Virus record (IMG/VR): IMGVR_UViG_3300044695_007705
Span: 18,311 to 82,310 of that record
Direction: 5' to 3' (one strand)
DNA from: a virus
Length of the DNA stretch: 64,000 nt
Shown here: one piece after another, positions 1 to 64,000 of the stretch
Layout of the letters: every line of letters starts with the position of its first letter
Numbering within the stretch: position 1 is the first letter of the stretch
Notes under the pieces: model-generated
Seen by the model: the letters and a program-made list of their open reading frames with translations, nothing else
Told to the model about the DNA's origin: nothing
Database searches by the model: none
Position numbers and translations under genes: made by a program

Positions 1-76
1 GACCGATAGGCGTCCCAGAGACCCAACTCTCCTTCGGCGCCTCGCTCCAGCCCTTAGGCTTCTCGTAATAAGTCAT
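1..76 (-). CDS. N-terminal fragment of a gene leaving the window
   Basis: An ATG at 76-74 opens a reading frame that stays open to the left window edge, 25 codons, beginning MTYYEKPKGWSE. I do not recognise the product. The start is supported by the GTTGAAAGC element ending 18 nt upstream (95-103), the same spacing as in front of the virion genes of this phage, so this is probably the first gene of another late transcription unit. Confidence 0.6.
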   Translation of the reverse strand, partial: MTYYEKPKGWSEAPKESWVSGTPIG

Positions 77-94
77 TTGAAATACGCTTTCAAA

Positions 95-103
95 GCTTTC
101 AAC
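95..103 (-). promoter_or_regulatory. GTTGAAAGC upstream element, copy 1
   Basis: Reads CGTTGAAAGC on the minus strand after a T-rich stretch. It overlaps the TGA stop of the preceding gene and ends 18 nt before the ATG at 76. Confidence 0.7.
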
Positions 104-596
104 GAAATATTCTGGTCAATGATTCGATAATTCCGTCGTCAGACGCCTTAGCTTTAGACACTTTGGCCGCTTCGGCAACAAGCTTGCTCGGCTTAACCTT
201 TTTACCGAGTTTACGATACGCTTTGACCGTGGTTTCCGCGTTCTTTTCCACCTTGCTAAGCAGCTCTTGCGATTGTTGTTTCTGCTCCGCCACTCTCGGA
301 TCCCATTTCGACAGGATATAGCGTGTAAGCTTTTCCACCTCCTTCTCATCAAGATTGTTATCAGAAATAGACTCTAAGATCGAGCCGGTAATCACCCTAA
401 GCTCGGACTTAGAATACCAATCAGTAGACCTGTGCTTCAGCCAGAAAGAATCTACCGCATTAAAAGCATCTGCAAGGAAGGCGGGATCGAAGAGTTTTCT
501 GTCAAGCAGATTTTTATTCACGAAATTCGCCACACTTCCATAAGCTTTACTGGCGAAGGGAAGCTTATTGAAAAGATTGAAAGTAAAGTTTACCAT
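99..596 (-). CDS. hypothetical protein, probable late gene
   Basis: 165 residues, unrecognised. The N-terminal half has mixed hydrophobic and aromatic residues (MVNFTFNLFNKLPF). The C-terminal half (about 80-165) is strongly charged and helical in character, with many Lys, Glu and Ala, which could form coiled coils or bind nucleic acid. There is no signal peptide and no obvious catalytic motif. The ATG at 596 lies 20 nt after a GTTGAAAGC element (617-625), which supports this start and suggests late expression, unlike the nucleotide-metabolism genes just upstream. Its stop codon lies inside the next copy of the element. Function unknown. Confidence 0.7.
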   Translation of the reverse strand: MVNFTFNLFNKLPFASKAYGSVANFVNKNLLDRKLFDPAFLADAFNAVDSFWLKHRSTDWYSKSELRVITGSILESISDNNLDEKEVEKLTRYILSKWDPRVAEQKQQSQELLSKVEKNAETTVKAYRKLGKKVKPSKLVAEAAKVSKAKASDDGIIESLTRIFR

Positions 597-616
597 TTTA
601 CAAACGGGTACGCAAA

Positions 617-625
617 GCTTTCAAC
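617..625 (-). promoter_or_regulatory. GTTGAAAGC upstream element, copy 2
   Basis: Reads GGTTGAAAGC on the minus strand, preceded by ATTTTTC. The TGA stop of the upstream HNH gene is formed by this element. It ends 20 nt before the ATG at 596. Confidence 0.7.
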
Positions 626-1094
626 CGAAAAATCCGTAAGCCGACCATTCCGGGTCTTTAGTTTGTTGTACGGTTTCAACCACTTTCGGAAGAGGCGGTC
701 TAGGCTTCCTCTTTAATACCATTCCCGTTTGTTGCAGGGGCCTATCCGCCTTCTTAACATTGCACTTGGAGCATGCCAGCACAAGGTTTTCCCAAGTATC
801 CTGACCACCCCTGCTTCTGGCAATAACATGGTCGATTGTTAGACTCCTGGTGCTGCCACAATACTGGCAACTGTAGCCATCTCGCCTGTAGATTCCCGTC
901 TTTGTAGGTTTTTCTCTGGCCGCCCGACTAAGCGGCATTTTAATATACTTGAGAAGGCGGATTACTTTCTCTGATACCCGCTGCGCTCTGTTTTTTAGCA
1001 AAAGAACAATAGCCCTTCTTCCACGGACAATGTTCAAAGGCGTGTAGTCGAAGTTTAAAACTAAAACCTCAATCTCTGGACTTAAACTCGTCAC
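621..1094 (-). CDS. HNH endonuclease, cyanobacterial-type family
   Basis: 157 residues. Residues 8-35 (VLVLNFDYTPLNIV, then RRAIVLLLK) match the N-terminal signature of an HNH family very common in cyanobacteria. The HNH/zinc core is complete: Cys76-x2-Cys79, Asp88-His89 in the TIDHV strand, Asn103, and Cys108-x2-Cys111. The expected activity is metal-dependent DNA cleavage; whether it acts in packaging, host DNA degradation or mobility is not shown. The GTG start at 1094 overlaps the end of the upstream zinc-protein gene, so the two are translationally coupled in a dut-zinc protein-HNH operon. Its stop sits in a late element, so the next gene probably has its own transcription start. Confidence 0.85.
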   Translation of the reverse strand: MTSLSPEIEVLVLNFDYTPLNIVRGRRAIVLLLKNRAQRVSEKVIRLLKYIKMPLSRAAREKPTKTGIYRRDGYSCQYCGSTRSLTIDHVIARSRGGQDTWENLVLACSKCNVKKADRPLQQTGMVLKRKPRPPLPKVVETVQQTKDPEWSAYGFFG

Positions 1095-1245
1095 CCGTAC
1101 CTCCGCAATCAGGGCATTCTACTGCTTCGGACCTCGGGCATTCTTTACCCGGGTCGTATATTTCAAGTACGTTGAATCCCCGCCCCTGGCAATTTTTACA
1201 CCAAGGGCGTTTGAAGTCGGGTATCAATACTTGCGGATTGCTCAT
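1069..1245 (-). CDS. small DnaJ-like zinc-finger protein
   Basis: 58 residues. Two Cys pairs of the type found in the DnaJ central domain are visible: CKNCQGRGF at about 16-24 and CPDCGGTG at about 44-51, with an additional Cys at 36. Such a single CxxCxGxG pair-of-pairs usually forms one zinc site and acts in protein or RNA binding. The ATG at 1245 overlaps the dut stop codon as ATGA, which indicates translational coupling and is why I prefer it to a longer upstream frame that would lie inside dut. The 3' end overlaps the HNH gene. The zinc site is inferred from the cysteines and the cellular role is unknown. Confidence 0.75.
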   Translation of the reverse strand: MSNPQVLIPDFKRPWCKNCQGRGFNVLEIYDPGKECPRSEAVECPDCGGTGDEFKSRD

Positions 1246-1892
1246 ACCCCTGTCGAGCCGAACCCGCCCAATGACCTTTCCGTCTTGGTAAATACGCTTT
1301 TGTCCCTGGTTACGACGGAGTCGGATTGGTCGATGGCAAGTTCGCACACCCCTTGGGCAATTCGTGCGCCATGAGTAAACACATGGTAATTGTCCCCCAA
1401 CGAGCCTTTGCCTATCTCGTTCGTCAAAGATACCTTGACCCAGTCCCTGTATCCCGAGTCGATAACTCCTGGCGAGTTCGTGACAACCACGCCGTGATTA
1501 TGACACAAGCCGCTTCTCCCTACAATTTTATATTGGAGAACGAATTGATTCCAAGGAGGGCCTGGATACACTTTTTGTATCTCTGGCAAGACGATTTTGA
1601 AACCAGAATTCACAAGGACTGTCTCTCCAGGCGGGAGAAAAACCGCCCCCCTTTCGTTCTCGATTTTTTCAAGAAAGAAGGGAAGCAATTCCGATTCAAA
1701 ATGCTCGCCATTGATATACAGCTTATAGCCGTATTTCAAAGCGTCGGACTCGAACTCTCGGAAAAAGCGGATCGCGTCAGCCCGATTAAATCCGCCCTCT
1801 ACGAACGCTTTGATGTCCGCTCCGGCATCACCTGGGTGCGCCACTTGGGGGGCAAAGTTCTCGTCTTCAACGTAAAAAGTAGGCTTGAGCAT
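1242..1892 (-). CDS. dut: dUTPase (deoxyuridine 5'-triphosphate nucleotidohydrolase)
   Basis: 216 residues. It hydrolyses dUTP to dUMP and pyrophosphate, keeping uracil out of phage DNA and supplying dUMP for dTMP synthesis. All five trimeric-dUTPase motifs are present in order: HPGDAGADI (19-27), GRSGL (125-129), NSPGVIDSGYRD (139-150) with the catalytic Asp and the uracil-stacking Tyr, ARIAQ (176-180), and RSLGGFGSTG (206-215). The protein is longer than the usual 140-155 residues because of an approximately 50-residue charged, helical insertion (about 33-82) between motifs I and II. It heads an overlapping operon and has no late element, as expected for an early or middle gene. Confidence 0.93.
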   Translation of the reverse strand: MLKPTFYVEDENFAPQVAHPGDAGADIKAFVEGGFNRADAIRFFREFESDALKYGYKLYINGEHFESELLPFFLEKIENERGAVFLPPGETVLVNSGFKIVLPEIQKVYPGPPWNQFVLQYKIVGRSGLCHNHGVVVTNSPGVIDSGYRDWVKVSLTNEIGKGSLGDNYHVFTHGARIAQGVCELAIDQSDSVVTRDKSVFTKTERSLGGFGSTGV

Positions 1893-1930
1893 TTGATTTT
1901 AGATAGCGGTTAAATTTTAACACAGGAGGT

Positions 1931-3871
1931 TCAACCCTGGCAAGCCAGGCATTCCCTGTATTCCGGCTCGGCCTCGGGGGAAAGCATCGCTTCCAAGCCT
2001 TCGTACCCACCTTCGACATGGCTGCCGTTAATCCATATTTGCGGTACGGTTTGATACGGCCAGTCCACGTCGCTGATTTCCGACCTGTCCTTTTCTTGAA
2101 TAACAAATCCGGCCTTGGTAAGGAGTTCTTTGGCTTTTACGCACCACGGACAACCATCTTTCGTCACAATTAAGGCGACGGGCGATGAAACGGTTACTTG
2201 TTTAGCTGCTTTCTTAACTTGTAAAGAAGTTGACTTCAAATAATACAAAGACTTAAGGCCGACTTTCCAAGCCAACAAATGCAGCTTGTACAGGTATTCT
2301 GCCGTTGACTCAGGATCGACAAACAGGTTAAGGGACTGGCCCTGGCACACGTACCTCTGCCGGTCAGAAGCCTGTTTTACCAGCTCAAACTGGTCGATTT
2401 CCCGGGCCGTTTTGAACACGTTTTTTACATTCTCGCTTAAAAAGTCGAGATGCTGTACGCTTCCACGCTCATCAAGAATACTATCCCATACGTCTTGAGT
2501 ATTTTTACCTATTGAGGTGAGGTGTGCTTCGAGGTACGGGTTTCGACGCACAAAGGTTCCCTTGTCATTAGTCGCGACGAACAAGTTCGCGATGATGGGC
2601 TCGATGCCTTCGCTTACTGCACCGCATATGACAGAGTTTGTTTTAGTAGGAGCAATTGCAGTTCGAGTAGCGTGGCGGATTCCATGCCCCTCGCACCATT
2701 CCGGTTCGCCGTACTCCCTCGCCATGTCCTGAGACGCTTTTAGGGTCATTTCGTCTATATATCTGTGGGTTTCAATGTTTAACTCGCGTGCTTTTTGGCT
2801 TGCGAAAGGCAGTCCGCGAGACTGGTAAAGGGCATGCAGACCCATTGTCCCCAGCCCGAGTGAACGGGACTTGGACGTGAATCTTACCGCACGCCCCATG
2901 GACGGGATTCTCTTCGCCTTGTGGATAAATTCTTCGACAATCGCGTCCAGAAAATAGATTCCTAGTTCTGGAACGGTTTTACCGGTGTTTCTCCCCTTCC
3001 AATCTTTCCACTCGTCGAACTTAGCCAGGTTAAGAGATGATAGTACACATGTAAACGAATGATTTTCATCCATAGGCAACATGATCTCTGAACATAAGTT
3101 CGAGGATATAATATTCAAATTGCGTTTCTTGAAGCATTCTGGCGCCTGGTTATTAGCATTGTCTACAAACATTAAGTAAGGCGAGCCGGATACCAAACGA
3201 CTTCTCAACACCTCTCCAAATATTCTCTGCTTGTCTTTATCGCCCTCTAACATCTCCTCAATCCACTTGTTCTTTACAACTACAGCAAGGTTCGAGTCGA
3301 TGAAATTGCGCGGATCGCCCTGGCTATGGTCTTTGCTGCGCAAAGCGTCCATGAGGTCAGGGTGCTCAATAGGGATGTAAAGAGCGAATGAGCCGCGCCT
3401 TGTGTTCCCCTGGCTAACAATGGCTGCAGTACGGTCATAAAGGCGCATCCATTCCACAATCGAGCCGGACTTGCCACCACCGCTGATCGGAGAGCCGCTG
3501 GGGCGAAGTTCACCAAAATAACTCCCCACACCCCCGCCATGCTTACTCAATGCAGCAACTTCTTTCAAATGGCTAAAGATGTTATTTGTATCATCTTTGA
3601 TGGTATGAGAATAGCAGGAAGCCGGAAGTCCTCTATTCGTACCGAAATTACTTAACACAGGAGACGCACCTCCCATGTAACCTTTCCAAAACATCTCCAT
3701 AATATCTTCGCCGATTCCCGGTCTTTTAAGATATTTTTCGGCCGTTAACGAGCACCGCTTCCACATCTCGCGTGGAGTCTCGCCAGGCAATAAATAGCCA
3801 TTCGCAAGTACTTGTTGCGCTTCTTCGTTGAGCCAGTCGGGGTGTGTAGCTAGGGTGTCAATGTCAAACAT
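1931..3871 (-). CDS. nrdA: class I ribonucleotide reductase large subunit with embedded glutaredoxin domain
   Basis: 646 residues. It reduces ribonucleoside diphosphates to deoxyribonucleotides with the R2 subunit encoded upstream at 5737-6741. The active-site set is complete: Cys86 (PASCYSHTI), Asn258-Leu-Cys260-Ser-Glu262, Cys275 (second redox Cys), and Tyr543-Tyr544 for radical transfer. The protein begins almost directly with the catalytic core, so the N-terminal ATP-cone regulatory domain is missing. Between the Tyr pair and the C-terminal Cys pair (CLAC, 641-644) lies a complete glutaredoxin/NrdH-like domain (about 560-632) with CPWC at 574-577 and a TVP cis-proline loop. The mobile tail is thus carried by its own reductant. 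There is no late element upstream. Confidence 0.95.
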   Translation of the reverse strand: MFDIDTLATHPDWLNEEAQQVLANGYLLPGETPREMWKRCSLTAEKYLKRPGIGEDIMEMFWKGYMGGASPVLSNFGTNRGLPASCYSHTIKDDTNNIFSHLKEVAALSKHGGGVGSYFGELRPSGSPISGGGKSGSIVEWMRLYDRTAAIVSQGNTRRGSFALYIPIEHPDLMDALRSKDHSQGDPRNFIDSNLAVVVKNKWIEEMLEGDKDKQRIFGEVLRSRLVSGSPYLMFVDNANNQAPECFKKRNLNIISSNLCSEIMLPMDENHSFTCVLSSLNLAKFDEWKDWKGRNTGKTVPELGIYFLDAIVEEFIHKAKRIPSMGRAVRFTSKSRSLGLGTMGLHALYQSRGLPFASQKARELNIETHRYIDEMTLKASQDMAREYGEPEWCEGHGIRHATRTAIAPTKTNSVICGAVSEGIEPIIANLFVATNDKGTFVRRNPYLEAHLTSIGKNTQDVWDSILDERGSVQHLDFLSENVKNVFKTAREIDQFELVKQASDRQRYVCQGQSLNLFVDPESTAEYLYKLHLLAWKVGLKSLYYLKSTSLQVKKAAKQVTVSSPVALIVTKDGCPWCVKAKELLTKAGFVIQEKDRSEISDVDWPYQTVPQIWINGSHVEGGYEGLEAMLSPEAEPEYRECLACQG

Positions 3872-3898
3872 GATAAAAAAAAGACGAAAAATTCCTTC

Positions 3899-3919
3899 AC
3901 AAAAGATTTACATCTTTTG
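3899..3919 (-). other. hairpin in the nrdA leader
   Basis: CAAAAGAT (3900-3907) and ATCTTTTG (3912-3919) form an 8-bp stem with a 4-nt loop, 29 nt upstream of the nrdA ATG. On the minus strand a T-rich stretch follows about 8 nt later. It could be a weak terminator, attenuator or mRNA-stabilising structure; the sequence does not decide. Confidence 0.35.
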
Positions 3920-3975
3920 CGTTAGTTAGCAATTAAGGGGTTGGTTATCTCTTAGGGGTTAGGGAGGCCGAGGGC

Positions 3976-4467
3976 TCAGTCTTTCCATTTCGCACCTTCC
4001 TCCATAAGGCCGTCATCCCAACTATCTTTAACATTTTTACTCCTATTGCACCAGTAGAGATTAGTTAGCCTATTATCCGGTTTGCCATCTTCGCCAGTAG
4101 GATGCCTATGGCAGATGACTATGTTCTCTCCACTGGGTTTTTCAGGTCCAAATAACTCCATCACGGCTTGGTGGATGAAGAATTCCTCGCGATGTGGAAC
4201 TCCATCTCTGACCCAAGTGGCATTTAACCTAAACTTCCCCCTGTCGTCAGACCGGGGTTTTCTCATTTTTATCGAACCATCTTCTCTTACTCGGCGCACT
4301 CTCCCCATATCACTCACCTGGTAAGGGGAGTCTTTCCACCTAAGCCATTTTTCCTTCTTCTCATCTTCCGGACTCAATTCAGGCACTTCTTCAAAAGATT
4401 CCGAACCTTCGGTCTGATCTTTATCGGGAAGATGCCACCCAGTAGGGATATTAACATTAATCTCCAT
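3976..4467 (-). CDS. NUMOD4/HNH homing endonuclease
   Basis: 163 residues from the ATG at 4467. Residues 41-60 (WLRWKDSPYQVSDMGRVRR) are a NUMOD4 DNA-binding motif. Residues 97-148 are an HNH_3 domain with His99, the His120 region (ICHRHP), Asn132/Asn136 and a C-terminal NVKDSW segment. This architecture is typical of phage group I intron or free-standing homing endonucleases, which cut a target site and promote spread of their own gene. It lies between nrdA and nrdB, a classic site for such genes. A longer frame exists, but its first 20 codons would overlap a small ORF at 4472-4642, so I use the internal ATG. No intron splice structure was established. Confidence 0.85.
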   Translation of the reverse strand: MEINVNIPTGWHLPDKDQTEGSESFEEVPELSPEDEKKEKWLRWKDSPYQVSDMGRVRRVREDGSIKMRKPRSDDRGKFRLNATWVRDGVPHREEFFIHQAVMELFGPEKPSGENIVICHRHPTGEDGKPDNRLTNLYWCNRSKNVKDSWDDGLMEEGAKWKD

Positions 4468-4471
4468 GACA

Positions 4472-4642
4472 TTAAATATCCCAAGAGTCGACAGGCTGTT
4501 TGGAGTATGTCTTCTTGCCATTCTCATTCTTTCGGTGAATCTCTAGTAAACTATCAGAAACTCCAGCTTGAGTAATCAAGCAAATAGTCCCGTAGTTATA
4601 TTTCATGATGTCCTTGTTTTTGTCGGTTTTAGAGAGTGCCAT
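4472..4642 (-). CDS. small ORF of 56 residues ahead of the NUMOD4 endonuclease
   Basis: ATG at 4642, TAA at 4474-4472, 56 residues, starting MALSKTDKNKD and ending QPVDSWDI. The stop lies 4 nt before the endonuclease ATG, in the arrangement expected of a coupled gene pair. The product is hydrophilic with no recognised domain. A second tiny ORF precedes the other HNH gene in the same way (5572-5727). A run of eight G lies just upstream, and no convincing Shine-Dalgarno sequence is seen, so translation is uncertain. Confidence 0.5.
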   Translation of the reverse strand: MALSKTDKNKDIMKYNYGTICLITQAGVSDSLLEIHRKNENGKKTYSKQPVDSWDI

Positions 4643-4715
4643 GGGGGGGGTTAGTAATTGGTAATGGGATGGGGTTTAAAAATGAAGGACAGGGGGGAGT
4701 GATAATTCCCTAATT

Positions 4716-5570
4716 TTAGCAGGCAGTGAGGCCGAGTTCGGGGCAAAATTTATTATTTTTAGCCATATTTTCCCCCTCCGTTATCACTCTCAGATTCCAA
4801 GGTACATGTAAGCCGCACATTTTGTTGTGCTTTAAAGGTATTATGTGGTCTACGTGGAAAACTTTACCTGTTTCTCTTTCCAGGGCTTTAGCAAGCAAGT
4901 GCATATTACTGATTTCTTTTTTATGGCTCTCGTTTAGCCAAGGTGGCATTGAATTCCTCTTTCTCGCTCTCTTTTCTGAACTCTGTCTTCTAACCATAGG
5001 GGTATTTTTAGAAGCCCAATCTCTCTGTTTTTTAATAATTTTTTCCCTATTTTCAATGTAGTATTCTTTAGACTTTTTTCGTATCTCTTCCCTCTTCTCT
5101 AAATATCTGCTCTTGTCATAGTCTTTTTTCCTGCCTTTGTTATTCTTGTTGTACTCACAAAAATACACTTTTTGGCAGTCTTTGCAATTGCTACTGTAAC
5201 CGTCTTTGGTGGATCGGGACTTGGTAAAAGATGATACTTCTTTAACTTTGCCGCAGCACGAGCAAGCTTTTTCATTTATAGACCTACTACTATTTCTACA
5301 TGCACTGCATACTTTGTATAATCCCGTCTTAGTAGGGCTACCAGTAAAGTTATCCTTGTGTTTTTTAGTCTTACATTTACTGCAAGAGATCATCTGGTTG
5401 GGGTCTAAAATTCTCTTGGCAGTTTTTTCTTTATTTAACGTGTTAACACATAATTTACAAATGTTGCATCTTTTATCTTTATTGGCACTATTCACATGGA
5501 ATTCATTGAGATTTTTCTCAACATTGCACCTTGTGCAACTCTTTTTATCCGTCAGACAGAAAGTTTCCAT
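4716..5570 (-). CDS. HNH endonuclease with tandem zinc ribbons
   Basis: 284 residues from the ATG at 5570, which follows the stop of a 51-residue ORF by one nucleotide. The N-terminal half carries repeated CxxC modules (Cys12/15 with 38/41, Cys63/66 with 88/91, Cys103/106 with 129/132), each with the K..F and G.. spacing of small zinc ribbons. A lysine- and arginine-rich stretch (about 145-210) follows, then an HNH core (HVDHIIP at 239-245, Asn259, Asn268). The expected role is a free-standing homing endonuclease recognising DNA through the zinc modules. It is AT-rich relative to its neighbours and sits between nrdA and nrdB, consistent with mobile insertion. Confidence 0.85.
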   Translation of the reverse strand: METFCLTDKKSCTRCNVEKNLNEFHVNSANKDKRCNICKLCVNTLNKEKTAKRILDPNQMISCSKCKTKKHKDNFTGSPTKTGLYKVCSACRNSSRSINEKACSCCGKVKEVSSFTKSRSTKDGYSSNCKDCQKVYFCEYNKNNKGRKKDYDKSRYLEKREEIRKKSKEYYIENREKIIKKQRDWASKNTPMVRRQSSEKRARKRNSMPPWLNESHKKEISNMHLLAKALERETGKVFHVDHIIPLKHNKMCGLHVPWNLRVITEGENMAKNNKFCPELGLTAC

Positions 5571-5571
5571 T

Positions 5572-5727
5572 CTAGTTAGTCTTTTTAAGGTAATTGAGTC
5601 GGGCGAAGTAGTAAGCGCTCCAGGCAAGTTCGGGATCGGTGAAAGTCTTAACCCCGGACAAAGTCTTTACTACCCATGTGTTTCCGGGCTGCTGGAGATA
5701 AGGCTTTGGAAACGGGTAGTCAGCCAT
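5572..5727 (-). CDS. small ORF of 51 residues after nrdB
   Basis: ATG at 5727, TAG at 5574-5572, 51 residues, starting MADYPFPKPYLQQPG. The start lies 9 nt after the nrdB stop and the stop lies one nucleotide before the HNH start, so it fits tightly into an nrdB-small ORF-HNH operon. Its codon use is unlike the AT-rich HNH gene and more like nrdB. Aromatic residues (AWSAYYFARLNYL) give a possible amphipathic C-terminal helix. Function unknown. Confidence 0.6.
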   Translation of the reverse strand: MADYPFPKPYLQQPGNTWVVKTLSGVKTFTDPELAWSAYYFARLNYLKKTN

Positions 5728-5736
5728 TAGATCAGG

Positions 5737-6741
5737 TCATGTCAGAACCAGGTCCAAGGCCCTAAGATCGACGTTGTCAAAGTCTTGGCTGGGTTTCGCC
5801 ACATAACCACCGCCATCTTTGCTCATGGAGAAAAAGTCAGTATTGGTTTGGCCTTTGACCATAGGGTCGAACCAGGAAGCGATGTTCCGCGCCAGAGAAA
5901 CTTGCTCGTCACTCATTTCATACCTCATATCAAGGTCGAGGTTTTGGAAACGGTCGTTTGCCCGGTACAATATATACGCTTTTAGATCGTCTAAAGAGAT
6001 AGGGATAGCAGTGTTATCTACTTTGCTAAAGATGTTCTCCAGAAAGCTGTATTCATTAGAAATGATAGAGTCGAAACCTTGTTTGATTTGGCGCTCTTCT
6101 TCTTCCGTAATACCTGTTTCTTTTACGAGTTGTTTGAATAGTAAACTGCCTGCGTCACTGTGAGCCATTTCGTCCCTGACCGACCATGATATGATTTGCG
6201 CTAGTCCTTTGAGTTTACCGCCTCTGTTAAAAGCTAGTAAAATTGCAAAGGACGAGTATAGTGAAACTCCTTCACCACAACCAGAAAACACAGCTAATGA
6301 TACCTTTTCCGACTCGCACTCAGTAAAGAACCTTTCAACTTTTGTTTTAGCCGCCTCGTCCGCCATGAACTCTTCGAACTCATTAAGGCCGAGTGTATCT
6401 GAGAGATAGTTATAAGCCGCTGCGTGGATACGTTCAAACGCGCTGAACGTCCTTGCCATGTCTTGGATTTCCGGCTTAGGGAACGTTCTGCATACCGTGT
6501 CTCCCCAATAACACGAGATGCCTAGTTCGGCGGAGGTGAAACCGCGCAACACACCGGCCACCAAATCTTTCTCCGACTGCGATAAGTTATGCTCCCAGTC
6601 CAAACAATCACTTTTCAGGCTGACTTCCCACGGATTCCACACCGACAAGATCGCCTTTTTAAAATAATCGTTGAATTCAGGAAAGTCGTATCCATGGTCG
6701 AATTTGTAGACCATGGGGGGATGAGAAAGAATCGAGGCCAT
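5737..6741 (-). CDS. nrdB: class I ribonucleotide reductase small (radical-generating) subunit
   Basis: 334 residues. It houses the dimetal site and radical that drives the NrdA subunit. By position the metal ligands are Glu72, Glu103, His106, Glu157, Glu191 and His194, and the radical Tyr is Tyr110 in the ExxHxxxY block (ERIHAAAY). The first ligand is Glu rather than the Asp of the E. coli enzyme. The C-terminal tail (DNVDLRALDLVLT) is the part that docks onto the large subunit. The gene is complete and uninterrupted although two endonuclease genes separate it from nrdA. There is no late element; it should be early or middle. Confidence 0.95.
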   Translation of the reverse strand: MASILSHPPMVYKFDHGYDFPEFNDYFKKAILSVWNPWEVSLKSDCLDWEHNLSQSEKDLVAGVLRGFTSAELGISCYWGDTVCRTFPKPEIQDMARTFSAFERIHAAAYNYLSDTLGLNEFEEFMADEAAKTKVERFFTECESEKVSLAVFSGCGEGVSLYSSFAILLAFNRGGKLKGLAQIISWSVRDEMAHSDAGSLLFKQLVKETGITEEEERQIKQGFDSIISNEYSFLENIFSKVDNTAIPISLDDLKAYILYRANDRFQNLDLDMRYEMSDEQVSLARNIASWFDPMVKGQTNTDFFSMSKDGGGYVAKPSQDFDNVDLRALDLVLT

Positions 6742-6767
6742 TTAGCGTGTGGGTTGGAATAATTATA

Positions 6768-7289
6768 TCACAAAGCGAGAGTTTCCGGGAATCTTTCTCG
6801 AAGTTGGGCCAGGGCAGAATCGGGCAAAGTAGCCGAAAGCGTCCTATAGGCGTCTTGCAAAGCAGAGGTCCGGTCACCACGCATAGGGGATTTATAAGTC
6901 TCACCACCTTTGAAATTGGGCACTACGGTGTACATTTTCTCCGATTTGATATCTTGCACAAGGTAGTAGTTACGGCCTTGGACAACACCATCCTCAAGGA
7001 CGATGTGCCCTATGGGGAGGTCGATGGTGCCGACATCGGCAGGGTCTTTGTCCCCAGCTTTAGGGCGATAGTCATCTTTACCGCCGTAACCGTCTCGGTT
7101 ATCTGACACTTTCGTAGCACCAAATTCCGAGTCAGGGGACACATACCTGCTATGATAGTCGTCTTCCCCCTCACCAATTTGGTTAGAAGGAATGTCGTTA
7201 GGGCCTGTGCCCATTCTCGCCTCACCAAACTCGTAAGACATTTCTTCTTTGTTCAGTGACGACCAGCCATAAGGCGCTTTCGTTTCCAT
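6768..7289 (-). CDS. hypothetical protein, probable late gene
   Basis: 173 residues, unrecognised. The N-terminal 80 residues are acidic, Gly-, Asp- and Ser-rich and look disordered. The C-terminal half (about 88-173) is more compact, with alternating hydrophobic strands (TIDLPIGHIVLEDG, YYLVQDI, YTVVPNF) and a final helix. Placement behind a strong terminator and a GTTGAAAGC element, 24 nt before the ATG, marks it as the first gene of a late unit and suggests a virion or assembly role. The late message could continue into nrdB downstream, where only 26 nt separate the genes. Confidence 0.7.
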   Translation of the reverse strand: METKAPYGWSSLNKEEMSYEFGEARMGTGPNDIPSNQIGEGEDDYHSRYVSPDSEFGATKVSDNRDGYGGKDDYRPKAGDKDPADVGTIDLPIGHIVLEDGVVQGRNYYLVQDIKSEKMYTVVPNFKGGETYKSPMRGDRTSALQDAYRTLSATLPDSALAQLRERFPETLAL

Positions 7290-7313
7290 TAGCTCGACTT
7301 GTTAAGATAACAA

Positions 7314-7322
7314 GCTTTCAAC
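7314..7322 (-). promoter_or_regulatory. GTTGAAAGC upstream element, copy 3
   Basis: Reads AGTTGAAAGC on the minus strand, 3 nt after the T-tract of a strong terminator. It ends 24 nt before the ATG at 7289. Its position right behind a terminator argues that it starts transcription anew or lies at a new 5' end. Confidence 0.75.
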
Positions 7323-7325
7323 TAA

Positions 7326-7350
7326 GAAAACCCCGGGCGTAGGCCCGGGG
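7326..7350 (-). terminator. Rho-independent terminator of the 7365-8327 gene
   Basis: CCCCGGGC (7331-7338) and GCCCGGGG (7343-7350) form an 8-bp all-GC stem with a 4-nt loop. On the minus strand it is followed directly by TTTTC. It lies 14 nt past the stop of the upstream gene. Confidence 0.9.
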
Positions 7351-7364
7351 AGTGCTAAGGGCGA

Positions 7365-8327
7365 TCAGGCGAAGTTCAGATCCAGGGCGTCCGGATTGAC
7401 TTCTTCCTGCCTGCTCAGGATCAGCGTGCAACGGATCCGAGTCTTGCCATCGCTTGTGACTTCCTTGTCCTTGATATGGAGCAAGGCGGGCTTTTCCGCT
7501 GTGATCTCAGGCGAAGTTGCCAGCAGCGAGCGGAGACTGGTATGAGCCCAGGTCTCAGCAGTTTGACCGGTCCCCACCGGATAATCGCCGATCACGATCC
7601 GATACGAAGTACCGAATTTCGTGTTCGCGCTCCGATAGCCGATCACACTGTACTGCCCGATTTCGAGGTCGCGGAAGTCGATCTCGCTGTCGCAGTCGGA
7701 GCGCATGCCCCCAGACCCACGGGGAGTAACCTCCTGCACAAGGGGAAGAATGTCATCCACCGCCTTGTTCTTTTTGAGCAAGGAGTTGAGAGCTTTTGTC
7801 TCAGGCGGGTTCTGGTAGTCAATGAACCGAACTGCAATGGGCATGGCGGTTTGACCCGAGCCATCCTCTTCGTCAACAGACACCATCAGGCAAGCGTCGG
7901 GTCCACGGCCGGAGAAGTTGAATGCAGCGAATTCAGCCTCAAGCGTTACAGCTTGGCCGTTAATTTCTACGCCCAAGCCCTCCTTGCCCAGAGTGACAGG
8001 GATGTAGCGATTGCCCCATTGAATGGTGAACGAGCCGGTGGAAGTACCTTCGACCTCGTCATTCCCTGCCTTGAGAATGGGGCCGAAAAGGCGGTTGTAA
8101 ACACCGTCTTCCGCCTTGATAAGGAACGTGTTCTCTTCGAGAGGGAGTTCTTCGCCAGTCAAAGCGGTAAACACCTTGTCCAGGGCGAGACGCATCGCCT
8201 TGGGCAGATTCGCGTTAGGCAGAGCGGTGTACTGCTTAGAGTACTCACGTCCTGCGAGCGGGGCGAGATCGGGGCTTGTGGTCCCCACCTCGATCACGTT
8301 GACGGTAAAAGTTGTAGCCGTGGTCAT
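7365..8327 (-). CDS. probable single-stranded DNA-binding (OB-fold) protein
   Basis: 320 residues, not assigned to a named family with certainty. A segment near 215-245 (IGQYSVIGYR, then TKFGTSYRIVIGDYP) has the pattern of an OB-fold beta-sheet that binds nucleic acid, and the tail is short and acidic (DALDLNFA), as in many SSBs. Codons are GC-rich compared with neighbouring genes, and the gene stands alone between a host-like -10 box and a very strong terminator, as expected for an abundantly made early protein. No late element precedes it. Alternatives are another early DNA-metabolism protein or a virion protein; the OB-fold reading is an inference from sequence pattern. Confidence 0.5.
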   Translation of the reverse strand: MTTATTFTVNVIEVGTTSPDLAPLAGREYSKQYTALPNANLPKAMRLALDKVFTALTGEELPLEENTFLIKAEDGVYNRLFGPILKAGNDEVEGTSTGSFTIQWGNRYIPVTLGKEGLGVEINGQAVTLEAEFAAFNFSGRGPDACLMVSVDEEDGSGQTAMPIAVRFIDYQNPPETKALNSLLKKNKAVDDILPLVQEVTPRGSGGMRSDCDSEIDFRDLEIGQYSVIGYRSANTKFGTSYRIVIGDYPVGTGQTAETWAHTSLRSLLATSPEITAEKPALLHIKDKEVTSDGKTRIRCTLILSRQEEVNPDALDLNFA

Positions 8328-8383
8328 ACGATTTGGTCCTTTGGATTTGGACGATAGGGAGAAATTCCCCTCGTCATGTTTTT

Positions 8384-8389
8384 ACTATA
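8384..8389 (-). promoter_or_regulatory. possible host-type -10 box
   Basis: TATAGT on the minus strand in the sequence TGTATAGT, about 57 nt before the ATG at 8327. No good -35 hexamer is found at the usual spacing. The gene behind it lacks the late element, so a host-polymerase promoter is expected here. Confidence 0.4.
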
Positions 8390-8414
8390 CACCGCGCCGG
8401 GGGCGGCGGCGAAT

Positions 8415-8705
8415 TCAAATGTCAGGATTTGCTGACAGAAATTCTTGCGCTTTGAGGCGTATCGCGTAAAGCTGTGTCGAGAATGGATTCAATGGGCACA
8501 AAGGGGGGATGTAGAGCACAAGGCGACCGCGCCACCACACCGCCCTCTCAAACGGGCATTTGGGCGGGATTCGGTCCACCCAGGCCTGGGCGAGTTCCCG
8601 CGTCCATACCTTCGGCTCTAGGAAGTGCAGGGAGAATTTTGGCAAAAGAGAAACGAGTTTAATCCACCAGATAGGGGGCCTGGCTCTTTTAGATTTTCCC
8701 TCCAT
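8415..8705 (-). CDS. Mo-dependent nitrogenase C-terminal-like small protein
   Basis: 96 residues. Residues about 48-90 (CPFERAVWWRGR, then IPPLCPLNP and LRxKAQEFL-like helix) match the signature of the small cyanobacterial family annotated as 'Mo-dependent nitrogenase C-terminus', where a CPFAR...IPPLCKLNP...LRFRAL pattern is typical. The true function of that family is unclear; the name does not imply nitrogen fixation here. The N-terminus is basic with a hydrophobic stretch (IWWIKLVSLLPKFSLHFL). The ATG overlaps the stop of the giant virion gene as TAATG, so the two are co-translated. The region is GC-rich, which with the family suggests acquisition from a cyanobacterial host. Confidence 0.65.
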   Translation of the reverse strand: MEGKSKRARPPIWWIKLVSLLPKFSLHFLEPKVWTRELAQAWVDRIPPKCPFERAVWWRGRLVLYIPPLCPLNPFSTQLYAIRLKAQEFLSANPDI

Positions 8706-11700
8706 TAATACATTACCATTATATGGACAGTATTTTGGCTTAAGTTAGCCTGTGTTGGGTTTCCGGGGCCACTAGGTAAATACTCCAAGTCTATGCTCTT
8801 TATCTTAATTTGGGTGGTAGTAAGGCTCGAAATGCCGATTAAATGGTCTGCCTCAGTGTCTTGAGCTGAAACATTTACAACCATATTATTTACGTCTACC
8901 CCGATATCCCCACCCGGGATATCTACAGTGTACATTAACCCGTTAATTCCATTGGGTTGAACATTGTCAAACACAGGTGCCGAAGAGGTAGCGTTTGCTA
9001 AAACTCCCCCTCTCGTTAAAACTACACCATTACCAGCGATTTTCATCCACCCCCTGACGGTAAATACGGAGTCTAAGGCGGTCTTAATCGCCTTTTCGGT
9101 CACCAGACTTGAATCGTCGGGAGTACTTCTGATCGCCGTAAGGACTGGCACTTGCTGTACGTCTCCAGCAAGACCCGTACCGGATCTTCCAAGCACTCTA
9201 AAATCGCTGATCTCTTGAATCTTTTTGAGATTGAGAGCATTATCGCTAACTTGATTATTACCAATCCATTGCGAGGTAAAAAGTCCGTCTTCGGTTACAA
9301 GTCTTTGCCGTCTGGTAGCAGAACTGGCCTCTTTATTAATCGAGTTAGTTATGCTAGAGACTTTTTGACCGCTTAAGCTCCCCAACCCTAAGGATGCAAA
9401 AGTAACAGTGTCGTCATTTAAAGGTAAACCGGCACTTACGCTGAACTGGGTAATGTTATCTAATGGGTCGTTGGGGTCACCACCCGGAATTTCCAGAGAA
9501 ACCTCTGTTACCGCAATTCCATTACCGCCATTAACGCTGTTACTAAATCGGACTTCCAGTTCATTAGCCAAGTCAAAAGCTGTGACAGCGACTTTGTCAC
9601 TAATCCCCAAGAACGCAGGGTTCTTCGCCCCTCTAATATCTTCCTTCTTGGCGAGCTGGACGAGACCGGCCCGGTCTCTCGACGCATACACCTGGGGCGG
9701 GTTTGGCGATGCGATGATGTCGCCAGTAGTCAAAGACTTGAACTGAGTATCGTTACTGAAGAATATACTTGTACCCCGGCCCATTATAAGGCTGGAGCCG
9801 TCTTGCATCAGCAACGTACTTCTTATAATTACGTTGTTCAGTACTTGGTTGGTAAGGCCTTCGGCTCCGGACTCAGACGCGTAGGGAATCGAGAACTGTT
9901 CGCCCGATCTAAGGTCAAAGACGGTAGTACCGAGGTAATAATTTCCCTCCTCGTTCATGCCGGTGGCGTATACCCGGCCACCATTCTCTTCGGTAATAAT
10001 CTTACCAAGAATGAACTCTTGCTCTAAAGGTTCGCCTTGGAATGTTGGGAACGAAGTGTCGTAGTTCAGGTAACCGGTCCATTCCCAGGTGTGCCCTGAG
10101 GCGCGGATTACGGACGGACGTCTCAGCCCGATCAGGATGCCGACAGAGGCGGATGCCGAAGTACGGACGGTAATGGGGTCGGTAGACGCCTGTAAAGGTG
10201 CGCTGAAGTTTACAGAAGCCCTTGCTTGCATGAGAGCCAGCGCTTGCTTAGTGGCACTTTCAGTGGGATCTTCCGTAAGCTCGGGATAATCGCTGTCCAG
10301 GGCGGGGTAGAAATCTCCGGTGAATACGTCGCGAGCGCGGGAACCCTGCGTCAAATAGGTTACGTATTTTCCACTGTTTTGGGCACTAGCTCCCGGTGTA
10401 AACACCTCCTCATAAGGGCGCACTTGAGTAATGGTTAACGGGTTATCCTCAAGTTCGGATGAATTATTTAAAGGGAAACCGGCAACACCCGACTGCTTCT
10501 CAAGAACATAATACGGTTGCGGACGTCTCATCCCTCTAAGACGCTCAAATCCTTCGAGTACGACTCGATACACTCGGTCATCCGCTCGCCTCTGGTCAAC
10601 AGCCCGGATGATTTTTATAGCCGAGCGGTTGAACATAAAGTCCAGAGAGGCAAAGACGGCATCTTGCCCGGTCGGATTATCCAGCAGCTTATACCTAAAG
10701 GCGTAGTCAAACCGCTTTGTTAAATATCCGTCAGCGTTTTGATCCGTGGCCTCTTCAGGAATATTTGAAGTTGTTACATCAATATACCAGGCTGGCGAGC
10801 CGGTAACCGTGTTGCCTGTTTCCGGGTCGATATCAGCAGGTGCGCTGTCCCATACAAACACTTTCGAGCTGTCGTCTAGACTGTTAAATCCGGGAGAGTT
10901 TGTAGCCGCTAGTTTAATATCCCCAGTGTATAAAATCGAATTACCTACTTCATCAAACCCATTAATATAGATACGTTTTCTGTTGGGCCTGTTCGGTCCA
11001 CCAGATAACTCCCAAGTGTCCGTACCGATTTTCTTGGTGTAGCTGTACTGTCCGAAAGCGATGTTAGACGCAGAAGGCGGACTCTCCAGGCTAAAAGGAC
11101 TGGCAATGTTCGAGTTTTGAACATAGATTCTGATAGTTTCGGGGGCCTGGTTTTCACCCGTTTTATTAGCCTTTACATAAGCTAAAGTCTTGCTGTAATC
11201 TATTACAAGACTCGTACTCACCTCAATGTCTTCGAGAGTAGGAGGTTTTCCGTTAGCCAATGTAGTGTATTGGAGCGGCAGAGGCGGGATAATTTGTGTT
11301 ATCCTAGTACCGCTATATCCACTTTCCGGCGCCGCTTGATCTTGACTAAAAGACTTCGCCTTGTAGCCAATACCGCGAAGCGAGATATCGCCAAAGTCGG
11401 AACAAGAGTTAGTAATTGATAAGTCGGCTCCAGATTCTGATATGAAATGATCGCTGTTACCTATACAGAATACGGAGACGATTTGGATCGTGGCATCGTT
11501 ACTACCTCTGATACCGAAATGGCGGTACTTGAACTTATCTGCACTGCTGGATTTGTATTTTTTGCCTTCGCTATCCGTCTTGTTAATCGGAGGATCTTGG
11601 AAATACGTATTATCCAAATAACAGGCAGGGTCGGTCTGAAGCGAGACTTGGGTAAAGTTCGCGGTGACCATCGACTTAAAGCCAGACACACGTGAACCGT

Positions 11701-14059
11701 TCGCCCAGAGGCCGTTCAGACCGAAGATGCTCCGTACCGAGCAATTGAAAACATAAGGCGAGCTGGAACGCGTGGAGTTAATGTCCGGCAAGGGGACAAT
11801 AGCGCCATCCGAGTTGCGAATTCTGGTGGCGCCGGGATACATAACAGCCGCGTTACTGGCCGAGTCGGGACTAGGAATTCCTGTCTGATTCTCCTCAATG
11901 TCCTGAGACCGGTTTTGCTTGGTAGCGGCAATAGGAGCGACGATAGTCGTCTCGGCAGCAATCGCTTCAAGCAGTTCGTCTTCCCACCCATCAACATCTT
12001 TGAACAGGGAGTTGATCCGGGAGTAGTAAGATGTCTCGCTACCGCCCCCGATAATCTCTTGCTCCGAAGCAAATTCAATGGCGGTGACGGTATTATGGCT
12101 TCTCGAGTATTGCAAGTTGTCGGTGAAAGTCATCAACGACACATAGGTGCCACCGGTAACTTTGAATATAGCGGTTTTTTCTGTCTGCGGGTCGTTTTGG
12201 ACCGGGCTGAGTTCCGGAACGTACATCGGCCGGATGCGGACCTTGCGCAGATCGACTCCGTCTACCGATATTCCCCGGGGAACGATAAGACCCCCGGTCT
12301 GAGGATTTACAACAGCCAGATTGTCAAAGAAGAGTTTGTCGTTTACTTCAAAAGTCCCTCTAACGTATTCAAGGCTGATGATCCAGTTCGAGCTGGAGCC
12401 GGATTGTTTTTGCACCCGAGCGATGTTACCAACACCCCCAGACTCTGAGTAAAGGACTCGGCCCAGGTTCAGTTCGCGTGGCGGTTGCGTGTTAACCGAA
12501 TTACCGACATTTACCACGATGGTAGTGGCTTTGTCTCCTATAACCGAGTTAGAAATTGTTAACCCTGTATCTACTTTTTGAACGAGTCCGGTTCCTTCAC
12601 TTACCGTAAGACCGGAAAGAACACCGGGACTATTATCAACATAATAGTCACCCGGAGCGATTTCCAGCATGACCTTGTCGTACCGGTCGTTGTTCTGGCC
12701 GGAGCGACGGGATTCTCTAACACCTTCAAGCAGCGCACGTTCAATGGTGCGGAACGGACGATCTTTATCAAATCCCCTGTTATCGATTGAATCTTCGCCG
12801 ATCGTCTGATCGATGTAGATTGTGTTTCTGGAAAGAGGAGTGAAAGAGGCGTTAGATCTGTTGCATCGGGGGGCTTGAGGGACGTTTACAAGTCCGCCAG
12901 TACCATTCGCATACAATGCCACTGTTTCGTCATATTGCCTGTAGCACTTGCCAAGTGTCGGGTCGGCTTGTGACGGCTCGAAACTGTATACTCCTGCGGA
13001 AAGAATGGGATATGTGGTGGGCAATCTGGCCCCGTCCGGGCACTCGGCAATAGTCCTATCGCCAATAAACTCTTTACCACCACAAGAAAGGAACGTACCA
13101 AGAACCGGATTGCACTCTGACCCGGGTGCTTCTTCGAATTTCCATTGCCCAGTAGCCGCATGATAAAACAGCTCAAGATGCGCGTCTCGGATGTTAACAA
13201 TCCAGTCGTCTGGAGAACCATTAAGCAGTTCGTTACTTACCGGGTTTGTACGAATAATTAAAGGGAAACGGTCAAATGTGCCGGAAATATCAACTAATGC
13301 GATTCGATCGCTGTCGCTTGGGGACTCAGGAAGCGTAACAATAATGCTACCGTTACCAGTATCTGCAATTACTCTGTCCGAGACTAACGCGGTGTAATCG
13401 TCGCGCTGGATGGAGGTGTTAGAAAGATTTCTCGGATAGGGATTAAGGGCGGAGATGAAGGTGTGTGGGCGGATGTCAATGTAACCAGTACCAAAGACTT
13501 CGCCTGTGTCGGGATCAGTGGCCAAGCCGTCGCCATTCGTGTCAAGAGTGATCTTCGCCAGCGGAATATGCGCTTCGTTAACGCTTGGCAACGAGCTGGA
13601 CACCGAGACGGTGTAAGGTGCGTCTTGCTGTTCAAGCAGGTAAATGTAAGAGACTGTTCCCGCGCCACCCTGCAACTTGATGTTTTGCCTGGGCCAGGAA
13701 ACAGCGTCCCCCGACCGGTTTATAAAGCTTCCCGCCTCAATTGTTACACCTTGGCCACCCTCGAATGCGAAAGTGGACGGCAACCCTACAACCGCTAAAA
13801 GTTCGTTTTCATTTCCATTAAGTACGATACCGTCATGAGCAAGACGACCGATGGCGGTCTCCGGCTCAAGCCGGGGATTAGCAATTTCCCAATCCTTAAT
13901 AGCGTCTCGCTGGCCAATATCCCAGCCTTCCTGCTCACCGCTAGTCGCTACGTCATAGTAATCAGAGCGGGGCTCCCCGGTAAACTCCGTCCCTTCCTGG
14001 ACTTTATTCAGATACTGGCTAGAGACTACTTTGCCGTTTTGAAAAGCGATTTTTTCCAC
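8705..14059 (-). CDS. giant virion structural protein with beta-helix region
   Basis: 1784 residues. Around residues 410-470 a segment (TIYIDQTIGEDS, then DKDRPFRTIERAL) matches the start of pectate-lyase-like right-handed beta-helices used in phage tail proteins, and long stretches afterwards are beta-rich. This layout is familiar from large structural proteins of cyanomyoviruses. The most likely place is the tail fibre or baseplate periphery. The ATG at 14059 lies 22 nt after a late element that forms the last codons of the upstream gene. It overlaps the small downstream gene by the stop. No catalytic residues for polysaccharide cleavage could be identified by eye. Confidence 0.8.
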   Translation of the reverse strand: MEKIAFQNGKVVSSQYLNKVQEGTEFTGEPRSDYYDVATSGEQEGWDIGQRDAIKDWEIANPRLEPETAIGRLAHDGIVLNGNENELLAVVGLPSTFAFEGGQGVTIEAGSFINRSGDAVSWPRQNIKLQGGAGTVSYIYLLEQQDAPYTVSVSSSLPSVNEAHIPLAKITLDTNGDGLATDPDTGEVFGTGYIDIRPHTFISALNPYPRNLSNTSIQRDDYTALVSDRVIADTGNGSIIVTLPESPSDSDRIALVDISGTFDRFPLIIRTNPVSNELLNGSPDDWIVNIRDAHLELFYHAATGQWKFEEAPGSECNPVLGTFLSCGGKEFIGDRTIAECPDGARLPTTYPILSAGVYSFEPSQADPTLGKCYRQYDETVALYANGTGGLVNVPQAPRCNRSNASFTPLSRNTIYIDQTIGEDSIDNRGFDKDRPFRTIERALLEGVRESRRSGQNNDRYDKVMLEIAPGDYYVDNSPGVLSGLTVSEGTGLVQKVDTGLTISNSVIGDKATTIVVNVGNSVNTQPPRELNLGRVLYSESGGVGNIARVQKQSGSSSNWIISLEYVRGTFEVNDKLFFDNLAVVNPQTGGLIVPRGISVDGVDLRKVRIRPMYVPELSPVQNDPQTEKTAIFKVTGGTYVSLMTFTDNLQYSRSHNTVTAIEFASEQEIIGGGSETSYYSRINSLFKDVDGWEDELLEAIAAETTIVAPIAATKQNRSQDIEENQTGIPSPDSASNAAVMYPGATRIRNSDGAIVPLPDINSTRSSSPYVFNCSVRSIFGLNGLWANGSRVSGFKSMVTANFTQVSLQTDPACYLDNTYFQDPPINKTDSEGKKYKSSSADKFKYRHFGIRGSNDATIQIVSVFCIGNSDHFISESGADLSITNSCSDFGDISLRGIGYKAKSFSQDQAAPESGYSGTRITQIIPPLPLQYTTLANGKPPTLEDIEVSTSLVIDYSKTLAYVKANKTGENQAPETIRIYVQNSNIASPFSLESPPSASNIAFGQYSYTKKIGTDTWELSGGPNRPNRKRIYINGFDEVGNSILYTGDIKLAATNSPGFNSLDDSSKVFVWDSAPADIDPETGNTVTGSPAWYIDVTTSNIPEEATDQNADGYLTKRFDYAFRYKLLDNPTGQDAVFASLDFMFNRSAIKIIRAVDQRRADDRVYRVVLEGFERLRGMRRPQPYYVLEKQSGVAGFPLNNSSELEDNPLTITQVRPYEEVFTPGASAQNSGKYVTYLTQGSRARDVFTGDFYPALDSDYPELTEDPTESATKQALALMQARASVNFSAPLQASTDPITVRTSASASVGILIGLRRPSVIRASGHTWEWTGYLNYDTSFPTFQGEPLEQEFILGKIITEENGGRVYATGMNEEGNYYLGTTVFDLRSGEQFSIPYASESGAEGLTNQVLNNVIIRSTLLMQDGSSLIMGRGTSIFFSNDTQFKSLTTGDIIASPNPPQVYASRDRAGLVQLAKKEDIRGAKNPAFLGISDKVAVTAFDLANELEVRFSNSVNGGNGIAVTEVSLEIPGGDPNDPLDNITQFSVSAGLPLNDDTVTFASLGLGSLSGQKVSSITNSINKEASSATRRQRLVTEDGLFTSQWIGNNQVSDNALNLKKIQEISDFRVLGRSGTGLAGDVQQVPVLTAIRSTPDDSSLVTEKAIKTALDSVFTVRGWMKIAGNGVVLTRGGVLANATSSAPVFDNVQPNGINGLMYTVDIPGGDIGVDVNNMVVNVSAQDTEADHLIGISSLTTTQIKIKSIDLEYLPSGPGNPTQANLSQNTVHIMVMY

Positions 14060-14078
14060 AATAAGCTTAAACTACTAC

Positions 14079-14564
14079 TCAGCTTTCAACGACTTTCGCC
14101 CACAGTACTCTTGCGATCCAGGCGGGTCGAGGGCCAAAACTACTCAGCTCGATAAGGACTTCGGCCCCTGTTTCTGCATAATCGTCTAACGAGTTTCCAC
14201 TTGCCCAGTCAACCGGGTAGTCGAAATAAGCAGAAAAACTGGTCAATGGTTCGCCAACGAATCTTGCCAGAATCCGTATTTCGCGGTAATTTCCTGGCCT
14301 GACCTGGAGCGGATCGGTGTTCGGAATGGGTAAATTGTCCGGATCGGTGATGTCAAGTTCGAGGTAGTTGCCAGCGAATAAGTTACCGGCGATAGGCTTA
14401 TTAACACAAGCGCCCCCTAACTCGACAGGGAATCCAGACTGGTCAAAGACCCATGCTCTGCCGTCTGCCGTGTTTGTGACAATCTCTCCTTCGTCCCCGT
14501 CCCCCAGAAACGGTTCTTCGTTCGCCAAAGGCGTACTTAAGTTCTGAATACTCGCTTCTGCCAT
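14079..14564 (-). CDS. virion protein, fibre-type N-terminal motif
   Basis: 161 residues from the ATG at 14564. A short motif near 18-40 (GDGDEGEIVTNTADGRAWVF) resembles the 'GELALN...DGRIYV' repeat that opens many phage fibre and head-fibre proteins; a related motif occurs in the 31007-31330 protein. The C-terminal half is beta-rich. The upstream ATG 11 codons earlier would lie inside the late element, so the internal start is preferred; it is 25 nt after the element. The last three codons of the gene are themselves the next late element. Probably a tail or fibre accessory protein. Confidence 0.7.
   Translation of the reverse strand: MAEASIQNLSTPLANEEPFLGDGDEGEIVTNTADGRAWVFDQSGFPVELGGACVNKPIAGNLFAGNYLELDITDPDNLPIPNTDPLQVRPGNYREIRILARFVGEPLTSFSAYFDYPVDWASGNSLDDYAETGAEVLIELSSFGPRPAWIARVLWAKVVES
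14082..14090 (-). promoter_or_regulatory. GTTGAAAGC upstream element, copy 4
   Basis: Reads CGTTGAAAGC on the minus strand and encodes the last three codons (Val-Glu-Ser) of the 14079-14564 gene. It ends 22 nt before the ATG at 14059. Confidence 0.75.
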
Positions 14565-14589
14565 TTTAAAATAAATTCCTATACACCTT

Positions 14590-14598
14590 GCCTTCAAC
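14590..14598 (-). promoter_or_regulatory. GTTGAAGGC upstream element, copy 5 (divergent pair)
   Basis: Reads CGTTGAAGGC on the minus strand, a one-base variant. It stands head to head with copy 6, two nucleotides apart, and ends 25 nt before the ATG at 14564. Confidence 0.7.
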
Positions 14599-14600
14599 GA

Positions 14601-14609
14601 GTTGAAAGC
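14601..14609 (+). promoter_or_regulatory. GTTGAAAGC upstream element, copy 6 (divergent pair)
   Basis: Reads AGTTGAAAGC followed by CAGTTATAGGG. It ends 20 nt before the TTG start at 14630. The AGGG may also serve as the ribosome binding site. Confidence 0.75.
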
Positions 14610-14629
14610 CAGTTATAGGGTAAAAATTC

Positions 14630-15634
14630 TTGTCTACTTACGCCACGGATTCCTGGTCGACAATTACCGGTCTTGCTTCGGTCGCCTACGGGTCGCCCGA
14701 GAGATACCCGGAAGTAGCGAATCAGGTAATTGCGAACTCGCCTGTCGGAGGGATTGTAAACAGCATGACCCCGGCCATGTTGATCGAGCAAGCGTTAACT
14801 GAGGATAAAGTCTTTTCTGCTCTTGAACAAGAGTATGAGACTAATCGCGAGTTTTCTAGGCACGTAAACACGCCGGGAAACAATCTGGCCAAAGTTGCCA
14901 GTAATTTGCACAAAAACGTCTTGACATCATATGGCGAGATGTCTAGTTATGAGACGTCATTGTCCAGTGTTATTGACTATCTAGAAGTGCCCGGGATTTC
15001 CGGCCCCGGCCTTGTCAACAGGCTTAAAAAAATCATACCCGATCTCGAAGTTTACTCTAATCTCGCATCTGTAGTGCCTGCACGCAAGCCGGACAAATTG
15101 CCAGCCGGTTCCTTATTGCCGCTTTCCGACTCGGTCGGTTTGACATCTGATTACAGGGGGGTCGAATTCTCTACAGGGTATCTTACTCCGGAAGATTATT
15201 TTGCCGGTATCGCTTTGCCCGGGGCTGGGTCTACGGCTCAGAACCTTCCCGACACAATTCTTAAATCGTTGTCAGAAGGGTATGTCGGTTACGCTACTAC
15301 CAGGCCTTTGGAATCGCTGCTCAGGCCGGGATTAGACTCTCTTCTCTCATTAAGTGATGTCCAAGAGGCGAGGAACGTGTCTCGCTCTCTGGCTGGCCTG
15401 GGGACTATCGGCACGATTCGAGACTTTACTGGCATCGGAGCATTAAGTCCTGCTGACCAGAAAATGTACGCTGTTGATGTGGCGAAGCTTGTGGTGGAGA
15501 TCAATGGTTACACCACCTATCAGCCCGAGGTCAATTCCAATGGCGATTTCATCACCCCGTTAAAGGATACGGAGAACTCTGACCCGGGCAGAGGACTCCC
15601 ATTCTCGCAAAGAACCCGTACTACAACCTTTTAA
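14630..15634 (+). CDS. baseplate-region protein with LysM/gp53-like N-terminus
   Basis: 334 residues, TTG start, with AGGG 10 nt upstream. The N-terminal 35 residues (DSWSTITGLASVAYGSPERY, then PEVANQVIANSP) resemble the short LysM-like or T4 gp53-like segment found in baseplate wedge and hub-associated proteins. The remainder is unrecognised, with mixed helical segments. It is the first gene of a plus-strand baseplate operon (LysM-like, J, I, spike, terminase), each gene following with less than 10 nt or an overlap. A role in baseplate assembly is inferred from this context. Confidence 0.65.
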   Translation: MSTYATDSWSTITGLASVAYGSPERYPEVANQVIANSPVGGIVNSMTPAMLIEQALTEDKVFSALEQEYETNREFSRHVNTPGNNLAKVASNLHKNVLTSYGEMSSYETSLSSVIDYLEVPGISGPGLVNRLKKIIPDLEVYSNLASVVPARKPDKLPAGSLLPLSDSVGLTSDYRGVEFSTGYLTPEDYFAGIALPGAGSTAQNLPDTILKSLSEGYVGYATTRPLESLLRPGLDSLLSLSDVQEARNVSRSLAGLGTIGTIRDFTGIGALSPADQKMYAVDVAKLVVEINGYTTYQPEVNSNGDFITPLKDTENSDPGRGLPFSQRTRTTTF

Positions 15635-15642
15635 TATAAGTT

Positions 15643-16944
15643 ATGGCATTAGAAATATTCGCACCAATACTGCCTCTGCAGCTCGATAATAGGAATGTAG
15701 GAGACATCGTCCGAGCTATACAGACTCGAATGTTTATCGAGTCGGACGGGACGCTTAATGATTTTACTCCCGCCTCGCCTTTGTCCGCGATAAGCGAGGG
15801 CCAAGGGTTCGCCCAAGCCGAACTTCTATACTATTTGAATACTTTGCCCGAGGCTGTTACGTTGCAATGGCTTAGGAGTCTGGGTGTCCAAAGAAAGCTG
15901 GGATCTAGGGCATTGGCTGAAGTAACCTTTTACAAGGTTCCGGGATATAGCAGGCCTGTGACTATACCAGGTGGGACGAGGGTGTTCGCCAGAAGCGGCC
16001 AATCCTACATCTTGTTGGATCAAGTGCAGATTGTCGACCAAAGCGCTGTTGGCACGGTACAATCCGAGCGTTGGGGGGAAGTTTATAACGTAGAGCAGGA
16101 TGAAATTACCCGCATCGAGAGAAATTTCCTCGGGCTCGATTTCATTACTAATCTCGAACCGGCATCGGGCGGTACGGATCTTGAAACCGTTGATCAGATG
16201 AAGATCCGGGCTTTTGAATTGCTGGGGCGGAGAAACCTTACATCGAGAGAAGATTACAGGTCTGAAGTCAGAGCAATAGCACCCGAAGCATCAATTGTCG
16301 AGGTATTGCCCTATGAGGAGAGGTTTCAAGACGATGTAGAGAATAATCGTGGGATTTTTATAGTGGCGGGGGGAGAGGACGGCTCGCCTTTGACTACTGC
16401 GACTCAATCCGTCTTGTTAACATCGCTTAGAGACCGAACCCCTATCGATGTTAAACTGTTTCTTACACCTCCAACTATTCTACCAGTTGAGGTTGTGGTG
16501 AGTATATCTTGGAATCCGAGAATTACTACAACTTTCAGTGATACTTTGGCTTCACAGGTAAACGATTTATTAAAAGGTATTTTCTCTCCGTCTAGTCTAG
16601 GGTTAGGGACCAACGTCTCTTATACTGATGTTTCCCGGCAAGTGTTAGCCTTGGACTTCGTCCAAGATATCCCTATTCTCGACCTTAAAGAAATGGCGTT
16701 GGATCCGGAGATTACCGGGAATACGGATGGAGTTTGTGGTAGATTTCTCGGTACGGAAGACGAAGAAACGCTAACATGCTCGTACACTTATAACCAATTC
16801 GTTGATAGAGTGTCTGCCTCGTCCCTCATATGCCCGAACAGCACTTCGGCCTTTAGACTCTATCGCTCAATCGTTTCTTTAACCTCGGTCATCGACTCGA
16901 CTACCATCACTTACACGTACGACAATTTATATGATATCGTCTAA
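15643..16944 (+). CDS. baseplate J-like wedge protein
   Basis: 433 residues. The protein follows the Baseplate_J/gp47 plan: an N-terminal part with FTPASPLSAISEGQG, the middle block with a long LNTLPEAVTLQWLRSLGVQR helix, VTIPGGTRVFA followed by a beta-rich repeat, and SGGTDLETVDQMKIRAFELL near residue 175. This family forms the wedge arms of contractile-tail baseplates. The 3' end overlaps the next gene by 14 nt, and the J-then-I order is that of P2-like tails. I regard the family assignment as secure and the exact structural position as inferred. Confidence 0.88.
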   Translation: MALEIFAPILPLQLDNRNVGDIVRAIQTRMFIESDGTLNDFTPASPLSAISEGQGFAQAELLYYLNTLPEAVTLQWLRSLGVQRKLGSRALAEVTFYKVPGYSRPVTIPGGTRVFARSGQSYILLDQVQIVDQSAVGTVQSERWGEVYNVEQDEITRIERNFLGLDFITNLEPASGGTDLETVDQMKIRAFELLGRRNLTSREDYRSEVRAIAPEASIVEVLPYEERFQDDVENNRGIFIVAGGEDGSPLTTATQSVLLTSLRDRTPIDVKLFLTPPTILPVEVVVSISWNPRITTTFSDTLASQVNDLLKGIFSPSSLGLGTNVSYTDVSRQVLALDFVQDIPILDLKEMALDPEITGNTDGVCGRFLGTEDEETLTCSYTYNQFVDRVSASSLICPNSTSAFRLYRSIVSLTSVIDSTTITYTYDNLYDIV

Positions 16945-19459
16945 TAGTTCTTGGGATCGTAAATCAAGCAAAAGGGGAAAGTCTCCGGCTTTTGCCCTTA
17001 ACCCGGCTCGTGTGAACTTCGAGTTCGCCAATGACAGAGCGAGGAGTAAAATATTTCAGCATGTAATCGGCCGAGTAGAGTTCACTCAAGACGGCCAAAG
17101 TAAGAACCGGGCAAGAGATGAGGTAATTCGAAGGGAGTATGATCAGAAGACTCTGTCCGAGTACAAATACAGAAGTATTTCGCATGTTCATACCCTTCCT
17201 GTTCTCCTGTCTGATGAAGTAGAAGTCTTGGCACATGGAGTACCCGTCCCAAATGGCTTAGAAAACTGCGCCATGGCCGGAATGAGCTGCAGTGATGGTG
17301 CGAGTGATACTGAGTGTGAGGTGGGAAAGTGCGTTATTGGCAGACTGGTTAATGAAGAACGGGGCAAGTGGAGATATGAGTCGTATACTGTGCCGGATCT
17401 TTACTACTATTTATATGGGGAAGAGGTTGTAGAGACTTTAGCTGTTTCGCGAGGGGTGTTTCAGCTTCCAGGAGCGGATGAATCGGTAAATGTTGACAAA
17501 GTGGCTAGTGTCTACTCGACAGTATATCTCCCCCCGAGCACATATTCGGGCGAGAGTTTTACAAGGCGAGTAGTAAAATTCCTTTCACCGACATCGCTTC
17601 AAGACTCTTTAGATATATTTGTACGACTTATCCTTAGCAGTGATATTCTCGCCACCGTCCCACTCGAGAGAAAGACTTACGATCGAGTATTTAACTCTGT
17701 TACAGAGTCTTTGCCATCGGCATGGTCTGAATTTATAGCTGCAGAATTAGATGAGCTTTGGGGTGACAGAGAAAATCTTACAAACAGAGAGTTTGTAGCA
17801 GAATCTTATAATGTGTTGGGCTTATTGTACCAAAAAGCAATACAGTTCGCGCTAAGCTCTTTCCGACTGCCTGCGATTGCAATAGACGGGCAGATTTCTC
17901 GGCCGGTGTATAATAGACTTCCGGGTGTGTCCGGGGCGTATAATAACGAAGACAGTGATTCGGATGTTGCAAAATGGCTGACTTCCGGCTCGGATATGGA
18001 ACTCAGCGATTCCAAGACGCGAATAGACTGGTTTTATAATAATTTTCTCGACCCGGAAACTTGCTATCCACTAAACCTGGACTGGACCGCTCAGCACATG
18101 GGTTTCTTTGGTGGTATGTGGAACTTGGAATGGGATTCCCCGTTCAAACGCTTGCTGTTAAGGAATGCGCATAAGAATGATTTGCCCGAAGGCGGCTTAT
18201 GGACTCGAGACTCAGAAGAGGATACTTTAAGGGGTATAGATCTTTCGCAAATAGAATTTGCTTGCGGGAATAACACAGTATCGAGATATTCAAAAAACTT
18301 ATACAATTTAGATAATTCTCTGGTAGAGCGTGTAGTAGTTGACGAACTTATTGCTGACATGTCTCAATGGCCAGGACTTATACCGGCTAGAGGTTCTTTA
18401 TTGTCAGTAATATTTATGTTCTGGGCTTTTAATATAAAGGCAGTAAGCGCTGAAGAATTTGCTGTTAACGATGACGGATCTTATAGTGTTAGAAGTGGAC
18501 TAAGGGCTCTCGAGTCAAGCTCCCCTGTTAATCTCCCTGTAATTTGGGATGTTATACACGTCGGCACTGATCAGGACGCCGAAGTTGGGATGTACAGTAA
18601 TCAGTTAGTGGCTGACATGGCTGTTTGTCGAGACGTTAATTTGGCGAATACTGTTGTAATACGAATGCCGTTTTATTACAATAGAGATGGTAAGACTTGG
18701 GATGCAGCTAAGAGTATAATAGATAACTGGATGACTGCTACTGCAGACAAAAGACTTCAGTACGGTTATCCTGTCTCTGATTTATTAACCGCTGATGATT
18801 TTTTCTTTGAGATATCTGGGGGGCAAATAGACACAGTTATCTGGTATCCAGATGAAATTACCCCCCAGTCAATACCTCCGGCGGGAGAATTTCAGAATAG
18901 GTTTGAGGGCGATGGGGGAGAGTCAAATTTGGTTGACCCCTATTCAATAACTGTCGTAGAGTCGGCAAATGCCATGAGCGGGGGATTGTGGTCTTTCAAT
19001 CCAGATTTTTGTAGTCCTTTCTCCAATGAGTTTTGTATTGAGTTTTTTGCCTACGTCGGGGATGTCGGAGAATTTGAAAATGACTTGGTTATTGTTGTTG
19101 CGGATAATAATTTATTATCTGGTTGGGGTATTCTTGGAGACTCCCTTATTTTAAATTTTGAGCCATTTGGTGAGGATCAAATAATACCATTGCCATGGCC
19201 TAGAGAGTCTTTGACTCACTGCAGTATTCAGTATTATCAGGGGAGTTTAATAATTCATCTGGGGGGAGAATTAATAGCTAGTGTTCCTTACGAAAATAAA
19301 ATTAACGATCCAATAATGGCCTTCGGGTTATTTAAACTCTTGCTGCCAGAACAGCAGGATGTCGAAGTGTTTTTAGGCCAGATAAGAATCTCTTCTTCAG
19401 CAATATACAAAGATCAGGAGAGTATAACAATCCCAGGTTATCCATTTTTTCAGGAGTAA
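16931..19459 (+). CDS. baseplate tail protein I-like with LamG-like C-terminus
   Basis: 842 residues. A central block near 370-420 (FLDPETCYPLNLDWTAQHMG, then WNLEWDSPFKRLLLRNA) has the signature of P2 gpI/Mu-type baseplate proteins that join the wedge to fibres. The C-terminal about 130 residues (from FCIEFFAYVGDVGE to VFLGQIRISSS) alternate beta-strands like a concanavalin/LamG-type carbohydrate-binding domain. The gene starts with an ATG overlapping the J gene stop, so the pair is coupled. The codon use becomes AT-rich towards the 3' end. Attachment of a lectin-like domain directly to a wedge protein is unusual. Confidence 0.75.
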   Translation: MISSNSSWDRKSSKRGKSPAFALNPARVNFEFANDRARSKIFQHVIGRVEFTQDGQSKNRARDEVIRREYDQKTLSEYKYRSISHVHTLPVLLSDEVEVLAHGVPVPNGLENCAMAGMSCSDGASDTECEVGKCVIGRLVNEERGKWRYESYTVPDLYYYLYGEEVVETLAVSRGVFQLPGADESVNVDKVASVYSTVYLPPSTYSGESFTRRVVKFLSPTSLQDSLDIFVRLILSSDILATVPLERKTYDRVFNSVTESLPSAWSEFIAAELDELWGDRENLTNREFVAESYNVLGLLYQKAIQFALSSFRLPAIAIDGQISRPVYNRLPGVSGAYNNEDSDSDVAKWLTSGSDMELSDSKTRIDWFYNNFLDPETCYPLNLDWTAQHMGFFGGMWNLEWDSPFKRLLLRNAHKNDLPEGGLWTRDSEEDTLRGIDLSQIEFACGNNTVSRYSKNLYNLDNSLVERVVVDELIADMSQWPGLIPARGSLLSVIFMFWAFNIKAVSAEEFAVNDDGSYSVRSGLRALESSSPVNLPVIWDVIHVGTDQDAEVGMYSNQLVADMAVCRDVNLANTVVIRMPFYYNRDGKTWDAAKSIIDNWMTATADKRLQYGYPVSDLLTADDFFFEISGGQIDTVIWYPDEITPQSIPPAGEFQNRFEGDGGESNLVDPYSITVVESANAMSGGLWSFNPDFCSPFSNEFCIEFFAYVGDVGEFENDLVIVVADNNLLSGWGILGDSLILNFEPFGEDQIIPLPWPRESLTHCSIQYYQGSLIIHLGGELIASVPYENKINDPIMAFGLFKLLLPEQQDVEVFLGQIRISSSAIYKDQESITIPGYPFFQE

Positions 19460-19465
19460 GTATCC

Positions 19466-22400
19466 ATGAGCGAGTTTTTTAAACATGCCGGGGTGATGGC
19501 CCGAGCGCAAAGCAGGATTGTCGAAACGTTAGGTGTGCCTTTTGCCGATCCCTTTAACGAGGAGGCGGTAATCATTGATGTTAATGATCCCAAAAGGCTT
19601 GGCAGGGTCAAGGTCACTACGGACGACGGATTCACCTCTAAATGGATCCCTGTGTCCGGTTCGAGTAGCGGCACGTTAAGCTCGAGATATATCGGCTCGA
19701 ACGTCTTGGTTGGTAAGACAAATGGCCGAAGCGAAAACATGTATGTCATAGGTATTGTTAAGAATGACAAAGATGTTGGATTGAATGGGTCGCCGTTCCA
19801 ACTCCCCATAATCGATGAGAGCATGGCGGTTTGGAATGGATCTTCCGACCCTGGAATGACTTGCAATAGGGAGAACGAGGGGCGCACGTATATACTGAGT
19901 AACGAAATCAATCAAGATGTTGTTGTCTGTCTTAGGCGGAGTAGCCCGCAAGTGGGGAACAAACCGGCTTGGGCGTGGAAATCCCTGACCAACGGGCTTT
20001 GGGTCGAGAAGGGTATTAACCCGGGGAACGAAACCACAATCCCGATCGAGCAAGCGCAGTTGAGAAATCCGGGCATACCGGAATGTACCGAGTCACTGCT
20101 TGGCGAGAAGCATGACTTTGCTGAAGACAGGGGGTTCAGGACAACAAGCATGGTTTGCAGAAGGGATGAGAACGGCGAGTTTGGCTGGATCCCGGAATCT
20201 GCTCCTCCTGTATTCTTTAGAACAACTTTGCCTACTTGCTCGGAAAAAATACATGGCATGGAGGCGGTTGTAGACGATGGAAACAACTCAGAAATTGTAA
20301 AATGTTTGAGATATCAAGGGCTTATGAGGTGGGTGAAGGAGGGTAAAAGACTCCCGCACAAGTTTCACAAAAAGGATAAACCGCTTACGAAGGTGGAATT
20401 TCTGGATGGGTATGGGCCGGTGCCCGCACTTGAAGAGGGCGGGTTCGATTGGCTCAAGGAACCAGAGATTATTGAAACAGTCTTCGATACCGTAATCTCC
20501 AACATCCCTATAACTAATACAGATCCGGCCCTTAGGAACGCATTGCAACTGGCGGGGCTGTTACCGGCTCAGGCGTTTAACGGTGCGCAGGTATTGTCTA
20601 CCGCTGCGAGAGAGGCGATGAACCGCAGACTCGGGGTTCCTGTCGACACTTTAACTAACACGTTAAGACAAGAGCTAGATAGAGATGGAAAACTTTCGTT
20701 TGAAACTGCACAACTATTGACAGGTATAGGCGATGCGGGCAGGGTATTGACTAACGGGGTTGTTGGGGGCACGGTTGACCAAGCCCTGGTAAATATCGGC
20801 CAAAACGCCTTAAGAAATTCGCTGCTTTCACTGAGTCCGCAAACCGCGTCGGTAATGACCGGCTTGATGTCTGGAGGAGTCTGGGGCGCGATTGATACAG
20901 CCACTATCCTCGGGCTGAGCAAACTCCCCCCTGAGGTGAACAAGTACGTCCAGCCGGTTGTCGGAATCGCCAGGAACGTGCTCGCGGGGTATCCCACCGC
21001 CTTAGGAAATATTCTTAACACCGCGTCCGGGGGAGGGCTGACCGCCGCTGTTTCCGGTACGTTTAACTCGCTGCTCGGCAGGAACGCAATAACGCCTCAG
21101 ATCCTGTCCTCTACCGCCTCGTTGATTGGGGGTGGGGCCCTGGGGCCAATGGGGCAAATGTTCAACCAGTTCAGTAATTTGGCCGGAATGCCGATGGCGC
21201 CAGGCGCCTTGGGATCGTTACCGTTTCTCGCTAGCACAGCCATGGGTGCGCTGGGCATTGGCAACGCAGTGCAATCGTTGTTTGGTGGCTTAGGGGGTGG
21301 CATAGGCTTTAACGGGCTTGCCGCTCTTGTAGGGGGCGGGTTCAACCCAATATCAACTGCGCTGTTTGGGATTGGAGCATTGTCCTCGTTGTTTGGTGGG
21401 GCGGGCGGTAACTGTCCTTGCGATCCTAAGTGTCGCAAAGTTGCACATGGAGTCGATACGGACGGCCAGAAATTGCTCGATCCGTGTGGTGCTTTGACGA
21501 GTGTAAATGCCAATGCCTATTGTCCCACAGGTTTTTGTTTACCAAACAATGTTGGAGACGTAGCATTTGACTTGGGACTTACTCCTACTCTAGTTGGTAA
21601 AAATCTAATCCCTCCTAACACAAGTGACTTGACCCAGATGATATACGGGTCGCAGCGTCTTGTAAACATGGCGGAGAAGTTCTATGAATCTCGTTATGCG
21701 GACGAGGCGGAGAAAGAGGCGGAATTTGCTTACACGTTTGAAAACGTGGAAAAAGGGTTCAAAATGGCGGATAATAATATTACCCGCATTGAATCGGTTG
21801 AAAGGCGACTCATAGACTCCGGGTATAATACGCTGCAGAATATATTCTGGAAGCCGGGGCCAGAAACCGCTATTCTCGAGCAGCTTATAATCGATGTTAG
21901 GGAGAATTCCCAGGCCTTGCAATCCATATACCGGTTTGTCAAAACCCTCGACCTGGTTAAAGACGGCCCTAGGATCGGTGTTAACGTTACCCCGTCAATT
22001 GGACTGGCGTTAGCGAATATCCCCGGGCTTGCGGGGCTGTACGAAAAGAACAAGATCGAGACTACTAAGATTATGGAGGGCGGGATAAAACCAGCACACC
22101 TCGAATGGGAGACGATGACTCCCGGCCTAGACACTCCTGTTAAGCTCGGACTTTACAATCCCCCTCTGCCAATCGTCTTCCCCAACGAACGCACGCTATT
22201 TGACGAGGCGAGATTCCTGTCTATCTCGCTTGATTCGAAGATTGTAGACGATTTGCAAGAGAGCAAGCCGCCTATCGATCGGGTGCTGTCTCCGAATCAA
22301 ATCAACACTCTTAAGAATACGTTTATTCAAAGGGCGGGTGATGCGTCCCTGTCAAGCGGTATTATAACACCCGGCGGAAGAGTTACGCAAGACTTGCCAT

Positions 22401-22600
22401 TGCCCGAAGGGTTTGTTATTCCGGATGGCACCGTATTCCCCGAAGGGTCTTCGCTACCAACAGGTGTAGCGCTACCGTCCGGGACTTTACTACCCGCCGG
22501 TACTGTCTTCCCGGACGGGTTTGTATTCCCCGGGCAAGAACGCACTTCGCTGTACGAAGAGTTGAAAGCGAGGGAGAGCGGAGAAACCGACTGTGAATAA
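19466..22600 (+). CDS. baseplate spike/central protein with gp5-like OB domain
   Basis: 1044 residues. The N-terminal about 100 residues (EEAVIIDVNDPKRLGRVKVT, then YIGSNVLVGKTNG) are the OB-fold domain of gp5/gpV-type spike proteins. A Gly- and Ala-rich hydrophobic middle (about 420-650) contains membrane-like stretches and is followed by a cysteine cluster (CPCDPKC). A helical region is next, and the C-terminus ends in a hexapeptide repeat (979-1023). It starts 7 nt after the I-like gene. Its tail end contains a late element in the reading frame (ELKA codons), 24 nt before terminase. A spike role is likely; the hydrophobic middle is unusual for a spike and could contact membrane. Confidence 0.72.
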   Translation: MSEFFKHAGVMARAQSRIVETLGVPFADPFNEEAVIIDVNDPKRLGRVKVTTDDGFTSKWIPVSGSSSGTLSSRYIGSNVLVGKTNGRSENMYVIGIVKNDKDVGLNGSPFQLPIIDESMAVWNGSSDPGMTCNRENEGRTYILSNEINQDVVVCLRRSSPQVGNKPAWAWKSLTNGLWVEKGINPGNETTIPIEQAQLRNPGIPECTESLLGEKHDFAEDRGFRTTSMVCRRDENGEFGWIPESAPPVFFRTTLPTCSEKIHGMEAVVDDGNNSEIVKCLRYQGLMRWVKEGKRLPHKFHKKDKPLTKVEFLDGYGPVPALEEGGFDWLKEPEIIETVFDTVISNIPITNTDPALRNALQLAGLLPAQAFNGAQVLSTAAREAMNRRLGVPVDTLTNTLRQELDRDGKLSFETAQLLTGIGDAGRVLTNGVVGGTVDQALVNIGQNALRNSLLSLSPQTASVMTGLMSGGVWGAIDTATILGLSKLPPEVNKYVQPVVGIARNVLAGYPTALGNILNTASGGGLTAAVSGTFNSLLGRNAITPQILSSTASLIGGGALGPMGQMFNQFSNLAGMPMAPGALGSLPFLASTAMGALGIGNAVQSLFGGLGGGIGFNGLAALVGGGFNPISTALFGIGALSSLFGGAGGNCPCDPKCRKVAHGVDTDGQKLLDPCGALTSVNANAYCPTGFCLPNNVGDVAFDLGLTPTLVGKNLIPPNTSDLTQMIYGSQRLVNMAEKFYESRYADEAEKEAEFAYTFENVEKGFKMADNNITRIESVERRLIDSGYNTLQNIFWKPGPETAILEQLIIDVRENSQALQSIYRFVKTLDLVKDGPRIGVNVTPSIGLALANIPGLAGLYEKNKIETTKIMEGGIKPAHLEWETMTPGLDTPVKLGLYNPPLPIVFPNERTLFDEARFLSISLDSKIVDDLQESKPPIDRVLSPNQINTLKNTFIQRAGDASLSSGIITPGGRVTQDLPLPEGFVIPDGTVFPEGSSLPTGVALPSGTLLPAGTVFPDGFVFPGQERTSLYEELKARESGETDCE
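22400..22534 (+). repeat. hexapeptide repeat array at the spike C-terminus
   Basis: Seven complete six-codon units plus a partial one, pattern hydrophobic-Pro-x-Gly-x-x: LPEGFV, IPDGTV, FPEGSS, LPTGVA, LPSGTL, LPAGTV, FPDGFV, FPG. Such strict periodicity suggests a narrow beta-helix or prism-like tip. Confidence 0.85.
22561..22569 (+). promoter_or_regulatory. GTTGAAAGC upstream element, copy 7 (inside coding sequence)
   Basis: Reads AGTTGAAAGC within the last codons of the spike gene, followed by GAGGGAG. It ends 23 nt before the GTG start of the terminase gene. Confidence 0.7.
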
Positions 22601-24173
22601 GAGCCAATTGGCGAAAGAGAAATCTCTTGTCAAAGAGATGATGCTGAAAGTTGAGAGTTTGAGCCAGGAGGAGAGAAAAGAACTGCTTCGGCTAAAGTGC
22701 CGCACGGAATTTATTACCTACGCCCGAGTTATTACCCGAGAAGCCACAAACAGCGGCGTATTTACTCCGTATAGAGTACACGAGTTAATATGTGACTATG
22801 TTCAGAATATCTGTGACGGGAATCCGGATTATAAAAGAACCTGTATATCCTTGCCGCCTAGGAGCGGCAAAAGCATGCTTATATCTAAATTAATGCCGAG
22901 TTGGCAGCTAGGACGTAGCCCCAGCGCTCAGTTCATCATGGCGTCTTATGGTCTTAAGCTCACGCACGAGAACTCCAGGGCGATATTGAGTTATATTACA
23001 AGCGATACGTTTAAATGGATATTTCCTGAATGCAGTATTAATAAGAAAGACTGTAACCTTAAGACTATGAGAACTGGTCAAGGGGGAATTATAATGTCCG
23101 CTAGTGCAGGGTCCGGTGTTACTGGCTTCGGATTTGGTGTAATTAGCGAAGAAGATTTACCAGGTATCGGCATCTTAGACGATTTACTTGAAGACGGTAA
23201 TTCACTACAAGTACTTGAATCGACTTTTGCCTGGACTGCGACTCAGTTCCTTACTAGAGGTTTACCAAATAACTGTGTTATGTCGATGGGAACTAGATTC
23301 CACGTGGAAGATGTTATCGGCAGATTGCTATCAAGTGACCCGGAAGGTTGGCTAGAGCTAAATGTGCCCGCTTTGTGTCTTGATGAGGAGAACGATCCTA
23401 TAGGTAGAAAGTTAGGTGAATCACATTGGCCGGAATTTTTCCCTGTAGAAGAATTGAAAGTATATGAAAAGCAGGACAAGAATACTTTTGAGACGCTGTA
23501 TCTTGGTAGACCTAAGGGCGCCAGCGGTTCGATTTTTAAACACTCCTGGTTCGAGCAGCATGAGAAAAATCGTCAACAATACGAGTTTGTATTCGCAACT
23601 GCCGATACTGCCCTTAAAGAAAAAGAGATGAACGATTACTCGGTCATGTGCGTGTTTGGGGTTGTTAAAAAGACGAGGAAATTACACCTTATTAGTGTGT
23701 ACAAAGAGCAGATGGAGTTCCCGGACCTGTTAAAGGTGATGCCGCTGTGGTTAAAGACTTGGAAAGTAAGGGCGATTTATATCGAGAGCAGGGCTAGTGG
23801 ACTTCCTTTGATACAAATGCTTCGCAAAGAATTACAGATTCCGGTGAAGGAGGTAATCCCAACCAAAGATAAGATTATGAGGGCGAATGAGGTGGCGCCG
23901 GTAGCGGAAGACGGTCGAGTTTCGATATATTCAGAAATTCCCAAGCTCGGTGAATTAATGTCAGAGCTGTGTGCTTTTCCTTACTCAAAGAATGATGATT
24001 TTGTCGACGCTTTTGTCATGGGTTTAAGAGTGTATAGGGATGAGATTATGGGGGCGGCCAAGGCTGCCCATGGAGGATCTAGAGTTCAACTCCCCCAAAT
24101 CAATCATATTGGGGGTAGTCAAAGAGTTACGGGAAGACTCGGAAGAGGGAGCTTGCCAACTCAGTATTTATAG
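22593..24173 (+). CDS. terminase large subunit
   Basis: 526 residues, GTG start. This is the DNA-packaging motor and nuclease. Walker A is LPPRSGKSM (about 86-94), an acidic Walker B-like stretch is GILDDLLED (about 195), and the RNase H-fold nuclease acidic residues fall in TADTALKEKE (about 335), YIESRASG (about 396) and DDFVDAF (about 468). It overlaps the spike gene by 8 nt and is followed after 39 nt by a thioredoxin-like gene and the sigma factor gene. It has its own late element. Only the large subunit is seen; no small terminase subunit was recognised nearby. Confidence 0.93.
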   Translation: MNKSQLAKEKSLVKEMMLKVESLSQEERKELLRLKCRTEFITYARVITREATNSGVFTPYRVHELICDYVQNICDGNPDYKRTCISLPPRSGKSMLISKLMPSWQLGRSPSAQFIMASYGLKLTHENSRAILSYITSDTFKWIFPECSINKKDCNLKTMRTGQGGIIMSASAGSGVTGFGFGVISEEDLPGIGILDDLLEDGNSLQVLESTFAWTATQFLTRGLPNNCVMSMGTRFHVEDVIGRLLSSDPEGWLELNVPALCLDEENDPIGRKLGESHWPEFFPVEELKVYEKQDKNTFETLYLGRPKGASGSIFKHSWFEQHEKNRQQYEFVFATADTALKEKEMNDYSVMCVFGVVKKTRKLHLISVYKEQMEFPDLLKVMPLWLKTWKVRAIYIESRASGLPLIQMLRKELQIPVKEVIPTKDKIMRANEVAPVAEDGRVSIYSEIPKLGELMSELCAFPYSKNDDFVDAFVMGLRVYRDEIMGAAKAAHGGSRVQLPQINHIGGSQRVTGRLGRGSLPTQYL

Positions 24174-24212
24174 TGCTAAAATTATTAAGCCATTATTCAG
24201 GAGATTAATCCA

Positions 24213-24545
24213 ATGGAAAAAGAGACCTTTTTAAGAAAAGTCGTACTCTTCGTACAGCCCGGATGCCCCGCTTGCGAAGCTATGAAACCGATTTGGGGAC
24301 AAGTGGCCGGAGAAGTATCTGAAGAATACCCAGAACTGCGTGTGGGCTGGGGAGAATACGACGTCACTGAGGACAACTGGGAATTTCTCGAATCACTTAA
24401 GCCGGGAACCTCCGGGCAAGGAACTCCAGAAATCGCTGTTTTTGACGAAGAATGCGATTTGATCGGGTTTAACGGTGAGGGCATTATGCCCGCTTCGCAA
24501 CTTAAAAGCTTCGTGATCAATTCGATTAAGGGGGGCAGAGCCTGA
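24213..24545 (+). CDS. thioredoxin-like protein, CPAC active site
   Basis: 110 residues. The active site CPAC (about 18-21) follows a VVLFVQPG strand, and GTPEIAVFDEE near residue 70 contains the cis-proline of the thioredoxin fold. It is a likely dithiol reductant. One obvious partner is ribonucleotide reductase, but the nrdA protein already carries its own glutaredoxin, so this one may serve other targets. It lies between terminase and sigma and its stop overlaps the sigma ATG as TGATG or ATGA, so expression is coupled. Confidence 0.85.
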   Translation: MEKETFLRKVVLFVQPGCPACEAMKPIWGQVAGEVSEEYPELRVGWGEYDVTEDNWEFLESLKPGTSGQGTPEIAVFDEECDLIGFNGEGIMPASQLKSFVINSIKGGRA

Positions 24546-25270
24546 TGACCACGCAAGGTATTAATGTCGAGCTGAGAAGGGAGAGGCTTAGGAATAATTA
24601 TAATCGGAGGAAGACGGAGTACGAGCGGACTCGCGATTTTCACATCCGGGAAAATATGTGGAAAGCGAGTTATGCCGCGAGGAAAGTGGCTTCGTTCTCC
24701 GGTGTCCCATTTGATGAGTTGAGGTCTGTAGCCCTTGAAGCAATGGTCAAACTTTATGACAAGTGGGATCCAGAGAAGGCGAATTTTAGTACTTGGCTAA
24801 ATCGTTCGCTAACGTTCCAGCTATTGAATTATTTGCGCGATAACTCGCGAATGATCAAGATACCACGGTCGTATTCAGACGCTTATATGAAGATGAGAAG
24901 GATTGTTGGCAGGAGCCCAGACCTGACCGACGCGCAGATCTCTGAGGCTACTGGACTAACCGAGCAGCTTATAGCCGAGACGCGTGAAGCGTTTCAGATG
25001 ACGTATTTGGAGATTAACGAGGAGACAGAGATGCCAGTTGATGACGGCGGGATTGATGACGATAATCTCGCCTCGATGTTTAGCGATTATGGGGATATTA
25101 TAGGTAGGCTTTCGAAACTTTACCCAGAAGAATACACCTTTCTAATGGATGTTTACATTCACAAAAGAGCTGTGTCAACCATCTATCGTAAGAACCCAGG
25201 TATTAATAGTGCGGAGAAGATTGCAGCGAGGACGGACGAGCTGCTTAGCAAACTTATGAGTGATGGGTAA
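24545..25270 (+). CDS. phage sigma-70-family factor (probable late sigma)
   Basis: 241 residues. Region 2 is clear: FDELRSVALEAMVKLYDKWD (about 57-76), FSTWLNRSLTFQLLNYLRDN (about 80-99) and an IPRS segment. A region 3-like helix pair follows (SPDLTDAQISEATGLTEQLI, about 120-140). The C-terminal region is acidic then helical and could be a degenerate region 4; no typical -35-binding helix-turn-helix was recognised. This resembles T4 gp55-type and cyanophage late sigma factors that redirect host RNA polymerase. It is encoded in a late-element operon, which would give positive feedback if it reads that element. Confidence 0.82.
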   Translation: MTTQGINVELRRERLRNNYNRRKTEYERTRDFHIRENMWKASYAARKVASFSGVPFDELRSVALEAMVKLYDKWDPEKANFSTWLNRSLTFQLLNYLRDNSRMIKIPRSYSDAYMKMRRIVGRSPDLTDAQISEATGLTEQLIAETREAFQMTYLEINEETEMPVDDGGIDDDNLASMFSDYGDIIGRLSKLYPEEYTFLMDVYIHKRAVSTIYRKNPGINSAEKIAARTDELLSKLMSDG

Positions 25271-25976
25271 GTCGATATATACTGATATTGGCGAGCAGCA
25301 ATACAATAAAAAGCAGTTCGCGGAGAGATGGAAGTCTATTACTTCATCTTATGAGACAGGTGTCTTTTTTAACGAAGAGGACACCCTGTTCCTGAGACAA
25401 GTCTGCTTAAAGATTGAAAGGTTCAGGAAAATCGTCTTAAGGCCTGGACAGTGCAAGTTCAAGCTCACAAGCAAAGAGTTTAATGGTCGCAAAGTCAAGG
25501 GTGTAGTCTTGATGACACCCTCGTCTAAGTATGAAGTATGGATAGGTAAGTCTTATGTGATGTCCAGGATTTTTCCGAGAACTTATGCCCCCGACCCGGC
25601 CAAGGAGAATAGAAAACTCGCGATCCGTGCTTTGAGGAATATTATCCAACCGCAGATCGATCTTTATAAAAGACGAGTCTCGGGTCAAAGTGTTGTTAAA
25701 TCGTCGTTGACAGGCAAGCCGATACACGGAGCGTATCATGTCGATCATGTCTATCCGTTTATACGGCTTGTTGAGGAATGGTGCCGAGATAATTCTCTGG
25801 ACTTAGAGACAATACCCGTCAAATGTGTGGGTGTCACTTGCCGTCTATCTTGCATCAAGATGTCAGAAAGCTGGTTTGATTACCACGCTTTGAATGCACA
25901 GTACCAAGTGCTTGATCCGAGGGAAAACATCATCAAAGGTGCGAAGTACTATGGCAAGTCTTCGGACAATATCTGA
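25263..25976 (+). CDS. DUF3223/HNH-like protein
   Basis: 237 residues from the ATG at 25263, overlapping the sigma stop. The N-terminal about 90 residues (SYETGVFFNEEDTLFLRQVC) resemble the DUF3223 domain pattern. The C-terminal half has SLTGKPI followed by AYHVDHVYPFIRLVEEW (about 155-180), which resembles an HNH-type metal site (His-Asp-His). DUF3223 proteins occur in phages and plasmids and often carry such a nuclease-like part. DNA cleavage, perhaps in packaging or replication, is inferred. It ends 27 nt inside the convergent minus-strand gene. The family call is from sequence pattern only. Confidence 0.55.
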   Translation: MGKSIYTDIGEQQYNKKQFAERWKSITSSYETGVFFNEEDTLFLRQVCLKIERFRKIVLRPGQCKFKLTSKEFNGRKVKGVVLMTPSSKYEVWIGKSYVMSRIFPRTYAPDPAKENRKLAIRALRNIIQPQIDLYKRRVSGQSVVKSSLTGKPIHGAYHVDHVYPFIRLVEEWCRDNSLDLETIPVKCVGVTCRLSCIKMSESWFDYHALNAQYQVLDPRENIIKGAKYYGKSSDNI

Positions 25977-26467
25977 TCGAGCAGGTTAGCAACTTCTCGG
26001 GATATTGACTCAGGCAGTTCGATATTGCCTGACCTATTAAGCCATATTTGTTGCCGGGATTCTCCCGGAGAAAACATGCTGGCGACGGAAACGGACTCTC
26101 TGCCGACATAAACGTCTTGCTCCTCGCCATACCGTCTTTTTAAATACTGGACGATGGGAGAATTTTCTCCCTGCTTTTCGATCTCAACTTCAAGCGTTTT
26201 GAGCGAGCTTTGCAGGGCGGAAAATAGTCTGTCTCCTGTCAAGTCCCCCTCCGCTTCGATTGTTACCGAAGCGGCCCCTAAAGCGCGTACGTATTGCGAC
26301 AAGTTGTGTTCGACTTCGCGAGTATAGCCTTCGGCTACTGTGCGGAGAAACTCACGCCTTACCTGCTCTTTTGACAACTCGTTCAAAGAGTTTTGGACGG
26401 CCTTTTTTGCAGCGTCTTGCACCACGTCTTTGAAAAACAGTCCGAGAAGCGGTTTTAGAAACAACAT
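25949..26467 (-). CDS. hypothetical helical protein downstream of the hub
   Basis: 172 residues. The N-terminal 20 residues are hydrophobic (MLFLKPLLGLFFKDVV), possibly an amphipathic or membrane-associated helix. The rest is rich in charged helix formers, with no catalytic motif. The ATG overlaps the hub stop codon (TAATG), so it is made together with the lytic hub protein. A tail assembly chaperone, holin-like or spanin-like helper is possible, but nothing in the sequence decides between these. Its 3' end overlaps the convergent DUF3223 gene by 28 nt. Confidence 0.65.
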   Translation of the reverse strand: MLFLKPLLGLFFKDVVQDAAKKAVQNSLNELSKEQVRREFLRTVAEGYTREVEHNLSQYVRALGAASVTIEAEGDLTGDRLFSALQSSLKTLEVEIEKQGENSPIVQYLKRRYGEEQDVYVGRESVSVASMFSPGESRQQIWLNRSGNIELPESISREVANLLDQILSEDLP

Positions 26468-29400
26468 TACTTAGAGCAAGAGAAGTTTTGTCCGTTATTC
26501 CATATTTTGACCGCCTCGTCTCGCCTTTTTTGTATCCCCCCAGGTCCCCTCTCGTAGTACTTATTCCATAAATCTGCCGCCTCTTGGGGTGTTCTAGCTG
26601 CATTCATGGCATCTACTATCCTCACCCCATTTATAGGGAACACATCTCTTCCCTCCCTTATCTCTTGCACTATGAACTCAAGTTGTTGTTGCTCTGTACA
26701 ACTTCTGCCACATTTAGCAGCTAAATTATCCGCTCTGCTTCCGCACCACTGGGCTAATCCGTATCCGGAAGTACCTAAAACTCTGGATGGAGTACTGCCA
26801 CATCCAACTCCGGGATTGGAGCCGTTGTGGACATTAGCGTTAAAATTGCTCTCCACAGAAAAATTACCCAAAGCTCCTGCATAAGCTATTGGGTTTGTAA
26901 TTCCTACGGACCTAAGAGCATTTATGCTATTCTGAATAGTGGATTTAGAAGAACTTGCATAGTTCCCCACATAAGTACAGTTTCCCTGGGGGAAAGAGCT
27001 ACTAACTGAGGAAGCTGCCTCTGTCGCCTCAGCCGTTTCTCTCGAACGTTGTAAAAACTCCCTCACCTCCTCAGCCTCTTTACAAATTTCTTCGCAAGAC
27101 GTTCTCCCATTGCCCAAGTTCCAGCACAAATCTCCCAACGAGCGAATATACCCATAGTAATCGCGGTATTTAAAATTTTCCGTAACTAAGTAGTCTTCAA
27201 AGGTGGGAGGAGCCGGAACGTTGTTTACTGCTACACCCCAATCACTCACCCCAGTCACCTTCACCCTAAGGTCTCCATCCCATCTGTATTCAGCACTTTT
27301 AACGAACCATTTTGAGAATCGTTGAGGGATCCAGACCCCGGGGTCGATATTGTTCGGCCGCCCCTTCTCAATCCACTCATCGTATTTGGTTACGAACGCG
27401 AGGATCGTCCTGCCGGGAACAATTCTTAACGAGCGTGGGATACCCTTAAATTCGGTCTCTATCGTGACGCCGACAGGAGTTGGGGAGTTCTGTACGCCTT
27501 GGCCGTATTTGGAACCGGATGATCTTGTGCCCCCCGTGGCACCTACAGAGACGTTTTCTAGGGAACCGTCTAGTAAATGAGCGAGAAGAAGTACTTTACC
27601 GTCCGGCCTCAGGACTTCGACTACATTCCCGAAACCCCCAAAGTTGGGTACTTTTCTAAGTATCTTGGCTCCACCTATTACCTCGATGACGGTATTTGAA
27701 GGTGCTCCGTAGTCTATTCCGTTGTGCGGAGAAGTCCTAAACGATTCAAAGTCCCCGTATTTGGATGTTACAGGCCATTCACTTGGTTTTTTACCCCCCA
27801 ATCTTATGTAAGGATCCACATCCGCGCTTGTTATGGGTATACCTCTGCCTGAGGTTGAAGAGTTTGGGAATAATTCTACGTGCAAGTGAGGACCGGTGGA
27901 GAAACCGGTGCTTCCTACTCTCCCGGCATATACTTTCTGGTTAGCGGAAGGTGGTAGTTCTGGCGCAGCAGGTGCCGCAGATCCCGGCGTCCTTGCCTTT
28001 TCTGCCGCTATAGACTGCATTACTGGGCCCATTAACTGCTTGTACAAAGCTTCTTTTTGGCTAGCTGTACCTCTTTCGAAGATATTTTTCACTTCGGGGG
28101 ACATCCTCCCCACCTCGAGAATAGTTCCACCTCTACGAGGTACTGCAAGGCCGTCCCTGTGGTTAAGGGGGAAAGCCCCGTAAGTCTGTGAAAGAACATC
28201 GTCAAGCTGCCAGATTTTTCTACCAGCGGTAGGGGGTATTACACCCGATCTACCAAAACATTTAGGTTCTACTTCTTGATAGCAATCGTTGTGTATTTCG
28301 ATCACTTGCTTGCCTTGTCTAACCGCTTCAGATGTTTTTGAATACTGGCTGCTTGGACTGCTTGTTGGCAAACTGCTAGATGGGGGGAAGTAAAACTCGA
28401 CAAAGTCAGACACTCCATACGCCTGGGAGTTTCTCTGCGCCCATTTTACTAATTCGACATTAAGTTCTCTTTCGTTAGGAGCGCCGGAACCCGCTGCATC
28501 GGCATGTCCTGCCATAAGGAATATTTTTGTAGGCTTGGATGTATCAGTAGCTCTCCAATTTTTGTCAGAAGCTTTAGGGGACTCAGGCACTACCTTTGCC
28601 CCAGTAGTAATAGGTCCGGGTGCCGTTTGAATCGTTTTAATCCCCGCTTCTTTCTTTTCTTCGTCTGTAAGATCAAATGCCGGGATGGCGAAATTCCACA
28701 CCAACGACGGTTCGAGGGTAACGGTAGTAGTACCGGCTGATGACTTGGGGATATAGAACCGAGTATGTAGCAATTTCTCAGGATTCGACTCCCCCAAGAC
28801 CTGGTTAATCGCAACTTTACTGCCCTTTTTCAAATCGCCTTGAATCGCCAGTAAATTACCCACCTCCTGATGAATAGGACGGATCGTACACTTCTTTGCC
28901 TTATCACACACTTTAAGGACATAGTTTGTCTGAATATTAATCCATAAGGAGCCGTTAACGTCCTTTGTATAAGTTCTGTTCTCAACAAGTCCGTCTAAAA
29001 ACGATATAGGAACGTTATCATTAACACCAATACCATATAAGTTCGTATTCTCTACCTTGGTGTTTTTAACGGCCGGACCGTTACCTCTCCACACATATCC
29101 GCTTGTCGACTGATTGACTTGAAACCTCTTTTTTAAGACGGTAAACTGCTCGGGGAACTGCTTAATACTCGTCTTGACACTAGCCATCTTCGCCTTTCTC
29201 TTGTCCGGAAAAGTGTCTTCTAAGACGTATTCTTCTCCGTCAATGGGGGTAGTGTCATAATCGACACCTAAGCCGCGCTTGAACTCAAGTTCAGCGTTAG
29301 AATTCAAAAAGTCACGTTCGACCGACCCACTTATTTGGTATCCTTCGTACAAGCCTTTGCCCAAGTAGAATATTGAGCAGCCTTGGTTAACATTTGCTCT

Positions 29401-30240
29401 GGTACAGATCGAAATCTTATTAGCATACTCTTTTAAAGGTAGTTTGCTATAATTTCCTCCCACACTCCCAATATACTTCTTAAGGACTTCTTCCCCTGTA
29501 ACCGCCTTCTCTCTAAACCCACTAGGCATTATGTATTTCTGACCATAATTCGCTTCAGGCGAGTTGCAAAACGAGACTCGATACCCATACTGCTTGGCAA
29601 TTTCCTTCAAATTCTCTTCCAGCGTCTCGTTCTCTTTCATTTGAAAGTTTGCCAGATTCTGGTTAAAAGCGATTGTCTGGGGATCAAGGCCGGAAATAGT
29701 CACTTTGGGGTAGGTTTTCCCATGACTGATATTGAACCGGTTCACCCTAAAATAACTCTCCAGGCTGAAGACGTTGCTGCCGACATTGTAATAGAAAATT
29801 ACAACTAAATGGGCGAATTGTGAAAAACTAGCTTTGCTGATGCCCGGATCTTCAAATTCCGAGCTTTGCTCATATGGACGGCAAGGTCTTTCGCGAGTCG
29901 ACACCTGGCCCTTTTCGCACTTCGGCAGCAAGATATGGTTCGCGGCTGCCAACTGCTCACCAGTGTACGCTGCAGCCGTATCAAAAAGTACCGCCCAAGA
30001 CGCCCCGGTCATGTACGGGTCGGACAACGTGACGTTTACTGTCGACCCGGACAAGGCGTTTACAAACTGAGTTGCTCCTTGGACCGAAGTCTCGGCATTC
30101 GCAGTCAACGCGTCAGGCGACCAGTTCATTGACAGGGTTACACCGGCAATCTGCCTCTCCGGGAACCATATAATTTCCTGATCGCCGGTAGAAAACGGCC
30201 TATACCCTACCAGGCACCTACAACGATAAAGGCTATGCAC
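26467..30240 (-). CDS. baseplate hub with amidase, M23-type peptidase and tail lysozyme
   Basis: 1257 residues from a GTG at 30240 just after the upstream stop; a TTG 8 codons earlier is possible. The N-terminal about 230 residues look like a tail hub (gp27/gp44-like) core. An amidase_3-type domain follows (about 575-745) with GHAD, NERELN, EIHND and LEVG zinc/catalytic residues. M23 motifs come next in unusual order: GSTGFSTGPHLHVE (about 775-790) first, then HNGIDYGAP (about 838-846), GNVVEV and LLAHL (about 888). The C-terminus (about 1098-1257) is a phage tail lysozyme domain with Glu in GNFSVES and SGYGLAQWCG. It should cut peptidoglycan during DNA injection. Confidence 0.85.
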   Translation of the reverse strand: MHSLYRCRCLVGYRPFSTGDQEIIWFPERQIAGVTLSMNWSPDALTANAETSVQGATQFVNALSGSTVNVTLSDPYMTGASWAVLFDTAAAYTGEQLAAANHILLPKCEKGQVSTRERPCRPYEQSSEFEDPGISKASFSQFAHLVVIFYYNVGSNVFSLESYFRVNRFNISHGKTYPKVTISGLDPQTIAFNQNLANFQMKENETLEENLKEIAKQYGYRVSFCNSPEANYGQKYIMPSGFREKAVTGEEVLKKYIGSVGGNYSKLPLKEYANKISICTRANVNQGCSIFYLGKGLYEGYQISGSVERDFLNSNAELEFKRGLGVDYDTTPIDGEEYVLEDTFPDKRKAKMASVKTSIKQFPEQFTVLKKRFQVNQSTSGYVWRGNGPAVKNTKVENTNLYGIGVNDNVPISFLDGLVENRTYTKDVNGSLWINIQTNYVLKVCDKAKKCTIRPIHQEVGNLLAIQGDLKKGSKVAINQVLGESNPEKLLHTRFYIPKSSAGTTTVTLEPSLVWNFAIPAFDLTDEEKKEAGIKTIQTAPGPITTGAKVVPESPKASDKNWRATDTSKPTKIFLMAGHADAAGSGAPNERELNVELVKWAQRNSQAYGVSDFVEFYFPPSSSLPTSSPSSQYSKTSEAVRQGKQVIEIHNDCYQEVEPKCFGRSGVIPPTAGRKIWQLDDVLSQTYGAFPLNHRDGLAVPRRGGTILEVGRMSPEVKNIFERGTASQKEALYKQLMGPVMQSIAAEKARTPGSAAPAAPELPPSANQKVYAGRVGSTGFSTGPHLHVELFPNSSTSGRGIPITSADVDPYIRLGGKKPSEWPVTSKYGDFESFRTSPHNGIDYGAPSNTVIEVIGGAKILRKVPNFGGFGNVVEVLRPDGKVLLLAHLLDGSLENVSVGATGGTRSSGSKYGQGVQNSPTPVGVTIETEFKGIPRSLRIVPGRTILAFVTKYDEWIEKGRPNNIDPGVWIPQRFSKWFVKSAEYRWDGDLRVKVTGVSDWGVAVNNVPAPPTFEDYLVTENFKYRDYYGYIRSLGDLCWNLGNGRTSCEEICKEAEEVREFLQRSRETAEATEAASSVSSSFPQGNCTYVGNYASSSKSTIQNSINALRSVGITNPIAYAGALGNFSVESNFNANVHNGSNPGVGCGSTPSRVLGTSGYGLAQWCGSRADNLAAKCGRSCTEQQQLEFIVQEIREGRDVFPINGVRIVDAMNAARTPQEAADLWNKYYERGPGGIQKRRDEAVKIWNNGQNFSCSK

Positions 30241-30241
30241 C

Positions 30242-30973
30242 TCATGCCACTTCGATAACCACAACTAACGCGCCGGATCCTTCACCGTCACCCTGGCCGG
30301 GCTCAGTGGTGTCGATTTCTAGACTCAAGATATCGCCGACGGCAAAGCCGTCACCGCCGTCCAGGATGTCGGTAATCTCGGTCACAGAACCGTCCACAAT
30401 CGTCCCTTCGAGCGAAGCGTCTTCGTACTGAACAGGATCGTTCTGTTCGCCTACTTCAAGATAAGCTCGGAACACAACACCGGTCGCATCGCCTCCGTCT
30501 AAACCGTCAACCGTGTAGTTCTCACCGCCATCGATTACGTCACCCAAGGCGACAAGCGGACCGACAGGAATAACGTTCTGCGTGATTTGAGAAAGCGTTG
30601 CGGAAAGGTTATACACTGCTACCATAAAGTGATAATCTCCCTCACCAGCGATTCCCACGTACCTTGTAATATTCACAAGCTGATCATTGAGCTGGTTCTC
30701 GTACGGATCCGTCACAACATCCGGATTCGCAACCAACGCGTCCACCACCAGTTCCAAGACCCCATACGCGAATTGCTTGGCCGAGAAGCCCATGCTAGGC
30801 CCGCAAGTGTTGTATTTTTCCAGCAGTTCCGAGCGAATTTCAGGGGTGTTCCCCGTCTCATCGTACTCGTTGACAAGTTTATTCTGTAAGACGGTGGCAA
30901 AAAAATCTCCGAGCGAAGCTTTGTACTCAAACTCGATGCCAACAAGTCTTTTCAGTCTAGCAATGGTTGCCAT
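30242..30973 (-). CDS. virion protein with GDGF/GD repeats
   Basis: 243 residues. The N-terminal half is helical with a conserved-looking FEYKASLGDFFATVLQNKL start. The C-terminal half is acidic and beta-rich, with repeated glycine-aspartate turns such as GGENYTVDGLDGGDATGV and GGDGFAVGDILSLE, a pattern seen in cyanophage tail proteins. The ATG lies 25 nt after a late element and the gene is followed by the hub gene with a one-nucleotide gap or overlap. A tail-tip or tail-tube-associated structural protein is likely. No enzyme motif is seen. Confidence 0.7.
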   Translation of the reverse strand: MATIARLKRLVGIEFEYKASLGDFFATVLQNKLVNEYDETGNTPEIRSELLEKYNTCGPSMGFSAKQFAYGVLELVVDALVANPDVVTDPYENQLNDQLVNITRYVGIAGEGDYHFMVAVYNLSATLSQITQNVIPVGPLVALGDVIDGGENYTVDGLDGGDATGVVFRAYLEVGEQNDPVQYEDASLEGTIVDGSVTEITDILDGGDGFAVGDILSLEIDTTEPGQGDGEGSGALVVVIEVA

Positions 30974-30998
30974 AATACTTAATCTATCTATTCCTTAA

Positions 30999-31007
30999 GC
31001 TTTCAAC
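30999..31007 (-). promoter_or_regulatory. GTTGAAAGC upstream element, copy 8
   Basis: Reads AGTTGAAAGC on the minus strand, overlapping the stop of the 31007-31330 gene. It ends 25 nt before the ATG at 30973. Confidence 0.75.
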
Positions 31008-31330
31008 TAAGAAACCCGCACCTTGAGGACGCTTCCCGTACGGTACATGCCTCCGACTGGGACGGGGGGAGTGGCGGCAGCAGCAGCGGTATCGTCAGCG
31101 AATTCCCTAAGGCCGGTAAAATCGATTTGGGCGAAAGGGATGACGTCCTGCTCGCCTACACGTCTTGCGACTCCATCCGCGCCGACATAAAAGATCTGAG
31201 CCTTCGGCTCGTTAAGAAACAGCTCGCCACGTTTGACATTAGCGGCATCATCGTCATACAACGACTGCACGTAGTTTTTAGTCTTGTTCGGGTCGGATGT
31301 AAACCGAACGCCCCATCTCGGTTTAGGCAT
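31007..31330 (-). CDS. small virion protein, fibre-type motif
   Basis: 107 residues. The motif KRGELFLNEPKAQIFYVG followed by DGVARRVG (about 33-58) is the 'GEL..N....IYV..DG' pattern of phage fibre and head-decoration proteins, and the C-terminus GGMYRTGSVLKVRVS resembles a typical fibre trimer end. An Ala-rich linker (about 80-90) separates them. The ATG lies 20 nt after a late element. It probably forms part of a fibre or a decoration on the capsid or tail. It shares the motif type with the 14079-14564 protein. Confidence 0.7.
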   Translation of the reverse strand: MPKPRWGVRFTSDPNKTKNYVQSLYDDDAANVKRGELFLNEPKAQIFYVGADGVARRVGEQDVIPFAQIDFTGLREFADDTAAAAATPPVPVGGMYRTGSVLKVRVS

Positions 31331-31350
31331 TGAAATAATCGTCTCATAGG

Positions 31351-31359
31351 GCTTTCAAC
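31351..31359 (-). promoter_or_regulatory. GTTGAAAGC upstream element, copy 9
   Basis: Reads CGTTGAAAGC followed by CCTATGAGA on the minus strand. It ends 20 nt before the ATG at 31330. Confidence 0.75.
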
Positions 31360-31392
31360 GTGCTAGACTTAGGGAGACTTCTCCCCTCCGCA

Positions 31393-31986
31393 ATGCACAC
31401 GATTATTTTTTTAGGGCCCGATCGGGTTGGAAAAACTTCTCTCCTTAACAAGACGGCGTCTAACTTAAAAAACGCGGGATACCTAGTTCATGCTCTTCAC
31501 TTTTCAGGAATCAGGCCGGAACATAACTCTCCTGTTGAACAGTTCAGGGAAAAGCTTACAGACATTCCTTTGCCGGCCTCAGACTATCTCCTAATCGATC
31601 GTTTCGTCTCCGACACATTGTTTTACGAGGAGCGCAGGGGGCAAATGCCAGCCATTAACCCGATCTGCTCGCAAGAGCCGGAGTCTATCTTGATCGACTT
31701 GAGCGAAAGAGTTGATGTCGTAATCTTGGGCCGGGGCTGGGATCAAACCATGATCGATCGGCACATCACCGAGCTTAGAGCCAATAATCCTCGTGCCTCT
31801 ACGTACTGGATAAACGCCCAGCTCGAGTTAAGAATGAACGAGCATAACGGGTATTATGGACACACCGAGGAGTTCTTCAAATCCCAAAGCCTTATACCTC
31901 GTTCTTGTGTATTCAGCCTCCCCAAGCCCGACATTGACAAAGACGTGTTCACCAACTGTCCCTCTATCCCCCTCAGGCAAAGGTGA
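31393..31986 (+). CDS. P-loop nucleotide (dNMP/dTMP-type) kinase
   Basis: 197 residues from the ATG at 31393; an upstream GTG (31360) abuts the divergent late element and is less likely. The Walker A loop is GPDRVGKTS at about 8-16 and a DRFVSDTLFYEER segment (about 70-82) is the Asp-Arg motif that contacts the substrate phosphates in thymidylate-kinase-like enzymes. It is probably a deoxynucleoside monophosphate kinase feeding DNA synthesis with the dUTPase and RNR. No late element lies on its strand, consistent with early or middle expression. A hairpin with a short T-run follows the stop. Confidence 0.75.
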   Translation: MHTIIFLGPDRVGKTSLLNKTASNLKNAGYLVHALHFSGIRPEHNSPVEQFREKLTDIPLPASDYLLIDRFVSDTLFYEERRGQMPAINPICSQEPESILIDLSERVDVVILGRGWDQTMIDRHITELRANNPRASTYWINAQLELRMNEHNGYYGHTEEFFKSQSLIPRSCVFSLPKPDIDKDVFTNCPSIPLRQR

Positions 31987-32006
31987 AAGCATTGTAGGTG
32001 CTTTTC
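31986..32006 (+). terminator. weak terminator candidate after the kinase gene
   Basis: AAAGCA (31986-31991) pairs with TGCTTT (31999-32004), loop of 7 nt, followed by T and a mixed pyrimidine tail. The stem is short. Confidence 0.35.
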
Positions 32007-32046
32007 TCTGAATGGTTCTCCGTTCAAAATATATCAGCTCCTGGGC

Positions 32047-32077
32047 GGGTACACAGTCTTTGTGTCCCGTCTTTTTT
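32047..32077 (+). terminator. terminator or attenuator 17 nt ahead of phoH
   Basis: GGG-T-ACACA (32047-32055) pairs with TGTGTCCC (32061-32068) with one bulged T and a 5-nt loop, then a tract of six T (32072-32077). It separates the kinase gene from phoH and leaves only 17 nt before the phoH ATG, so phoH must start from within or read through it. Confidence 0.7.
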
Positions 32078-32094
32078 ATTACCTGGAAAATTCA

Positions 32095-32844
32095 ATGGCT
32101 AAAGCGCGTACAAGGCGAGAGAAGGTCACCGAGTCTTCGGTACCGGGATACGATGAAATTGCCTACGGGATCCCCGCTGGGCGAGGAGACGGCCTTAGGA
32201 CTATTCACCCGGCGAACGAGAGCCAGCGCGAGGCATTGGAGTACCTAAGGAGCCGGACTCTTACTATTTTGACTGGGCCGCCTGGGACAGCCAAGACACT
32301 GCTTTCCGTCTTCATTGCTTGCGAAAAACTGCAAAAGCGGCAGATTGATAAGATATATTATGTTAAGCCGATTGTCGATACGCCGGGGGAGAAAGGAATT
32401 GGCTATTTGCCAGGTAACGAGATGGAGAAACTTGAACCGCACATCGCGTCTCTAAGGGACGCGTTAAGCGTGTTTATGGCGAAGGGGAAAGCAGACTATT
32501 TAATAGATAAAAAGATTATCGAATTTTTGCCTATCGAGCATTTAAGGGGACGGTCGCTGCACCGTTGCGTGGTTATTGCGGACGAGATGCAGAATGCCAC
32601 TGCTCATAGCGTGCTGACTATTCTCTCTCGACTTGGCGACCATAGTTCTATCGCGTTACTCGGTGACGTGATCCAGCGCGATTTAGCCAATAGATTTGGA
32701 AAGGACGGTCTGAGCGATGCGGTTCACAGACTGTCCAAACTCGAGGAGTTTGTCGGTTCAGTAGAATTTCAAATCGATGATATTGTCCGTTCGGAATTTG
32801 TAAAACAAGTTATTTTGTCGTACCGCGATTTGTACGAGAGCTAG
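32095..32844 (+). CDS. phoH: PhoH-like ATPase
   Basis: 249 residues from the ATG at 32095; an in-frame codon 11 residues earlier would place the start in the terminator. Walker A is GPPGTAKTLL (about 61-70), Walker B is VVIADEMQN (about 158-166), and an SRLGDHSSIALLGDVIQRDL segment follows, typical of PhoH. These ATPases are very common in cyanophages; their role, possibly RNA-related, is unsettled. It lacks the late element. The 3' end overlaps a convergent small membrane-protein gene by 35 nt. Confidence 0.88.
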   Translation: MAKARTRREKVTESSVPGYDEIAYGIPAGRGDGLRTIHPANESQREALEYLRSRTLTILTGPPGTAKTLLSVFIACEKLQKRQIDKIYYVKPIVDTPGEKGIGYLPGNEMEKLEPHIASLRDALSVFMAKGKADYLIDKKIIEFLPIEHLRGRSLHRCVVIADEMQNATAHSVLTILSRLGDHSSIALLGDVIQRDLANRFGKDGLSDAVHRLSKLEEFVGSVEFQIDDIVRSEFVKQVILSYRDLYES

Positions 32845-33034
32845 AGGGGGAGGATTGCTGTGTCGGAGAAGGGAAAAAAAGAGCTGCTGTAAACATCCAC
32901 CTGTCTACACAGGCATTGACTTGCCTGGGGCCCATAGACCAGTTAGGTATCTCGCAAAGCGCGATAAACGCTAGGCAGAACAACGCTTCGAATACAAAGA
33001 AGGCGACTCCCTCTGTTAATTTAATTTTGTCCAT
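32810..33034 (-). CDS. small membrane protein (possible holin/spanin helper)
   Basis: 74 residues. One hydrophobic segment (GVAFFVFEALFCLAFIALCEI, residues about 9-29) follows a short charged start MDKIKLTE. The C-terminal third is polar and Ser/Thr-rich. A small single-span protein with this polarity fits holin-like or pinholin-like lysis helpers, but no family was recognised. The start is supported by a late element 23 nt upstream with TATATAGGGG in between. Its gene overlaps phoH at the 3' end. Confidence 0.65.
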   Translation of the reverse strand: MDKIKLTEGVAFFVFEALFCLAFIALCEIPNWSMGPRQVNACVDRWMFTAALFFPSPTQQSSPSSSRTNRGTTK

Positions 33035-33057
33035 TAGCTATATTTCCCCTATATAAA

Positions 33058-33066
33058 GCCTTCAAC
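33058..33066 (-). promoter_or_regulatory. GTTGAAGGC upstream element, copy 10 (divergent pair)
   Basis: Reads CGTTGAAGGC then TTTATATAGGGG on the minus strand. It stands head to head with copy 11 with 5 nt between, and ends 23 nt before the ATG at 33034. Confidence 0.75.
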
Positions 33067-33071
33067 GAAGA

Positions 33072-33080
33072 GTTGAAAGC
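33072..33080 (+). promoter_or_regulatory. GTTGAAAGC upstream element, copy 11 (divergent pair)
   Basis: Reads AGTTGAAAGC then CTCTTATAGGG on the plus strand, nearly identical downstream to copy 6. It ends 23 nt before the ATG at 33104. Confidence 0.8.
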
Positions 33081-33103
33081 CTCTTATAGGGCGTATTGTC
33101 TAA

Positions 33104-36100
33104 ATGGCTACTAAAGTAACTAAAAGCTCACAACTTCCCTCGTTAAATCAAGACGAGGTAATAAGGGTTTTACGTAGGCGGGCAGGAAAAAGAGAAGGAG
33201 TCTCTAACTTTATTGGCCTTAAACGATCCTCGGCTCTGGCTGACGTCGAGAATCCTTCCGACGCTTTAAATAACGTCCTGGACAAAATAAGCCTTGTTTT
33301 AGATGCTGGCGAAAGAAATATCTACAAACGGCCTTACAATTCATCTGACTGGAGAGTTACCAGAGATTTCGTAGAAAAAGACATTAACAGGGAGTTTTTG
33401 TCGCAATTACAGGGTGCGAGTATCGGCGGAGGAATACTCGGTTCTACTGTTCTTACAACTCCCAGAATCCGTATCCAAGACCGGATATCTTTGCTTAATT
33501 CTTTTTATGGGGAGGGCAGCCTCCCCGGTCTTCATAGCGGCCCTAACGCCCAGTTTTACAGATCTCCCGGGTCTCAAGTAATCGGATTTGTAAAATTCAC
33601 TATTGACGTAGATAATAACATCGACTTGACTGAATTAAAAGCGCCGGATGGCTCTACAAATATAACAGAAAGTGATGTTTTAGACGGGGGAGAAAGAGTA
33701 GTTTTAGATATTGATAGCTATCAGACTCCAGGTGGAGTACTTTCATCGCTAAGTGGTACTAACATTACCCTTATACTGGACTCGCCAAATTCCTGGTCTG
33801 TAAACCAATCTTCGGGCAGAAAGCTAAACTCTATTAAGGGGATAGTAGGAGAGTTGGTATTTGGTCAGCTTAAGTTTAAAATCTCAAGGCAGTATTCTTT
33901 ACTAAATCCTCCCCTATGGTTTACTGAGTCCCCAGACGACTCTGGAACTAATATTCCAGGCAGCGGAGATGACAACGACCCTGAGACTTCTCGTAAAGTT
34001 CTTGTAACATCAAGCTCGGGAGATATTATACCTTATGTAGAAAAGGGGTACTGGTTTACTCGGGCCTATGTGGAGAATAGATGGACTAGCAGGGAAAGGA
34101 CTTTGGTTGGAGACAATAGTATAACTCAAGACTCTAATATGAGGTGGCAAACTACTCCTTCCCCTCTGAAAGGAGAGGAGTATAATTGGGGTATCAGATG
34201 GGAGGGATATTTGAGAATTACTCCTGGCATATACGCCCTACAAGTGCAGACTAACGTATCTATTAAAATAGATATGGATTTAGGGGGCTGGACAAATGTA
34301 TTTGACACGTCAACTGCTGCTCAAGAGTCCGAAGATACTTATATATCTGGTCAGTCTTTCGATACTGATTCTCTGGACTCAAAGTATAAATACTTTTTCG
34401 GTGATAATTTATCAACTGACTGGGTAGCTTACGTCCCGATTGTTATAAGAATGTTTAATGGAGGCCCGGACAAAGCGTTTCCAGGTCTTTCGCTTGTATC
34501 AGAGCCTAATCTGTTTATAAAAACTACTAAGATAAGCCAGAACAGAAACTGGTACAGAGAGACGTTTAATGTCACATTAAGTGGTACGGATGGTAACTGG
34601 GTTCTTACAGGTCCCAAAATCTCAGACTTGAAATCTATAAGAGAAGATTCTCTGTCCTCTATTAGCTACAGTTTAATATCCAAAGACGGTCAGTTTTTCC
34701 CATCACCTGTAAGCATTTCTCTTTCTGTTTCTGGGGGAAATTTAATAAGCAATACCACCGGTCTACAGGCTGGTAATTACGAATTACTTGTAAACCCGGT
34801 TAGGGGTCCGGGGTTTGACAGTAATTTACAGGCTCTGTGGAAAGGTAGGATAGCTTCTCCGTCTCCATCAAGTAAACTATACACCGATCTTACGGATTCT
34901 GGCTACACTCCCGACCAGCTTAGAGTGCCCTTTGATTTCAGGCCTCCCTGGTGGAAATTTTTTGACGGTAGTCCGTATAACCGTTCGGATTCCCCGGATA
35001 TTGAAAACACCCCGCTAGACGGGTTTATAAGAAATACTTTTAAATCGACTTTGAAGTCAGATGTAGACGGCCTTGGTTTATATGGAAACGGCCTAGAGCC
35101 TCCCACTTACTCCCAAAGACCTAACATCATTTTGGGCGAATCTCGCTATAGCTTAGACTCCCCCAAAGGCTCTAGCTACATGGGTATTAAATTGACCTCT
35201 AATAGCCTTGGAGAAGGGGGTCTGTTTTTAATAGACTCTTTGCCAATAAATAATTCTGTTTTTAACGACTCTTTACTTCTTGGGGCAAATGACCTTGGGG
35301 GTAGTCCTAATCATTTAACTATAGCGGGAGGTAAGCAAACCCCACAAAAAGCTATTTTTACTCTGCAAGATGATGACACGGACCCGGATACCTATAATAA
35401 ATACTTTTTATTTGACGGCACCCCAACTCAAGATGATGATCCTGAAGATTACGGGTTACCTGCATTTTCGAGCCCTGTCTGGGATTCTCCTATAACAATA
35501 CAGGCTGTTAGAGTGGCTGATGACATTGATTTTACAGATAACGTGCGGCCATTTGTTGATGTCTTTGTAATGGGAGTTGAGAAAATCCTTGTATCTGGGT
35601 ATAATGTCCTCGCTTTTACAACAACTTTAAGTTCTATACTTGATGAGGGGGAAGAAAGAAATCTTTTTGATGAAAAGTATATAGAATTTTATACCGAGTC
35701 TGATTTAGACTACTCTTATCAAAGAGTGGATAGCGGCTCTTCTCTATCATTTTCCGATGTACTTAAGCTGACCTATGATGAATCAGATGACATTATACCG
35801 CTAGAGAGTGAGATACCGAGACCTCCTTCTAGTAGAGTCACCCCTTGGGGGTTTGATTTAGCCGAGACGAGTTCGGGAATCTGTTATCCGCCTTACGCAA
35901 CTGTAAACGAACTACTTTCAGATACTGCTGTAAGTGACGAGGATCTTTACGACTCCCCGGTGGGTAACTACGACGTTATATGGGGTGATGCCACCAAGGA
36001 AGATTTAGGCAGCAATAATTTGACTATTACCGAGAAGTTAGAGTTTTCTGGAGACTCGTCTTGTATCGAGACTATTAGTACTCCTGTTACTTTAAGCGCT

Positions 36101-36229
36101 AATGCTTACTCTCACCGCATCAAAATCGATTTCCCAGTAGACGAGACTTCTGTACCGGAAGACGCAACTGAGTACATAGGAAATAAAGAAAAGGTAAAAG
36201 ATTTCTACTTCCTGTACGTCTCGCTCTAA
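33104..36229 (+). CDS. large virion structural protein with PA14-like domain
   Basis: 1041 residues. The N-terminal 60 residues are basic and helical. Around residues 312-395 the sequence YNWGIRWEGYLRITPGIYAL has the pattern of a PA14/GLEYA-type beta-barrel (aromatic-Gly-x-aromatic strand, P-G-x-Y turn) used for carbohydrate binding. The remainder is beta-rich with many Asp, Ser and Gly, as in cyanophage tail adhesins. Its AT-rich codon use matches the other adhesin genes at 36-50 kb. The ATG is 23 nt after a late element. It is convergent with the next gene, overlapping by 4 nt. The PA14 call is by pattern. Confidence 0.7.
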   Translation: MATKVTKSSQLPSLNQDEVIRVLRRRAGKREGVSNFIGLKRSSALADVENPSDALNNVLDKISLVLDAGERNIYKRPYNSSDWRVTRDFVEKDINREFLSQLQGASIGGGILGSTVLTTPRIRIQDRISLLNSFYGEGSLPGLHSGPNAQFYRSPGSQVIGFVKFTIDVDNNIDLTELKAPDGSTNITESDVLDGGERVVLDIDSYQTPGGVLSSLSGTNITLILDSPNSWSVNQSSGRKLNSIKGIVGELVFGQLKFKISRQYSLLNPPLWFTESPDDSGTNIPGSGDDNDPETSRKVLVTSSSGDIIPYVEKGYWFTRAYVENRWTSRERTLVGDNSITQDSNMRWQTTPSPLKGEEYNWGIRWEGYLRITPGIYALQVQTNVSIKIDMDLGGWTNVFDTSTAAQESEDTYISGQSFDTDSLDSKYKYFFGDNLSTDWVAYVPIVIRMFNGGPDKAFPGLSLVSEPNLFIKTTKISQNRNWYRETFNVTLSGTDGNWVLTGPKISDLKSIREDSLSSISYSLISKDGQFFPSPVSISLSVSGGNLISNTTGLQAGNYELLVNPVRGPGFDSNLQALWKGRIASPSPSSKLYTDLTDSGYTPDQLRVPFDFRPPWWKFFDGSPYNRSDSPDIENTPLDGFIRNTFKSTLKSDVDGLGLYGNGLEPPTYSQRPNIILGESRYSLDSPKGSSYMGIKLTSNSLGEGGLFLIDSLPINNSVFNDSLLLGANDLGGSPNHLTIAGGKQTPQKAIFTLQDDDTDPDTYNKYFLFDGTPTQDDDPEDYGLPAFSSPVWDSPITIQAVRVADDIDFTDNVRPFVDVFVMGVEKILVSGYNVLAFTTTLSSILDEGEERNLFDEKYIEFYTESDLDYSYQRVDSGSSLSFSDVLKLTYDESDDIIPLESEIPRPPSSRVTPWGFDLAETSSGICYPPYATVNELLSDTAVSDEDLYDSPVGNYDVIWGDATKEDLGSNNLTITEKLEFSGDSSCIETISTPVTLSANAYSHRIKIDFPVDETSVPEDATEYIGNKEKVKDFYFLYVSL

Positions 36230-37794
36230 AGTGCGAGTATCTTAGCTTCTTTTACCTGATTATTTTCAATATAGGATAGTAAAGGCCACTTGGATATGGT
36301 TCCTCCCGGTACCGCCTCAATGGGCAAGGTTCTGTGGTATACAAATCCCCCGTTTCCTGTAGAAGTCGATATGTTTTGTATCAGGGTATTAACTCTCGTG
36401 TTAAACCCTCGAATTACAGTCCCACCTAGCGGAGAATAAGAAGAGCTTATGCTATACTTTAAAGACCCCGTGGAAGGCAATTCTTCTAACGTGTCTGGGT
36501 CATAAATTGCTGGACTTATAAATTTTCTCCCCACATTATACTGGTATGGTTTATCATCCGTACTAAATACTCTTTCATAACGAGTACCTGAAAATACCCA
36601 AATACCTGGTATGTTAGATCCTTCTGTAGTAGTAGAGTCTGTCAATGAGTCAAAATCAATGTCTTCAAGGACAGAGTCTGGGTCTCTGAAAATTATACGA
36701 TAATTAGAGGTAAGATTTTTACCTTCAATTACGTTATAACTGCTACCTAACAAGTTGATAAGATCGTTCTGTTCTGTGCCAGGTTTATTGTTTTGAGGAA
36801 AAATCTCGAATGTATTTCTTAGTTCTTCCGCTTTTTCTAGTAAAGACCTGATGTTAAAATTTATAGAAGAGCCGGATTGATACGATTCTTCATAAGAAAA
36901 GAACTGGGATCTTGCATTTAATTTGTAGAGTTGGGTGAAATTCTGGGAAGACAGGGTATCTCTTCGTTTAAAAGTTATACCGGCTCCTACAGGTACCAGA
37001 TTTAGGTAAAAATTACCTAAATATACCCATTTAGATTCTAACTCGTTGAACAGAAAGAACCCGTCACTATCGGAAAATTTGACTGTGTACAGGTAACGTG
37101 AATTTTTGAGTGAAGCTTTGGAAGAAACAGTCCCTGACTCAAATCTCTTTTGATAGATAGAATTACCAGAATAATTTGCACACTTGCCAGCAGATGGAGT
37201 TTCTCCTTCACCACAAGACAAAACTATATCTAAGACTTCCTCGGGCATGTAACCAGAGCCGGCGTTTGATATAGTGACATCGGGCGATATGGTTCCATCT
37301 GAATTTACAGTAAGAGTGACTAGACCGGAATCAGAATTAGATTCTGTCCCCCTTAACCTAGCTTGGACGGTCTGTGGCAGAGCTAAATCCTGTCCGTCTT
37401 GATTCCTGACGACGTATCTTTCACCGGCCGACTCTAGTACAACCCGTGTCAAAGAGGAGTTTTTTGCCCATATAATACTGCTTCCCGGATCCCCTATCGC
37501 CCTCTTGTCCAGTGAGTCTAAGAATCTGTCAATCCATATCTTATTGTCGTCGGAAAAAGTCAGATTATTGGTTAAAAACTTGGTCCGAAGGGATATATTA
37601 CCTTCAAGGTCAGATATAGACTGATTAAGTAATGCAAAAATCTGATCAGGAGATGATGCCGGTGATTCAAGGGCAGAAGAAAATCCGAACAAGAGGAGAT
37701 CCTGTTGAACCTGTGTATCGTACAGTTTTTGTACTGCGTCTACAGCATTTAAACCCGTTTCAGACAGATTGTTTCTAGTGTAAAGTCCTGACAT
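36226..37794 (-). CDS. virion structural protein, unrecognised
   Basis: 522 residues. Secondary structure looks mixed, with N-terminal helices (NLSETGLNAVDAVQKLYDTQ) and a beta-rich C-terminal two-thirds containing glycine turns such as TISNAGSGYMPEEVLD, a pattern typical of tail fibres. It follows the leucine-rich-repeat gene after 7 nt in the same unit, so it probably works with that adhesin, perhaps as its attachment or tip. No catalytic or transmembrane segment is seen. Low GC, as in the other fibre genes. Confidence 0.68.
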   Translation of the reverse strand: MSGLYTRNNLSETGLNAVDAVQKLYDTQVQQDLLLFGFSSALESPASSPDQIFALLNQSISDLEGNISLRTKFLTNNLTFSDDNKIWIDRFLDSLDKRAIGDPGSSIIWAKNSSLTRVVLESAGERYVVRNQDGQDLALPQTVQARLRGTESNSDSGLVTLTVNSDGTISPDVTISNAGSGYMPEEVLDIVLSCGEGETPSAGKCANYSGNSIYQKRFESGTVSSKASLKNSRYLYTVKFSDSDGFFLFNELESKWVYLGNFYLNLVPVGAGITFKRRDTLSSQNFTQLYKLNARSQFFSYEESYQSGSSINFNIRSLLEKAEELRNTFEIFPQNNKPGTEQNDLINLLGSSYNVIEGKNLTSNYRIIFRDPDSVLEDIDFDSLTDSTTTEGSNIPGIWVFSGTRYERVFSTDDKPYQYNVGRKFISPAIYDPDTLEELPSTGSLKYSISSSYSPLGGTVIRGFNTRVNTLIQNISTSTGNGGFVYHRTLPIEAVPGGTISKWPLLSYIENNQVKEAKILAL

Positions 37795-37801
37795 AAGTGT
37801 T

Positions 37802-40800
37802 TTAAATCCTGAGTATTAAGCCGTCTGAAGAACGTCTCCAGCAAGAACCGGAAATTCCGGATGGGCAAGAGGCTAACTGTTCTAGTCCTGAGTCAGTTAT
37901 TGATTGGTTCCTGGTAGTAGGATCTTCGTACTCTGTAGAAATTACGGTTGAACCTGTCCGGGGGGACACATAATTAAATCCTAGTCCTATCCTTATACCG
38001 CTCAAATTCTTGAACCTTGACCCTAACGGATTTTCAGCTATTTGTTGAGTTTTGTCCCTCTTAGTCTTGTAATATTGCCCTGATACAAGGGCACCAGGCA
38101 CATTCAGAGTTCGTGTTCCAACTGATTCTATGGACTGAGATACTTGACCAAACTGATCGGCAACATTTACTATTCTGAAGGCGTTAAAGGTTTCACTTCT
38201 AGAAAGAGATGTCACAACGTCGTTCCCAGCAGATACTATCACCGGAAATACTTCTTGTTGTGTGTATTGAGAATATTTACCATCTGCTGTTATTTTATTC
38301 CCATCAAGTCTAACAAAGCAGTTAGTAAACTTTCTGAGTTTTTCTATCTCTAAAATTTCAGTTATAATTACACTTAACGTCTCCAAGCTAAAGTTATTAC
38401 CAGACAGGTTGATAGTTATTTTTCTATTGTTGCCTGAGAATATTTTAGTTAGACTACCTCCTTCGTATTCGGATATGAAATTTCGGGACAGATCAAATGC
38501 TGCTCTGTCGGAGTCTACAATTCTACCAAAGCCGGACCGGATATTGAGTTTTCCTGAAAGCCTGTTGTCAGCGCATCTAAATTGCAGAATTCCCGAAAAT
38601 CCTCTCCTGAACCAGTTATTTATGCTGTTGCTGTTCCGTGTAAAAATAAGAGCACTGGGCAAGGTTCCCGGTATGTCCCTATCTATTACTATTTCGTTAT
38701 CTTTTACACTTAAAACTCTAGCAAGTTCTACTCCCGAAAGCTCGAATCTTACCGAATCGTTTACTAATACTCTTTGTTTAAATCCTGTGCCCCCCGTTAA
38801 AACGTATTCGTTGTCTTTTTCGTTAAGTACACCTTCTGTGGGTATTCTTCGGGTTATCGACAGACCTGAGATTTCCGAAGCCGGGTCTGAATCCCTCACG
38901 CAAGAACCCCTTAATGAAGGGTTAAACCAATCACCTCTATAAGTGCTTATCAGGCTATTGGAAATATCGATTAGCGTAACTGTGGAGTTTGAAACTCCCT
39001 CAAAATTGGGTAGTATGGACCCCCCGTCTGCCGAGTTCTGCCCCCATGCAACTATCTCAACTACGTCTCTTCCGAATATAGAATTAGAGGAGGCGATAGA
39101 CAGGTTCGATAAGTCATAAAATCTAGACCCATTGGAAATAATTCTGACAGGCTTTGTTTCAAATTCTGGTACTTTTTTTGACGGCACTATAGGAAATCTG
39201 CCCGTTAGTGAAGACTCCCGTAAAGAAATTGTCTCAAGGTCATAAAGCTCTTTTAAATCGTTCTGTCTAAACTTATAGTTAAGTACAGATTCGCTAAATA
39301 TCAACTGTTTCAGTTTGTGCTCACTACCGGCACCCCTTACTGGGGCAAAATCCGGTGGGAGAAGGAAATTTATACCCGAACTCGTGTAAGGCAATAGCTC
39401 AGATCTCGAGCCACCGAGGTTGATGGAAACGAGGGCGCCCGTATTTTCTATAGGGCTTGATCCCAGGCTTGGGATTTTCCCCGTATTCCTGCAACCGAAG
39501 AACCCTGCGTTAACGAGGTTAGGCGTTTTAAATGGACCTGCGGAGTCATCAAAAATTACACCTCCCTCGGAAAGTGACATCTCCAGAGACGCTAAAGAAC
39601 TCCATATTCCATTCTGTAGATCGATGTTGACGTTAGTCCTGTTTGTGTTTATAGATACACAGCTCTCTCTCCAGTTTGCCCAATCTTCATCCGGGTTGTT
39701 TATAAAACCGTCGATATCATGTCTACCTTGATCTCTGCCACCTATGTTAAAATTACTAAATTTATACTTAGAGATGTGGCCATTATCTTCAGGATCGGTA
39801 GAAGTGCCTATTTCAATTATATCTCCTGAGGCCAAAGATCCGAAAATATTATAAGATATTTGGTTCCCGTTATTGTTAATTTTTGGTAAAGATCCGAACA
39901 AGTACCTATAAGTTCTTCTTTCATCGGTTTGATTGCCGCTTCTTCTATTTAAATTCAGGGACGTGAGGTTGGGGAAAACATCATCGAACCGGGGATTGTT
40001 AAGAAGAAACCTGTCTCTTAGGGAGATAGAACGTACGGAGGAGAATACCCTAAAGTCGGTACCTGGAGTTCTTTCTTGATCAAGAATATATTTTTCAAAA
40101 AGCTCATCCGACCAGTCGTCTCCAGTAGCTGCGACCATCGGTCCCTTCTTGGGGATTGTTAAATAGCTTACGCAGGTGTATAAGGGGTGCTGGAATGAGG
40201 GAGTAGCGGAGGGATTTCTTATATCAAACCAGCCCATGGGGCCGTTCCTCCAGGTATCACCTGAATTTTCCAGGTTCAAGTTTACTAACTTGTTGGAGAG
40301 GGTTTTTAGCCATATAGGTAATATGCTAACAGAAGTATCAGACAGTACTAAACTCTCAAGGTTGTTAAATCCTATAAGGCCTATGTCTTTACCGTCGCCA
40401 GTTTCTCTAATATTTATACCCGAAAACTCAATTCCAGTAACTTTCTCGGGGTTGACATATAGATAGAGATAAACATCAAAAAGATTTTGAAAACCAGAAC
40501 CGGTTATGTCTATGTTCAAGATAAATTCTCTCGTACCAGGTAATTGCGATACTTGTGTGACAGGAATGAAATCAACCCTGGGTCTATTCTGCCTTTGTTG
40601 CAAAGGTTGAATCTGGTAGCCGTAAAAGTAAGGTCTTTCAGAGTCTGAGAAAGTAAATTTTACTGACCCCACTCCGAGTCGGCAAAGCACCTTAAGGGGA
40701 GAGTTTTTGGTAGCCAGCAGCTTAAGTTCTGTCTCAGTCCCTGTGTTGCCGTTATCAACCCCAAGTTGAATAGTATATGAAGGATTTTCTAAGATCGGGG

Positions 40801-41410
40801 CTTTTGGGAGTATACTGTCCCTCGGTATAAAAATTCTATTAACGTGAGACCTTCTTCTGACTCTTATAGGTCCGGGATAAGAAGAGGTTTTAAAGTATCC
40901 GGGGTTCTCATCATCCTGCTCAATGTTAAAAAGACTCGCCCGGGAGGACGACAGATAAATATCAGACCGGGAAGGATTGCTAAAAAGTCTTTGATTGATT
41001 ACGTTAGATTTGTATTTTACACCTTGACATTGGATATTACCGTTATATAGAATAACGTTCGGAGTTTTAAGAACTGGGGATCCAGGGCCGCCCAGCGGCA
41101 CATCGGCATTGAAGAACTCTTTGTCTATAAAAAGACGATTCGGGATATTAATTTCGAAAACTTCACTTAACTGGTGCAGAGAACTTAATAGGGTGTCTGA
41201 AAGTCCAGATGCAGAACGTATATCTTCTCTGGATACACTCGTGCTCAGCCCGTAAATGCTATCTAAAACCTCAGGGGATATTAAAATATTCCTGAGAGCT
41301 TGCCTTTTGTCCGATTCAAAGATTTCAGAAAGATTTTGGAAACTGTCCGAAATAAGGCCTATGTCCGGCCTTGAAAAATTGCCAAATCCCTGGAATAAAA
41401 ATTCTGACAT
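37802..41410 (-). CDS. leucine-rich-repeat tail adhesin
   Basis: 1202 residues. Several irregular leucine-rich repeats are visible: FNNLESLVLSDTSVSILPIW and KLVNLNLENSGD (about 350-380), VRSISLRDRF and FPNLTSLNLNRRSG (about 455-490), DLYDLETISLRESSLTG-like units, FDLSRNFIS and ITINLSGNNFSLETL (about 970-1025). LRRs form curved solenoids that bind proteins, so this is a candidate receptor-binding tail protein. The first about 330 residues are beta-rich. The ATG at 41410 is 18 nt after a late element. LRR proteins are uncommon in phage virions and a second, smaller one lies at 60319. Confidence 0.78.
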   Translation of the reverse strand: MSEFLFQGFGNFSRPDIGLISDSFQNLSEIFESDKRQALRNILISPEVLDSIYGLSTSVSREDIRSASGLSDTLLSSLHQLSEVFEINIPNRLFIDKEFFNADVPLGGPGSPVLKTPNVILYNGNIQCQGVKYKSNVINQRLFSNPSRSDIYLSSSRASLFNIEQDDENPGYFKTSSYPGPIRVRRRSHVNRIFIPRDSILPKAPILENPSYTIQLGVDNGNTGTETELKLLATKNSPLKVLCRLGVGSVKFTFSDSERPYFYGYQIQPLQQRQNRPRVDFIPVTQVSQLPGTREFILNIDITGSGFQNLFDVYLYLYVNPEKVTGIEFSGINIRETGDGKDIGLIGFNNLESLVLSDTSVSILPIWLKTLSNKLVNLNLENSGDTWRNGPMGWFDIRNPSATPSFQHPLYTCVSYLTIPKKGPMVAATGDDWSDELFEKYILDQERTPGTDFRVFSSVRSISLRDRFLLNNPRFDDVFPNLTSLNLNRRSGNQTDERRTYRYLFGSLPKINNNGNQISYNIFGSLASGDIIEIGTSTDPEDNGHISKYKFSNFNIGGRDQGRHDIDGFINNPDEDWANWRESCVSINTNRTNVNIDLQNGIWSSLASLEMSLSEGGVIFDDSAGPFKTPNLVNAGFFGCRNTGKIPSLGSSPIENTGALVSINLGGSRSELLPYTSSGINFLLPPDFAPVRGAGSEHKLKQLIFSESVLNYKFRQNDLKELYDLETISLRESSLTGRFPIVPSKKVPEFETKPVRIISNGSRFYDLSNLSIASSNSIFGRDVVEIVAWGQNSADGGSILPNFEGVSNSTVTLIDISNSLISTYRGDWFNPSLRGSCVRDSDPASEISGLSITRRIPTEGVLNEKDNEYVLTGGTGFKQRVLVNDSVRFELSGVELARVLSVKDNEIVIDRDIPGTLPSALIFTRNSNSINNWFRRGFSGILQFRCADNRLSGKLNIRSGFGRIVDSDRAAFDLSRNFISEYEGGSLTKIFSGNNRKITINLSGNNFSLETLSVIITEILEIEKLRKFTNCFVRLDGNKITADGKYSQYTQQEVFPVIVSAGNDVVTSLSRSETFNAFRIVNVADQFGQVSQSIESVGTRTLNVPGALVSGQYYKTKRDKTQQIAENPLGSRFKNLSGIRIGLGFNYVSPRTGSTVISTEYEDPTTRNQSITDSGLEQLASCPSGISGSCWRRSSDGLILRI

Positions 41411-41428
41411 CCTGGAAACATCTAGTAA

Positions 41429-41437
41429 GCTTTCAAC
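41429..41437 (-). promoter_or_regulatory. GTTGAAAGC upstream element, copy 12
   Basis: Reads AGTTGAAAGC on the minus strand, just past the stop of the 41443-45474 gene. It ends 18 nt before the ATG at 41410. Confidence 0.75.
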
Positions 41438-41442
41438 TCAAA

Positions 41443-44400
41443 TTACTGCTCAAAGTAGTTTAGAGAGGCGTAGATCTCGTTCTCTGTCTCATCATGATTG
41501 CTCAATGACCTGGCGATGAAAAAGGTTGCTAAATTAGCATCATCGTCATTTACTACAGACTCTCCAAATACATTAAATATGCTGGTGAGGTTGATGTCTG
41601 TTGCAGTGTTAGAAGAGACGTAGTACGTTGCTAGAACGTCCCCTTGTCCGGACGAAAGCCATCTAATCGGGTAGTCGGATGGTGTGAATATCCCAGCAGA
41701 GTTTACTTCTCCCGAGGATAAAAAGCTTCCACATTTTCTAGGATTAGTATGGATAGATTTGAAAGTATCTAAGGACAATTCGCTAGCGTCGAAAGTGGGG
41801 GAAGTCGGAAGGCCTCTCGGGTCATTCTGAGTAATAGGGGTTATGCACTTCACAGATCCGTCAGATTCAGGGTTATCGGACCACTGGCTGTGATAATCAG
41901 TTCCTAGGTCAGAGATAGAAAAAGTAGAGCGGTGCGGAGTAAAGGGGCTTAAATCTATACCTCTTGATGTTTTCTGACCGATCCATACACCACCTATGCG
42001 GGTTCCTTGGCGACCTTGTAAAAATACACGGATAAATGGTATGTCCCCCGGGGCAATTTTAGAGACTAAGATATTTCTAACTCTCGATTTTTTATCGATA
42101 TTAGCTATGTAAACTATGTTATACGAAACAACAACATTACCCGGAGATATCCCTACCGGCAAAGAACTGCCTATAGGAAGAAGGTATTGCCTGACTCCTC
42201 CCTCTATAGACCTAGTAATTCCGCCAGTTGTAGATACATTAGCTACTACAGACCCTTGAGACAAGGTTACTTCAAAATTCTCGGGAGAAGTGTTCGGCCA
42301 AGCAGATTGCGGATCATTTATAAAGTATTTGATGCCTTCCTCCGGAGTTCCTTCTACAACAATATTGACATTTTTTCTAATCTCTCTGCCAGATTTACAT
42401 AACAAACCTCTGCATATTCCCCCTTCTTGTCCAGGAACATTAAGTCTTTCCTCGGCGTCTGATTCTGAAAGTCTAGTGTAAAAGTAGTTTCTAAACTCGC
42501 CCGATTCAAAATTAAAAGTATTAGTGACTACTAACGGATTATTTTCTACAAAAAGAGTATTTTCAGGGAAATCTTGGACGAAGTCATGCGGCAGCCCTTC
42601 GTAAAACTTTTGACCATCATACTCGAGTACTGGATCAGATTTTTCTATACCCCAATCTAAATCAGACTGAGTAGCGTATATAGGGCTTTCCGGGTCGGTA
42701 GTATTTGGCCAGCAAAATCCTATCCTTAGGGAGGAAGAGTGAGCTGCGGACACTAAACTGTCTAAAAAACCTCCGGTCCAGTATATGTAAAACTCGTCAC
42801 TAAGTACATCTACAGAACTTAACAAGGTTTGATCTCTTCTGTGATAATCGAACTCTATATCATACCCGTTTGCAAACTCGCCCACTTGAGCGTAAGTGAA
42901 AGGCAAAAACACACTTCTGGGCTCTGGAAAAGGTGTTCTGCTTGTAAGAATAGCTCTTCCGTTTTTATCCCTCTGGAGTTTAATTGACAAAGATCCGCCC
43001 GAAAAGTCTTTAGTCTCTCCGGGGAAAAGGCCATACAAATCAGTACCGATTATTCTGGCTGCCTGGTCTCCTATAACTTCCCAGTTGCTCTCCACAGCAG
43101 GGTTTCTAAACCCTCCGGTAGAAGCTTGGCTATATAAAGCGATTGCTGACCCTTCTCCTTGTGAAAGTCCGATTTCCGGGATATTCTCGTTGACGTACTG
43201 ATTGACGAAAAACTTCCCCTTGAGCCTTCTAGAAGTAGGGAGTATGTTCCAAAAATACCCTTCTTGGTTACTATAGGCCCACCCGGGACAACCCCTTTGT
43301 CTTACAATTTTGATTTCGCAGTCTTGTTGACTGTATATTGTCAGATTGCTAGGAAATATCTCCTTTTTATTGAGAAGAGAAGTGCCGAATCTGTTGACCA
43401 AAAACTGCCTAGGTTTGATCCCGAGTATAGTAGTCCAGTCTATAGCGTTAAGTGAAGTTTTTAATATCGAAAAGTCGGGACTCCTAAGATTTCTTACTTT
43501 AGACTGTGCGTTTAATGTGTATAGGGTGCCCTCGTCATACCCATCAATGTAGTAAGATGCCCCAAATTTATAGACAAACTGCTTAATTCGTATGGCAGAA
43601 GAGTCGTTGATTTGAAGGCGATAACTGAAATAGAAAAATGGATCGGCTAGGCACGGTTTTCCTAGCTGGTTTTCTATCACAAGAGTGTGTAAAGTAATCC
43701 ATCTACACTCATCATTCTCCACAGGCGCATATACATAAAACCTGGCTCCGATGGCCCCGTACCAGCCAAATTCTATCTTGTACATGGTGACTTTATCGGG
43801 GTCGAGAATATACCCTGTTTTCCCCTCCCCGCTCAAAGGATCTCCATTCATTATATTTTGACTTATTACAGTCTCGTATTGTAATTTACCATTTCTTGTT
43901 ATTGTCTTTGTAGTGTCAAAGTACCCTGCAGACTCTAAGAATTCTGTATTATCTAATGGTATAGTTGAACGTCTTACGATAGAGAGGTTCGAGCCATTTG
44001 CGAGTTGAAAAAGATAAGCATCTGTATCGTTCTCGATGCCAAACTCGAGAATAGTTCCTGGTCCCGCACCTACATCGCTTAATCTCACGCCGTAAGTAAA
44101 CCCGCTAATTCGGCCTGGTTGATATCTAAAAGCCCTTATAGATCTTAATACTATTTCCGATCTGTTTACCTGAGTACCCCCGATCCTGTTGCTGTTGGTG
44201 GGCAGGTTTATCTGGGGTCCGAAAGTCTCAGAGGGCCAGGAATTAGAGAAGACGTTGTTTGCAGTATCAGGAACTCGGGGAGTATCGACAATAAAGTAAG
44301 GGAGTTTAAGGTCTTTTTCTAACTGAGTTACACTATTTTCGTTGGGGTGAACCTTGAACTCCCAGTCCTTCAAATCCTGCCTAAGCTCAGCCCACCTAAG

Positions 44401-45474
44401 ACCAAAGTATCTCTCCCATATACCCTGATTAGGGTTAGTCTTTAGCCTGTAATGGCCTTTATTGTCTGATTGTCCCTCAGGAAAATAAGTTCGAGTAGTG
44501 CTGAAGAAGAAATTGTCCCAGGAAGCGTTTAATTGCGTCGGTAAAACCGAGTTAGCTTCCACTATAAAAACGTTCGAGCTTCCCCATATAGAAGTATTAC
44601 TCCTCCAGTTTTCAATGACAACGTTATTGAAGTTAAAAGCTCTCCCGCTAGGAATTACAGGATAATCAGATATAGGACCGAATCTATTTTGCTGAATGTC
44701 AAGCCAGATCTTGTCCCAGTAAAGTTCGTTGAAGTCAAAAGTTCCGTCCCCATTCTCTATGGGGGGATATTTAGTTAGCATGGGGAGAAGGTTATACAAT
44801 CTCCACTCGTCCCGGGTGAAATTCCTCACCATGTACTTGAACAGGTACAGGGCTACTAAAGAATTGAGGTATTGCCCCCAAGTTGTATATCTTTCACCGC
44901 CGCCTGGATTTATTAATTGGTCTTGTAGGGATGGTGAAGGGGGTCTGTTAAATGGTGTAGGATTAGAGTCCAGTACAAGAGCGTTATTTTTATCATCTTC
45001 TATAAACCTGGAGGGGTAATAATTTCCAGAGGCACTAGGCCTCCTATTCCACCACACGTCAAATTCACTTTGACCGGTTCTTACATCTACTCTCCAGTCT
45101 TTCGGGTCTAAGCCATAGGTAGAAACGTTGCTAAAAAGTCCCCTTTGGGTAGTCTCCCTATTAACCCCTAAAAGGCTTTTGGCTACTTCACTCTCTACTG
45201 GAAACTGCTCGATAACGGGTAAAGCAGCCGGACTACCCTTGCTGAATACGTTTTCCGTACTAAGACCGCTTAATTGATAAGAGTCAGAATTAACTACTAC
45301 ACTATTAGATGTAGCAGCCCCGTACTGGCTTTTTCTGTACGTCTCTTTTTCTGTTACAAGAGGTGCGCCTTGTTCGGTTGTCAGGGGAAATCCCCCGACA
45401 TCGACCATCTGTTTTATCCCTTTACTCTTTTGGGGCGGAGTTTTTTCCGCCCGTATACTTCTTTTCCCCGACAT
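41443..45474 (-). CDS. large tail-fibre structural protein A (paralogue of 45475-48519)
   Basis: 1343 residues. It shares with the upstream gene product a series of segments: FRYQPGRISGFTYGVRL, YKIEFGWYGAIGARFYVYAP, then ECRWITLHT and KFGASYYIDGYDEGT. These blocks are familiar from cyanomyovirus structural proteins of unknown role. The N-terminal 30 residues are basic and Pro-rich and the C-terminal 400 residues diverge from the paralogue. It starts one nucleotide after the paralogue's stop, so the two were most likely produced by tandem duplication and are made together. A fibre or long tail-collar role is inferred. Confidence 0.72.
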   Translation of the reverse strand: MSGKRSIRAEKTPPQKSKGIKQMVDVGGFPLTTEQGAPLVTEKETYRKSQYGAATSNSVVVNSDSYQLSGLSTENVFSKGSPAALPVIEQFPVESEVAKSLLGVNRETTQRGLFSNVSTYGLDPKDWRVDVRTGQSEFDVWWNRRPSASGNYYPSRFIEDDKNNALVLDSNPTPFNRPPSPSLQDQLINPGGGERYTTWGQYLNSLVALYLFKYMVRNFTRDEWRLYNLLPMLTKYPPIENGDGTFDFNELYWDKIWLDIQQNRFGPISDYPVIPSGRAFNFNNVVIENWRSNTSIWGSSNVFIVEANSVLPTQLNASWDNFFFSTTRTYFPEGQSDNKGHYRLKTNPNQGIWERYFGLRWAELRQDLKDWEFKVHPNENSVTQLEKDLKLPYFIVDTPRVPDTANNVFSNSWPSETFGPQINLPTNSNRIGGTQVNRSEIVLRSIRAFRYQPGRISGFTYGVRLSDVGAGPGTILEFGIENDTDAYLFQLANGSNLSIVRRSTIPLDNTEFLESAGYFDTTKTITRNGKLQYETVISQNIMNGDPLSGEGKTGYILDPDKVTMYKIEFGWYGAIGARFYVYAPVENDECRWITLHTLVIENQLGKPCLADPFFYFSYRLQINDSSAIRIKQFVYKFGASYYIDGYDEGTLYTLNAQSKVRNLRSPDFSILKTSLNAIDWTTILGIKPRQFLVNRFGTSLLNKKEIFPSNLTIYSQQDCEIKIVRQRGCPGWAYSNQEGYFWNILPTSRRLKGKFFVNQYVNENIPEIGLSQGEGSAIALYSQASTGGFRNPAVESNWEVIGDQAARIIGTDLYGLFPGETKDFSGGSLSIKLQRDKNGRAILTSRTPFPEPRSVFLPFTYAQVGEFANGYDIEFDYHRRDQTLLSSVDVLSDEFYIYWTGGFLDSLVSAAHSSSLRIGFCWPNTTDPESPIYATQSDLDWGIEKSDPVLEYDGQKFYEGLPHDFVQDFPENTLFVENNPLVVTNTFNFESGEFRNYFYTRLSESDAEERLNVPGQEGGICRGLLCKSGREIRKNVNIVVEGTPEEGIKYFINDPQSAWPNTSPENFEVTLSQGSVVANVSTTGGITRSIEGGVRQYLLPIGSSLPVGISPGNVVVSYNIVYIANIDKKSRVRNILVSKIAPGDIPFIRVFLQGRQGTRIGGVWIGQKTSRGIDLSPFTPHRSTFSISDLGTDYHSQWSDNPESDGSVKCITPITQNDPRGLPTSPTFDASELSLDTFKSIHTNPRKCGSFLSSGEVNSAGIFTPSDYPIRWLSSGQGDVLATYYVSSNTATDINLTSIFNVFGESVVNDDDANLATFFIARSLSNHDETENEIYASLNYFEQ

Positions 45475-48400
45475 TTACTGCTCCTCCCAAGTCAGAGAAT
45501 TAACCACGGAGAGTTGAGTAGTAGGCTGAATAGAAGAAGATGTTGATTCCCACATACCATAAGCGCAGATTATATCCACTTCGTTAGTGAGAGGGTATGA
45601 AAGGTATTCTTTGTTGTAGGAGAAGTAGTCTGTAAGGTCAAATTGCGAACCACCTGTATTACAGTAAAGTGAGAATATCGTACTACCGGTATCAGACACG
45701 GGTGAAAGTCTGAGGTCTTGAGAGACAGATGCACCGCTGAGTTGGGCGATGGACTCGAAAGTTCCAACTAGCGCAGACTCGTTCCATTTCTTCTGATCTT
45801 CGTACTTGGAATGGGCAAAGTCTCCGGTAAAAGAGGTAATAGAGCCTTGGGCGTTAAAAGTGTACATCCGCACTGGTACCAAAACGCCGAAAATACTAAA
45901 AGATTCAGGCTTGGGGCTGAAGTTTTGAATGTAAAGTTTTGAAGACTTTTTGAAAATCCTCACTAAGACGGGTGACTCGCCTACAGCGGGGGTGGCAGGA
46001 AATCCGCCAATAGGGACGGAAGAAGTCGGCAATCCTCTAACATAACAGTGCATGTAGGAGCCGTTGCTAGAGAGTAAGGAATTAAGGGTGGAGTAGTTTC
46101 CAGAAGTGATATTGTCGCCTGATACGATTTCCCTGGGGACTGTACCCGAGCCTAGTTCGAACCCGAGTTCTGTGGCTGCCGAATCGGAGAAGATTGGGGT
46201 GTTATAAGATTGAGCAAGGGTAGAGTTGTTAAGATTATTAGTAATCAGCAAGGGATTTTTAATAAAATTAACCGTCAATATATTCTTGTCTGAAGAGGAG
46301 TCGGTAAGTCCGATGCCGTACTTAATCGGGTAGAGTTGAAGCCTGTTTCGGATTGGCGTACCGGTCGTATTCACCACTTCATCTTTTGCTCTCAAGGCGA
46401 GCATGGAACGTTGACGCCGGGGGACAATAAGTTCGATCGGGTCGCTTACCGAGAAGGCGGAAGTAGACTTGTTAAAGTATAATTTGACGTCGCTAGCACC
46501 GCTATTCTCCACCCATATAACCCGAATTGTGGTATCGGACTTTAAATACGCTCCTACAAGCTGATCTTTGACAGACTGAGCAACCACCGAACCTGCAATG
46601 TCAAAATAGTTTTGAGACGGAGCAGATGCGATAGTAGTCTTAATGCCACAATAAGCTACTGGTTTTGAGAAGTCGGAAGATTTTGAAAGTAATTTAACCG
46701 TGCCTTTATCTCCACCATCAATATAGTACGAGGCGCCATACTTCACAAGTATGCTCTTGCCGTTGTTGGGAAGGCCGTTGCTAGGACCGGAGTGGGTCAG
46801 ATAAGTAATCGGTAGGGTGGCGTTTCCAAGGGACGCTACGTCAAGCTGGTTAGAGGCCCGCATGTGGTGGACGCGTACCCATCTTGCTTCCCCGTTCCCC
46901 ACGGGCACGTAGCACAGGAACAATGCGCCTACAGCTCCGTACCACGAAAACTCAATCTTCCACATCGTTACCTTTGTAAAGTCGATGTCATAGACTGAGG
47001 TACTGGTCAGTACGTCGTTGTCTACAGTAACAATAGAACCTGGCCTTTTAACACCTACTGCTGTAGGGTCGACGTTGGCGGTAGAAACATCTGACCATCG
47101 TACAGTATTAGTTTCACCATTTAACTGGTCATTGCTGAACATGGCGCGAGGCGGACGCCATTCATACACCATGCGGTACTGGGGTGGTACGCAGATCTTA
47201 AACCACTCCTTCAAAGTGATGTTTTTGCGGCCGATATTCGCATTAGCAACGTCGTAGCTTGAGACGCGGTGAGGAGTGGGAAAAGCAGCACTATACTCTG
47301 CATTGCTCACTTGAGTCGATCCTTGAACGGTTACTAAAAGATTCCAAGTCTTACTGGCGCTGTTCGCCTCGCTTGGAGCCGTATCATAAAGGAAACGGTT
47401 GTTCGAAGTGTTTACGGCAAGCTTGTCCCCATCCAAAGCGATTTGCGAGTCGAAACCAGAACCGCTACCGCGTCCCAAGTTAGTAACTAAATCTTCCCAT
47501 AGGCAGTGAGTGTCAAGACGGATATACCCCGAAGCCGGTTTCAAAAACTCTCCATTAGTGCGCCAAGTTTCATACTCTGTAGGAGTAAAAGTTCCAGGAA
47601 TTTTTTGATCAAAGGGGAATTGGAACTGTCTCCCGGACATGTGTTCAACATAGTTGTTAGACCCGTCTCTGTACGCCAGCCTTACCGCATAGTTTTCGTT
47701 ATACTCGTACTCTGACAAAGTGCTCGGGCTGTCTTCAATCGCTTGGACGTCGGTAGGCGAGTAACAAAGGCTTGGGTCGTAAATAGCGGCAGCTACTAGA
47801 CAAAGACCGTTTCTAAATATAATCGGATCGACTCCCGCTACACCCCAATTCCCCTCTTTAATGTTCGTAGTGCCGGAAATGGCGGAAACTCTGTTCCACC
47901 CCTCGGGCGTGGTCTCAATACCCTCTGGCTCAGACGGGACAATAGCTTGTGTCCTCCGGACGCAACGAAAATCGTTCTCATCGCCACTGTTCGCGATTTC
48001 AAAATAATACCCGTCAAACTTATCAAAAATGCCCCACTTCTTAATCGTAGGCGCACCTTTCATAATGTTTCGGTTAGGATTGCCTTCGTCGTAGGTTGAT
48101 CTCGTGCGATTCATTCGCACACCCATTGTCGAGGAGGAAACACGTCCAGGCTGGTACCTGAAAAATCGTTTCGAGGTCAGTACGGTTGTGCGACCAGGAG
48201 CGGCAACCAGCTCGGCACCGGCTTCTTGCGCGAGGTGGTTTAAACCTGTACCCGTCTCCGTATCGTTCTCAAGAGGGGACTGGGACCACTCAGACGGGGT
48301 AATGTCGTAAGTATTGACGTCGGCAAAAATACCCAAGGCTACTTCGGCCCGTGGGATGCCCAGAAGGCTTAGGGCGACTTCCGACTGAATCTTGTTCTGC

Positions 48401-48519
48401 TCTTCGACAGGAATTGCAGGTTGATCTTCGGCAAAGACGACTGGAAGCGAGTTTACCGCCCTTTGCTGGCCAAGAGGTACAGGGGCAGTTTTTCCGATAA
48501 TCGTTTGTTTGTTGGCCAT
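45475..48519 (-). CDS. large tail-fibre structural protein B (paralogue of 41443-45474)
   Basis: 1014 residues from the ATG at 48519; a TTG three codons earlier overlaps the upstream stop. It carries the paralogous blocks FRYQPGRVSSSTMGVRM (about 120), MWKIEFSWYGAVGALFLCYV (about 500), ARWVRVHHMRASNQLD and KYGASYYIDGGDKGT. The extra parts before and after differ from the neighbour. It lies between a beta-helix protein gene and its paralogue in one unit driven by the element at 50828. GC content is higher than that of the paralogue, so the copies have drifted in codon use. Confidence 0.75.
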   Translation of the reverse strand: MANKQTIIGKTAPVPLGQQRAVNSLPVVFAEDQPAIPVEEQNKIQSEVALSLLGIPRAEVALGIFADVNTYDITPSEWSQSPLENDTETGTGLNHLAQEAGAELVAAPGRTTVLTSKRFFRYQPGRVSSSTMGVRMNRTRSTYDEGNPNRNIMKGAPTIKKWGIFDKFDGYYFEIANSGDENDFRCVRRTQAIVPSEPEGIETTPEGWNRVSAISGTTNIKEGNWGVAGVDPIIFRNGLCLVAAAIYDPSLCYSPTDVQAIEDSPSTLSEYEYNENYAVRLAYRDGSNNYVEHMSGRQFQFPFDQKIPGTFTPTEYETWRTNGEFLKPASGYIRLDTHCLWEDLVTNLGRGSGSGFDSQIALDGDKLAVNTSNNRFLYDTAPSEANSASKTWNLLVTVQGSTQVSNAEYSAAFPTPHRVSSYDVANANIGRKNITLKEWFKICVPPQYRMVYEWRPPRAMFSNDQLNGETNTVRWSDVSTANVDPTAVGVKRPGSIVTVDNDVLTSTSVYDIDFTKVTMWKIEFSWYGAVGALFLCYVPVGNGEARWVRVHHMRASNQLDVASLGNATLPITYLTHSGPSNGLPNNGKSILVKYGASYYIDGGDKGTVKLLSKSSDFSKPVAYCGIKTTIASAPSQNYFDIAGSVVAQSVKDQLVGAYLKSDTTIRVIWVENSGASDVKLYFNKSTSAFSVSDPIELIVPRRQRSMLALRAKDEVVNTTGTPIRNRLQLYPIKYGIGLTDSSSDKNILTVNFIKNPLLITNNLNNSTLAQSYNTPIFSDSAATELGFELGSGTVPREIVSGDNITSGNYSTLNSLLSSNGSYMHCYVRGLPTSSVPIGGFPATPAVGESPVLVRIFKKSSKLYIQNFSPKPESFSIFGVLVPVRMYTFNAQGSITSFTGDFAHSKYEDQKKWNESALVGTFESIAQLSGASVSQDLRLSPVSDTGSTIFSLYCNTGGSQFDLTDYFSYNKEYLSYPLTNEVDIICAYGMWESTSSSIQPTTQLSVVNSLTWEEQ

Positions 48520-48524
48520 AGTTA

Positions 48525-50807
48525 TCAAAGGGTGTGAGCGATTAAGTTGCCGTCAGCGATAAAGTAGTTAGGACGGAGAATGAACAGATTGCCCCCGTCG
48601 AACTCGATGGGGTCGGGACCAATAGTCGATCCGGGAATCAGATCGATTAAGACTGAATTTGTTACAGGGTCGATACCTAGGATAGGGTAAGAAGAGTTTT
48701 GATTCCATCCGGAAATCTCGCTTACATTCTTAAACCCGCTGATTACGATAGAATCGTTTTCGGAAGTGGTGACGTTTGAATAAATTTGGAACCCAAGTAA
48801 ATCGCTTGAATTTCTTAACTGAATAGCGATGTAGTTTATACCTTCTACTATCGCTCTACGAATTGAAAATGGCCTGAAGCCGCGTGTCGAGTTTCCTATC
48901 AGAACAGAAGCATTAACTTCGTAAACATACCCGTTTGGGTTGTTTAGCGACTGAGTTGAAGGTATAGTCTTGCCCTCTATTACTTGGGGAGTAACTCCTG
49001 GTAACGTTACGGAGAAAATGCCCACATCGAGTTGAGCTTGGGTCTGAAGAACTCTGAACGATCCTACTTGAGCGGATTTTTGACCTTCCTGATTCAACTC
49101 AAATATTTTCGCGTCTACCGAATCTCTAGCTATAGAGACTGACTCACCACCGTAAGTAACAGTCATGAATACGGGGTCGAGAGAAAATCCCTTTCTAACT
49201 TCGATAGTCGCTTTACTGTACTCGTTGTTATATGTATCTATAGAGCGGATTAACGAATCATTATCGCTGTATGCGAGATTTCCTTGCGAGTTCCATTGAG
49301 ACGAAGTCTCTAGATTGATTCCTTTGTCGCCACACCCTCTCACAATATTACCGTTAATCGTGCTGTACTCCGTGCTTATAATCTGCGGGCCGGTAGTAGC
49401 AAGCAAGGCGGTATTGCCCTGGACGACCATGTTCTCGCTTGTATCGATTATGAACGGGGCTACACCTTGCTCGTAAGGCCTTCCCGACCTTATCACCCTA
49501 TTGGCCGTTATAGACCCAGAATTACAGCTATTTACAAAAAACCCGCCACCTCCATTATTAACAAAAGTACACTCGTTAATCACCAGATTATCAATATTCT
49601 TCAGATTAAGCGAGACTTCAGACGTTATAGGGGAGAGTAAGGAGAAAGTCTCGCCAAAATTACCGTCAAAATACATCGAACGGAGTGTCAACCCCGATAC
49701 TCTAGAATTTGTGGGTTGTCCGTTAAAGCTGAAAAGACCCGGATTTATTGAACTAGGTACTGTACAAGGTAATCTTTTAATAACGGACGCGTTTCCCACA
49801 CCCCTTAAGGAAAGGCTAGAATAATCGAATTGTGAAGAATTATTGAAAGACAAATCCCGGGTGTTGTAACTACCGGCCGGGAAAAAGACTTCTTTAACCA
49901 GTCCAGAAGCCGCCAGGTTAACCGCCTCTCGAATATACCTAGTATCGTCTATCTGAAAATAGACAGTGTCTCCAGGGGACATTTGACTGCCCTGTGAAAT
50001 ACCAGAGCACTGAATAAAGGAACTTTGTTGTCCCAGTACTCCAGGTAAAATCCTAAAGCTTTCCTTAGAAGTTAGCCTTTTTAACAGAGTAACTTGGCCG
50101 CCGGATGCCGAAAAAACTTCTTTTAAATGCTCAGGGAGTACGGGATCATCATGCCAAGCAGCGTATTCTGTACTGCCAAGGTCTCGGAAAGTAATCAACC
50201 CGGATCCGGGATATCCAATCTTATTATTGCCAATGACACCCAAAAAGTCTAATTTATTACCCCACTGCCTGTAAATTACAGGTAATACAAAGTTAGAATT
50301 TCTGGAAAAATTGAGTTGAACGTATTGAGCCGTGTTCCAAAAGTTGGGATTTAATACTTTAGAGGTAGACTCGGGAGTCGGTTTTACCTCATACCTAATA
50401 GGCTGGCTTGTAATAACACCTTTTGATACGTCGTAGCCAGTAATGTAGTAAGTTAAAGCTGCGAGGTTGGGATTTGTACCTGTGGATGAAGAAAAGTCTA
50501 TATCTCCTACTGCTGAGTGCCCAGTAATCGAGATATTGTTCGGCTGCGAGGGGAAGTTAATGCTGTAGCTGAAGGAGAGAATTTCAGTGCCCGCCCTTAA
50601 AAGGTCGGAATATTGGAAAAGAGTTCCTCCCTGGCCATCAGAAATAGACGATATTGTTACAATATTATTCGAAATGTCAGTCACCGAGCCAGTAAAGGAT
50701 AATTCCCCCCGCCCAGAAGCCCCGATGTTCTTGACATTTATGTAAGAATTCTTGTCTTCAGGAACTTGAACTATGAATTCCGTCCCGAATTGCGGAATGT
50801 ACCTCAT
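48525..50807 (-). CDS. right-handed beta-helix tail protein (pectate-lyase-like fold)
   Basis: 760 residues. From about 310 to 530 there are stacked repeats typical of parallel beta-helices: LTLRSMYFDGN, IDNLVINECTFVNNGGGGFF, ITANRVIRSGRP, ENMVVQGNTALLA, YSTINGNIVRGCGDKGINL. A preceding strand-rich region and a following C-terminal trimerisation-like part complete a tailspike-like plan. It could bind or cleave surface polysaccharide, but I could not point to catalytic residues. The ATG is 20 nt after a late element and the gene is followed by the paralogous fibre pair, suggesting a joint adhesion apparatus. Confidence 0.8.
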   Translation of the reverse strand: MRYIPQFGTEFIVQVPEDKNSYINVKNIGASGRGELSFTGSVTDISNNIVTISSISDGQGGTLFQYSDLLRAGTEILSFSYSINFPSQPNNISITGHSAVGDIDFSSSTGTNPNLAALTYYITGYDVSKGVITSQPIRYEVKPTPESTSKVLNPNFWNTAQYVQLNFSRNSNFVLPVIYRQWGNKLDFLGVIGNNKIGYPGSGLITFRDLGSTEYAAWHDDPVLPEHLKEVFSASGGQVTLLKRLTSKESFRILPGVLGQQSSFIQCSGISQGSQMSPGDTVYFQIDDTRYIREAVNLAASGLVKEVFFPAGSYNTRDLSFNNSSQFDYSSLSLRGVGNASVIKRLPCTVPSSINPGLFSFNGQPTNSRVSGLTLRSMYFDGNFGETFSLLSPITSEVSLNLKNIDNLVINECTFVNNGGGGFFVNSCNSGSITANRVIRSGRPYEQGVAPFIIDTSENMVVQGNTALLATTGPQIISTEYSTINGNIVRGCGDKGINLETSSQWNSQGNLAYSDNDSLIRSIDTYNNEYSKATIEVRKGFSLDPVFMTVTYGGESVSIARDSVDAKIFELNQEGQKSAQVGSFRVLQTQAQLDVGIFSVTLPGVTPQVIEGKTIPSTQSLNNPNGYVYEVNASVLIGNSTRGFRPFSIRRAIVEGINYIAIQLRNSSDLLGFQIYSNVTTSENDSIVISGFKNVSEISGWNQNSSYPILGIDPVTNSVLIDLIPGSTIGPDPIEFDGGNLFILRPNYFIADGNLIAHTL

Positions 50808-50824
50808 GTAAATAAGCCTCTAAA

Positions 50825-51007
50825 CTAGCTTTCAACGAAAAATCTAGAAAGTATCGGGTTTGTATCCATACCGGCACTTTTCAACTCGTCCAAAGCTGCT
50901 CTAAAGGCTTTTTCTTTGCCCGGATCAGCTTTCAAATTTTTAAGCTTCGATTCTATTTCCTGCGGGTCGGGGAAAATACCCTCGATGTGATATACATCAG
51001 ATATCAT
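50825..51007 (-). CDS. small helical protein, last gene of its unit
   Basis: 60 residues. It is strongly charged and helical (PQEIESKLKNLKADPGKEKAF), with no domain recognised. It overlaps the upstream gene by 11 nt, which supports coupled translation. The stop lies just before the late element at 50828, in fact the element starts 3 nt from it. A small assembly factor or linker protein is possible. Confidence 0.65.
   Translation of the reverse strand: MISDVYHIEGIFPDPQEIESKLKNLKADPGKEKAFRAALDELKSAGMDTNPILSRFFVES
50828..50836 (-). promoter_or_regulatory. GTTGAAAGC upstream element, copy 13
   Basis: Reads CGTTGAAAGC after ATTTTT on the minus strand and lies within the 3' end of the 50825-51007 gene. 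It ends 20 nt before the ATG at 50807. Confidence 0.75.
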
Positions 51008-51392
51008 AAGTGGTCAAGGGGCTGTGCAAGGTGTAAGAAAAAACCACATCCAATGCATTGGGCAATCCGCTCGAATGCCAGACATATAACTTATCGCCTT
51101 CTTTCAAGGTAATTTTATTGCCGCTTATTACTTCATAAGACACGTTGGGGGGGAGGCTAAGACCATTAAACAAGAAAGCGGTGTCTACCCCGTTGACTAT
51201 TTTGGCGAAAGTAGTCAAATTAGACTGCGTCTTGTTGCACATTAGTAACGATGTGACAAGAGCGAAATTTTTTTGGTGAGCCGGGGGGCTGCCAGACGCC
51301 ACAGGAACATCGATCAATAGGCCAGCAGAACCGCCTTCTACGTTAGAAGGGGAAGCGAGCTTGTTAGTGGAAATATTAGAGGGTAATAGCAT
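50997..51392 (-). CDS. small virion protein, marine/cyanophage structural type
   Basis: 131 residues. The order VTSLLMCNKTQSNLTTFAKI, then a hydrophobic strand, then KITLKEGDKLYVW and LDVVFSYT follows a small beta-sandwich family often annotated as phage structural protein in marine and cyanobacterial phages. The middle gene of a three-gene unit (51400-51708, this gene, 50825-51007), with an 11-nt overlap downstream. A neck or tail-fibre attachment role is plausible. The family resemblance is recalled, not tested. Confidence 0.68.
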   Translation of the reverse strand: MLLPSNISTNKLASPSNVEGGSAGLLIDVPVASGSPPAHQKNFALVTSLLMCNKTQSNLTTFAKIVNGVDTAFLFNGLSLPPNVSYEVISGNKITLKEGDKLYVWHSSGLPNALDVVFSYTLHSPLTTYDI

Positions 51393-51399
51393 GGTTGAT

Positions 51400-51708
51400 T
51401 CAGTTCCAGAGTAAATTGCTCATGAACATGTGGGCGTGTAGACCAACAATGTCCGCTCTTCGGATAGGGGAAAATGCTGTTTCCGGTTCCGATTCGAACT
51501 CGATGACGTTCCTCCCAATCACCATCGGGGCCGGTGTCCCAAAACCGTCTTGGATTCGGCCCTGATCCCGAAGTTGTAAGTTACCGGTGCGTCTTGCAGG
51601 GATAAAATTTAAAGGAATCCCGTCTGTATCCGGCTCGCCGGAGACCTGTGTCAGCAAGACGTTGTCAAACGTCTTCGAAATATCAAAGTCTTTGATGGAC
51701 TGGGCCAT
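51400..51708 (-). CDS. small virion protein, unrecognised
   Basis: 102 residues from the ATG at 51708; the preceding TTG two codons earlier is less likely. The sequence is beta-rich (NVLLTQVSGEPDTDGIPLNF) with a conserved-looking C-terminus (IVGLHAHMFMSNLLWN). It begins 20 nt after a late element and is the first of three small late genes. Probably a head-completion, neck or fibre accessory protein; the sequence gives no closer clue. Confidence 0.65.
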   Translation of the reverse strand: MAQSIKDFDISKTFDNVLLTQVSGEPDTDGIPLNFIPARRTGNLQLRDQGRIQDGFGTPAPMVIGRNVIEFESEPETAFSPIRRADIVGLHAHMFMSNLLWN

Positions 51709-51728
51709 GGGCAATCTTATTCTTCTTA

Positions 51729-51737
51729 GCTTTCAAC
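51729..51737 (-). promoter_or_regulatory. GTTGAAAGC upstream element, copy 14
   Basis: Reads TGTTGAAAGC after GGTTTTT on the minus strand. It ends 20 nt before the ATG at 51708. Confidence 0.75.
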
Positions 51738-51783
51738 AAAAAACCGGTGAAAGTATTATGTACCTTCTTTCCCTCGGATTAAA

Positions 51784-51942
51784 ATGAGCAAACAGGACAT
51801 GGTGACTTTGATCGAGGCGTACTCGGACGCCAAGGCGATCGGTAACAAACACCTTATCAGTATTATGGTTGGGCAGGTAGAACGGGCGTTGGACAGTATC
51901 TTTGACAAACCGGCCTTAGAGGTTGATCAAGATAATGCATAA
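51784..51942 (+). CDS. small ORF of 52 residues
   Basis: ATG at 51784, TAA at 51940-51942. The product (starting MSKQDMVTLIEAYSD) is helical and amphipathic with no domain recognised. Upstream, TTCAAC and TATTAT are 16 nt apart and could form a host-type promoter; there is no plus-strand late element. The stop overlaps the start of the next small gene. It is a plus-strand island of two small genes among minus-strand virion genes, likely early and possibly host-directed. Confidence 0.6.
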   Translation: MSKQDMVTLIEAYSDAKAIGNKHLISIMVGQVERALDSIFDKPALEVDQDNA

Positions 51943-52285
51943 TAGGCGGCCTGCTGTCTACGTTTTAAGAAAACCTTCGGACCTGTTTCCTGACGACTCA
52001 GGGCTAAGTCCTGGCGACTTTGTGATAATGCACAGCGGGGATGTGAACGTCTGGGACGGTGTCTTTTGGCACCTTCTCCCGGGCAGATTTATTACGGTCG
52101 AAGAACTTAAGGAGTTTTTGGCTTATGCTGGTTCTGGGTGGCCGACAGACCCTGAGGATGCCAGAAACGATTTGCGAGGAGTGTTGCCGAACGATTTTCT
52201 TGAGCGAATGCTCAAAGTGTGTGCTAGGATACAAGAGGAAAGAAAGAGGCTGGAGGTCCAGTCCAGCCCCGTTGCTCTCTCATGA
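51935..52285 (+). CDS. hypothetical protein of 116 residues
   Basis: I use the ATG at 51935, overlapping the preceding stop; a TTG at 51923 is an alternative. The N-terminal 60 residues (VYVLRKPSDLFPDD, SPGDFVIMHSGDVNVWDG) read as a small beta-rich domain and the C-terminal 50 are helical and charged. No family recognised. It is co-directional with and coupled to the 51784 gene. It ends in front of a GC-rich hairpin, which may terminate the pair. Confidence 0.6.
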   Translation: MHNRRPAVYVLRKPSDLFPDDSGLSPGDFVIMHSGDVNVWDGVFWHLLPGRFITVEELKEFLAYAGSGWPTDPEDARNDLRGVLPNDFLERMLKVCARIQEERKRLEVQSSPVALS

Positions 52286-52286
52286 C

Positions 52287-52304
52287 AGCCCGGGCTACCG
52301 GGCT
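52287..52304 (+). terminator. hairpin behind the 51784-52285 gene pair
   Basis: AGCCCGG (52287-52293) pairs with CCGGGCT (52298-52304), loop of 4 nt. The following bases are ATAAATAC rather than a T-run, so termination is uncertain. A second small inverted repeat (ATACC/GGTAT, 52309-52324) follows. The rest of the gap to 52401 shows nothing further. Confidence 0.45.
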
Positions 52305-52400
52305 ATAAATACCATAGCCGGTATCCGACAAGGAATAAACCTTGTGTCAAGGATTCAAATCATTGTCAAAATGAGTGAGAGTTAAGATTTGTGACTATTA

Positions 52401-52544
52401 TTAAGAGGGTGAAACCCCTAAGGGCCAAATCTGGCCAGTAGTTGGAATAGTCGGGCCGGGTGGTTCGGGGGCGCTGCCGCCGAAGCTGATACCCGACAGC
52501 GTGACGCTGGCCTGGCCTGCCGGGTCTTGGTTGATTGTCGCCAT
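52401..52544 (-). CDS. small proline-rich protein of 47 residues
   Basis: ATG at 52544 overlapping the upstream stop as TGATG, 47 residues. The first 20 residues read like a beta-strand (GQASVTLSGISFGG) and the rest is Pro-rich (PEPPGPTIPTTGQIWPLG). It resembles the short variable C-terminal tips or linker peptides that follow tail genes. The coupling makes translation likely; function is unknown. Confidence 0.55.
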   Translation of the reverse strand: MATINQDPAGQASVTLSGISFGGSAPEPPGPTIPTTGQIWPLGVSPS

Positions 52545-53383
52545 CAGACCATCCCCGCCAGGAACAGGGGAGATGCGCCAGTGACAGCAGAGGCGTTTGG
52601 TACGCATACTAAATCGTTATCGCCTGACGAAAGACTTACTAACTTCCTGCCATAGCCGCACTTTTTAATTTTCCCGCAGTCATAAGCATTGCCGTTTTTT
52701 ACACAAAAAAGTCTTTGCCAGTAAGGCGGTGCAGGGATCAAAACTTCTTCCACAGCCGGTACATCTTGTGCCGCTATAAATACACATGTATGGTCTTTGC
52801 ATCTAGAATCGTAAAGAACAACATCTCCCTCCCGGTACAAAAATTCTTTTTTTATCTTCGCCTCAGACCAAATGTCATTATCAAGGCTTGCAAGATTTTC
52901 TGACCAGTTAGCCGAAAACTCTGACCACGACTCCAGGTACAAAGAACTGTCGTAATACGGGTATTTAACCGCCAATTCCGCATAGCTTGGCAAATAATCC
53001 AGTTCCGATACCTGTACTCTACATATCTCCGTCCACTTACTCTCATCAAAAACCCCGACTGGCGGCGGTATGTCCTCCGCCGCTTCGTACAATATAAGTA
53101 AATACCCATCCTCAGCCGGATATACTACCCTGTCGCCTTGCCTATACCCAAACTCCTCATTATACGAGGCGTTTTTCCAATTAAAATCAGACTCGTCCCA
53201 GGCCAGGTTAAACTTACCCCAAGTGGAGATGGATCTACCGGCATAAGGATCGTATAGCTCGTGCTCTGGTAATAAATCTCGGCCGCAGGTGTTTGTTAGT
53301 TGGCAAGTGAAATCGATATCCAACCCCAGAGACTGTTTTTGCTCCGGGGTTAAACAATTTCCCTGGCCGAATAACCTAGCCAA
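52544..53383 (-). CDS. tail protein with CBM5/12-like repeats
   Basis: 279 residues. Two units have the chitin-binding (CBM5/12-like) signature, aromatic-x-x-Gly-Asp-x-Val-x-Tyr with later aromatic residues: FGYRQGDRVVYP (about 79-90) ending in FDESKWTEIC, and FLYREGDVVLYD (about 182-193) ending in PPYWQRLFC. Each unit is preceded by a repeat of W-x-x-F-x-x-x-W (WGKFNLAWDESDFNW; WSEFSANWSENL), so the protein is an internal duplication. These modules bind polysaccharide. It lies next to the tail-tube candidate and portal and probably sits on the tail exterior. Confidence 0.65.
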   Translation of the reverse strand: MARLFGQGNCLTPEQKQSLGLDIDFTCQLTNTCGRDLLPEHELYDPYAGRSISTWGKFNLAWDESDFNWKNASYNEEFGYRQGDRVVYPAEDGYLLILYEAAEDIPPPVGVFDESKWTEICRVQVSELDYLPSYAELAVKYPYYDSSLYLESWSEFSANWSENLASLDNDIWSEAKIKKEFLYREGDVVLYDSRCKDHTCVFIAAQDVPAVEEVLIPAPPYWQRLFCVKNGNAYDCGKIKKCGYGRKLVSLSSGDNDLVCVPNASAVTGASPLFLAGMV

Positions 53384-53386
53384 GTG

Positions 53387-53815
53387 TCAACGGAATTGGA
53401 AACTGTCCATCACGAACGTCATTTCGATCGTGCTGGGGGTACCGGAAGTCCTGTCAACTTGTCCGAAATTAAGCGAGGTAAACTGCGCGTCGGGCACGAT
53501 AATTCTCCGCGTCCCAAGGGGGCGAGGATCTTCACCACAAGTTACAGGAGTAATGAAAACGGTTACGAATTCACACCCATGAGACTTCCAAAAATCCACA
53601 ATATCGTAGTGGATTTGGGGGTCGAAAGGCACAGAGATAGTGGCTTCTTGGAGAGTTTTGACCCCCTTGAGCTGGTAAACGCGCTGAGTGATGCCGTCAG
53701 CGTACTGCGAGGTGGCTGCGGTGTCTCTGATTCCAGAGAAAGAGGTGAAAAAGTGAGACCAAGGAGTGGCTTGTACCCAGAATTGAGACTGAGTCGAGGG
53801 GCGAATCTTAAGCAT
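53387..53815 (-). CDS. possible tail tube protein
   Basis: 142 residues. The protein has the size and mixed beta pattern of a contractile-tail tube subunit: central ATISVPFDP, DIVDFWKSHGCEFVTVFITP and C-terminal SFNFGQ/EMTFVMDSF-like strands. No conserved tube motif could be proved by eye. It follows a late element with 35 nt to the ATG, slightly longer than usual. It is upstream of the CBM-like gene, separated by 3 nt. Alternatives are a head-tail connector or a minor tail protein. Confidence 0.5.
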   Translation of the reverse strand: MLKIRPSTQSQFWVQATPWSHFFTSFSGIRDTAATSQYADGITQRVYQLKGVKTLQEATISVPFDPQIHYDIVDFWKSHGCEFVTVFITPVTCGEDPRPLGTRRIIVPDAQFTSLNFGQVDRTSGTPSTIEMTFVMDSFQFR

Positions 53816-53850
53816 TATTATGCAAGAGTGGAATGGCTGTTGCCTAAACA

Positions 53851-53859
53851 GCTTTCAAC
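53851..53859 (-). promoter_or_regulatory. GTTGAAAGC upstream element, copy 15
   Basis: Reads AGTTGAAAGC on the minus strand, 2 nt past the portal gene stop. It ends 35 nt before the ATG at 53815, one of the two longer spacings. Confidence 0.7.
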
Positions 53860-53861
53860 TA

Positions 53862-55829
53862 TTACATGAAGTAAGGAGCGAATGAGGACCAGTATCCTGT
53901 CTTTTCAGGATCGAGTACGACGCATTCGCGATGCAATACCGCACGATTCAATCTATAAGACTTACTGTAAATATTTATGAGAGTTTCGATCTCGTCTTGC
54001 GAAAATTCCTCCTCGCGCATTATTTTCTGCTCGTAAGTCGTCATTTCAATCCGATAGTGATTAGCCGTTCCATAATGTTCGTTCGAACCGACACCAGGGA
54101 TATTTCTCACCTCTTCAAGTAGGCGTTTTGTTGTGAAAACGATATCGCCGGGTGTAGTATGCTCGTCGATGTTAAGTTTGGAAGTTTCGGAGTCCAGACC
54201 ACTAATACCTGTGCTGATGCGTTCCCAGCCAACCTCGTCCAATCCACCCTGATTAAATCTTTCCGCAATTTTTTTAGATACCTTATCTCTGACCGTCTTG
54301 TCCTTAAGATCGCCGGACTCATCAAACTCGGAAAAGTCAAGGTTATCGGCAGACACGTAGTTGTTGCGCGAGACGAGTTGGCCGAGTGTCTTTTCGCCCA
54401 TAACCAGAGGTTCCGGCTCGTCCTTTTTCTGGTGAACAATGCCCTTAGGAAAGGCTCCTGGTTGAGATTCCGACATTCCCGGCATCATTCCATCCATGCC
54501 GGGTACTTCGCCTTTTTCAAGAGACGGGATTTCAAGCTTGTCTCTGACCCAGTCCAAGTCAGAGATTTGGTATCCCAAGGCCTGGAGTTGTGACATTATC
54601 TGGACAACTTTTACCGGATCTTCGCGCTGTTCAAGGTCTTCGAAGTTCCGACGCAGCCGGGGCACTGACGAGCCGGGATAGTTAAGTTCTACAATCCAGC
54701 GAACAAGAGTAGCGTTTAACGTCTCGTCAATCTGCTCGCTGAATGCTTTCGCTTTGCGCATTCGAACACTGTCCGCCACGTTATCCCTAGCATAACTTCC
54801 TACCGATCCTGTATCCTGTCCGACTGTCGACTCGCCGTTGATAAGAAAAGAGATCTGTCTATCAATATAACTGATAATATTCTCGTACATTTCTGGTCTC
54901 CCTTCACCCCCGCTCAGCCAATCGACATCCATTTCGTCTGGTATTACAATGGCGGTCTCTTGGCCAAGCCGTTGTAACGCGGTGAACAACGATTTAACCT
55001 CTTCTTCTGGTGTGCCCAGGCTGAATTTACCCACTGCTGTCGGGGTTGTATGCTTATCTGCGTATTGCAGCCAAAAACTCATCAAAGTACGCCGGAATTC
55101 TACTAACGAATACAACTGACGCCCTAGTCCTGTACCATAGGGGTCCATGTTATTACTATAAGCCCAGTGCCTGTGAATGACCATGCTGCGCATGGGGATC
55201 GGAAGGCCTTCTACAGGGGATTGTATAGTGATTACTCTAGGACTGATAGACCCGTCTTCATTCAGGACGAACTGGAACCGGCGCGGATCTCGTATCTTGA
55301 TTTCGGCGGGGACAACGTAGCCCCCTTGACGCATCCAGCAAATCTCGCCAATACTTATACCGAGTATTAACGATTCGCACATTCCTCGTACGAAAGAGTC
55401 AAAGCCGGAGTTAGAAGTAGCGAGCATGTCGCGCCCCCTGGTCTGCCTGGTATTCGTCCCGAGGTGGTAGATAGTTTGACGTACGAATTCCGCGATTTCC
55501 TCGTCCTTGTCAGAGTCGGAAGCCGGAAACACTTCCCACTTGCGTTGTATAATCTCGCCAACAAGCTTTTCCCACGCACTTATAACCGCACTGTCATTAA
55601 ACAGCCGGGTATAAGACTCGATGGCGCGTGGGCCGCCCCCGCCCTCCTCAATAAGGATGTCGTCCCGCCTTGGAAGGATAGTTCCGGCTAAGACGGACGG
55701 AAGACCTCCCCACGTGTAAGGATCTGATAAATAACCTCCCACATTTCCTTGACTCAGGCTCAGGTTGTAGAGGCGGTCGTTATAGCCAGTTTTTACTATA
55801 CGCTTTTTATCGGTAGGCTGATCTGCCAT
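53862..55829 (-). CDS. portal protein, DUF935 (Mu gp29-like) family
   Basis: 655 residues. The first about 440 residues have the DUF935 portal pattern: LILGISIGEICW (about 150), IRDPRRFQFVLNEDG, IHRHWAYSN and MDPYGTGLGRQLYSLVEFRR. Portal rings form the DNA gate and the packaging motor dock. A C-terminal extension of about 200 residues (after residue 450, with MDGMMPGMSESQPG as a hinge) is charged and may be a scaffold-like or internal domain. The ATG lies 24 nt after a late element. The portal type is Mu/P2-like rather than T4 gp20-like, unlike what the cyanomyovirus-like fibres would suggest. Confidence 0.83.
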   Translation of the reverse strand: MADQPTDKKRIVKTGYNDRLYNLSLSQGNVGGYLSDPYTWGGLPSVLAGTILPRRDDILIEEGGGGPRAIESYTRLFNDSAVISAWEKLVGEIIQRKWEVFPASDSDKDEEIAEFVRQTIYHLGTNTRQTRGRDMLATSNSGFDSFVRGMCESLILGISIGEICWMRQGGYVVPAEIKIRDPRRFQFVLNEDGSISPRVITIQSPVEGLPIPMRSMVIHRHWAYSNNMDPYGTGLGRQLYSLVEFRRTLMSFWLQYADKHTTPTAVGKFSLGTPEEEVKSLFTALQRLGQETAIVIPDEMDVDWLSGGEGRPEMYENIISYIDRQISFLINGESTVGQDTGSVGSYARDNVADSVRMRKAKAFSEQIDETLNATLVRWIVELNYPGSSVPRLRRNFEDLEQREDPVKVVQIMSQLQALGYQISDLDWVRDKLEIPSLEKGEVPGMDGMMPGMSESQPGAFPKGIVHQKKDEPEPLVMGEKTLGQLVSRNNYVSADNLDFSEFDESGDLKDKTVRDKVSKKIAERFNQGGLDEVGWERISTGISGLDSETSKLNIDEHTTPGDIVFTTKRLLEEVRNIPGVGSNEHYGTANHYRIEMTTYEQKIMREEEFSQDEIETLINIYSKSYRLNRAVLHRECVVLDPEKTGYWSSFAPYFM

Positions 55830-55853
55830 TACAAAGATCTATTCTTCTTCCTA

Positions 55854-55862
55854 GCCTTCAAC
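55854..55862 (-). promoter_or_regulatory. GTTGAAGGC upstream element, copy 16
   Basis: Reads CGTTGAAGGC on the minus strand with a second GTTGAAA 10 nt upstream. It ends 24 nt before the portal ATG at 55829. Confidence 0.72.
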
Positions 55863-55868
55863 GAATTT

Positions 55869-56087
55869 TCAACCCCTAGGGTCTTTGGATTTAAACACTA
55901 CGTCAAGATTCATAATTGCGTCGTACAACGCTTCGCGGTCCATGCCTCCCCGTTCGTACATGTCAATCACCTCTTCCGCGCCGTCCAGATATACGCCAGA
56001 ACTCCCGTCGGTCAAGATGTTTATGCCGTCCACGCCTTTTGCGCGACTCTCATTCTCGTCTGAATGCTTCTTAGATCTTTTTGCCAT
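55869..56087 (-). CDS. small acidic protein, overlapping gene
   Basis: 72 residues from the ATG at 56087, preceded by GGAG 10 nt upstream. It is charged, with a short basic start (MAKRSKKHSDE) and an acidic remainder (AEEVIDMYERGG). Its first 67 nt overlap the 3' end of the upstream gene in another frame, which is more than the usual 1-20 nt seen elsewhere here. A DNA-binding or scaffold-type small protein next to the portal is plausible. The true start could also be slightly different. Confidence 0.55.
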   Translation of the reverse strand: MAKRSKKHSDENESRAKGVDGINILTDGSSGVYLDGAEEVIDMYERGGMDREALYDAIMNLDVVFKSKDPRG

Positions 56088-56785
56088 TGTTTCAAATACT
56101 CCGGTAGGTGTTGGTGGCAGCTTTGTTTCCAATTAGCGTGACTGGAAAACTCGCTTGGGGGGTTATCAGGAAAATTCTTCCTCAAAAGCTTTACACCAGC
56201 CTCAACAAAGTTTTCGTTGCAGTTGCCATAAGCTTCTTCGAGAAGGTCGAGTTCGATATACGGGTAGTGTTTTGCAAATTCTGTAAACAAAGGTGAGTGG
56301 ATAATCCGTTTGGATTCTGTAACCGTCAAGGAGTTTATTTTATCTTGTACGATTCGGGAATCGAAGTCGGGGATCAGAGAAATCGCGTCAAGGACTTTGC
56401 CCGGGCCGTGCTCGTCGATCAAATCTGCAAATATCCTGTTAACAGCGGTCAAAGATACTTTGGCATCTTTGGCTTCCGGCCAACGCTCAAGCCGTTTACC
56501 ACACCAGGATATTGATATAAGGTCGGAGTACAAGTCCGGGATTTCAATCCCGGGTAAGGTTGAAGTGTATTCTTTGGCGCCTTTGCGGACGCTGCTTAAG
56601 GCGATAAGTCCTTGTTCCTTGGGTTGGCATTGTCCGTGCGAGGTTTCTGAATTGAAGTCGGAGACCCCGGACTCCTCCTGCTTAAGACTCCTGCTCAGGA
56701 GCAGCATTTCCTTCTGGTGACGGTGGGTCTCCAGAGTCTTCCACTTGTCGTGTGCGATTAGTTCTCGGATGATTTCCAGATTCAC
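56021..56785 (-). CDS. hypothetical protein between small late genes and portal
   Basis: 254 residues from a GTG at 56785. The N-terminus overlaps the preceding gene by 104 nt; an internal ATG at 56707 (MLLLSRSLKQEES) with AAGGA just ahead is an alternative start that would reduce the overlap to 26 nt. The body is helical (RIFADLIDEHGPGKVLDAIS, ELDLLEEAYGNCNENF) and acidic, with a C-terminal helical basic tail. No family recognised. It is positioned like a small terminase subunit or scaffold gene ahead of the portal, but this is only from context. Confidence 0.55.
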   Translation of the reverse strand: MNLEIIRELIAHDKWKTLETHRHQKEMLLLSRSLKQEESGVSDFNSETSHGQCQPKEQGLIALSSVRKGAKEYTSTLPGIEIPDLYSDLISISWCGKRLERWPEAKDAKVSLTAVNRIFADLIDEHGPGKVLDAISLIPDFDSRIVQDKINSLTVTESKRIIHSPLFTEFAKHYPYIELDLLEEAYGNCNENFVEAGVKLLRKNFPDNPPSEFSSHANWKQSCHQHLPEYLKQWQKDLRSIQTRMRVAQKAWTA

Positions 56786-57179
56786 GGAGGTTTTGTTTTA
56801 CAATGCCGACAATGTCCTTGTACGACCAGCAATATTCTACCGCGCTCAGGGAGCCCGGGGGGATCCGGCCCGAGTCGACCCCACGGTACATAAGGGCACC
56901 CAGCTCGGTCTGCAACGCTTTGCCAGGCTCGTCGTAAACCGCCAGCTTGAGGGCTTTGTCCAGGGCGAGGTGGAGGTAGGCCAGGGTGACGTGATCGTAC
57001 CCGCAGAAGATGGTGTAGTCGGCCTGCGGCAGCGCTTTGAACCCACTTGTCAAAGTGCAAGTTTTCACGTCAACACCTTCAATCTCTTTCAAAACACCTT
57101 CGAGGTGTTGAATCATTTTACCAAGGCTGGGCTCTAAGCTAGTTTTTTCCGTAAACAGCAAGGAGACTTTGTATGACAT
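56682..57179 (-). CDS. hypothetical protein with Rossmann-like core
   Basis: 165 residues. The central part (DYTIFCGYDHVTLAYLHLAL, LKLAVYDEP) alternates hydrophobic strands and helices like a small nucleotide-binding or TOPRIM-like fold; no catalytic residues can be fixed. The C-terminal 30 residues are Pro/Gly-rich and probably disordered. GC is clearly higher (about 56840-57060) than in the neighbours, which may mark a more recent arrival or high expression. The ATG is 24 nt after a divergent late element. Function unknown. Confidence 0.6.
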   Translation of the reverse strand: MSYKVSLLFTEKTSLEPSLGKMIQHLEGVLKEIEGVDVKTCTLTSGFKALPQADYTIFCGYDHVTLAYLHLALDKALKLAVYDEPGKALQTELGALMYRGVDSGRIPPGSLSAVEYCWSYKDIVGIVKQNLRESGNHPRTNRTRQVEDSGDPPSPEGNAAPEQES

Positions 57180-57203
57180 AGGATTAATATAATCTCACTA
57201 AGG

Positions 57204-57212
57204 ACTTTCAAC
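57204..57212 (-). promoter_or_regulatory. GTTGAAAGT upstream element, copy 17 (divergent pair)
   Basis: Reads CGTTGAAAGT on the minus strand, the only copy not ending in GC. With copy 18 it forms a perfect inverted repeat. It ends 24 nt before the ATG at 57179. Confidence 0.65.
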
Positions 57213-57220
57213 GGTTTTTC

Positions 57221-57229
57221 GTTGAAAGC
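57221..57229 (+). promoter_or_regulatory. GTTGAAAGC upstream element, copy 18 (divergent pair)
   Basis: Reads TTTTTCGTTGAAAGC then TCGGGAGAAG on the plus strand. It ends 21 nt before the TTG at 57251; GGGAG is a good ribosome binding site. Confidence 0.75.
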
Positions 57230-57250
57230 TCGGGAGAAGAGCGTAGAGTC

Positions 57251-60200
57251 TTGACGATTACAGTCAGAGAGAAGGTTGATGCTATTGTTTCCCGTGCCTT
57301 TGACCGGTACGGCTACTTCAGCCCGAACATTAATAGAAATAAGTTCTTTGATATTTGCGTAGAAATTGTTCTTGACGTAAGCGATTTAATTGACTCTGGG
57401 AAAATCCCCAACGCGAAACTTTTAAAAGGTGAGATTGTAAGGTCGTTGTACGCGTTAGACTTTGATAGGGATAAAATTTCCTCCATAATAAGTTATGTTT
57501 TTGATGAAATAGTTAAAGAGACAAGGCTTGTCAGGGAATACAGGACTTATGAAAAACTTGTACTAGAGGCGGTTCAGGACTATAAATCGCTTTTTAGGAC
57601 GGGAATAGTAGAGTATTTGAATGGACTAGAGCAATATCGAGTTTCCGGCCTGATAACAAGGCCGAGGAATAAAAGGTTTTTCCCCGTTCGCGAAAGCTTT
57701 GAGAATTCCCGCCTTAAAGATAAGTTTTCCACCGTTTTCAGCTCCAGATTAAAAGATAAGACGGATGCGATAACTCGTGCGGTATTTGAGATTAATAATA
57801 TTACTTCCGATTCAGACGTTTTAGATTACGAGCTACCCGGCGACATTGATACCGACTTGTTAACAGCTACTTTTTTCGGAGGTGGCAAGAAAATATATCA
57901 AGATGTTGTTGACTTGTTTAATATTGGTAGTGAATTTGGAGGGTATCAGGGATCGTTTTCCGGGGCTGTCGATTACCAGTCCCGGTACTACGGATACGTG
58001 ATGGCTGTCTCGTATGGGAGAAAGACGGAATTTCTGAACGAGGAATTTGGGGACTTTGAAAAAGTCTTCGAACAGCGAACTTTGCAAAATAACGAGATAC
58101 CGGGGCTTAAGTTCTTAGAGCCGATGTTCAGGTTCAAAGATGGTAACAGTACAAATCCTTTGGTAGACAAGTTCAAAGATGGAGTCAAAGATCGATATGT
58201 TGCCGGGGTTATAAACGAAAATGAAGTCGATTTTGTAAAACTTACCCTCGAATCCATTTACATATCTTGTCTTAAGGTCGGCAATTCGATCTACGATAAA
58301 AGTTCTTTGCAAATGGATATATTGTCCAGGGTATTTCCATCTCCCCCCGCTTTGTACAAGTCGGATAAGGGGATTACTGGGGGAATATATACCCTGCTGT
58401 CCGGACACATCAGCCTTTCAACTTTACTCGGCCCGGGAAACATCCCCGACTACCCTGTTACCGACGCGTTTAAACGTATAAAGCAAGAAGTCGATTCTTT
58501 AATCGATAGCTTTAAAACGACCGGATTCAAACCGGAGGGATATGTTCCCTCGCTCGAATTAAATTACCACGAGCCGAGAAAATCTTTGATAAGAGATAGG
58601 ATCAAATCGCTGGGTTTTACAGAAGTGGAAATCGATAAAATAATGTCGGCGAACAACTTCTCCGAGCTGTTAAATTCTCTAGCACCGTTGACCGATTCGA
58701 ACGATGTTATTTCATTTTTCCGGGCATTCGACCTTACTAAGTTAGTGTATGAATTTGGCGGGCAAAATGCCATTGACGAGTATATTAACTTTTTGTACGG
58801 CAAAGATGAGCAGCAATCTTTAATCCGGTTGTTGGGATTTTTAGATGTAAACCGCACACAAAGGTCGATAATCGCTGGGAGTAAATATCCCAAACTTATA
58901 GGGTATTTGATAAGTTTGACTTATGCTGTAGACCCTGAACAGCTCCAGATATTCAACGAGTTTCTTAAAGACAATCAGCTTAGCCTTCTCGAATCTGTAT
59001 CAAAACTTATAGAACAAGGCCAGAGCAATGTAATCCTTCCAAAAGAAAAGGTTTCTTTGCTGTCTGGAATGGTGGCGCAGATGGTTGTAAGCGATAACTC
59101 TGGATATGAGAATCAGAAACCGACATGGAACTCTCTTATTGAGCAATCGGCGGGTAATTCCGGCCCAAGCGTTAGAGGTATGTACAAGGAGAGAGAGGGA
59201 ATTACGCCAACAGAGTTATACGATATTCTTAATAACCCCAGCGCAACCTCTCCCTTAGGCGTTATGCTTAACGGGGTGAGAGGGGGTCGGCTTACATCCA
59301 TTCTCAGGTACTGTAACATCTTCGGACTTTTGTATTCGTTGTCCGATTATCGAAATTCTTATCAGTTGATGAATGAACCGGCTGAAAGGTATGATAAGCT
59401 GCTTGAACTTGTATCGAATTTAGAGGTACTTTCTGATAATCTCGAACTTGGAGCTTTAGTCTTGGAAAATAGAGATAGTTTTCAAGCAGATTTCACTGAA
59501 CCACTAGTAAAAGTACAAGGAAAAGTGTTTGAAGCGGTTGTTGATGTTGTATCGGGTGGAGATGGATCTGAATTCGCTCTTGTTGAGCCACCCGGCACAG
59601 GAAACTCTCGCCTCCCTAACGGTGTAAGAATAAATAACTCTTTGACTCCCGAGGAAGCGTCAGTCTTGGTAGTTGACAGCCTGGGTTCAGGATCGCAACA
59701 ATCAACGTTAAGTGTGGACTCTGGGTCATACATACGTCTCTCGTTATCCAACATACTCGCACAAGGCGTTCTTTTTGAGCAAGGTATGCCTCTTGAGCAA
59801 TCTCCTGGGCAAGATGCAAATGTGCCAGGCAAAGATAAATCTTTACAAGTTCAAGTCTATGAAAAAGGTAATACGATTTTACAAGCAAGAAGCAAATTTA
59901 ATCCTGCAGAGTCTTGTAAAAGATTTGGAGGTACGGACTGCGATCAACTCGGTATTGATAAATGTGAAGGAAGCGGCTATAATAAATCTTTTTATCCTGA
60001 AGTTGGATACGGTACCGAATCTCCTATTCCCGGTATTTTAATAGACAGACCGTTAGGCCAGAGGTTAACTGTTGAAATTGTCCCAGACAACATAGTTAAA
60101 AGCGATACAAATTACTACTACTCTTTACAGGGTATTACTGAGCTTTCTCGATCCACTGTATTCAAAGATAACGAGATGCTCTGCTCGTCCATCAAAGACC

Positions 60201-60322
60201 CGTTTGAATACAGTGCATGCATCTCTATGCTTAAGTGTAAGAGGTTTGACCCCCCGTACCGAGGTAAATATTTCTTTGAGTTCTGCCCGAGATCATTATT
60301 CGGAGGAAGATTGGCGCCATGA
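57251..60322 (+). CDS. large virion-type protein of unknown function
   Basis: 1023 residues, TTG start, with GGGAG 14 nt upstream. The N-terminal two-thirds is helical and charged, while the C-terminal third is beta-rich with Gly/Ser turns and a cysteine cluster (ESCKRFGGTDCDQLGIDKCE, near 885-905; CSSIKDPFEYSAC, C-terminal). I do not recognise a family. It begins the plus-strand unit opposite the portal unit, sharing a head-to-head late element pair, so it is probably a major late structural or internal capsid protein. The downstream LRR gene overlaps it by 4 nt. Confidence 0.65.
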   Translation: MTITVREKVDAIVSRAFDRYGYFSPNINRNKFFDICVEIVLDVSDLIDSGKIPNAKLLKGEIVRSLYALDFDRDKISSIISYVFDEIVKETRLVREYRTYEKLVLEAVQDYKSLFRTGIVEYLNGLEQYRVSGLITRPRNKRFFPVRESFENSRLKDKFSTVFSSRLKDKTDAITRAVFEINNITSDSDVLDYELPGDIDTDLLTATFFGGGKKIYQDVVDLFNIGSEFGGYQGSFSGAVDYQSRYYGYVMAVSYGRKTEFLNEEFGDFEKVFEQRTLQNNEIPGLKFLEPMFRFKDGNSTNPLVDKFKDGVKDRYVAGVINENEVDFVKLTLESIYISCLKVGNSIYDKSSLQMDILSRVFPSPPALYKSDKGITGGIYTLLSGHISLSTLLGPGNIPDYPVTDAFKRIKQEVDSLIDSFKTTGFKPEGYVPSLELNYHEPRKSLIRDRIKSLGFTEVEIDKIMSANNFSELLNSLAPLTDSNDVISFFRAFDLTKLVYEFGGQNAIDEYINFLYGKDEQQSLIRLLGFLDVNRTQRSIIAGSKYPKLIGYLISLTYAVDPEQLQIFNEFLKDNQLSLLESVSKLIEQGQSNVILPKEKVSLLSGMVAQMVVSDNSGYENQKPTWNSLIEQSAGNSGPSVRGMYKEREGITPTELYDILNNPSATSPLGVMLNGVRGGRLTSILRYCNIFGLLYSLSDYRNSYQLMNEPAERYDKLLELVSNLEVLSDNLELGALVLENRDSFQADFTEPLVKVQGKVFEAVVDVVSGGDGSEFALVEPPGTGNSRLPNGVRINNSLTPEEASVLVVDSLGSGSQQSTLSVDSGSYIRLSLSNILAQGVLFEQGMPLEQSPGQDANVPGKDKSLQVQVYEKGNTILQARSKFNPAESCKRFGGTDCDQLGIDKCEGSGYNKSFYPEVGYGTESPIPGILIDRPLGQRLTVEIVPDNIVKSDTNYYYSLQGITELSRSTVFKDNEMLCSSIKDPFEYSACISMLKCKRFDPPYRGKYFFEFCPRSLFGGRLAP

Positions 60323-61089
60323 TCTTAGGGTATTGTAAACTTGCCGACGGAAATACCAAACTTCTCGAATTCGGTAAAGGTAAAGAATTTAATTATGTCA
60401 AAGGACAAGAAATTGTAAACGCAGAGATTAAGCGTCAGCTTAAGGATTCAATTGAGATAGGTATTGATTTGAAATCGTCAGGTATTGAGAGGTTGAAGAT
60501 TACAAACCAGTCTGTGTTGACATGGGATGATCATTGGATTGATAGGAATAGCGGAAAAATTGTAGATCCGGAAATTCAAGAGCTAGTTTTAAGCCAGAAC
60601 GATCTAATATATGTCAATATTAATACTCCTCGCCCATCACTTAAGATCTTGGATCTTAAGGGGAATAAAGGTTTAAAAGTATTACATTTGCACGAGTGTT
60701 TTAATCTTGAAGCTTTAGATATTTCGGAATGCCAAGCGCTGGAGAATGTGTCTCTAGGGGTGAACAAAAACATTCAAACTTTAAACGCGAAAGATTGCAA
60801 CATGACATCGAGTGCAATGGAGCAGTTACTGAGAGATTTTACTCCTGTAATAACGGCAAGTTCGAATAGCAGGGGTGCAGGAGCGTTTCGTTCGCCACAT
60901 AACACGCTGCTCGATTTGCGTGGTAATGTTATTGATTGGTCGAATAGGCGTATTGCCAGCAAAATAAGAATGCTCGTCACTAATAACTGGGTAGTTAAGT
61001 GGAGTAATAATCCTCCCGCCGAAATAGTACCACCCCAACTGTACGCTCGATTCGTTGAAAGCCGAATAGGGATATCGGAATTCAAATAG
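60319..61089 (+). CDS. leucine-rich-repeat protein, second copy type
   Basis: 256 residues. Five or so repeat units are visible: IQELVLSQNDLIYVNINTP, LKILDLKGNKGLKVLHLHEC, FNLEALDISECQALENVSLG, IQTLNAKDCNM, LLDLRGNVIDWSNR. Such a short LRR solenoid binds a protein partner. The N-terminal 80 residues are a different, charged domain. The ATG overlaps the upstream gene by 4 nt (ATGA type), and the 3' end contains a late element for the next gene. Together with the 1202-residue LRR protein it makes two LRR proteins in one phage window. Confidence 0.8.
   Translation: MILGYCKLADGNTKLLEFGKGKEFNYVKGQEIVNAEIKRQLKDSIEIGIDLKSSGIERLKITNQSVLTWDDHWIDRNSGKIVDPEIQELVLSQNDLIYVNINTPRPSLKILDLKGNKGLKVLHLHECFNLEALDISECQALENVSLGVNKNIQTLNAKDCNMTSSAMEQLLRDFTPVITASSNSRGAGAFRSPHNTLLDLRGNVIDWSNRRIASKIRMLVTNNWVVKWSNNPPAEIVPPQLYARFVESRIGISEFK
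61054..61062 (+). promoter_or_regulatory. GTTGAAAGC upstream element, copy 19 (inside coding sequence)
   Basis: Reads CGTTGAAAGC then CGAATAGGG, within the last codons of the LRR gene (the encoded Val-Glu-Ser). It ends 26 nt before the GTG start at 61089. Confidence 0.75.
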
Positions 61090-61958
61090 TGGCGGATTTA
61101 CGCACGAGGTTTATCGAGGATTACGCGGGCGGCTTGCTTAATGTTGCAAGGCAAGAACTTTCTAGTACGGGCGAGGTACTAGCGCAGGATGGTTTTCCTG
61201 AGACAGGGAGTCTGTTCGTTGAAGACGGCAGAGGGGTAAAGTCCGGGATCCGGCTTGGTGCAAGCTTGGCAGAGTGTGTCGATCCTGTAACCCAGACGGG
61301 CATCTTGAATGTAAGAAGTGCGGATAGGACGTACGCTAAAATACGCGAACTAAAGATATTTGCAACGGCAATTGCATCGTCCCAAGCCGCCTTAAGCGAG
61401 TCGGTAGCAGAATCTGCTCAGAATCTGGAATCCGCCTTTGAGACGCTGGAAAGTGAGTTTGAAAGGCTGAGTGTTGGTGTTTCGGGAGAAGTTGAAACAG
61501 TCAACACGTCTTTGGGGCTGAGAATCTCAAGTGTCGAGCAAGGTGTTGAAATCCTGACAAACCGGGTTTCGCAACTTGAGCAGGAAGAGGCACCCGAGCC
61601 GGATCAGGACAGAGTTGTAATTCTCGAGCAAAGTACAGGGCCGATAAATGATCAAGACTCGTTCGAACTCGATCTTAACTCGGCCAGGTATTTTGGTCTT
61701 TTATCAATCGAGACGAGTGTCCCAGCTTGGATTACTGTTTATACAGATAGGGCGGCCAGGGCCAGAGATGAGAGGTCCGGGCCAGGTCCTGGTCCCGGTG
61801 TGATTGTCGATGCGGTCACAACCGCTCAAAACTTTCAAGTCGATTATTTACCACTGGTGGTGGGATATTCGGAAAACGGCATTCTCAGGGTTCGGGTGGT
61901 GAATCAGTCGGGTAGCAGGAACAAGGTTAACGTCAAGCTACGGCATATCCGCCTCTAA
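61089..61958 (+). CDS. coiled-coil fibre/collar protein
   Basis: 289 residues, GTG start that overlaps the LRR stop by 1 nt. A head domain (about 1-90) is followed by a heptad-rich coiled coil (about 95-165, SAQNLESAFETLESEFERLS), and a C-terminal beta domain with SARYFGLLSIETSVPAWITV and a Gly-Pro stretch (GPGPGPGV). Trimeric coiled-coil plus beta tip is the plan of whiskers and short tail fibres. The C-terminal domain type recurs in cyanophage structural proteins. It is convergent with the next gene, overlapping by 21 nt. Confidence 0.72.
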   Translation: MADLRTRFIEDYAGGLLNVARQELSSTGEVLAQDGFPETGSLFVEDGRGVKSGIRLGASLAECVDPVTQTGILNVRSADRTYAKIRELKIFATAIASSQAALSESVAESAQNLESAFETLESEFERLSVGVSGEVETVNTSLGLRISSVEQGVEILTNRVSQLEQEEAPEPDQDRVVILEQSTGPINDQDSFELDLNSARYFGLLSIETSVPAWITVYTDRAARARDERSGPGPGPGVIVDAVTTAQNFQVDYLPLVVGYSENGILRVRVVNQSGSRNKVNVKLRHIRL

Positions 61959-62303
61959 AGTGTCTATTAGCCAGCATATTGTTTCCAGCCCGAGTCTAAT
62001 GACTACGACGGGTTGTGTTTTGGTAAATACGTAAAACAATATTCCTTCTTGCCTTTCTTGTTGCTCAGGGAACAGCGTTCTGAACGTTTTGTCATGAATA
62101 TCCTCACCCCCCAGCATTTCGTACACGCTGTCGGGGTCAAAAACCCACATCACATTCGAGCGGTCTTTAGTGGCAACGTAAAGCGCGAAGGGAGTACGAT
62201 TATCGGCAATATACCTCAACGACTCAAGCACACCTTCCTTGTCGCCAGTCTTGTTCAAAGACTGAGCGAGTATTTTTCTCTCCTCGGGCGTGTTAATTGA
62301 CAC
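61938..62303 (-). CDS. small hypothetical protein
   Basis: 121 residues. It is charged at the N-terminus (TPEERKILAQSLNKTGDKEG) and hydrophobic in the C-terminal half (LFYVFTKTQPVVVIRLGLETICWLIDTLE), which could be a beta-strand and helix packed together. No domain recognised. Its ATG overlaps the previous gene by 11 nt, so the two form a coupled pair under the 62621 late element. It ends inside the fibre gene on the other strand. Confidence 0.62.
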   Translation of the reverse strand: MSINTPEERKILAQSLNKTGDKEGVLESLRYIADNRTPFALYVATKDRSNVMWVFDPDSVYEMLGGEDIHDKTFRTLFPEQQERQEGILFYVFTKTQPVVVIRLGLETICWLIDTLEADMP

Positions 62304-62586
62304 GGTAGGAACGAGCCTTTGAATTAAGGCCTAGTCGAGAGTAGATCTGCCTTGTCATGGACAAGGCGAGTTTTCTATCTTTCTCGGTTAGAAAGATCAC
62401 GCCGGACTTAAATGCCGGTTTATCTGAGTCTTTTGCAGGAGGAGCAGCCTCCGGCTCGGATTTGAAATCCGGCACTTTGTTGAGGGGGTGAGACTTCTCT
62501 AAGGGGGGAGTTTCCCGCGCTTGCATTTCTTCTGGCCCACTCTCGCCAGGCTGCGATTTGCGACTTTGAGAACGAGTTTCCGCCAT
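62293..62586 (-). CDS. small charged protein, first gene of its late unit
   Basis: 97 residues. The first two-thirds is highly polar and Pro/Ser/Lys/Glu-rich (MAETRSQSRKSQPGES), likely disordered; the last 25 residues (GVIFLTEKDRKLALSMTRQI) form a probable helix. A scaffold, internal head or DNA-associated role is possible. The ATG is 34 nt after a late element, a longer spacing than most. Its 3' end overlaps the next gene by 11 nt. Confidence 0.6.
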   Translation of the reverse strand: MAETRSQSRKSQPGESGPEEMQARETPPLEKSHPLNKVPDFKSEPEAAPPAKDSDKPAFKSGVIFLTEKDRKLALSMTRQIYSRLGLNSKARSYRVN

Positions 62587-62620
62587 TTGACATTTTAGGG
62601 TGGTGGGCTGGTGCTAATTG

Positions 62621-62629
62621 GCTTTCAAC
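62621..62629 (-). promoter_or_regulatory. GTTGAAAGC upstream element, copy 20
   Basis: Reads CGTTGAAAGC on the minus strand. It ends 34 nt before the ATG at 62586 and is the last phage-type signal before the composition change at 62657. Confidence 0.7.
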
Positions 62630-62656
62630 GCCTCGTAATCTCGGGTCATCGGTTTG

Positions 62657-62666
62657 CCCCCCCCCC
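62657..62666. repeat. C10 homopolymer at a composition boundary
   Basis: Ten consecutive C. To the left is the phage with its late element; to the right GC content is visibly higher and no late element appears again. Confidence 0.8.
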
Positions 62667-62726
62667 AGAGGAGGATCGGTTGGGGTCGAGAGCTGACCTA
62701 CGGCTGCACCAGGTCAAACACCACCC

Positions 62727-63068
62727 ATGCCCTACCTGATCCGCTTCACCGCCGCCGTTGCACTGGCGTCCGGCCTGCTGGGCTGGCTGCTGAGTGCCAT
62801 GCCCCTGCTGGTGGCGCTGGGCGTCGCGGTCGTCTACGCCTGGGTGGTCATTGAGGTCGAGGGACACTACGGGGGGTTAGAGGGCTATGCGGCGAAAGGC
62901 GCGAACTGCGTTAACAATTATTTTATTATCGGCACTCTGAAAGCCAGCACCCATGTTAAAAAGCCATGCCGTAGTTGCAGTCGCCTCGGTAGACGAACAG
63001 TGGGTAAAAGGAGCAAACGCTTGAAAAGATGTATTAAAGTTTGCCACGCCTGTCTGCGCAGGAATTGA
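62727..63068 (+). CDS. small membrane protein, uncertain
   Basis: The frame opens MPYLIRFTAAVALASGLLGW and holds two hydrophobic segments (about 5-22 and 27-43), as in small holin-like or stress proteins. The second half (after about residue 50) overlaps the opposite-strand tail gene and is Cys/Lys/Arg-rich, so it is probably not real coding. A genuine gene, if present, may have been cut at or near residue 50 by a sequence join. Low confidence. Confidence 0.3.
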   Translation: MPYLIRFTAAVALASGLLGWLLSAMPLLVALGVAVVYAWVVIEVEGHYGGLEGYAAKGANCVNNYFIIGTLKASTHVKKPCRSCSRLGRRTVGKRSKRLKRCIKVCHACLRRN

Positions 63069-63560
63069 TGATGTATTATTACTCTTTGGAGGTACAGAGT
63101 AAATGTTGGCACCCCACGATGTATTATTTGCTGCAGTCGAGGGCTTGAGGTTAAAATACGCTATATCCCACTCGAAACGACTTGCAAGGTACCAATCCGT
63201 AAATCCACCAATACTAAGATCGACACAAAATTTGGCTGCAGGATGATTATTTATACCGGCTGCCACCATGGCAGCAGTGTTTGCGGCACCATCAAATGGG
63301 CTATTCGTGCCGGCGGTGGCGGTGGTTGCTGTCTTCCAACTCAAGGACGTCGTTAGTGGGTAACCTGGCCCAGTAGCCCCACTCTCCCTAGGCGCCACAA
63401 TCAGCGCATGAGTTGGGTTGCCGTTAGCAGTGTGGCTGATCAGGCCGACAAAGTATCCGCCACCAACAGGCAGGCCGATGTTGGCGGGGTTAAGGAAGTC
63501 GAATGCGGAAGGCGGGGTCAAGCTCCCCACAAACGCCACGTCAAACAGGCTGAACGTCAT
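62877..63560 (-). CDS. DUF1566-like tail protein
   Basis: 227 residues from the ATG at 63560, which overlaps the upstream stop as ATGA. The pattern GGYFVGLISH, FTDWYLASRFEWDIAYFNLKP and the terminal VRAFRRIAL matches DUF1566/Lcl-type domains seen at the tips of cyanobacterial phage and prophage tail fibres. The C-terminal domain probably binds ligand. GC content is moderate to high compared with the phage to the left. It is coupled to the partial gene upstream. Confidence 0.75.
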   Translation of the reverse strand: MTFSLFDVAFVGSLTPPSAFDFLNPANIGLPVGGGYFVGLISHTANGNPTHALIVAPRESGATGPGYPLTTSLSWKTATTATAGTNSPFDGAANTAAMVAAGINNHPAAKFCVDLSIGGFTDWYLASRFEWDIAYFNLKPSTAANNTSWGANIYSVPPKSNNTSSIPAQTGVANFNTSFQAFAPFTHCSSTEATATTAWLFNMGAGFQSADNKIIVNAVRAFRRIAL

Positions 63561-64000
63561 GACTGCACCTCCGCCGGCAGCCACTGCAGCGCCGATTCCA
63601 CGGCCTCAGTCTCGGGATCGTCCGGCGCATAGGTGCCATCCACCACCCTCGGCTGATCCCATCGCCACCGCGACCCATCAGGGCCGGTCCACTCATCGCC
63701 TCGCGCCGGATTCGGTGGCCAGTTCCACTGCTGCTGTGGACCGGCCAGGCCCACCACGAACTCAGCGGGAAGGTCGTACTGAGTGGCGAGCATCTGCAGC
63801 CCTGTGACCAGCTCAGGCGCGATCAGGTCAATGCCCCGGCAGGTCTGCCAAGCGCTCAGGAACACACGGGAGTCGCCATCGGCAGCCTTCCCGAGACCCA
63901 CGCCCAGGGCCAGTGCAAGGCGCGGCGAGACGGTCTGCGCAGCGGCCAGGAGCTGATCCACCTCCACCGGCAGGGCGTCAGAGAATTCGATCCAGCGGGG
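63557..64000 (-). CDS. tail-associated protein, N-terminal part cut by window edge
   Basis: The frame runs off the right window edge; an internal GTG at 63967 is one possible start, but upstream codons read PRWIEFSDALP, which continues the frame and argues for a longer protein. It contains LAAAQTVSPRLALALGVGLG and a Trp/Pro-rich section (NWPPNPARGDEWTGPDGSRW). It looks like the small conserved protein next to tail-fibre genes of cyanobacterial phages. High GC. Confidence 0.65.
   Translation of the reverse strand, partial: PRWIEFSDALPVEVDQLLAAAQTVSPRLALALGVGLGKAADGDSRVFLSAWQTCRGIDLIAPELVTGLQMLATQYDLPAEFVVGLAGPQQQWNWPPNPARGDEWTGPDGSRWRWDQPRVVDGTYAPDDPETEAVESALQWLPAEVQS

Follow-up and report, generated by a model that had tools for sequence, protein, structure and literature searches.

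Head-to-head core elements between divergent genes in a contig of the cyanophage S-TIM5 lineage, and their proposed reading as compact late promoters

Background: compact and bidirectional promoters

The late promoters of phage T4, with the core TATAAATA, are read by gp55 together with gp33 and the gp45 clamp. The T4 genome (NC_000866) has one overlapping head-to-head pair of such cores at 116450-116461, TATTTATAAATA. T4 late promoters consist of an 8-bp -10-only signal with no -35 element, and those of the T4-type phage Aeh1 vary at -13/-12 (PMC2988020). A different type of compact arrangement is found in the bidirectional promoters of E. coli, in which starts usually separated by 10, 18 or 23 bp arise from one shared -10; simultaneous binding in both orientations is excluded (PMC12825309).

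The element described here, if read as we propose below, resembles the T4 late system in being a -10-only signal without a -35 element, in serving virion genes and in its use of a phage sigma factor on the host RNA polymerase. It differs in its core sequence, and the candidate sigma factor is larger than gp55, to which profile comparison does not connect it, and is SigF-like with a region 3. With the E. coli bidirectional promoters it shares a compact, pseudo-symmetric sequence from which the starts would diverge and, probably, mutually exclusive orientations. Unlike them, it has two separate and complete cores, 0-24 nt apart, in place of one shared -10, and its predicted starts lie about 29-53 nt from each other. 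The S-TIM5 lineage of phages is already known, as is its sigma gene; a description of the promoter of this lineage, of its two dialects or of conserved pairs was not found in the searchable open literature, outside which the original S-TIM5 paper falls.

The contig and its relatives

The window, a stretch of 64,000 nt, runs from base 18311 to base 82310 of a viral contig 82,310 bp in length. No tRNA genes were found in the contig, and a nucleotide BLAST of the contig against the phage collection returned no relative. The portal gene (53862-55829, minus strand) has 53 relatives among viral contigs; among cultured phages it comes closest to Synechococcus phage S-TIM5 and the kin of that phage, with 57-59% identity (S-TIM5 57%). 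The sigma factor encoded in the window is 39% identical to the S-TIM5 sigma factor gp108, and the gene order around the portal is common to the window and S-TIM5, as are two of the three head-to-head pairs described below. On these sequence comparisons the contig is a member of the cyanophage S-TIM5 (Aurunvirus) lineage.

The core element and its two dialects

The element GTTGAARG is present in 24 copies in the window and 27 in the contig, against a mean of 5.6 and a maximum of 12 in shuffled windows. The relatives fall into two clades, a G clade with GTTGAAAG and a T clade, including S-TIM5, with GTTTAAAG, and in this core the window differs from S-TIM5. The same division is seen in front of the portal gene, where the element is GTTGAAAGC in relatives with a portal identity of at least 73% and GTTTAAAG, at the equivalent spot, in the remaining relatives, S-TIM5 included. 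In an unbiased count of 8-mers, GTTGAAAG is the most over-represented word in three G-clade genomes (G000, G001 and G004) and is among the top over-represented families in the fourth (G033). GTTTAAAG comes top in all five T-clade genomes (G019, G032, G014, G023 and S-TIM5).

Other words are over-represented as well. The contig is rich in TCCGGCTC (17 vs 3.2) and CGTCTTGC (16 vs 3.8). G033 (L102-L106, IMGVR 3300005512_000010) carries 21-25 interspersed copies of a repeat with TGGGCCGT/TAACGGCC where about 2 are expected, and G023 (L129-L134) contains GGTATAAT 10 times against 1.1 expected, which is possibly an extended -10 early promoter for the host sigma factor.

Cores mostly occur singly. 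Per genome, 15-26 of them sit 10-60 nt before a called start, where 0.5-1.1 would be expected at random, and roughly one third of cores have no called gene clearly downstream. The following single cores are found in the window:

55855-55862, minus strand: core GTTGAAGG, 33 nt before the portal gene 53862-55829 (minus)
50829-50836, minus strand: core 29 nt before gene 48525-50807 (minus)
41430-41437, minus strand: core 27 nt before gene 37802-41410 (minus)
31000-31007, minus strand: core 34 nt before gene 30242-30973 (minus)
61054-61061, plus strand: core with an ATAGGG box, 35 nt before gene 61089-61958 (plus)
7315-7322, minus strand: core 33 nt before gene 6768-7289 (minus)
62622-62629, minus strand: core 43 nt before gene 62293-62586 (minus)

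A second, partial core, GTTGAAAA (55866-55873, minus strand), lies 11 nt ahead of the portal core.

In S-TIM5, virion and packaging genes make up 18 of the 27 genes preceded by a core 20-60 nt upstream, compared with 47 of 212 (22%) overall (P ~1e-7), the sites having been assigned to genes by hand from the annotation tables. In the same tables, the genes of this phage annotated for DNA polymerase, primase, ribonucleotide reductase and photosynthesis have no core within 60 nt upstream. The element is very probably an on switch for virion genes.

Anatomy of one unit

When aligned on the core, the G-clade sites read G T T G A A A/G G C, followed by T13 A14 G15 A/G16. Of the 69 G-clade sites, 27 have a TAG that starts at +13, and in the T clade its start is scattered over +13 to +15 (34 of 129 sites). 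This conserved TAG box lies 5 nt past the core; it is weak on some sides at pair A (57205-57228 in the window), and the longer form TATAGGG is present at only a few sites. The start codon follows the core at about 26-50 nt, with a peak at 29-35 nt in both clades.

The position-information profile of the aligned sites contains neither a -35 signal nor a second -10 signal around the cores. Positions more than 15 nt upstream of the core carry less than 0.2 bit; stronger upstream positions adjoin the core or correspond to the facing core in pairs. The suggestion in a preliminary description of the window that all of the signal lies within the core and downstream of it is borne out, as information is found there and none at the -35 position. 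As with T4-type late promoters, there is thus an 8-bp, -10-like core with no -35 element. The geometry of the unit suits an extended -10 that spans about -14 to -7, the TA of TAG being the putative start; a -35 element would fit it poorly.

Back-to-back pairs at divergent junctions

At three places in the window two cores stand head to head, with gaps of 2 nt (pair C), 5 nt (pair B) and 8 nt (pair A), and divergent genes flank every one of the pairs:

57205-57212, minus strand: pair A, core GTTGAAAG, serving gene 56682-57179 (minus); ortholog of S-TIM5 57054+
57221-57228, plus strand: pair A, core GTTGAAAG, serving the 1023-aa gene 57251-60322 (plus); ortholog of S-TIM5 57048-
33059-33066, minus strand: pair B, core GTTGAAGG followed by TATAGGGG, serving gene 32810-33034 (minus)
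33072-33079, plus strand: pair B, core GTTGAAAG followed by TATAGGG, serving the 1041-aa gene 33104-36229 (plus)
14591-14598, minus strand: pair C, core GTTGAAGG, serving a minus-strand gene that ends at 14079 and has its ATG near 14564; ortholog of S-TIM5 122802+
14601-14608, plus strand: pair C, core GTTGAAAG followed by TATAGGG, serving the 334-aa gene 14630-15634 (plus), which directly precedes the Baseplate_J gene; ortholog of S-TIM5 122790-

TTG appears to be the start codon of the large genes on the plus strand at pair A (57251) and pair C (14630), and GTG or TTG starts are common among the relatives at junction C.

The preliminary description had reported the element on both strands, 2-8 nt apart, at these three sites and had assigned the pairs to divergent genes, and both statements hold: three head-to-head pairs within 30 nt compare with a mean of 0.007 and a maximum of 1 in shuffles. 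It had also singled out a perfect inverted repeat at 57204. The arms, CTTTCAACG (57205-57213) and CGTTGAAAG (57220-57228), are indeed perfect 9-mers around a 6-nt loop, GTTTTT, although the coordinates were off by one and the repeat is merely two copies of the 9-nt core. Since the minus cores of pairs B and C are the variant GTTGAAGG, pair A is the only perfect inverted repeat of the three in the window.

The back-to-back order, which the preliminary description had proposed looking for in other phages, is present at orthologous junctions of the relatives. Across nine genomes there are 17 divergent pairs with a gap of 40 nt or less, against about 0.8 under random placement and against only 2 convergent and 2 tandem pairs. 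Junction A is found in seven genomes from both clades, junction B in four G-clade genomes and junction C in four genomes including S-TIM5; the flanking genes are orthologous to those of S-TIM5 at two of the three window junctions (A and C). Amongst the wider relatives both exact cores are kept at 20 of 29 distinct junctions for A, 13 of 15 for B and 18 of 30 for C, and at junction C the cores of some T-clade relatives are degenerate. Relatives keep the layout of the pairs despite the different core letter.

The spacing within the pairs can be tight. All 16 exact T-clade pairs at junction A have a gap of precisely 5 nt, whilst at junctions B and C six pairs each have a gap of 0, which produces a perfect 16-bp palindrome, CTTTCAACGTTGAAAG or the variant CCTTCAAC, often flanked on both sides by GTAG boxes. 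The arrangement has a simple geometric reason: the start codon stands about 30 nt from the core on each side and the intergenic regions measure about 50-85 nt, which forces two promoters into contact. What makes such touching promoters non-trivial is that nothing upstream of a core is needed.

The phage sigma factor

The window encodes a candidate reader of the core:

24545-25270, plus strand: phage sigma factor, proposed reader of the core; Sigma70_r2, SigF-like, with regions 2 and 3 and a C-terminal helical domain

This sigma factor is encoded in every searched record of at least 85 kb. Region 2 (Sigma70_r2) is detected in 23 of 23 homologs and a weak region 3 in some, and none of the 23 has a profile match to region 4. 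The best solved relatives are regions 2-3 of cyanobacterial SigA, and the closest named models are SigF/SigBFG, below cut-off. A comparison with T4 gp55 gave no profile link (hhalign probability 0.6%), and there was no T4-like BLAST hit. The AlphaFold model (mean pLDDT 77, pTM 0.37) contains a C-terminal helical domain and is aligned by Foldseek with sigma factors over about 230 columns, most of their length, with a large rmsd that is presumably due to domain orientation. The C-terminal helical domain and the nearly whole-length Foldseek matches mean that a degenerate region 4 is possible.

The helix of region 2.3/2.4 follows the two dialects, reading FSTWLNRSxxFQ with GTTGAAAG and FSTWVNRxLxFH with GTTTAAAG. 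Residues S88 and T90 were considered as the sole specificity residues and rejected, as L213/L214 have N at 88 with GTTTAAAG and L191 has N at 90 with GTTGAAAG. These exceptions leave Q/H92 as the residue that tracks the core, along with L/V85 and L,V,I/M93. Residue Q437 of sigma70 reads -12, and by an ungapped alignment with SigA residue 92 of the phage protein adjoins the Q437 position. We hypothesise that the sigma helix and the promoter base have changed together. That the G/T switch arose independently more than once was also considered and discarded, as on the sigma tree the switch is a single split with full support; the covariation hence represents one event and is not independent evidence.

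Proposed mechanism and alternatives

The core is probably an extended -10-only late promoter that is read by the phage sigma factor with the host RNA polymerase. The sigma factor (24545-25270), on the host RNA polymerase core, would read GTTGAAAG(C) as an extended -10, its counterpart in the sister clade would do the same with GTTTAAAG, and no -35 element would be used. The TA in the TAG(A) box, some 14 nt further on, would be where transcription starts, leaving a leader of about 15-20 nt before the start codon. For pair A the predicted starts are:

57198-57199, minus direction: TA of TTAGTG, placed from the TAG box
57234-57235, plus direction: placed from the position of the TAG box

As the whole signal would then occupy only about 17 nt, two promoters can stand head to head with their cores 0-24 nt apart, and a single intergenic region of about 50-85 nt would serve divergent genes both ways. 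The preliminary description, although largely right in spirit, had two polymerases starting almost from the same place. The predicted starts of a pair are instead separated by about 30-37 nt in the window, and by about 29-53 nt over all pairs, and, judging from the size of the polymerase, there would be no room for two on one pair at once. A polymerase would load in either orientation but not in both, so that the two directions would alternate.

Several other identities for the core have been considered. The -35 of the B. subtilis SigB/SigF type is GTTTAA, which the core resembles. A role as such a -35, recognised by region 4 of a sigma factor of this type and with a weak -10 downstream, would suit both a sigma factor that is closest to the SigF/SigBFG models, albeit below cut-off, and a C-terminal helical domain that could be region 4. 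This is nevertheless unlikely, as no information is seen at the expected -10, 12-17 nt further on, the profiles do not detect region 4, and a conserved TAG box follows just 5 nt past the core; moreover, many cores are 26-32 nt from the start codon, which would put the starts on or after the ATG. The fairly constant distance between core and start codon might also be expected of a 5' leader RNA element or a translation signal in mRNAs made from other promoters, and paired leader RNAs had been put forward in the preliminary description. Such a role is improbable in view of the lack of any promoter motif upstream of the cores or of an Rfam match, and the zero-gap pairs leave no space for promoters between the two cores, so that each leader would need to begin within the opposite core or past it.

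A promoter for a T7-like single-subunit polymerase, with specificity in the core and initiation at TATAGGG, is suggested by GTTGAAAGCCWSTTATAGGG, which resembles a T7-type promoter in two of the window pairs. TATAGGG is confined to few sites, however, and no protein matching PF00940 was found in any of 11 records (the contig, nine relatives and the complete S-TIM5), although T7, the positive control, was detected; this makes the idea very improbable. A search of the contig, the nine relatives and complete S-TIM5 for the multisubunit polymerase family PF00562 was negative too. Least credible of all is that 57205-57228 forms an intrinsic terminator or other RNA hairpin, the former having been named at the outset as a possible one-strand role for the pair. 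A stem of 9-10 bp with a predicted energy near -11 kcal/mol can be drawn, but it sits between two gene starts, neither strand has a U-run, the terminator scan reports nothing, the gap varies among relatives and cores mostly occur singly.

Significance

The extended -10 reading of the core would give the S-TIM5 lineage a late-gene promoter code that can be put to the test. The zero-gap pairs would represent minimal two-way promoters, where, upstream of the -10, only the opposite promoter can matter. More tentatively, and with considerable doubt, this widespread cyanophage lineage may have a late sigma-promoter code of its own that switched naturally between T and G at the core base at about -12 along with the helix that faces it (Q/H92), with palindromic pairs, some of them zero-spaced, kept at fixed junctions as two-way switches that balance divergent genes. 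A natural one-base change in a promoter, accompanied by a few changes in its sigma factor, would offer a clean case of the evolution of promoter specificity.
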